From a virus, in IMG/VR virus record IMGVR_UViG_3300044691_000412, positions 1 to 26,839 of that record: a stretch of 26,839 nt of DNA. The stretch is one strand, 5' to 3'. Shown here in pieces: positions 1-26,839 of this stretch. How positions within the stretch are numbered: position 1 is the first letter of the stretch; every line of letters begins with the position of its first letter. The translations under genes and the position numbers were made by a program. Below the pieces are notes generated by a model that was not told the origin of the DNA, ran no database searches, and saw only the letters and a list, made by a program, of their open reading frames with translations.

Positions 1-3000
1 CATGCTGCACTTAAAATGGATGATAATTTTACGAACTTACTTCGTGAACTTAGAATGTATCCCGGTGATAAGGATTATGCCGCTACAAAAGATAGTATTG
101 ATAGATCAATAACCAAGCAAGTTCAAGGTACACCGGTAACCGAGGCTCAAGGTGTTGATTTTTATCAGAGATCAATTCAATCACTAGCATTAGATGTACA
201 TAACAAGGATGATTTACATCATTTGGAGGTCATAGGTGGAGCCGCCTTAAAATTAGGTAGCCTGTTACAAGCAGGACATGTTATACCTGAAGGCAAAGAT
301 TCTCTGAATTCACAAGCGCCGGCGCTCGGTGAATTAATCAAGATGTATTTGAAGGGTGATTATTCAGACGCGAATGTAAAAAAGATAACAGATGCTTTAT
401 ACGCCAACATGGATACGGCTAGGGTTTTACCATCAAATTGGAGAACGCAGGCTCAATTAATGCAGGGTGGTAACATAGATAACCTTGCCCCTGAAACTAT
501 GATGCGTATTGAATCTTCAAATTACTTGTCCGGGTTACAAGGAAGAGGTGGGTTTGATTTTAAACAATTAATGACCCATTTACTTGATCAAAAGGAGCCT
601 GCCGGATCCGCTAGTGCCGAGAATTTTCTTTCTTTATTAAAAATTGCTAAACCGCAGCGTACTGATCATTTACAACTAAAAGCATTTGACAGTATGAAGG
701 ATCAAAAAATTGATCCTGGCGCTATTCTATTAGACCGTGGCATTGACATTACGAAGGGTCAAATTGATCCTAAGATCCTACAAGGCAATCCGGTTGATAA
801 CGTAATTATTAAGATTGCTGAAGCTTATCAAAAGTTTGAAAAAAATCTCCTGGCAACCGAATCTGATCCTGTGAAACGCGATCAAGCCAGAATTCGTCAC
901 ATGCAAGAGGATTATAAGGCTCTTGGTGCTGGCGGCGAGGCTATGGTTCATTCAGCTTATGATCCTGATGTATTGGATGAGATCAAACGGCGTCGTGAAC
1001 AAATTGATGAAAAACAAGATAGAGGTATGGATAAGGCCGCAGATGTTTTGTATGGAACACCTTATAAGCATTTTGAAGAAATGGTTGCACGCTTAAGTGA
1101 ATTAGGAACTACCTTGGCTACAGGAGCGCTAGGTCCTTTAGATGTTGCGGTTAGAGGAGCAACAGAAGCATTTACGGCTTTAAATGCATTCCTTAAAGAA
1201 CATAAAACAACTGGAGAAGTGATCGGAGCAGGCCTGGCTGGCTTAGTTGTATGGCAAATAACTAGTACAATTATTGGATTGCTTGCTAAATCGGCTCCAG
1301 CTAGAGCTTTAGGTACAGCAGGACTGGCTGCTGCTGAATTTCTTTCACCAGAGCTAGCTGTTTTGGCAGCAACCTCATCTGCTGCTAGTGCTGGACTTGT
1401 GGCCATAGGCACCGCTGCTTTAGCGGTAGTTGCGTTTTTCTCAAGTATTGCTTTCTTTGGAGGAAAGAGTGCCGGAACTGAGATTGGAAGAGCTGGAGAA
1501 TTAGGTTACCAAGTTAATAAAATGGAAGAATCAGGAGCTCACGCCTATGATTACAAAAAGGATGGTAAAATCTATCCAGCTTTGCAGGTTCAAGAAGAAA
1601 TTAAAAAAGCGGATGACGCCGCTAAAGCACAAAATGATGCTGGTAAAACTCAAAAGGATGCAGCACAAACACAATTAGAAGCCGCTAAGGCTCAAACAAA
1701 AGCGGCTCAAGATCTTGTAGATAAATTGAATGAGTCAAAGAAACCAGACTCTATTCCTACTATGACAATTCATCCAGGTGGTGTACCTACTGATAGATCT
1801 GGTACCCCAGGCGGTCCAAAGACAGCGCCAGAACCGGGAGAAAGATTGGGTTATTTGACGCCCAAAGGATTACCACAATTAGCCTCTAATGATCCTAACT
1901 TCATGCCTTCTATAGAACCTTCACAAGGAGAAAAGAATTATACTGTTTCTCCTCTATCCGGAACTGGGTCTATACCACCAAATAAAGAATTAATGCCGGC
2001 AAATACAGGCGCAGTTCCATCAGAACCAAGTTCTACAGATGAAAAGAATTATACTGTATCTCCTGCTGTTTCTGGAACTGGATCTATTCCACCACCAAAA
2101 CAGAGTCAAAATGAAGCTGATTTTGACACTATGAATGCTGCCAAAGAAGCCGCCAATTCCATTGCTCTTGAATCTTCAGGACCGGGGTCAACTATTGCTC
2201 ATCCTCTGAGAGGAATAATACACGGACTCCATAAATCACCCGGCGGTATGCCCCCGGGCACTCCAGGAATTCCTGGAACGCATGATCTGAATCATGATGG
2301 TAGTAAGATGTATAGCCCACGTGGTCCAGGAAGCCTACCATCTGAAAATTCTCATTATCATCCAAGGAATTCAATGATTTCTGGTCATGGTTCTGTTCCT
2401 GGATCATCTAGTGGAGGTGATTTAGCTGGCAAACCGCCTGCTGATTGGCAATTATCTGATGCCAAAAAATTAATGAAAATGGGGATGAGTGCCCAAGATG
2501 CTGCTGGCACCATAGCAAACATCACTGCAGAATCAGCCGGCAATTCTAATGCTAGTGGTGATAGTGGTAAGGCCTTTGGTCTAGGCCAATGGCATCCTAA
2601 TCGTCAGGCTGATTTCAAGAGACTTTATGGCAAGGACATCAAAGATTCAACGCATGAAGAACAATTAAGATTCTATTATGATGAAATGAAATTACGGCAT
2701 CAAATACCTGATGGGAAAACGGCTGCTGATAGTGCTCGAAGTATCATGCAACATTATGAAGTACCAAAAGACCGAGATGTTGGTGGTAAAAATGATAGAA
2801 CACGTCGCAGTATTGCCGAAGGTATTTTTAAAGGATTAGATGGTTCTTCATCAGACATAGCCTTAAGTAGATGGGGTTCTGGTAATGATCCTGAACATCA
2901 CGGCGGTATCTCACCACATTTGGCCGGTGCTGGATCTGCATTTGCATCCGAACCATCAATTCCTCTGCAAGGATTGCCGATAGATACCGAACATCATGGT

Positions 3001-3726
3001 GGTATTTCAACTGGTGCTACTATTGAATCCGCTCAAAAGAAAGAGGCTTGGCATAGTGTAGCAGAAGGAATGAGACAAAAACGTGAGATGATTGCCTCAC
3101 AAAAGAAAGATTCATGGCATAGTATAGCTCAGGAAATAAGAGGAAAATACCCAGGATTGGTAGATCCAGAACATCATGGCGGTATTTCAACTGGTGCTAC
3201 TATTGAATCTTCTCAAAAGAAAGAAGCTTGGCATAATCTAGCCAATAATTTAAGGGCAACAGATCTTCATGATCTAGAACATCATAGCGGTATTTCAACT
3301 GGTGCTACTATTGAGTCTGCTCAGAAAAAAGAGGCTTGGCATAGTGTAGCAGAAGGAATGAGACAAAAACGTGAGATGATTGCCTCACAAAAGAGAGAGG
3401 CTTGGCATAGTGTGGCCATGTATGGTAAACATCAGCAGTTAGTAGATTTGGAACACCATGGTGGTATTTCACCTAGAGTTCCAAGTCCAAATGACATTGG
3501 TGATCCCAATACTCCCTCCTATGATAGATACGGTTATACTAAATCAAATAATCAACCAGAAATCAACAATTCTCATGAGCACCATCATTATCTCGACGGT
3601 GAGGCGATCTCTGGATCAGTTGTCGAATCCATAGTAAGAAATACCAACACGGCGAACCGAGGGGTGTCTGGATTTGATGGACGTATGACGGCAACTCAGC
3701 CAGGTTCAACGGTATCGAGAGGATAA
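1..3726 (+). CDS. Tail tape-measure protein with internal tail-lysozyme domain (5' partial)
   Basis: The protein would set tail length inside the tube and carry a peptidoglycan-cutting domain into the envelope. The frame is open from base 1; the ATG at 16 has no ribosome binding site before it, so the gene probably starts upstream. Numbering from that ATG: helical, charged N-terminal half; hydrophobic stretches at about 402-424 and 449-482, common in tape measures; Ala/Gln/Lys-rich coiled coil at about 531-575; Pro/Gly-rich linker at about 575-805; lysozyme-like domain at about 810-943 with NITAESAG (candidate catalytic E839) and FGLGQWHPNR, as in phage tail lysozymes. Residues about 957-1155 carry five EHH[G/S]GIS repeats. 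The C-terminus (SHEHHHYLDG, then a serine/glycine-rich end) resembles other tape measures. Size, hydrophobic segments and position before U- and X-like genes support the call; the lytic activity is inferred. Confidence 0.85.
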   Translation, partial: HAALKMDDNFTNLLRELRMYPGDKDYAATKDSIDRSITKQVQGTPVTEAQGVDFYQRSIQSLALDVHNKDDLHHLEVIGGAALKLGSLLQAGHVIPEGKDSLNSQAPALGELIKMYLKGDYSDANVKKITDALYANMDTARVLPSNWRTQAQLMQGGNIDNLAPETMMRIESSNYLSGLQGRGGFDFKQLMTHLLDQKEPAGSASAENFLSLLKIAKPQRTDHLQLKAFDSMKDQKIDPGAILLDRGIDITKGQIDPKILQGNPVDNVIIKIAEAYQKFEKNLLATESDPVKRDQARIRHMQEDYKALGAGGEAMVHSAYDPDVLDEIKRRREQIDEKQDRGMDKAADVLYGTPYKHFEEMVARLSELGTTLATGALGPLDVAVRGATEAFTALNAFLKEHKTTGEVIGAGLAGLVVWQITSTIIGLLAKSAPARALGTAGLAAAEFLSPELAVLAATSSAASAGLVAIGTAALAVVAFFSSIAFFGGKSAGTEIGRAGELGYQVNKMEESGAHAYDYKKDGKIYPALQVQEEIKKADDAAKAQNDAGKTQKDAAQTQLEAAKAQTKAAQDLVDKLNESKKPDSIPTMTIHPGGVPTDRSGTPGGPKTAPEPGERLGYLTPKGLPQLASNDPNFMPSIEPSQGEKNYTVSPLSGTGSIPPNKELMPANTGAVPSEPSSTDEKNYTVSPAVSGTGSIPPPKQSQNEADFDTMNAAKEAANSIALESSGPGSTIAHPLRGIIHGLHKSPGGMPPGTPGIPGTHDLNHDGSKMYSPRGPGSLPSENSHYHPRNSMISGHGSVPGSSSGGDLAGKPPADWQLSDAKKLMKMGMSAQDAAGTIANITAESAGNSNASGDSGKAFGLGQWHPNRQADFKRLYGKDIKDSTHEEQLRFYYDEMKLRHQIPDGKTAADSARSIMQHYEVPKDRDVGGKNDRTRRSIAEGIFKGLDGSSSDIALSRWGSGNDPEHHGGISPHLAGAGSAFASEPSIPLQGLPIDTEHHGGISTGATIESAQKKEAWHSVAEGMRQKREMIASQKKDSWHSIAQEIRGKYPGLVDPEHHGGISTGATIESSQKKEAWHNLANNLRATDLHDLEHHSGISTGATIESAQKKEAWHSVAEGMRQKREMIASQKREAWHSVAMYGKHQQLVDLEHHGGISPRVPSPNDIGDPNTPSYDRYGYTKSNNQPEINNSHEHHHYLDGEAISGSVVESIVRNTNTANRGVSGFDGRMTATQPGSTVSRG
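2885..3480 (+). repeat. EHH[G/S]GIS / KKEAWHS repeat array inside the tape-measure gene
   Basis: Five copies of D-x-EHH[G/S]GIS (around 2891, 2987, 3167, 3276 and 3449) alternate with helical blocks containing QKKEAWHSVA. Three copies extend to GISTGATIES. At DNA level about 65 bases beginning near 3040 recur identically, 288 bases later, near 3328, so part of the array was duplicated recently. Confidence 0.85.
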
Positions 3727-3732
3727 TAGCAC

Positions 3733-4311
3733 ATGGCTCAACCAGGTATTACGTTAGGTGGGTTTGTATTTTCAAATAGGAATTCGGCTGGAGGACTTTC
3801 AGGTGGTAATCCTGAACAAGTAAAATTTGGGCTCAAGGAACAAATTGTCATCCATAAGATGGTTGGCGGCGCCCGAATTTTAGACATGTTGGGGGATGAT
3901 CCTGAAGACATTTCATGGAATGGTTTCTTTTTAGGCCCTGATGCTCCTGATTTAGCAAACGCACTTTATGCTCTTGAACAAGGAAAAGAATTATTAGATC
4001 TTACTTTTGGCGTCTATTCAGCCACGGTAGTCATTTCCCAACTAGATTTGGTTTACAAAAAAGCCTTTTGGATTGATTATAGTATCGTCTGCGTCGTGAT
4101 TGACCAGGCAGCAGGAGGCGGCGGTGTTGGTGCAGGTGTTGGGGCCAATGACATCGGAGACCCTAATGTTGGAAATGCAGGAATCGCAAATGCTAATACT
4201 CAATTGGCTAATGTCAACACGCCGAACGATGCTTTGAATGGTCTAAATACTGGTTTAGGTGGTTTGCAGGCTGGAACCGGTGCTCCTTTTGGTGGAATAA
4301 CATTTGCGTAA
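3733..4311 (+). CDS. P2 gpU-like tail protein
   Basis: A 192-residue protein starting at ATG with an AGAGGAT ribosome binding site overlapping the end of the tape-measure gene. The first ~125 residues form a compact beta-rich domain: GGFVFSNRN, then ARILDMLGDDPEDISWNGFF, then DLANALYALEQGKELLDLTFG. This pattern (a short FVF strand, a D/P-containing turn, an I-x-W-x-G strand) resembles the P2 gpU and Mu gp43-type tail proteins that sit beside the tape measure in gene order. The last ~65 residues are a low-complexity Gly/Asn/Ala tail with the motif NDIGDPN, which also appears near the end of the tape-measure protein. The role, at the end of the tail tube or in the hub, is inferred mainly from position and weak motif likeness. 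Confidence 0.6.
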   Translation: MAQPGITLGGFVFSNRNSAGGLSGGNPEQVKFGLKEQIVIHKMVGGARILDMLGDDPEDISWNGFFLGPDAPDLANALYALEQGKELLDLTFGVYSATVVISQLDLVYKKAFWIDYSIVCVVIDQAAGGGGVGAGVGANDIGDPNVGNAGIANANTQLANVNTPNDALNGLNTGLGGLQAGTGAPFGGITFA

Positions 4312-4327
4312 CGTTATTCCACCAAAA
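4287..4327. repeat. Perfect 15-bp inverted repeat spanning a stop codon
   Basis: TTTTGGTGGAATAAC at 4287-4301 is exactly complementary to 4313-4327, with an 11-base loop that contains the TAA stop of the U-like gene. It would form a strong RNA hairpin. No T-run follows on either strand, so it is not a standard intrinsic terminator. It could slow decay of the upstream mRNA or separate expression of the two neighbours; both are guesses. Confidence 0.8.
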
Positions 4328-4470
4328 TAGGATGATGTGTTGTGTCGTATTTTAGTGTGCCTTGGAGTGCTGTAATTTGAGGTGTCGTGGCTTGAAGTAG
4401 TGTGGTGTCGCAACAGCATCATAGCATAATTTGAGAGGTTGTCAAAGGTTTTTATTAGGATTATTTTATA
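4328..4470 (+). other. G/T-rich spacer with three GTGTCG repeats
   Basis: This is the main non-coding gap of the window, between the U-like and X-like genes. The + strand is strikingly rich in G and T up to about 4410, and GTGTCG occurs at 4342, 4382 and 4405. Stop codons occur in all frames and no plausible gene or tRNA is seen. AGGA at 4457-4460 is the likely ribosome binding site of the following ATG. Confidence 0.5.
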
Positions 4471-7400
4471 ATGGCGGAAAAAAATACAAAAATAGTTTCA
4501 GGCGCTGAATCACTTTATCGTGTTGCTATAGATCAATACAATGATCCACTGGATTTCATTGCGATCCTGCAAACTAATGATCTTGAATCACCTTTTATAA
4601 CGCAACCACAGAGTGTGATCCTTCCTCCAAATCCAACCAATAAAGGTGGTGTTCCTCTCCAACCAACCGGTAAAGGTACTGGTATCCAGCCTATGATCAC
4701 TACGTTTCCTTATACAATGGGAACTTTTGAAGGTGTAACTATCAGTAATTTTGCCGGCGGTGAAATTTATTCTCTTACAACTAATCGTGGCAAAATTGTA
4801 ACTTCGGTCGATGGCTCAACGGTATTAATTGGATCAGTGGATCAGTTAACCGATAAGCAAAATAACAAATGGACGATCAGTGATTTTAGGACCATTTCGG
4901 TTCCAGCCACCGTAAACACCGCTGCAACAACCGTTGAAGTAGGATTGGTTACCGTAAATGGAATAGTTGATAGGACTTCTAAGGATGTGGTTCAGATCGC
5001 CTATGTTAATGGTCTAACTTATTATCAAGATAATTTAGGATTATGGTATTCAAAAGCCCTGCCAACAGATGCATGGTCAAAAGGATTGTTTGATTCACCG
5101 CTTTTAACGGCATTCTTACCCGTTGTAACTGTTGCACAATCGGTACTGCCAGGACCTGTTCAACCTTTTGTTGGCAATACCACTCCGACAACTGCTACTA
5201 TTTTCTGGACGGCACCGGTTGGGACACAGCCGATTTATTATCAGGTTCAGTATCGATTATCTGGATCTTCTCTATGGCTTAACATTGGCAGTCAATCAAC
5301 GGCGACTAATTTAGACATCACTGGCTTGACTCCTAATAGTCTATATGATGTGCAGGTGCTTGATCTAAATGGACAAGGTATTGGCCCTTCTACACCAATT
5401 ACTCTCTCGTTCCAAACTGCTTTCGGCGCAAATCTACCAGGTCCAGTTACGCCCATGATTGCAAACATCGGACCTACCAGTATTGTCCTTAGTTGGATCA
5501 CGCCAACGGGGACAGCACCATTTAGTTATGAAATCCTGTATCGCGTCAGCGGAACACAGGTATGGATTACTACTGCGAATGTTACGGCATTAGCAGAAGG
5601 AATAGCTAATCTTCTTCCTAATACAAGTTATGATTTTGAAATTATAGCAACAAATTCTGTTGGCTCATCTACGAGCACCCCCATCTCTTCAGCCACAACA
5701 CTTTCACTTCCAGTTAGTTCGGTTGGCATTCCGTTAATCACCAACATCGCTCAAACGACCTTGACGATTGGTTGGTCTATTCCAAGTGGAACTCCTCCGT
5801 TCACCTATCAAATACAGAATCGAGTAACCGGCACTATTCCTTGGTCTTTGGTAGCCGGAACATCGGCGACCACATTTAATGTATCAAACTTGCTTTCAAA
5901 TACAAATTATGATTTTCGAGTTATTCCAAGTGATGCGACAACAGCATCTTCCGTTGTTCCAGACATTGTATCAATAACGACAGTAACAACGATTGCACCA
6001 CCTCCACCAATTGGAGCTGTATTGGCTGCTTCGGCTATTTCTCGTGCCACAGCAACGCCAGTATTAACGACAGTTCTTCAAACATCTGTAGAATCACTTC
6101 AAGGAACGACTGTTACAACTATTGGTCCGCAACTTGTTGATGCATTCCTTGAAACCTTTAGTATTTCTAGTACTGGATTTATCGTTCAGAATGGAGTTCC
6201 GGATACGACTTCCTCTGCAAATGTTGTGCTGCTATTATACTGGAATCATCTTGTGTATCAAGAAAATAGTTCTGGAAATTGGTATTTCAAATCAAGGATT
6301 TCTGATACCTATGTTGGGCCAGTGACGGATCCACGGCCTCCTGCGATTGTAGAGTCAGCACAAAATACATTGGTTACAACTGTTGGTCCTGCATTATTTG
6401 ATTCAGTATTAGAGGCCTTTACAATTACCAGTGGTGGTCAAATTGCAGTCAACGGCATTACGGATGCTACTACCAGTAGGGTTGTATTGCTATTGTATTG
6501 GAATCATCTTGTTTACCAGGAAAATCTTAGCAATGATTGGTATTTTAAATCAGTTGCCTCTGATACTTGGAGTGCACCGACAACTGATCCTCGTAACATT
6601 GGTCGCAATTATCTGTTAGGCCTTCGTGACGGTAATCCAACTGATACTACAACCGCAACCTTGATGGGCCAAGCATGGGATTACACTATTAATTTCAGTT
6701 ACGAAGATCCTTGGGCCGGTGCCAGTATCAGTGGATTAGCAGTGTCTGATCGACCTGGAACACCAGTTATTGCGGCTGTATACCATCTCGATAATGGTAG
6801 CCCTCCCTACATGGATGCGACCGTTGCAGCGAATGGCGGGTACAATGCCTTCTATACTCAAACAGCTCAATCGTTGATTCCATACGCCAACATCATCTAT
6901 GGTATCCGTATCGATCATGAATTTAACGGTACTTGGGAACCATTTGGTCCGTTTGGTGGGGCGGGTCAGCTTATAGATGCTGCAACCTGGATCGCAGGAT
7001 GGCGCCACATGGCACAAGCTATCCGCACAGCATTGCCAAATGTTAAGATTATCTGGAATCCAAACATTGGACAGAATAACCCGTATCCCTATTATCCTGG
7101 AGATGACTTAGTGGATGTCGTAGGGTTTGATGCCTATACTCAACCGGCCTTTTCAGGAGGCTTAACGTCGATGCAGATGTGGCAAGAATACTTGAATGGT
7201 CAAGGAGGTAATAACTTTACTACCTTGGCTGCATTTGGTGTTGCTCATAACAAGCCACTTTGTTTCCCCGAATGGGGCGACGGTTTCGGTGATGGTGTTT
7301 TCATCACGCAATTCGGTGCATGGATGGACCAACATAATGTTGTTGCTCATAGCTATTGGGACTCAGCCGATGGTCTTACCAACACCACGGCTCTCACGCA

Positions 7401-8292
7401 ATTGCCAGCGAATCAAACAGCATTTGTAAATGCCTTCGGCCATCGTCCTTACACTGGTACTTTCTGGCCAGAAAGGAATCCTTCAATTCAGGCGCCAGCA
7501 CAAGCCGTTTCTGCTGGGTTTACTGTACTTACAGGAGGGGCAGAATTTAATAATTCATCCGATGTTACCAATGACATCAGTGGTGGCAATACCACTGCGG
7601 CACTTTACAATTGGGATGGAGGTTCACAGGCCATGTCAACGAGTGGCTGGTCCATTGCCAATAGCATTCTTACAATTACTGCGGCCACCAATCATGGACA
7701 AGGTCTTGAGACATTATGCAATTCAAATGCACCAATTTCAATAGGCCCAGTTAGTACTCATGGTCGCCAGACTAATGTTGGAACCGGTATGTTATACCGT
7801 TATTTCTACGCTGAAGCCAGTATGCGCTTCAACTGGCAAGCTGGTCCTGGACCAACTTTTTGGACCTGGGCTTACAATAATGGTGGTGCGCCAAATACAT
7901 TAGAACTAGACGTCGTCGAAATAGGAACGGATAGCAACATCTATTCCTTTTGGCATGGTCATGGTGCAAGTGGCGATGATGGCCCTAATACTGGTGGCAA
8001 TGCGTCGCTTAACGGAAATCTAACCGGTTGGTCCGTACCTAATCAGCAATTGAATAAAACTTCTCCAGCACAGTTCAACAAATACGGCTTGTTATGGACT
8101 CCAACGAAAGTTGAATGGTATTACAACGATGTTCTAATTCAGAATTTTGCTACCAATACGCCTATCCCTTGGTCGGACGGGTCAAATGAGACGGCCAATA
8201 CTATCGATAACATGGGAAGTATGGCACTGGCCTTTATCTTTGGAACTTGGAGCGATCAAATGGACATTGACTACTTACGGGTTTGGCAATAA
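4471..8292 (+). CDS. LysM/gpX-like baseplate protein fused to Fn3 domains, GH26-like and GH16-like glycosidases
   Basis: A 1273-residue virion protein that probably anchors polysaccharide-cutting enzymes to the baseplate. Residues 1-~52 look like the short P2 gpX/LysM fold (GAESLYRVAIDQYNDP, then QSVILPPNP). A small module with NG, YxQ and WYxK occurs at about 95-206 and twice more at about 540-623 and 628-708. Three Fn3 domains lie at about 227-319, 323-411 and 417-506. Residues ~710-994 resemble GH26: RIDHEFNG (candidate acid/base E817) and CFPEWG (candidate nucleophile E934), 117 residues apart. Residues ~1020-1273 resemble GH16: ELDVVE (E1145, D1147, E1150), the family's E-x-D-x-x-E signature, and an end DIDYLRVWQ. 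The gene sits between U- and D-like genes, where a small LysM protein is expected. Substrate unknown; exopolysaccharide or capsule is the inference. The glycosidase part looks more GC-rich than the next gene. Confidence 0.8.
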   Translation: MAEKNTKIVSGAESLYRVAIDQYNDPLDFIAILQTNDLESPFITQPQSVILPPNPTNKGGVPLQPTGKGTGIQPMITTFPYTMGTFEGVTISNFAGGEIYSLTTNRGKIVTSVDGSTVLIGSVDQLTDKQNNKWTISDFRTISVPATVNTAATTVEVGLVTVNGIVDRTSKDVVQIAYVNGLTYYQDNLGLWYSKALPTDAWSKGLFDSPLLTAFLPVVTVAQSVLPGPVQPFVGNTTPTTATIFWTAPVGTQPIYYQVQYRLSGSSLWLNIGSQSTATNLDITGLTPNSLYDVQVLDLNGQGIGPSTPITLSFQTAFGANLPGPVTPMIANIGPTSIVLSWITPTGTAPFSYEILYRVSGTQVWITTANVTALAEGIANLLPNTSYDFEIIATNSVGSSTSTPISSATTLSLPVSSVGIPLITNIAQTTLTIGWSIPSGTPPFTYQIQNRVTGTIPWSLVAGTSATTFNVSNLLSNTNYDFRVIPSDATTASSVVPDIVSITTVTTIAPPPPIGAVLAASAISRATATPVLTTVLQTSVESLQGTTVTTIGPQLVDAFLETFSISSTGFIVQNGVPDTTSSANVVLLLYWNHLVYQENSSGNWYFKSRISDTYVGPVTDPRPPAIVESAQNTLVTTVGPALFDSVLEAFTITSGGQIAVNGITDATTSRVVLLLYWNHLVYQENLSNDWYFKSVASDTWSAPTTDPRNIGRNYLLGLRDGNPTDTTTATLMGQAWDYTINFSYEDPWAGASISGLAVSDRPGTPVIAAVYHLDNGSPPYMDATVAANGGYNAFYTQTAQSLIPYANIIYGIRIDHEFNGTWEPFGPFGGAGQLIDAATWIAGWRHMAQAIRTALPNVKIIWNPNIGQNNPYPYYPGDDLVDVVGFDAYTQPAFSGGLTSMQMWQEYLNGQGGNNFTTLAAFGVAHNKPLCFPEWGDGFGDGVFITQFGAWMDQHNVVAHSYWDSADGLTNTTALTQLPANQTAFVNAFGHRPYTGTFWPERNPSIQAPAQAVSAGFTVLTGGAEFNNSSDVTNDISGGNTTAALYNWDGGSQAMSTSGWSIANSILTITAATNHGQGLETLCNSNAPISIGPVSTHGRQTNVGTGMLYRYFYAEASMRFNWQAGPGPTFWTWAYNNGGAPNTLELDVVEIGTDSNIYSFWHGHGASGDDGPNTGGNASLNGNLTGWSVPNQQLNKTSPAQFNKYGLLWTPTKVEWYYNDVLIQNFATNTPIPWSDGSNETANTIDNMGSMALAFIFGTWSDQMDIDYLRVWQ

Positions 8293-8309
8293 TCATAAAG
8301 GAATAATGA

Positions 8310-9464
8310 ATGCCTGGAGTACAAAATGTTGCGGCAGTAGGCACCAATACTAATAGGTTAGTGGGTTTACGAATCACTACTGGTGGTGACATGTTCCCAA
8401 CTCCTTTAAAAGCTGTTGTGAAACATAATAGATGGTTTCAAGCCAATACTTTTGAAGCTGTAATTGGTCTTTATGGTTCACCGTATGACTTAGAATGGTG
8501 GGGATCTATGGATAGAGTTACTGATTTTCCAATGGAAATTGAATTTGGAGTTGGTGATCCTGCTAACGGTTTTGATGGAATGACATGGCAACAGATGATG
8601 GCAGGCGTAGTTGATAAAATTGTCGTTGATACAACGAAAGGAACCGTTACCTGTCATGGACGTGATAATGTGAGTCTTTTGATTGACAAATACACTTTGA
8701 ATGCATTTCCTGATTGGACAGTTAAACAAATTTGTGATAAATTGATTTCGGATGTCGGTCTTGTTCCTGATGTTGAGGGTGGAGATACTGGAGCATTTGC
8801 CAGTGAACTTTATCGAAGAGATGCGAAATCAATAACTTCTGGTGGTCAATTTAATCATCTTATGAGTTATTGGGACATAATTTGTCTTCTTGCTTTACGA
8901 GCAAATTGTTTTGTTTACCTTGATCTTGATACACTCCATGTTAGACCAGACGATTTTGATCCAGGTATTTGGGAAGTTACAATGGATCCTCCCGATGATA
9001 AACCTCCAGTTGTGATTCTTAATCCAAGTAATACCACAAAGATTGTTTTCGAACGTGACTTAAACATAGCAAGAAATACATCGGTTATTGTTAGATCCTG
9101 GGATGCTCAAGGAAAAGGTGCATACATTGGAACTGATAAACAATCTAAAGATAAGGGTTTAAAATCACATACTATTCAACACATTCAAGCCGGCATTCAA
9201 AGTAATGAAGATGCAGATAATCGAGCCGAAGTTATCTATAATGAAGCCATTAGACATGAAAAGAAAATTCATTGGTCTGAACCAGGTGATCTTCTTTTGA
9301 CAGTATTACAACGAGTTAGTGTAGTACCTTCTGGAGCAACAGAATGGAATCAATTGTATTATTTAGAATCTATTGATCGAACAATGGATTGGAAAACAGG
9401 ATTTACAATGAAATGTATTGGAACTAATGCCGATCCTCTTTTGGCAAGTATTTTAGATTTTTAA
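8310..9464 (+). CDS. P2 gpD-like baseplate hub protein
   Basis: A 384-residue protein with ATG at 8310 preceded by AAAGGA; the ATG four bases earlier is in another frame and leads nowhere. It lies directly upstream of the spike gene, the usual place of the D/gp44/gp27-like hub that links tube and spike. Features typical of this family include an early strand-rich domain with GTVTCHGRDNVSLL, then WTVKQICDKLISDVGL, a central YWDIICLLALRANCFVYLD segment, and a later strand region (IVFERDLNIARNTSVIVRSW) ending in the repeated-strand part before GFTMKCIG. The assignment rests on order, size and general pattern; no catalytic role is expected. Confidence 0.75.
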   Translation: MPGVQNVAAVGTNTNRLVGLRITTGGDMFPTPLKAVVKHNRWFQANTFEAVIGLYGSPYDLEWWGSMDRVTDFPMEIEFGVGDPANGFDGMTWQQMMAGVVDKIVVDTTKGTVTCHGRDNVSLLIDKYTLNAFPDWTVKQICDKLISDVGLVPDVEGGDTGAFASELYRRDAKSITSGGQFNHLMSYWDIICLLALRANCFVYLDLDTLHVRPDDFDPGIWEVTMDPPDDKPPVVILNPSNTTKIVFERDLNIARNTSVIVRSWDAQGKGAYIGTDKQSKDKGLKSHTIQHIQAGIQSNEDADNRAEVIYNEAIRHEKKIHWSEPGDLLLTVLQRVSVVPSGATEWNQLYYLESIDRTMDWKTGFTMKCIGTNADPLLASILDF

Positions 9465-9475
9465 AAGGTAAAATT

Positions 9476-10216
9476 GTGACACATTATTATGATTCTCTAA
9501 AAAACATTATGACGCGTGAATCTGCTAAACAAGATCACCAAAGTGCTCAGCCGCGTTATGGAAGAGTCACAGACTATGATCCGGATTTAAATTTAGTTAA
9601 ATGCGCCATTCTTCCCGAAACAACTGAAGAAGATGATGACATTTTAACTGGTTGGTTACAAATTGTTACTCCTATGGTAGGCCCTGGTTGGGGTATAGTT
9701 TGTCCAATTGAAGTAGATGATCAAGTGATTTTACTTCCTGTATGGAATGGTGGATCTGAATACGTTGTTTTAGGTGGAACTTTTAATGATGAAGATCTTG
9801 TCGCTCAAGGCCCTAATGACATAGGTGCCGAAGATTCAACCACTCAAATTGGTGAATACCTAATCAGAAGTAAAACTGATTTCACAATGAAATTTGTGGA
9901 TCCTAATACTCTTATGATTAAGGGTGATTTTGAAAAACATGAAGTTCTTCACATTATTACAAAAGGAACAGATGTAGACATCACTGCTTCTGATTTTGTT
10001 CATGTTACTTGTGATACTGCTGTTGTAAATGCTTCGACATCGGTAACAGTCAATTCACCAGATACGATTATCAACGGACATCTTCAAGTCAATGGATCCA
10101 TAAATGCAACTGGTGATGTTACTGATAGATTAACTTCAATGGAAAACATAAGAGAGATCTTTGACATTCATATCCACGATGACAGTCCCGTGCCCATACC
10201 TCAAATGCCCAAATGA
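9476..10216 (+). CDS. P2 gpV-like baseplate spike protein
   Basis: A 246-residue protein that starts at GTG, 7 bases after AAAAGG. Residues ~25-110 form the OB-like domain typical of gpV/gp45 spikes: RYGRVTDYDPDLNLVKCAIL, then GWGIVCPIEVDDQVILLPVWNG and YVVLGGTFND. The C-terminal half is a run of short beta strands (DVDITASDFVHVTCDTAVV, VTVNSPDTIINGHLQVNGS), as expected of a trimeric beta-helix needle. It ends with IHIHDDSPVPIPQ; an HxH at the tip binds iron in known P2-type spikes, so the same is likely here. It would pierce the outer membrane during contraction. Its last 16 bases overlap the 3' end of the oppositely directed HNH gene. Confidence 0.85.
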   Translation: MTHYYDSLKNIMTRESAKQDHQSAQPRYGRVTDYDPDLNLVKCAILPETTEEDDDILTGWLQIVTPMVGPGWGIVCPIEVDDQVILLPVWNGGSEYVVLGGTFNDEDLVAQGPNDIGAEDSTTQIGEYLIRSKTDFTMKFVDPNTLMIKGDFEKHEVLHIITKGTDVDITASDFVHVTCDTAVVNASTSVTVNSPDTIINGHLQVNGSINATGDVTDRLTSMENIREIFDIHIHDDSPVPIPQMPK

Positions 10217-10812
10217 TCTGGAATAGGTCTAATTATAAGTTTACTAGGATGAAATTTACCGGTTACATTAGACCAACATTTTCCAGTTTTGATGTCTCTG
10301 ACAGTGGTTCCGTTTATGTTGAATTGTTTAGCGATGGTACTAATTTTATCAGGAGCATTGAAAATTGATAATGCTTTTTCTTTTGTTAATTTCGCATAAG
10401 GAGCTATTAACCATTTTTGACTCCCCAGCCTACGTTTATTCGCGGCATCATCCATGTTAGATTTTGGAGAAGCTTGAAATAAATGATTAGGATTAACACA
10501 GGAAGGAACATCACAAGAATGACAGATAAATTTACCATCAATTAATGGTCCATTAAAAGCACGATAACTGATACGATGAGCTGGATGAAATTTGCCATTC
10601 TCCCATAAATGTCCATAATTAAATTTAATGTTTCTTGATTCACTTGCTAAAATTTTAAAGATCCAACATTTGGACGGATCTGAATAATCGATAACATAAC
10701 TTTTAATTTTACATTGATCAGAACAAGTTCTTTGTTGCCCAAATTTAGGAATGAATACATTGTTACAAATTATACAATTTATAGGTTTATACTGTTGAGA
10801 ACCGAAGGCCAT
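10201..10812 (-). CDS. HNH homing endonuclease, free-standing
   Basis: The only clear gene on the minus strand, 203 residues. The N-terminus has a zinc-finger-like cysteine set (C13, C16, C30, C34). Residues ~79-128 form an HNH domain: HRISYRAFNG, ICHSCDVPSCVNPNHL and a following SNMDD, with H79, H98, H110 and N119 as candidate metal and catalytic residues. Residues ~141-186 look like a helix-turn-helix DNA-binding part (STIAKQFNINGTTVRDIK). CAGGAGT 7 bases before the ATG is a good ribosome binding site. It sits between the spike gene and a small unknown gene, overlapping the spike stop by 16 bases. Free-standing HNH genes inserted between phage genes usually cut the same site in related phages lacking them and so spread; that role is inferred. 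Confidence 0.85.
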   Translation of the reverse strand: MAFGSQQYKPINCIICNNVFIPKFGQQRTCSDQCKIKSYVIDYSDPSKCWIFKILASESRNIKFNYGHLWENGKFHPAHRISYRAFNGPLIDGKFICHSCDVPSCVNPNHLFQASPKSNMDDAANKRRLGSQKWLIAPYAKLTKEKALSIFNAPDKISTIAKQFNINGTTVRDIKTGKCWSNVTGKFHPSKLIIRPIPDHLGI

Positions 10813-10834
10813 TTAAATACTCCTGTAATAAATC

Positions 10835-10842
10835 TATTTATA
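10835..10842 (-). promoter_or_regulatory. TATAAATA late-promoter-like box upstream of the HNH gene
   Basis: On the minus strand the exact octamer TATAAATA lies 22 bases upstream of the HNH start codon, followed by an AGGAG ribosome binding site. The octamer is identical to the T4 late promoter consensus, and free-standing endonucleases on an opposite strand need their own promoter. In AT-rich DNA the match could be chance, and I saw no second clear example before other genes here. Confidence 0.35.
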
Positions 10843-10878
10843 CATTCATGGTAACTACCACCACCTAATAGGATTAAA

Positions 10879-11214
10879 ATGACAAATTCATTAACATTAG
10901 ATACTCAGAAATTAATAGCTGAATTTGAAGCAACGCTTTTGCCTATTGATACAACTTTATTGTTCAATAATTTAAATACATTGAATGATTCAAGTATTCA
11001 AATACTTTCTGAACAGCTTTGCACTCAACTTAAAATTTTAGATTTCACTCAAATTGCCGTTCATAGTATTCATGGTATTATGACAGATCTTGAAAAACTT
11101 ACCTATACAGGCCCAAATGGTTATGGCAAAGGACCAATTTGGTTAAAATTTAGAAATCAGGTTGTCATTCATGCTTCTATGGGATTAATACCCACAGGAA
11201 TAGTTTTAAAATAA
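10879..11214 (+). CDS. Small baseplate-cluster protein of unknown function
   Basis: A 111-residue protein I do not recognise. It starts at ATG after AATAGGAT, which resembles the binding site used before the gene at 4471. The N-terminal ~75 residues look helical (TQKLIAEFEATLLPIDTTLL, LSEQLCTQLKILD). The C-terminal ~35 residues have a Gly-rich turn (GPNGYGKGP) and a hydrophobic strand region. No signal peptide, membrane segment or catalytic motif is visible, and it lacks the short pattern of a PAAR tip protein. It lies between spike and W-like wedge genes and in the same frame as the latter, so a minor baseplate or assembly role is likely but unproven. Confidence 0.6.
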   Translation: MTNSLTLDTQKLIAEFEATLLPIDTTLLFNNLNTLNDSSIQILSEQLCTQLKILDFTQIAVHSIHGIMTDLEKLTYTGPNGYGKGPIWLKFRNQVVIHASMGLIPTGIVLK

Positions 11215-11220
11215 ATAAAG

Positions 11221-11225
11221 AGGAG
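11221..11225 (+). promoter_or_regulatory. Strong ribosome binding site (AGGAG) for an ATT-start gene
   Basis: AGGAG lies 7 bases before ATT at 11233, an ideal spacing. It is what selects 11233 among three consecutive in-frame ATT codons (11227, 11230, 11233), since no ATG, GTG or TTG is available. Confidence 0.65.
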
Positions 11226-11232
11226 AATTATT

Positions 11233-11607
11233 ATTTCAGAATTAGCTCATGTCGCAGGATCAGCGCTTCAATTTTCACCAACAGGCGGAATTTTATTATC
11301 TTCAGGTCCAAAACAAGGACAAGAAAAGATAATTCGCCGATTATTAACCAACACAGATGACCTCTTATCAGATCTTAACTATGGTGCATCAATTCCTAGG
11401 CTCATAGGATCTCCAGGAGTATTAGATTTAATCACAGCAGTTATCCGAAAACAATTAAAATTAGAACCAATTGTTCAACAAAATCCATCTCCTAGAATCG
11501 GAGTATTTGAAGATCCAGGAACTGGATTATTCATAGCAACAATTCAATACATCGATAATCTAACCTTAGAACAAAATCAAATAAAACTTCCATTAGGAAC
11601 GAAATGA
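11233..11607 (+). CDS. Baseplate wedge protein, P2 gpW / T4 gp25-like, with probable ATT start
   Basis: A 124-residue protein that ORF rules limited to ATG/GTG/TTG would miss. Read from ATT at 11233 it begins SELAHVAGSALQFSPTGG and contains the family's core: KIIRRLLTNTDDLLSDLNYG, followed by IPRLIGSPGVLDLITAVIRK and an ending of strands with IATIQYIDNLTLEQ. This is the normal length and pattern of W/gp25 wedge proteins, which nucleate the baseplate wedge with the J-like protein. Its stop overlaps the ATG of the J-like gene (ATGA), the usual W-J coupling. The frame is open back to the TAA at 11212, with no conventional start codon, so a true AUU start or a lost ATG are the two explanations. 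The product call is firm; the start is inferred. Confidence 0.8.
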   Translation: MSELAHVAGSALQFSPTGGILLSSGPKQGQEKIIRRLLTNTDDLLSDLNYGASIPRLIGSPGVLDLITAVIRKQLKLEPIVQQNPSPRIGVFEDPGTGLFIATIQYIDNLTLEQNQIKLPLGTK

Positions 11608-12800
11608 GCGCGACAATACCTCTTAATACTTCTCCATTTGTTTCAAATCTTCAACTTTCAAGTTATGATGATTTGATTAAAAGATCTGTATCAGTAGCAC
11701 AGTCTGTGTGCCCTGATCTAACAGATTTTTCTTCTGGTAGTCCTTCGCTGGCTCTTATGTCGGTGAAAGCATACTCGGATCTCTGGCTACAATGGTTGGT
11801 CTATAACACGTTCTTAAATTCAAGATTTTTTACAACTACTGGTGGTGGAGTAGATACTTGGGCAAATGACTTCGGATTTTCTCGATCTGGAGCAACCTAT
11901 GCTAACGGTTTTGTAACATTTACAAGATTCTCGGCAACCAATCAATTAGTAATACCAGTAGGCGTTATCTGTCAAACAGGAGATGGCACACAAAAATTTA
12001 TTACATTACCTGACATAGATAATGTTTATTTTGACATCACAACCCAGAGATACCTTGTTCCTCCTGGTCAATTATCAGTTTCAATCCTAGTCCAAGCCGT
12101 AAATCCAGGAATCGGGGGCAATGTTGTTCCTGGTGCAATTTCTCTTATGTATAGTTCTGTTACTGGTGTCAATAAAGTTAATAATCCATTAGCAATGGCT
12201 GGTGGCGTAGACGGAGAAGGTGATTCATCTTTTAAGTCAAGATTTGTGCCTTATTTTAATAGTCGTAGTTCTGGTACTTCATCTGCCATTGTAAATGCTA
12301 TTCTTTCTATAGGATCAAATCTCACTTATCAGGTTCTTGAAAACGCAAATGGTACCAAATTAGATCCATTGAATAATAACGTCACTATACCAAATACTCA
12401 ATTTGGTTTCTTTACTGTTTACATAGATTCTGGATCTCAGTCAATCACATCTGCAGATACTGTCCTTCAGGTTCAAAATGCAATAAATTTAGTAAGGCCA
12501 TTATCAGTTGATTTTTGGGTAACTACACCGACACTTGTTCCAATTGACATTGAATACCTTGTCAATTATCAGCCTGGTTATAATGTTGCCAATGTACGTG
12601 CAATCATTAATTCTAAAATCACCAATTATGTGAATACAATTCAACCTGGCGCGCATCTCAATTATTATACCTTAGCATCACTCATAAATGATACTCTTGG
12701 ATGTAAGAATGTTCAATTCCTTATTGTTGCTGGAGTTGAGAGTAATGTGGGCGTCGCCCCTGGTAGTATTATAAAACTTGGTAATTTGGCAGGAGTATAA
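11604..12800 (+). CDS. Baseplate wedge protein J (P2 gpJ-like)
   Basis: A 398-residue protein whose ATG overlaps the W-like stop by the ATGA arrangement. It has the Baseplate_J pattern: an N-terminal helical part (YDDLIKRSVSVAQSVCPDLT, then GSPSLALMSVKAYSDLWLQW), a domain with ANDFGFSRSGATYANGFVTF and VIPVGVICQTGDG, then GGVDGEGDSSFKSRFVPYFN where many J proteins have a G.D.E....R motif, and a C-terminal strand/helix domain with SVDFWVTTPTLVPIDIEYLV. With the W- and I-like proteins it forms the wedge ring around the spike. Confidence 0.9.
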   Translation: MSATIPLNTSPFVSNLQLSSYDDLIKRSVSVAQSVCPDLTDFSSGSPSLALMSVKAYSDLWLQWLVYNTFLNSRFFTTTGGGVDTWANDFGFSRSGATYANGFVTFTRFSATNQLVIPVGVICQTGDGTQKFITLPDIDNVYFDITTQRYLVPPGQLSVSILVQAVNPGIGGNVVPGAISLMYSSVTGVNKVNNPLAMAGGVDGEGDSSFKSRFVPYFNSRSSGTSSAIVNAILSIGSNLTYQVLENANGTKLDPLNNNVTIPNTQFGFFTVYIDSGSQSITSADTVLQVQNAINLVRPLSVDFWVTTPTLVPIDIEYLVNYQPGYNVANVRAIINSKITNYVNTIQPGAHLNYYTLASLINDTLGCKNVQFLIVAGVESNVGVAPGSIIKLGNLAGV

Positions 12801-12805
12801 TTCCA

Positions 12806-14002
12806 ATGACTCTTGTTATAACAACTCCACCAATAATTCCCGAATTATTTCCTCCAGTAGCCACTGATTCATTTTATAATGAGCCTCCAGATCGTAATTT
12901 ATTAGCTCTTTTAACATTTCCTGATCCACCTTATCTAGTAACTAATCCATCTAATACAATTAATAATGTCGGTAATTTAAGATCTCTTTTGCCACAGACT
13001 TGGTTTCCAGATGATGATCAGATCCTCGATGCCATTTTAGCAACATTCGCAGAATCTCTTGCTACAATACAGGCCAGAAATGATTGGATTTATCAACAAG
13101 ATCGAATAAAAACTGCAAACGGAATTTGGCTAGACATGTTCGCCGAGGAATTTTTCGGTGCTGGAGGAAATCCTCAAGGAAACATTTCATCAGGAGACCT
13201 TACACTTGGTGGTTGGATGTATCGTCGTCCAAATGAATTTGACGCTGCTTATAGATCAAGAATTCTTTTTGAATTAATGGCTCAAAGGATCACACGCAAG
13301 GGTCTTTATGACATGTTAACTTTTTGGTGTGGGGGGTTTACTCCTACTATTATTGAACCATGGAATCCAAATGATACTGGTTGTTGGGATGGAGTCGGAG
13401 GAATTGCCTATTATGATAGAGCTGGTTATTGGGGATCAAATGATGATCCTTGGACTACTTTTATTATTACTCAACGCAATGGTGGTATTCCGGTCCAACA
13501 ATTCAATGATGAGACACCAGCACAATTTTTAACCCATACTCCTGGTATAATTGGAACTAATCTTGTTACCAATACCAATTATTTGTATGGAGGTTATGAT
13601 TCAGGATTATTATTTTACATTGATGGTCCTATTAATGAATCACAGGTATCTGATCTTGAACTTTACGGAGTTATTAATCGAACAATTCCTGAAGGAACAA
13701 AGGCATTTGTCCATCTTAATGATTCACAACAATTACCTAATGATCCACTTACTAGAGTATTGGAACTTTTTAATTATAATTTCATACTTGATACTTCCGA
13801 ATTAGCCAGTGACACAGTTGCAATTAGTTTCATTAATCAACCTCTGGGTTATGTTAATAGTTACATGGACCTGAATCTAATTTTAGATGAATCATTAATC
13901 GCATTAGAACCAGGTGCGTCTTCTGAGAGTCAACCAATACCTGATCCATTGCCTGGCTTTGCCGATGTTAGCTTTATTTCTAATGTAAGCGCCGCGCTAT
14001 GA
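12806..14002 (+). CDS. Baseplate protein I-like (fibre-proximal wedge)
   Basis: A 398-residue protein starting at ATG with GGAG overlapping the end of the J-like gene. The N-terminal half carries I/YmfQ-like features: LRSLLPQTWFPDDDQILDAI, then helices with FAESLATIQARNDWIYQQDR, and DMFAEEFFGAGGNP with YRSRILFELMAQRITRKGLY. The C-terminal half is Asn/Asp/Pro-rich and less conserved. In P2-type phages this protein caps the wedge and receives the fibres, which fits the fibre genes that follow. Its C-terminal half is longer than a typical gpI, so it may also contact the fibre. Confidence 0.75.
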   Translation: MTLVITTPPIIPELFPPVATDSFYNEPPDRNLLALLTFPDPPYLVTNPSNTINNVGNLRSLLPQTWFPDDDQILDAILATFAESLATIQARNDWIYQQDRIKTANGIWLDMFAEEFFGAGGNPQGNISSGDLTLGGWMYRRPNEFDAAYRSRILFELMAQRITRKGLYDMLTFWCGGFTPTIIEPWNPNDTGCWDGVGGIAYYDRAGYWGSNDDPWTTFIITQRNGGIPVQQFNDETPAQFLTHTPGIIGTNLVTNTNYLYGGYDSGLLFYIDGPINESQVSDLELYGVINRTIPEGTKAFVHLNDSQQLPNDPLTRVLELFNYNFILDTSELASDTVAISFINQPLGYVNSYMDLNLILDESLIALEPGASSESQPIPDPLPGFADVSFISNVSAAL

Positions 14003-14042
14003 TTTTGATAAGTATAATAACAATTCCCCTACATTTTGCCTT

Positions 14043-14047
14043 AGGAG
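14043..14047 (+). promoter_or_regulatory. Ribosome binding site selecting a TTG start
   Basis: AGGAG lies 7 bases before TTG at 14055. No nearby in-frame ATG offers a better start for the first fibre gene. Confidence 0.7.
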
Positions 14048-14054
14048 TGCTACA

Positions 14055-16241
14055 TTGACTGATAGGATCTTAGTTTACCCAGGTTCTCAGCCAAGATCGT
14101 CTGACATCTTGCAATCTGCCAAAAATGCAATGATTGGTGATGGCTGGATTTCGCAGGCTGCTTTTGGATGTTCTGGTGGTAATCCTACAATGAAAGGATT
14201 GGCTGCTACTGCAACCAATCCTGCTAGTATGACAATCAACATTGCTCCCGGTGCAATCTTTTCTCCTGCCGTAGTTGATCTTAATCAATACTCTACACTT
14301 GGAAGTGATACCACTCATTCAGTCACTAAAATTGGTATTAATCAAAATGTAACTCCAATTGTTTTTACGGCACCACTTACTTCTGGTAATAGTCAAATCT
14401 TTCTTATTCAGGTTCAGCTTCAAGAAGTTGATACTGGAAATACAACTTTAAATTACTTTGATTCAGCAAATCCTGGTCAAGTCTATTCAGGTCCTAATAA
14501 TACAGGAATCAGTCAACCAACTCAAAGACAAGACATTTGTGCAATCACAGTTGTCGCTGGTGTTCCAGCAGGTTCTCCTGTAGCACCGACAGTTACCTTG
14601 GGATGGGTAGGCGCCTATCTTGTTACCATCCCATTTGGAACTGTAGCAATTACTCAAGGAATGATAACAGTATTTCCTGGAGCCAAATTCCTTAATTTAA
14701 GTCTTTGTGATCTACAATCTGGTGGAGGTGGAGGTGGTGGTTCTGGAACAGTAACTCAAGTCAATACTGGAACTGGATTAGTTGGTGGTCCTATTACGAC
14801 AACCGGAACAATCTCTTTAGCCAATACTTCAGTTGCTGCAGGTTCTTATACCAATGCAAATTTAACAGTCAATGCTCAAGGTCAAATCACATCAGTAGCA
14901 AATGGATCTAGTGGTAGTGGTGGTGGTTCTGGAACAGTTTTCAGTGTAACTGCAGGTGGTGGATTAACTGGTGGTACCATTACCACAAGTGGAACCATTG
15001 CCATTCAAGGAAGTAGTGCTGCTGGTGTTTGGACCAATGCTAACATTACTGTTGATGCATTTGGTCGAGTCACTGTTGCCGCTAATGGAACTGGTGGTGC
15101 TGGAACAAATTATCAGCCACAGATAGATGTTATTAATGGAACACTTACTGTCATTGAAGGTGAAATTGCCACAATTCAAGGTGAGATCACTACAATCAAT
15201 GGTCAGATTACCACACTTCAAAATAATCAGACCACGACCAATACTGCAATAAGTGTTATTCAAGGTAACATTGCCACTCTTAATTCTACAACCAGTGGTA
15301 ATAGTACTTCAATAACGACAATTAATAACACTCTTAATGGGCCACTGATTCGTTATAGATTACAGGCAACATTAAACATCAACATTGCGACAACGGGTAA
15401 TGATGTTACGGCAGCAGCCGCTATTCATGGACCAACTCCAACTCCGAGTTCTACGCCATTTTTAACCTTACAGAAAGCCTGGGACACAATTATCAATGCC
15501 TATGATGTGTCTGGTCAGACGATTAATTTCTTCATGGCAAATGGAACTTATTCTCAGGGTATAGTTCGTGCACAAGGAATCACTGGTTTAACTGATACTG
15601 GAACAGTGAACATAATTGGTAATCCAGGAAGTCCATCGAGTGTTTTGATCAATGTCAGCCAAGGTAATTGTTTTGATTTTGCTGATTTTATTACGGTTGG
15701 CCTTAATGGTATTAAAATGCAGGCCACAGTTGATTTGAACAAAGAGGCAGTAGGTGTTGTAACTGGTAATGCAATTGTTACCGATAAATGTGTTATAGAA
15801 ATGCAGAATCTTGATTTTGGAAATTGTGATAGATGGCACATAATTGCTTTCGGAGGAAGTGACGTTCATTCAGTTCATAGCACAGTAGTAGGAACTACAA
15901 TCACTAATCGAATAACCAATACAATTTCCGGTAGCGCAGTCGGGCATGTTCTTGTTCAAAACGCAGGGTTCTATTCTACCACTCAATCACAAATGTTAAT
16001 TGCTGGTAGTCCGGTTTTCAGTGGTGCAATCTATACATGTGTTGGTGGGTTGATGAATCTGTATCAAACTGAATTCAGTGGAACCCAAGGTAATGCAACC
16101 GGCCAGAGGTATTCCGTAGTTAATTATGGTACTTTAGATAATGGTGGTGTTGATCCAGATAATGGACCAACAAGCCCAAGTGGTCAGCAATTACCCGGCA
16201 GTGTCACTGGAACTACAGCTCGTGGTGGATTAGTAATTTAA
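14055..16241 (+). CDS. Tail fibre/tailspike with coiled coil and beta-helix
   Basis: A 728-residue protein, TTG start. Residues ~1-220 form a structured N-terminal part (TDRILVYPGSQPRSSDILQS, GGNPTMKGLAATATNPASMT, TINIAPGAIFSP) that probably attaches to the baseplate. A run of eight glycines at about 223-231 is followed by two repeats of the type GTVTxVxxGxGLxGGxITTxGTI (about 232-345). Residues ~355-432 show a heptad pattern (EGEIATIQGEITTINGQITT) suggesting a trimeric coiled coil. Residues ~440-728 look like a right-handed beta-helix beginning LTLQKAWDTI, seen in tailspikes and pectate-lyase folds. It probably recognises, and may cut, a surface sugar; no catalytic residues can be assigned. 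No separate chaperone gene was recognised. Confidence 0.8.
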   Translation: MTDRILVYPGSQPRSSDILQSAKNAMIGDGWISQAAFGCSGGNPTMKGLAATATNPASMTINIAPGAIFSPAVVDLNQYSTLGSDTTHSVTKIGINQNVTPIVFTAPLTSGNSQIFLIQVQLQEVDTGNTTLNYFDSANPGQVYSGPNNTGISQPTQRQDICAITVVAGVPAGSPVAPTVTLGWVGAYLVTIPFGTVAITQGMITVFPGAKFLNLSLCDLQSGGGGGGGSGTVTQVNTGTGLVGGPITTTGTISLANTSVAAGSYTNANLTVNAQGQITSVANGSSGSGGGSGTVFSVTAGGGLTGGTITTSGTIAIQGSSAAGVWTNANITVDAFGRVTVAANGTGGAGTNYQPQIDVINGTLTVIEGEIATIQGEITTINGQITTLQNNQTTTNTAISVIQGNIATLNSTTSGNSTSITTINNTLNGPLIRYRLQATLNINIATTGNDVTAAAAIHGPTPTPSSTPFLTLQKAWDTIINAYDVSGQTINFFMANGTYSQGIVRAQGITGLTDTGTVNIIGNPGSPSSVLINVSQGNCFDFADFITVGLNGIKMQATVDLNKEAVGVVTGNAIVTDKCVIEMQNLDFGNCDRWHIIAFGGSDVHSVHSTVVGTTITNRITNTISGSAVGHVLVQNAGFYSTTQSQMLIAGSPVFSGAIYTCVGGLMNLYQTEFSGTQGNATGQRYSVVNYGTLDNGGVDPDNGPTSPSGQQLPGSVTGTTARGGLVI

Positions 16242-16262
16242 TAATTTAATGGAGGTATCGCG

Positions 16263-17069
16263 GTGAGTGGATCGGGAACAGTAGGAACAGGAGGCGGTAG
16301 TTCATCAGCAACTACGACGACCACTGGTCCATTTCAACCTTTTACGGTATTGGCAGCATCTGCTCTTAATTCTGCCCTTCAGTATGGTGTGAAACTTGGA
16401 GGTACAATTGATAATACTCCGATAGGTCAAACCACACCGGCACCTGGATCATTTACTACACTTACTGCAACTACTCTTCCGGCTGGTGATAATACCACGA
16501 ATGTTGCAACGACCGCATTCGTGGCTACGGCGGTAGGTTCTGGTGGAGGAGGAGGTGGTGGAGGATCTACAACTACGGCTATTACTCAGGCTCCTGGAAA
16601 TAGTTCTACATTGATCGCAACGACGGCTTTCGTTGGTAATGCAGTCAATACAGCAGTATCAAATGATGTTGTCGGTGCTCCGTATACCGGTAGCGGCTCT
16701 AATCCAGGTTTATTCAGAGACGATGGAACCGGCGTTCCAACCACATTATCATCTTATCTTTGGTCCCCGATGAATTGGACTCCAGTAACAAATGTTTCTG
16801 TTTTGTACATTGTGCCTGTTCCTATTGTAATAGATGGGTTTCATGTAGAAGCGCCAGGAGTAACAACTGGTAATAGTTTTGCTCTCACAATTACACGTAA
16901 TGGAACCCCCATTGGTGGAACCTATACCGGAAGTGGCACAAGTACTGCTGCCATTGTAGTATCTCCGGCTGTTGCATGTGTTGCTGGTGATAGATTACTT
17001 TTTACTCCCGGCGCAATTACAGGAACGGTTACTAATGCTTATGTGCAACCGACCGGTCATCTCGGGTAA
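16263..17069 (+). CDS. Fibre-associated protein with Gly linker and beta-sandwich end
   Basis: A 268-residue protein starting at GTG after GGAGG (16251-16255). The first ~20 residues are a Gly/Ser/Thr arm. TIDNTPIGQTTPAPGSFTTL is a motif shared by many fibre proteins, and two copies of an ATTAFV-type repeat flank eight consecutive glycines at about 93-101. Residues ~160-268 look like a beta sandwich (VLYIVPVPIVIDGFHVE, LTITRNGTPIGGTYTG). It ends cleanly with GHLG just before the GIY-YIG gene, so there is no sign that it was cut by the insertion. It is probably a fibre or fibre-decorating protein; receptor unknown. Confidence 0.6.
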   Translation: MSGSGTVGTGGGSSSATTTTTGPFQPFTVLAASALNSALQYGVKLGGTIDNTPIGQTTPAPGSFTTLTATTLPAGDNTTNVATTAFVATAVGSGGGGGGGGSTTTAITQAPGNSSTLIATTAFVGNAVNTAVSNDVVGAPYTGSGSNPGLFRDDGTGVPTTLSSYLWSPMNWTPVTNVSVLYIVPVPIVIDGFHVEAPGVTTGNSFALTITRNGTPIGGTYTGSGTSTAAIVVSPAVACVAGDRLLFTPGAITGTVTNAYVQPTGHLG

Positions 17070-17082
17070 CCGAAAGACTTTT

Positions 17083-17679
17083 ATGGAAGTATTCATTTAT
17101 AAATTAATTGATCCAGTGACTAGAGAAATTCGGTATGCTGGCAAAACAATAAGTATAGAAAAGCGAATCTACTCTCATGTAAGAGATTCAAAAAAGGCCA
17201 TTACTCATACTCATAGATGGATTCAAAGTTTGATAGAAAAAAGTTTGAAACCTGCAATAGAAATTATAGAAATTACTGACGAAATAAATTGGCCTAAAAG
17301 AGAAATCTATTGGATTGCAAGATTAAAAGTAGAAGGACATAGATTAACAAATCATAATGCCGGCGGAAATGGTCTAACCCGTAGATTAATGACTTCTGAA
17401 GAAACACGGGAAAAATTAAGGAAAGCTAGATTAGGGAAAAAAGGGGTAAAAATACGCCCTGAAAATTTTGCTAAGATGGTTAAGTTGGCTGTTATAGCTA
17501 ACACAAAGCATTCACTAGAAACTAGAATTAAGGTACAGGAATTGTGCAAAAGTCATCAACCAAATGTTTCCGGTAATCATTCTGCTTCAGAAGTAGCCGC
17601 CATGATGGGCTTGACAGTTTCACAAGTACGTGGAATTAAATGTTCAAACAAAAGAATTGGTATCGTTAAATCAATTTAA
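17083..17679 (+). CDS. GIY-YIG homing endonuclease
   Basis: A 198-residue protein unlike its fibre neighbours, which are Thr/Ser/Gly-rich; this one is Lys/Arg/Ile-rich. The N-terminal ~90 residues are a GIY-YIG nuclease: FIYKLIDPVTREIRYAGKT gives the two short motifs, R28 is the conserved arginine, and E74 in WPKREIYWIARL the metal-binding glutamate. Residues ~95-120 (GGNGLT, then TSEETREKLRKARLGKK) match a NUMOD3-type DNA-binding motif, and SASEVAAMMGLTVSQVRGIK near the end is helix-turn-helix-like. The ATG at 17083 is chosen because the fold begins there; a longer reading would run into the previous gene. Free-standing insertion between two intact genes fits better than an intron. Confidence 0.88.
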   Translation: MEVFIYKLIDPVTREIRYAGKTISIEKRIYSHVRDSKKAITHTHRWIQSLIEKSLKPAIEIIEITDEINWPKREIYWIARLKVEGHRLTNHNAGGNGLTRRLMTSEETREKLRKARLGKKGVKIRPENFAKMVKLAVIANTKHSLETRIKVQELCKSHQPNVSGNHSASEVAAMMGLTVSQVRGIKCSNKRIGIVKSI

Positions 17680-17710
17680 TTTAGGGTCAATAAGAAAAAG
17701 GATTTCAGGG

Positions 17711-19216
17711 ATGCCAACAATACAAGCAAAATCGTCAGATAGTTTCGTAGAAAGTATTGGGTTTAATTCTGCCGGCTTTACTGATGGTGGAAGCATTCAA
17801 ACTGTTTTTGCAGCAATTATTTTAGATTTAGGATGCCGTTATTATAGAACCGGAATAGGTGCGGCACCTATGACGGCACTGACAAAAGGCGCGGCAATGC
17901 GTAACGGTGCAAGATTTTCAACCGGTACTGGCAATAATGTTAGTGATTTAGCTGGTTATGCTAGTGCTGTGAATAGCACACTTGCTGCCAATCCAGGGTC
18001 TATTATAATGATGGAAGGTGTCAATGAACCAGATAATGGATTTGGTGGAGGTGGACAAACCGGCGTTAATCTCGCCATTGCAGACCAAATCACCTGGATT
18101 AATGCGGCCGCCGGCTCAGCCGCTGGTAATGTACCAGTAGGTACACCACCTCTTGCGACCCCTGGAGGATCTGGATTTGGCGCAACTTGTTTCTTAACTG
18201 CAGCTCAAGGTGGAACCGCGAATCAATCCCTTTTGGGTCATTATAACATTATTACTGGACATTGGTATTATTCGGGCAATCAACCCGAAGATCCAAGCAT
18301 GTTTCCAAATTTATACAATCGATGTGTTACACCCCTTCAACAAGGTGCAGGCGCTCCATTCCCGGTATGGATCACTGAGATGGGTTCTGAATCAACAATT
18401 GATGGCCTGAACCTATCTAACTGGAGCGGTCCCGGAGCTACTTTTGCTGGAGAGGCAATTTATCTTCCTAGATTTTTTATGTATGCATTTGCTAATGGTA
18501 TAGCAAGATCATTTAAGTATCAGTTGGGACAGTTGTACGATGGTCCCAGTCACATTGATAATCTGTTTGGAATTGTTGAAGAACAATTGATGAATCCACA
18601 AGGAAATCCCGCAGGTTATACGGCTCCGGCCGTTCCAACTAGTTCTTCGCAAGCCAAACCTTGTTATTTCACAATTAAGAATCTGATTCAATTAACCACT
18701 GATCCGGCTCCGGCCGCAGGTATTGATACTTTTGTGCCTGGATCAATGACGTATACTTTGAGTGGTGCAACCTTTGCTGGTCCAACTGGTAATGGTGCAG
18801 CACCAACGGGATTTTCAAATGTTTATCATACGGTTTTAGGTAAGAGAAATGGTAATTTCATTATGTGTTTTTGGCAGTACCAAACTAACACACCTCCTAC
18901 AACTCCTGGAACTTTTGCTCCGATAACTGTGACAATTAACGCCCCAGCTTTTACCCAGTATCAAACAGCTACATTAAGCTCTACACCAACAATGAATGCT
19001 TTTGGTTCGGCTCAAAACTTAGTAGGTAATAATGCTACTGTTTCTGTAGGAGATGCAATAACATTAGTGCAATTTATTTCTAATCCTATTACTACGGTTC
19101 CTAGTCAAGTAACTGTTACATCATTACAAACTACTGCTACAACTCAAAATTTATCTTGGACTCAGGCAACTCAAAATCCTTCTGATTATACAGTTACAGT
19201 GACGGAGATCACCTAA
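17711..19216 (+). CDS. Clan GH-A glycosidase tail protein ending inside an Fn3 domain
   Basis: A 501-residue protein. ATG at 17711 is preceded by AAAAAGGA at about 8 bases; an earlier in-frame ATG lies inside the endonuclease gene and is rejected. Residues ~1-345 look like a TIM-barrel glycosidase of clan A (GH39/GH5/GH30 style): GVNEPDN gives the strand-4 N-E pair (N105, acid/base E106), and VWITEMGSE the strand-7 nucleophile (E223), 117 residues apart. Residues ~350-462 form a beta-sandwich ending GDAITLVQF, usual after such barrels. From ~463 an Fn3 domain begins (SQVTVTSLQ, then LSWTQA) but stops halfway at TAA; its second half opens the next gene in another frame. Probably digests host polysaccharide; exact family and substrate unknown. 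Confidence 0.78.
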   Translation: MPTIQAKSSDSFVESIGFNSAGFTDGGSIQTVFAAIILDLGCRYYRTGIGAAPMTALTKGAAMRNGARFSTGTGNNVSDLAGYASAVNSTLAANPGSIIMMEGVNEPDNGFGGGGQTGVNLAIADQITWINAAAGSAAGNVPVGTPPLATPGGSGFGATCFLTAAQGGTANQSLLGHYNIITGHWYYSGNQPEDPSMFPNLYNRCVTPLQQGAGAPFPVWITEMGSESTIDGLNLSNWSGPGATFAGEAIYLPRFFMYAFANGIARSFKYQLGQLYDGPSHIDNLFGIVEEQLMNPQGNPAGYTAPAVPTSSSQAKPCYFTIKNLIQLTTDPAPAAGIDTFVPGSMTYTLSGATFAGPTGNGAAPTGFSNVYHTVLGKRNGNFIMCFWQYQTNTPPTTPGTFAPITVTINAPAFTQYQTATLSSTPTMNAFGSAQNLVGNNATVSVGDAITLVQFISNPITTVPSQVTVTSLQTTATTQNLSWTQATQNPSDYTVTVTEIT

Positions 19217-19220
19217 AATG
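19204..19220 (+). promoter_or_regulatory. Stop/restart junction inside a split Fn3 domain
   Basis: GGAG at 19204-19207, TAA at 19214-19216 and ATG at 19218-19220 make a close stop-restart site (TAAAATG). The second reading frame is +1 relative to the first. No slippery heptamer for -1 shifting is visible. Confidence 0.7.
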
Positions 19221-22184
19221 GTTTTTACACCTTATACAATTGATACTGTTTCTTCCAATACCAGTTATACTGTTGTTGGATTAAATCCCGGTAAGCAATA
19301 CAACTTTCAGGTTACTCCTAAAAATAGTATAGGATCTGGCCCAATCTCGACGGCTATTACTACAACTATGGCAGCACAAGCCACTTCTAGCATTCCTTCA
19401 ATCGTTCAACATGCGACATTTAGAAGTGATAATCCGGCTCCGGCTAGTATTACATTAAGTCTTCCTAATGTGCCTAGTTCTTTTAATTCGGTTTGGGTAT
19501 TTTTTAATGGTTATGGAGTAGGTGGCACAACCAGTAATGCAATTGTGGCTCCTGCCGGCGCAACACTTATTTCAGGACCAAATTATGATTCAGCTTTCGA
19601 AGTTACTTGGTGCTGGCAATTAACGAGTAACCTTTCATCAAATTCATTTACCTTTACTAATTTTGATAATACAGATAATGCAGGTTGGAAAATTATTGAA
19701 GTTGCAAACGGAGTTACCTTTGATACTAATCATGGTCCGGTCACTTCGGCAACTACTACAGCCATTACATGGCCACTTGTTGCGCCAGCATCTAATAATG
19801 TTTTAAGATTAAGTCTATTATCAATTCAATTTCCTGCCACAATTGGTTCAGCAGCTCCAGGTTCAGTAATTGATTCTGATTCAGTCACTACTGCGACCGG
19901 GGGAACTGGATTCCATCAAGGCGTTTTAATGACTGAAACGGTTGGTGCAACTACTGGCAATTTAGCTATTGCTAATGGAACACTTAATGACGTTGATACC
20001 TATCTTTCAGTCAACATTTATGGTGCTGCTCTACCTGCCCAAGTAACAAATCTCGTTAGTTCTGTTATAACTGCAACTGGTGTTAGATTGACATGGTCGG
20101 CGGTTCCGGGTGCTACTTCTTATACTATTTTGTATGAAGGCGGCGGTATTTCTACTTTTACGGTACTTGGAGCACCGCTTGCGGCAACTTCTTCTTCAAT
20201 TACAATAAGTGGATTAATTCCTTCGACAACGTATAGTTTCGAAGTTTTTGCAAGTAATCCGGCTGGGCAGGGACCAGTATCTAGTATCGCGACAATTGCG
20301 ACTTTGGCTATTCAAGCAATTCAATACATACAATCGGCATCGATTGCAAAAACTGGCGGAGCAATTGGTATTACTAGTACATTAACGGCTACTTTTGGAT
20401 CTGCACCTATTGTTGGCAATACTCTGGCATTCTTTTACTTTGGATTTGCTGATACCATTAACTCTGCTCTTACGGCACCTGCTGGTAGTTCAAATGGAAC
20501 TGCAATGTTTCAAGATGATGGAACAAGCACTGATCCTATTGGTATGTTTTGGACTCAACCAGTTACTTCAACTGCAACCAACTATAGTTTTGGACTGATT
20601 GATGATAATGGTAGTTTGATTGTAGTTGAAATGCAAGGTGTGACTTCTGTTGCCACTCCGGCTCATGGCGGTTCTTTAGTTTCTGTTGATGGTGCTTCTG
20701 GTCATGTAATTGTTCCAGTAGCTGCTCCGGGATCTACACCAGCCATTACGTTGGTTGCCATTCACATGGTCAATACTGTTGATTCGTGGGGTCTTCCTCC
20801 GGCCAACATGGCTCTGTTAAAAGGTATAACTGGGAATAGTTCTGTCACTCCGACATTCCATGGCGGCGCAGTATTTTCTGCAAGTAGTGCTGTAACTGGA
20901 AGTCAAACAATTCCTTATTCACTTGCAGTTGGAACACAAGTATTTGCACCTACCTACATTTCGGTTGCATTTATTGGATCTGGCGGTGTTATTCCTCCGG
21001 GTCAGGTCGTCGTTACAGCAGGTACCACTACTTCATCGAGCCAGGTATTGACCTGGACATTACCGACCGGTTCACCTACTTCTTATACGGCTCAGTTCAG
21101 AGTAACTGGTCAAACGGCTTGGAATACTTTCAGTAATGTGATCACATCACTTACTACCACAATAACAGGCCTTGCTGCTGCAACCAGTTATGATTATCAA
21201 GTAATTGCTTTCAATGGAACACAGGCCGGGCCATCTTCTGCTATTGTAACAAAAAGTACCATTGCAAGTTCTCCGGCTCAGGTAACTGGATTAACCCTAG
21301 GAACGGTAACCAGCACGACCCAAGCACTTTCTTGGACCGCTCCTGGTGGAACGGTTACTTCTTATACGCTTCAATACAAATTGGTATCAGCTTCAACCTT
21401 TACTAGTATTCCGGCCTTGGCTACAACGAGTACAGTTGTAACGGGTTTAATACCAAATTCTAGTTACACCTATCAGGTATTTGCGCTTAATGGAACAAAT
21501 GCCGGTCCTGTATCAACTGCTGTAACCGGCTCTACTTTGGCTCTTCCGGCTCCCGGACAACCAACAAATGTGACTCTTGGAACACCAACCGAAAGCACGA
21601 TGCCAATTTCTTGGACTGCTTCGACAGGAACGGTGACAAGTTATTCTGTATTGTATAGTTCGGTGTCAAATACCGGGCCTTGGACTACACTTGGAAATGT
21701 TGTTTCTACAAGCACAACGGTTTCTGGACTTACTCCTTCTACAGTGTATTATTTCGAGGTTATTGGTAATAACGGATCTACTCCTTCTGCTCCTTCAACG
21801 GTTGTAAATGCCACAACTGCTGCGGCATCGGCTCCTGGGCAAGTAGTTGGATTGGCTCTTGGTACTGTAACAAGCACCAGTCAGGGTCTAAGTTGGTCTA
21901 TTCCTACAGGTACTGTTACAAGTTATACCCTTCAATTTAAAATTACCGGTGCTGGTTCATTTACTGCTGTTCCCGGTATTTTAACCAACAGTTATGTGAA
22001 AACAGGATTGGCTCCTTCAACTTCTTATACGTATCAAGTATTCGCGCTTAATACAACAGTGGCCGGTAGCGCATCAACAACAATTGCAAATACAACATTA
22101 ACGGCTCAACAAACAACCGGCTCTCAATTAGTGACTATTGGTGGCAAGTTACTTGTCGTGGGTGGAAAATTCGTCATAAGCTAG
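19218..22184 (+). CDS. Multi-Fn3 tail adhesin beginning with the second half of an Fn3 domain
   Basis: A 988-residue protein with ATG one base after the previous stop. Residues 1-~55 (SSNTSYTVVGLNPGKQYNFQ, VTPKNSIGSGPIS) complete the Fn3 domain begun upstream. About 60-270 and 367-590 are two related, divergent ~200-residue strand-rich modules (VAPAGATLISG and TAPAGSSNG mark corresponding turns). Complete Fn3 domains lie at about 273-364, 594-685, 685-778, 777-872 and 873-966, each with TSYT/TYQVF type strands. The last residues (LVTIGGKLLVVGGKFVIS) form a small hydrophobic hairpin that may cap or dock the chain. Fn3 domains in virion proteins usually bind surface glycans weakly. The glycosidase next to it suggests the two genes make one appendage, possibly once a single protein. 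Confidence 0.75.
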   Translation: MVFTPYTIDTVSSNTSYTVVGLNPGKQYNFQVTPKNSIGSGPISTAITTTMAAQATSSIPSIVQHATFRSDNPAPASITLSLPNVPSSFNSVWVFFNGYGVGGTTSNAIVAPAGATLISGPNYDSAFEVTWCWQLTSNLSSNSFTFTNFDNTDNAGWKIIEVANGVTFDTNHGPVTSATTTAITWPLVAPASNNVLRLSLLSIQFPATIGSAAPGSVIDSDSVTTATGGTGFHQGVLMTETVGATTGNLAIANGTLNDVDTYLSVNIYGAALPAQVTNLVSSVITATGVRLTWSAVPGATSYTILYEGGGISTFTVLGAPLAATSSSITISGLIPSTTYSFEVFASNPAGQGPVSSIATIATLAIQAIQYIQSASIAKTGGAIGITSTLTATFGSAPIVGNTLAFFYFGFADTINSALTAPAGSSNGTAMFQDDGTSTDPIGMFWTQPVTSTATNYSFGLIDDNGSLIVVEMQGVTSVATPAHGGSLVSVDGASGHVIVPVAAPGSTPAITLVAIHMVNTVDSWGLPPANMALLKGITGNSSVTPTFHGGAVFSASSAVTGSQTIPYSLAVGTQVFAPTYISVAFIGSGGVIPPGQVVVTAGTTTSSSQVLTWTLPTGSPTSYTAQFRVTGQTAWNTFSNVITSLTTTITGLAAATSYDYQVIAFNGTQAGPSSAIVTKSTIASSPAQVTGLTLGTVTSTTQALSWTAPGGTVTSYTLQYKLVSASTFTSIPALATTSTVVTGLIPNSSYTYQVFALNGTNAGPVSTAVTGSTLALPAPGQPTNVTLGTPTESTMPISWTASTGTVTSYSVLYSSVSNTGPWTTLGNVVSTSTTVSGLTPSTVYYFEVIGNNGSTPSAPSTVVNATTAAASAPGQVVGLALGTVTSTSQGLSWSIPTGTVTSYTLQFKITGAGSFTAVPGILTNSYVKTGLAPSTSYTYQVFALNTTVAGSASTTIANTTLTAQQTTGSQLVTIGGKLLVVGGKFVIS

Positions 22185-22192
22185 GGATTTAA

Positions 22193-23761
22193 ATGACAAT
22201 TCTAACAGTCAGATCGCCATTTTTAACGTATGTCATAGGTCAGCAAATCACTGACCCGACGACGGTCGCATCTATTTTGGCGAATCCAGACTACGGCCCT
22301 TTAGTAGTTCAAAGTGGTGTACCAACTTCTGGCGGAGGTAGCGGAGGTGGTGGTGGGTCAACACCAACCACACTCAATTCAAATCATGGACAAGTTACAA
22401 CTGATAATACCACAATTGCGATCAATAGCGGAAATGTCCTTTATGTAATTCCTAATACTTCTGGATCGGCGGCCGCGATTGCACAATTAGGTTATACTCC
22501 TGTAAATGTGGCCTCTATTAGTATGCCCAATGGTATCGCTGCTTTAGATGCAAGTGGACATTTGCCACTGAGTCAGTTAACTCCTTCTGTTGTAGGTGCT
22601 CTTGATTATAAAGGTACCTGGAATGCACTTACAAATGTTCCTGGTTTATTGAGTTCGGTTGGTTCCAAAGGGTCTTATTATAAGGTATCTGTTGCTGGTA
22701 ATACACCATTAGATGGTATTACTTCTTGGAACATTAATGATACTATTGCATTTAATGGCGCAACATGGGACAAAATAGGTGGTAGTGGAACTGGATCGCA
22801 AGTTCTTTCATTCAATAATAGAACGGGTGTCATTTCTTTAACTAACACAGATGTACAAGTCGCACTTGGATTTACGCCTTATAATTCTTCGAATCCGGCT
22901 GGTTATGTAACGGCATCTCAGATAGCAGCCGCATCTCCAGTCATTTCCTTTAATACTCGGGTCGGTGCAATAGCTCTTACTTCAGGTGATGTAACTTCTG
23001 CTCTTACATTTACTCCTTATAATGCAACAAATCCAGCAAATTACATTACATTGGCCCAATCAATTGCTGGTGCCGCAGTGAAATCCTTTAATGCTCGAAC
23101 AGGAATTATTTCACTCACCTTGAATGATGTGACGGCGGCACTAGCGTTTACTCCGTATAATGCGACCAATCCAGCTGGTTACATTACTGCTGCACAAGTA
23201 CCAGCAGGCGGCGCAGTTATTTCGGTAGCCGGAAGAATTGGTGCCATAACATTGACTGCATCTGACATCAGTGGTCTTGCTACTGTGGCATCCAGTGGTT
23301 CTTTTACTAATCTTATCAATCGCCCACTTATTCCGTCAGCAACAAGTCAGTTAACCAACGATGCTATGTTTATCAGTGCTGGCGGCGCTCCGGTTCAATC
23401 AGTAAATTCTTTAACTGGAAATGTTGTTTTAAAAACCAGCCAATTAGTGAATGACGCAGGATTTCTAACCACAACGACAGCATCAGTAACTTCTGTCAAC
23501 GGATTGGGCGGTGATGTAGTATTACCCGAAATAGACGGAACATTAATGGATCTGGCTATTTCTTCTCTTACTAATGATGTTGGTTACATAGCGGCTAGCG
23601 GCCTTGGTTCTTTGAACATTAGTAATTGTCTTGTAACTGTGAATACAGTAACTCAAACAATTTCACATTGGTTGGCTCAAATAACTCGGGTGTCTGGTCA
23701 CATCTTAAACAGCACGAGCGGTCAGATCACAATGACAGATGGCTCGATTTTAGCATTTTAA
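22193..23761 (+). CDS. Repetitive tail fibre
   Basis: A 522-residue protein, ATG at 22193 after AGGGAT overlapping the previous stop region. Residues 1-~46 (SPFLTYVIGQQITDP) may be an attachment part, followed by a glycine-rich linker at about 47-57. From about 205 come repeats of about 45 residues of the form SFNxRTGxIxLTxxDVxxALxFTPYN, then NPxxYIT, decaying to a shorter form (SVNSLTGNVVL, SVNGLGGDVVL) near the end. This repeat type is common in long, thin phage fibres. The final ~60 residues (ISNCLVTVNTVTQTISHWLA) differ and may be the tip or trimerisation end. Receptor not predictable. Confidence 0.75.
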   Translation: MTILTVRSPFLTYVIGQQITDPTTVASILANPDYGPLVVQSGVPTSGGGSGGGGGSTPTTLNSNHGQVTTDNTTIAINSGNVLYVIPNTSGSAAAIAQLGYTPVNVASISMPNGIAALDASGHLPLSQLTPSVVGALDYKGTWNALTNVPGLLSSVGSKGSYYKVSVAGNTPLDGITSWNINDTIAFNGATWDKIGGSGTGSQVLSFNNRTGVISLTNTDVQVALGFTPYNSSNPAGYVTASQIAAASPVISFNTRVGAIALTSGDVTSALTFTPYNATNPANYITLAQSIAGAAVKSFNARTGIISLTLNDVTAALAFTPYNATNPAGYITAAQVPAGGAVISVAGRIGAITLTASDISGLATVASSGSFTNLINRPLIPSATSQLTNDAMFISAGGAPVQSVNSLTGNVVLKTSQLVNDAGFLTTTTASVTSVNGLGGDVVLPEIDGTLMDLAISSLTNDVGYIAASGLGSLNISNCLVTVNTVTQTISHWLAQITRVSGHILNSTSGQITMTDGSILAF

Positions 23762-23781
23762 TAATAAGTAATAGAACAATT

Positions 23782-23800
23782 TTATCTGGAATTCAGATAA
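23782..23800 (+). terminator. Weak terminator-like hairpin between two fibre genes
   Basis: TTATCTG (23782-23788) pairs perfectly with CAGATAA (23794-23800) around a 5-base loop, followed by TTAATTTT. The stem is short and AT-rich and the T-run is interrupted, so termination would be partial at best. It lies in the 61-base gap before the fibre gene at 23823, whose ribosome binding site is AGAGGAT just downstream. Confidence 0.3.
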
Positions 23801-23822
23801 TTAATTTTAAAGAGGATTATAG

Positions 23823-26384
23823 ATGACTGATTTCGTTTTTCCAAGTGGATTCATAGGCGCTCCGCCTACCGCATCGCGGACATCTAGTATCTTACTTTCC
23901 GATGGGACAAATACTGGTAGTGCATCAGTTTCATCTATCCTTGCTCTAATGATCTCTGCTGATGGCGCAACTGCTGGATTTATTACGTCTTCTACGGCTG
24001 CATCTACCTATGCACCATTGGCTTCGCCAACATTAACCGGAATTCCTTTAGCGCCTACAGCGGGATCTTCTACGAATACCACACAAATTGCAACGACCGC
24101 TTATGTTAAAGCCCAGGCTTATGCTCCATTGGCTTCACCGACTTTATCCGGAACTCCTTTAGCTCCTACTGCCGCAGCATTAACTAATACTACGCAACTG
24201 GCGACTACGGCATTTGTCCAAAGTGCCTTAAAATTTGCGCCAGATCTTTATCCACTTCTTGATACTGGATCCAGTACTCAATGGATTAAAGTCGGAACAT
24301 TTACTGCTGCTCAGGCCGGAGATCGGTGCCGTATTCAGATTGTATCATGTGTCAATTATTCAGCTGATTTTACACAACATCAGCAAGCTGAAATTGTTTT
24401 TGCAACAAGCAACAATTCTGGTGTTAATGCTGATGGATTTGCCGGTTCTTCCGTGTGGCACAAAACCGGACGACAGGTTGCCAGTCCTTTACTTGTAAGT
24501 TGGGTTGCAAATGCTGCTGGTATTGCTGCAACCAATTATACTCTTTATCTCTTTATGGGTGTTTGGACCGGCAACAGTTCTTTTTATGTAGTTGATACTG
24601 GTCTTGGAACCTGGGTTCATAATAATACTTTGGCGGCAACTGATCCTGGTAATTCAAGCTCAACGGTATGTCATGCAGTTGAAGAATACATTATGACAAG
24701 TCAAGCGAGTTTTCTTGGTGGTGCAAACATTTCAGGTGGTTCAATAATTATTGATACACCATCACTTATTGGCGTACCAATTTCAATTACTCCGACAACT
24801 TCAGATAATACAACCAAAATTGCAACTACCGCATTCGTTAAGGCCCAAACTTATGTAACCTCGGCTGGATTATCATCAACCTATGCTCCAATTAATAATG
24901 CTGCTTTTACCGGAACTCATTCGATACCATCAGGATCGGCTGTTGCTGGAACAGGTGCTTTTGTATTACCAATTGGATCAACGGCCCAGCAACCTGATAC
25001 CGGTAATGTCGGCGAAGCACGTTATAATAGCACAACCGCTAGGTACGAATTTGGTGTCGGTGGTTCTTGGATCAATTATGCAAGATTAACTGGTGATACT
25101 TTTACTGGGGTTGTTTCTGGACAGACTGCTGCCACTTCAGATAATTCAACGAAATTTGCCACAACGGCATTCGTGGTTGCGAATGGTTTCTTAGTGGCAG
25201 CAACGGCAGCAACAACTTATTCTCCTATTAACAATGCCACTTTTACAGGTACCCATTCAATTCCATCGGGTTCACTAGTTGCCGGAACAGGCGCTTTTGT
25301 ATTACCAATAGGAACAACCGGACAACAACCTGATACTGGAAATGTCGGTGAGGTACGTTATAATAGTACTACTTCTAGATACGAATTTGGTGTAGGTGCT
25401 TCTTGGATTAATCATGCAAAACTAACTGGTGATACTTTTACTGGGGTTGTTAGTGGTTTAACTGCAACCTCGGGTGATAATACAACCAAATTTGCCACTA
25501 CCGCATTCGTCGGAGCGGCCGTTACCAGTGCTGGCGGCTACAGTGCATCATCTGTTGCGATTACTGGTGGATCAATTAATGGAACTACTGTAGGTGCAAC
25601 TTCAACGGCTTCAGGTGCATTTACTTCACTTGCCCTAAGTACCACATTAACTATGACGGCTGTTTCAGCCAATAGTCTTCCTTTTTTCAACTCATCAAAT
25701 CAACTCGTTTCAGCTACATTAAGCACCGGGCTAAGTTGGGTCGGATCAGTATTGACGTTAGCCAATCCTTATGTTCCAAGTGCTGTGGCTATTACTGGTG
25801 GATCCATTAATACTGCTACAGTCGGCGCAACTACTCCAGGTTCTGGGGCATTTACATCTCTTTCAACAAATTCAACAACTACTTTTTCTGGATTAACTGC
25901 TACTACTGTCCCTGTTCTTAATGGCTCAAAACAATTAGTTTCAGCCACATTAGGATCTGGATTAAGTCTTACAGGAACTACATTAAGCACTGTCAACAAT
26001 GGTACTGTAACAACACTTACATCTTCTACTGCTGCTATTACGGTTGCTACTGCGACAACAACCCCGGCTATTACATTTGTTCCTTCTGGTGTTATTGTTA
26101 CCCCAACAGCTAAAAGTGGTGCTTATACTGTTGTTCAAGCCGATAATAATAGTTCTTTTTATACAAGTGATACCACGACGGTCGCTTATACATTACCAAC
26201 TCTTACTGCTGGAACTGTTCTAGAAATCATTCAAGGTGGCACGGCGAAAATTACTTGGACTGCTTCGGGAACCACAATTAATTGCCCAGTAACCGGAGCA
26301 ACAGGAACCAGAGCTCAGTATAGTGCAGTAAGATTCAGATGGGTTACAAGTACAGTTATCATAGCAAACGGCGATGTATCGTAA
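23823..26384 (+). CDS. Long tail fibre with tandem duplicated segments
   Basis: An 853-residue protein, ATG after AGAGGAT. The N-terminus (MTDFVFPSGFIGAPPTASRT) precedes two repeats of YAPLASPTL with ATTA[YF]V (about 60-138). Residues ~138-300 form a distinct strand-rich domain (LDTGSSTQWIKVGTFTAAQA). About 357-468 and 469-575 are two close copies of a 112-residue segment (PINNA[AT]FTGTHSIPSG, VGE[AV]RYNSTT, TFTGVVSG). Then come two copies of VAITGGSIN with SGAFTSL. The C-terminal ~100 residues (KSGAYTVVQADNNSSFYTSD) are a beta-sandwich tip found at the ends of many fibres. It likely contacts the host surface. Confidence 0.8.
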   Translation: MTDFVFPSGFIGAPPTASRTSSILLSDGTNTGSASVSSILALMISADGATAGFITSSTAASTYAPLASPTLTGIPLAPTAGSSTNTTQIATTAYVKAQAYAPLASPTLSGTPLAPTAAALTNTTQLATTAFVQSALKFAPDLYPLLDTGSSTQWIKVGTFTAAQAGDRCRIQIVSCVNYSADFTQHQQAEIVFATSNNSGVNADGFAGSSVWHKTGRQVASPLLVSWVANAAGIAATNYTLYLFMGVWTGNSSFYVVDTGLGTWVHNNTLAATDPGNSSSTVCHAVEEYIMTSQASFLGGANISGGSIIIDTPSLIGVPISITPTTSDNTTKIATTAFVKAQTYVTSAGLSSTYAPINNAAFTGTHSIPSGSAVAGTGAFVLPIGSTAQQPDTGNVGEARYNSTTARYEFGVGGSWINYARLTGDTFTGVVSGQTAATSDNSTKFATTAFVVANGFLVAATAATTYSPINNATFTGTHSIPSGSLVAGTGAFVLPIGTTGQQPDTGNVGEVRYNSTTSRYEFGVGASWINHAKLTGDTFTGVVSGLTATSGDNTTKFATTAFVGAAVTSAGGYSASSVAITGGSINGTTVGATSTASGAFTSLALSTTLTMTAVSANSLPFFNSSNQLVSATLSTGLSWVGSVLTLANPYVPSAVAITGGSINTATVGATTPGSGAFTSLSTNSTTTFSGLTATTVPVLNGSKQLVSATLGSGLSLTGTTLSTVNNGTVTTLTSSTAAITVATATTTPAITFVPSGVIVTPTAKSGAYTVVQADNNSSFYTSDTTTVAYTLPTLTAGTVLEIIQGGTAKITWTASGTTINCPVTGATGTRAQYSAVRFRWVTSTVIIANGDVS
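24891..25500 (+). repeat. Tandem 336-base duplication in fibre gene
   Basis: The segment starting at 24891 recurs at 25227 with the same frame (336 bases, 112 codons) and mostly synonymous or conservative differences, so it is an in-frame duplication that extended the fibre shaft. Confidence 0.8.
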
Positions 26385-26407
26385 ACATTATTCAAGGAGT
26401 TTAATAA

Positions 26408-26761
26408 ATGGCTGCAACTAAAGGAACTGCTGTTCTTACCGCTTCTGGCACACTTACTGCAGGAACACCAATCACATCTTCAGCAGTAAACATTTCTGCA
26501 CAAGATTATGCTACCGTAACTGCTGTGATTACAAATGGTGGAACTGGTCCAACATTGCCAGCAATTGTCACTATTCAAACATCATTTGATAATACTACTT
26601 TCAGATCGGTTATGTCTCAGACTGCTAATACTGTGGCATCCGCCGTCAATACATTTACCTTCGCAATTGATCCAGCCGTTCAGTATGTAAAAACCAATTT
26701 CGCAGGAAATACAGCACAAAATTGCACAGTTGCTTCTGAAATTGGTTATGGAACCTGGTAA
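26408..26761 (+). CDS. Small structural protein of unknown function, fibre cluster
   Basis: A 117-residue protein with ATG at 26408 after AAGGAG. It has no signal peptide or membrane segment and alternates Thr/Ala-rich beta strands (GTAVLTASGTLTAGTPITSS, VTIQTSFDNTTFRSV, FTFAIDPAVQYVKTNFAGN). The pattern suggests a single beta-sandwich, such as a head- or tail-decoration or fibre-linked protein. I do not recognise the family. It is followed after 3 bases by the next gene, so they are probably co-translated. Confidence 0.65.
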   Translation: MAATKGTAVLTASGTLTAGTPITSSAVNISAQDYATVTAVITNGGTGPTLPAIVTIQTSFDNTTFRSVMSQTANTVASAVNTFTFAIDPAVQYVKTNFAGNTAQNCTVASEIGYGTW

Positions 26762-26764
26762 AAA

Positions 26765-26839
26765 ATGGCTCTACAACTCACAGATGATAACACCAAGTTC
26801 TGGTCAAGACCATTTGGCTTAAATCGCAGTAGTTTTACC
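26765..26839 (+). CDS. Start of an unidentified gene (3' partial)
   Basis: The frame opens with ATG 3 bases after the preceding stop and stays open for 25 codons to the window edge (MALQLTDDNTKFWSRPFGLN). No clear ribosome binding site is visible beyond the coupled position. Too little is present to assign a function. Confidence 0.5.
   Translation, partial: MALQLTDDNTKFWSRPFGLNRSSFT

Follow-up and report, generated by a model that had tools for sequence, protein, structure and literature searches.

A baseplate-type LysM domain joined to Fn3 and predicted GH26 and GH16 domains in a contractile-tailed phage

Gene content of the locus

The window analysed here is the whole of a viral contig from a metagenome (IMG/VR record IMGVR_UViG_3300044691_000412; 26,839 nucleotides), an incomplete genome of a contractile-tailed, soil-type phage. 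Examination of its tail region revealed, next to recognisable baseplate genes, an ORF of 1273 residues (4471-8292) with no internal stop. The features considered are the following.

16-3726, + strand: tape measure protein with a tail lysozyme domain (Pfam Phage_lysozyme2, E 1e-16; PHROG tape measure, E 2e-28)
3733-4311, + strand: tube initiator / baseplate centrepiece-like protein (phrog_21362, positions 19-159 of 321, E 5e-23)
4287-4327, no strand: 18-nt inverted repeat across the initiator stop codon, opening a 159-nt non-coding gap (repeat search)
4471-8292, + strand: LysM - Fn3 - GH26 - GH16 protein, 1273 residues (ORF translation, Pfam, PHROG)
4471-4653, + strand: its LysM domain, BW4/'glue' family, residues 1-61 (relatives-only profile, predicted fold, structural matches)
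4906-5130, + strand: small repeated module, copy 1, residues about 146-220 (seven-copy alignment)
5152-5985, + strand: three Fn3 domains, residues about 228-505 (Pfam fn3 on three stretches, E 3e-24)
6139-6342, + strand: small repeated module, copy 2, residues about 557-624 (seven-copy alignment)
6397-6600, + strand: small repeated module, copy 3, residues about 643-710 (seven-copy alignment)
6601-7485, + strand: GH26 domain, residues about 711-1005 (Pfam over cut-off; match of profile to solved GH26 enzymes)
7504-8289, + strand: GH16 domain, residues 1012-1273 (Pfam; ExDxxE-type motif)
8310-9464, + strand: baseplate hub protein (remotely similar to tail proteins of phages phiKX1 and MMB025)
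9476-10216, + strand: central spike (Pfam Phage_base_V, E 1e-6)
11604-12800, + strand: baseplate J wedge protein (Pfam Baseplate_J, E 1e-30)
12806-14002, + strand: baseplate I-like wedge protein (phrog_26379, E 4e-26; alignment with ORFs that follow J in relatives)

The window shares with the Komagataeibacter phage phiKX1 the order initiator - LysM - hub - spike - small ORF - J - I. The ORF at 3733-4311 holds the same position as a 306-aa phiKX1 protein and its prophage counterparts, and is the usual tube-initiator partner of the LysM protein, while the hub ORF matches the hub-position ORFs of relatives at about 26%. In other phages, initiator and LysM are either fused into a single protein of about 320 residues or encoded by two genes that abut; of the loci fetched, 33 had them fused and 124 separate, the separate genes having a median gap of 0 nt. 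A 159-nt gap such as that of the window is missing in nearly all relatives. Its strong hairpin (fold z = -3.3) leaves some 140 nt of non-coding sequence before the LysM gene; a terminator was considered here and rejected, as the hairpin has no T-run and the terminator scan was negative.

Several other observations were made in the window. Two endonuclease genes, one HNH (10201-10812, - strand) and one GIY-YIG (16972-17679, + strand), have inserted between genes of the baseplate and tail, and a stretch of about 390 nt (11215-11603) that separates the J gene from the small ORF at 10879 contains no ORF of at least 60 residues. One Fn3 domain is split over ORFs 17630-19216 and 19218-22184, which lie in different frames; the +1 shift near ACC TAA AAT GG may be a programmed frameshift, a mutation or a sequence error. 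The former ORF reads like another TIM-barrel glycosidase (GVNEPD, ITEMG) and gave no Pfam or PDB match. Rfam and tRNA scans of the window were empty, PADLOC returned no match, and no near DNA match to the window was found in the phage collection.

Architecture of the 1273-residue protein

The order of the main domains is LysM, three Fn3, GH26 and GH16, with three small modules besides. A preliminary description made from the nucleotide sequence had proposed the Fn3, GH26-like and GH16-like domains in one continuous frame; Pfam recovers all of them, with borders within about 15 residues of those first given. The five residues named as catalytic (E817, E934, E1145, D1147 and E1150) sit where they had been placed, and two other phages, on contigs L001 and L002, have the same residue at all five positions. 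The protein is real and unusual, and is known from one metagenomic contig.

The small module has no Pfam family. It follows the pattern NG...Y.NH..YQ.N...W, adjoins the enzymes in the window protein and in both other phages (L001, 1440-1979; L002, 6019-6552), and is also present in the genomes of some bacteria from the likely host order.

The LysM domain belongs to a contractile-baseplate family

The general Pfam LysM model did not match the large ORF. Residues 3-61 are matched by the C-terminal end of phrog_21362 (E 3e-5), the N-terminal part of which matches the preceding initiator ORF. A profile built with the window left out, from phiKX1, MMB025 and 20 prophages found in the order to which a Rhodospirillales metagenome-assembled genome belongs, finds residues 13-61 with an E-value of 2e-9. 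When aligned with the short LysM proteins of relatives, the window protein has the same start methionine, and its LysM domain ends where these proteins end. The family profile also recovers solved baseplate chains of the Streptomyces contractile injection system (9gtp) and of gp16 of Anabaena phage A-1(L) (8kea), and weakly that of phi812 (9euf). The predicted fold of residues 1-58 is beta-alpha-alpha-beta (pLDDT about 90) and matches the baseplate chains 7aeb_M (Z 7.1, rmsd 1.6 over 52 residues), 8kea_J (Z 6.8) and 7b5h (Z 6.7); these structural Z- and E-values are not high, which is usual for a domain of 55 residues, and ordinary LysM domains reach similar scores.

Taken together, these matches support membership of the window LysM in the BW4/'glue' family of contractile baseplates. 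The preliminary description had called it a gpX/LysM-type domain in the P2 manner. The baseplate LysM stands; the P2 gpX identity was replaced by the BW4/gp53/PA0627 type, whose gene adjoins the tube initiator. In phage Milano the BW4 'glue' LysM sits between hub and wedge, and its orthologues include T4 gp53 and PA0627 (PMC10811340); the same LysM domain is placed between hub and wedge in Mu (PMC11915804). Six monomers of the LysM protein gp16 fill the hub-wedge gap of A-1(L), where they are encircled by wedge and initiator proteins and their C-terminal tail points to the hub or the initiator (PMC10966104). As members of this family occupy the space between the wedges and the central hub, the location of the window protein in the 'hub region', as first suggested, is a fair one; gene order and LysM family both favour it, and the protein would probably be placed there.

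How far the window protein departs from its relatives was surveyed in 20 prophages and phiKX1, in 80 IMG/VR loci chosen by LysM and in 63 loci chosen by nearness to the window J protein, three contigs being common to the two IMG/VR selections. In about 160 of 160 relatives the LysM protein ends at most 5 residues after the domain, whereas 1212 residues follow it in the window, in agreement with the rarity first ascribed to this domain order. Identity to the best J matches is 31-36%, and the alignment-based J search found no close relative of the window phage; single-sequence searches with hub and J had found no relatives, and alignment-based ones did. Ending at the LysM domain is usual in the sampled relatives and not a defining trait of the wider family, from which phi812 departs.

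The GH26 and GH16 domains

Pfam Glyco_hydro_26 matches residues 813-894 with 24.3 bits against a cut-off of 20.2. A GH26 profile extended to three phage proteins and six bacterial relatives retrieved solved beta-mannanases and a lichenase (E about 2.6e-15 to 5e-14). In sequence alignment, E817 (codon 6919-6921, within HExNGxW) and E934 (codon 7270-7272) coincide with the catalytic glutamates of GH26 enzymes of known structure (2bv9 and others), as the preliminary description had proposed, and both are invariant in the nine proteins. Residues about 711-1005 can on these sequence comparisons be assigned firmly to family GH26, with predicted enzyme activity.

The evidence for GH16 is moderate. 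Pfam Glyco_hydro_16 matches residues 1107-1229 of the full protein with 26.7 bits against a cut-off of 22, and the domain alone gives E-values of 2e-7 to 2e-8 in the three phage members (1.8e-7 in the window). The stretch ELDVVE at 1145-1150 (nt 7903-7920) aligns with EIDIME of 5nbo, so that E1145, D1147 and E1150, also named beforehand, fit the GH16 motif ExDxxE; all three are invariant in the three phages. Similarity to solved laminarinase-type enzymes is weak (best E 0.05), and a GH26-GH16 model predicted from only three sequences reached a pLDDT of 30. Neither enzyme domain had a PHROG match, and a search of 200 genomes from the probable host order, weak as it had no positive control, returned no relative of the GH16 domain.

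Both domains might have lost activity and now serve as polysaccharide-binding adhesins. A serine replaces the histidine before the GH26 acid/base in L002, so the surroundings of the active site are not fully conserved; all five catalytic residues are nevertheless invariant across about 23% amino-acid divergence among the three phages, which makes conversion to adhesins unlikely.

An enzyme cassette common to other phages

The same GH26-GH16 pair with small modules occurs on L001 and L002, two IMG/VR contigs of one metagenome (3300044691), in proteins of 819 residues that are 64-66% identical to the window protein overall and 76-78% over the enzymes. The likeness is limited to the cassette and the small modules: the 819-residue proteins have no LysM or Fn3 domain and a different N-terminus, and are encoded by a separate gene with different neighbours, beside terminase and portal, whereas the window protein carries LysM and Fn3 and occupies a baseplate gene slot. 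At the nucleotide level the genes are 71-72% identical over 1698 bp, a stretch that begins with GH26 and extends to the stop codon. Amino-acid identity over the enzymes exceeds this value, as expected under purifying selection on the cassette. GC3 is 0.39-0.40 in the GH26/GH16 part and 0.20-0.32 in the remaining window. Since the pair forms a separate gene in two unrelated phages and has a higher GC3, it appears to have been acquired horizontally as one cassette.

The deviating GC3 and the single contig would also fit an assembly chimera in which a short LysM gene and an enzyme gene from a different phage were joined, a misassembly that the preliminary description had itself named. Against this, the frame is unbroken, the small module is found both N-terminally and adjoining GH26 within the one protein, and the genes flanking the insert, initiator and hub, belong to a single baseplate type and stand in canonical order, with 17 nt between the large gene and the hub gene. 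With such flanks a chimera would need two exact joins, one in frame and the other 17 nt before the hub; misassembly is unlikely, and we consider it very improbable.

Comparison with known systems

The window protein resembles T4 gp53, R-pyocin PA0627, A-1(L) gp16 and the LysM of Milano gp25 and Mu gp43 in LysM fold, family and gene position, and differs in its long extension with two predicted glycosidases. An addition at the C-terminus of LysM is structurally possible, for the phi812 wedge subunit (PDB 9eui, 9euf; compare phrog_975) likewise has an N-terminal LysM followed by more protein; that subunit has 234 residues in total and no enzyme domain was identified in it here.

Enzymes had been described beforehand as normally sitting on fibres or tailspikes. 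This holds as a rule, with a precedent for hydrolases at the baseplate centre in the A-1(L) hub protein gp15, the endoglucanase and peptidase domains of which were tested (PMC10966104). The A-1(L) enzymes lie within the hub itself and are proposed to act on the wall after penetration of the outer membrane, whereas those of the window are carried by the LysM protein. Depolymerases of tailspikes and tail fibres, usually homotrimeric beta-helices (PMC11652154), presumably serve the same purpose, degrading capsule or exopolysaccharide at the tip of the tail; the window domains fall to GH26 and GH16 by family models, outside the trimeric beta-helix class, and stand in series on one chain. A phage GH26 gene is also known from GX15bay, whose 'mannanase' (MK557849; 28% identity over 141 residues) stands alone in a glycosyltransferase region with no tail part. 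No other example of two predicted glycosidases on a LysM baseplate protein was found here, and no paper naming such a protein was found in a search short of most subscription journals.

Proposed function

We favour, at a probability of about two in three, a polysaccharide depolymerase that would be anchored in the baseplate by its LysM domain and carry its cassette-derived enzymes on a flexible arm. In this proposal a BW4/LysM 'glue' protein would have been extended by an arm of small modules and three Fn3 domains. Its LysM domain would insert into the hub-wedge gap where the short protein normally sits, incorporating the whole chain into the baseplate in up to six copies per virion and probably six, as in solved relatives. 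The arm would extend outward between the wedges, and GH26 and GH16 could cut two linkages of a surface or matrix polysaccharide near the tail tip, letting the baseplate reach the outer membrane; slime would then be cut from the middle of the tail tip and not from the fibres. We infer virion incorporation, copy number, arm exit path, activity and substrate alike. The exit of the arm is the weakest step: since the LysM of A-1(L) is enclosed by wedge and initiator proteins, an arm of 1212 residues requires a path out.

The same protein could instead be a free depolymerase, its LysM domain binding sugar, that is released at lysis and opens the matrix for the progeny. LysM domains generally bind GlcNAc polymers, Fn3 and GH modules are typical of secreted bacterial enzymes, the gap with its hairpin could decouple expression of the gene, and the enzyme gene of L001 and L002 lies away from recognised tail genes. 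The window LysM, however, is of a baseplate-specific family and stands in the slot of that gene. Something must also serve as BW4, and the relatives-only profile found no second LysM among the ORFs of the 26.8-kb contig, although a short LysM gene may lie elsewhere in the genome, which is incomplete here. A free enzyme is on this evidence rather unlikely. As the glue protein ties the hub to the wedges, which re-orient on firing, the anchored enzymes might also be exposed or released as the baseplate opens, coupling matrix digestion to contraction; such gating is a doubtful addition.

Relatives of the window baseplate are common among the prophages of a single Alphaproteobacterial order, where 78 of 200 sampled genomes had them, and also occur in Komagataeibacter phages. 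A GH26 protein 29% identical to the phage domain is encoded in a Rhodospirillales metagenome-assembled genome, in a cluster of polysaccharide export and glycosyltransferase genes. These hosts and this cluster make a Rhodospirillales-type host with a beta-linked exopolysaccharide plausible. The same biosynthesis cluster holds a second GH26 gene.

If the anchored reading is true, enzymes can be attached to a structural linker in the core of the contractile baseplate, which would add a third enzyme site to fibres or spikes and the hub itself. It would bear on how phages of short reach penetrate thick exopolysaccharide, and the anchor protein concerned is one that pyocins and extracellular injection systems share with phages.
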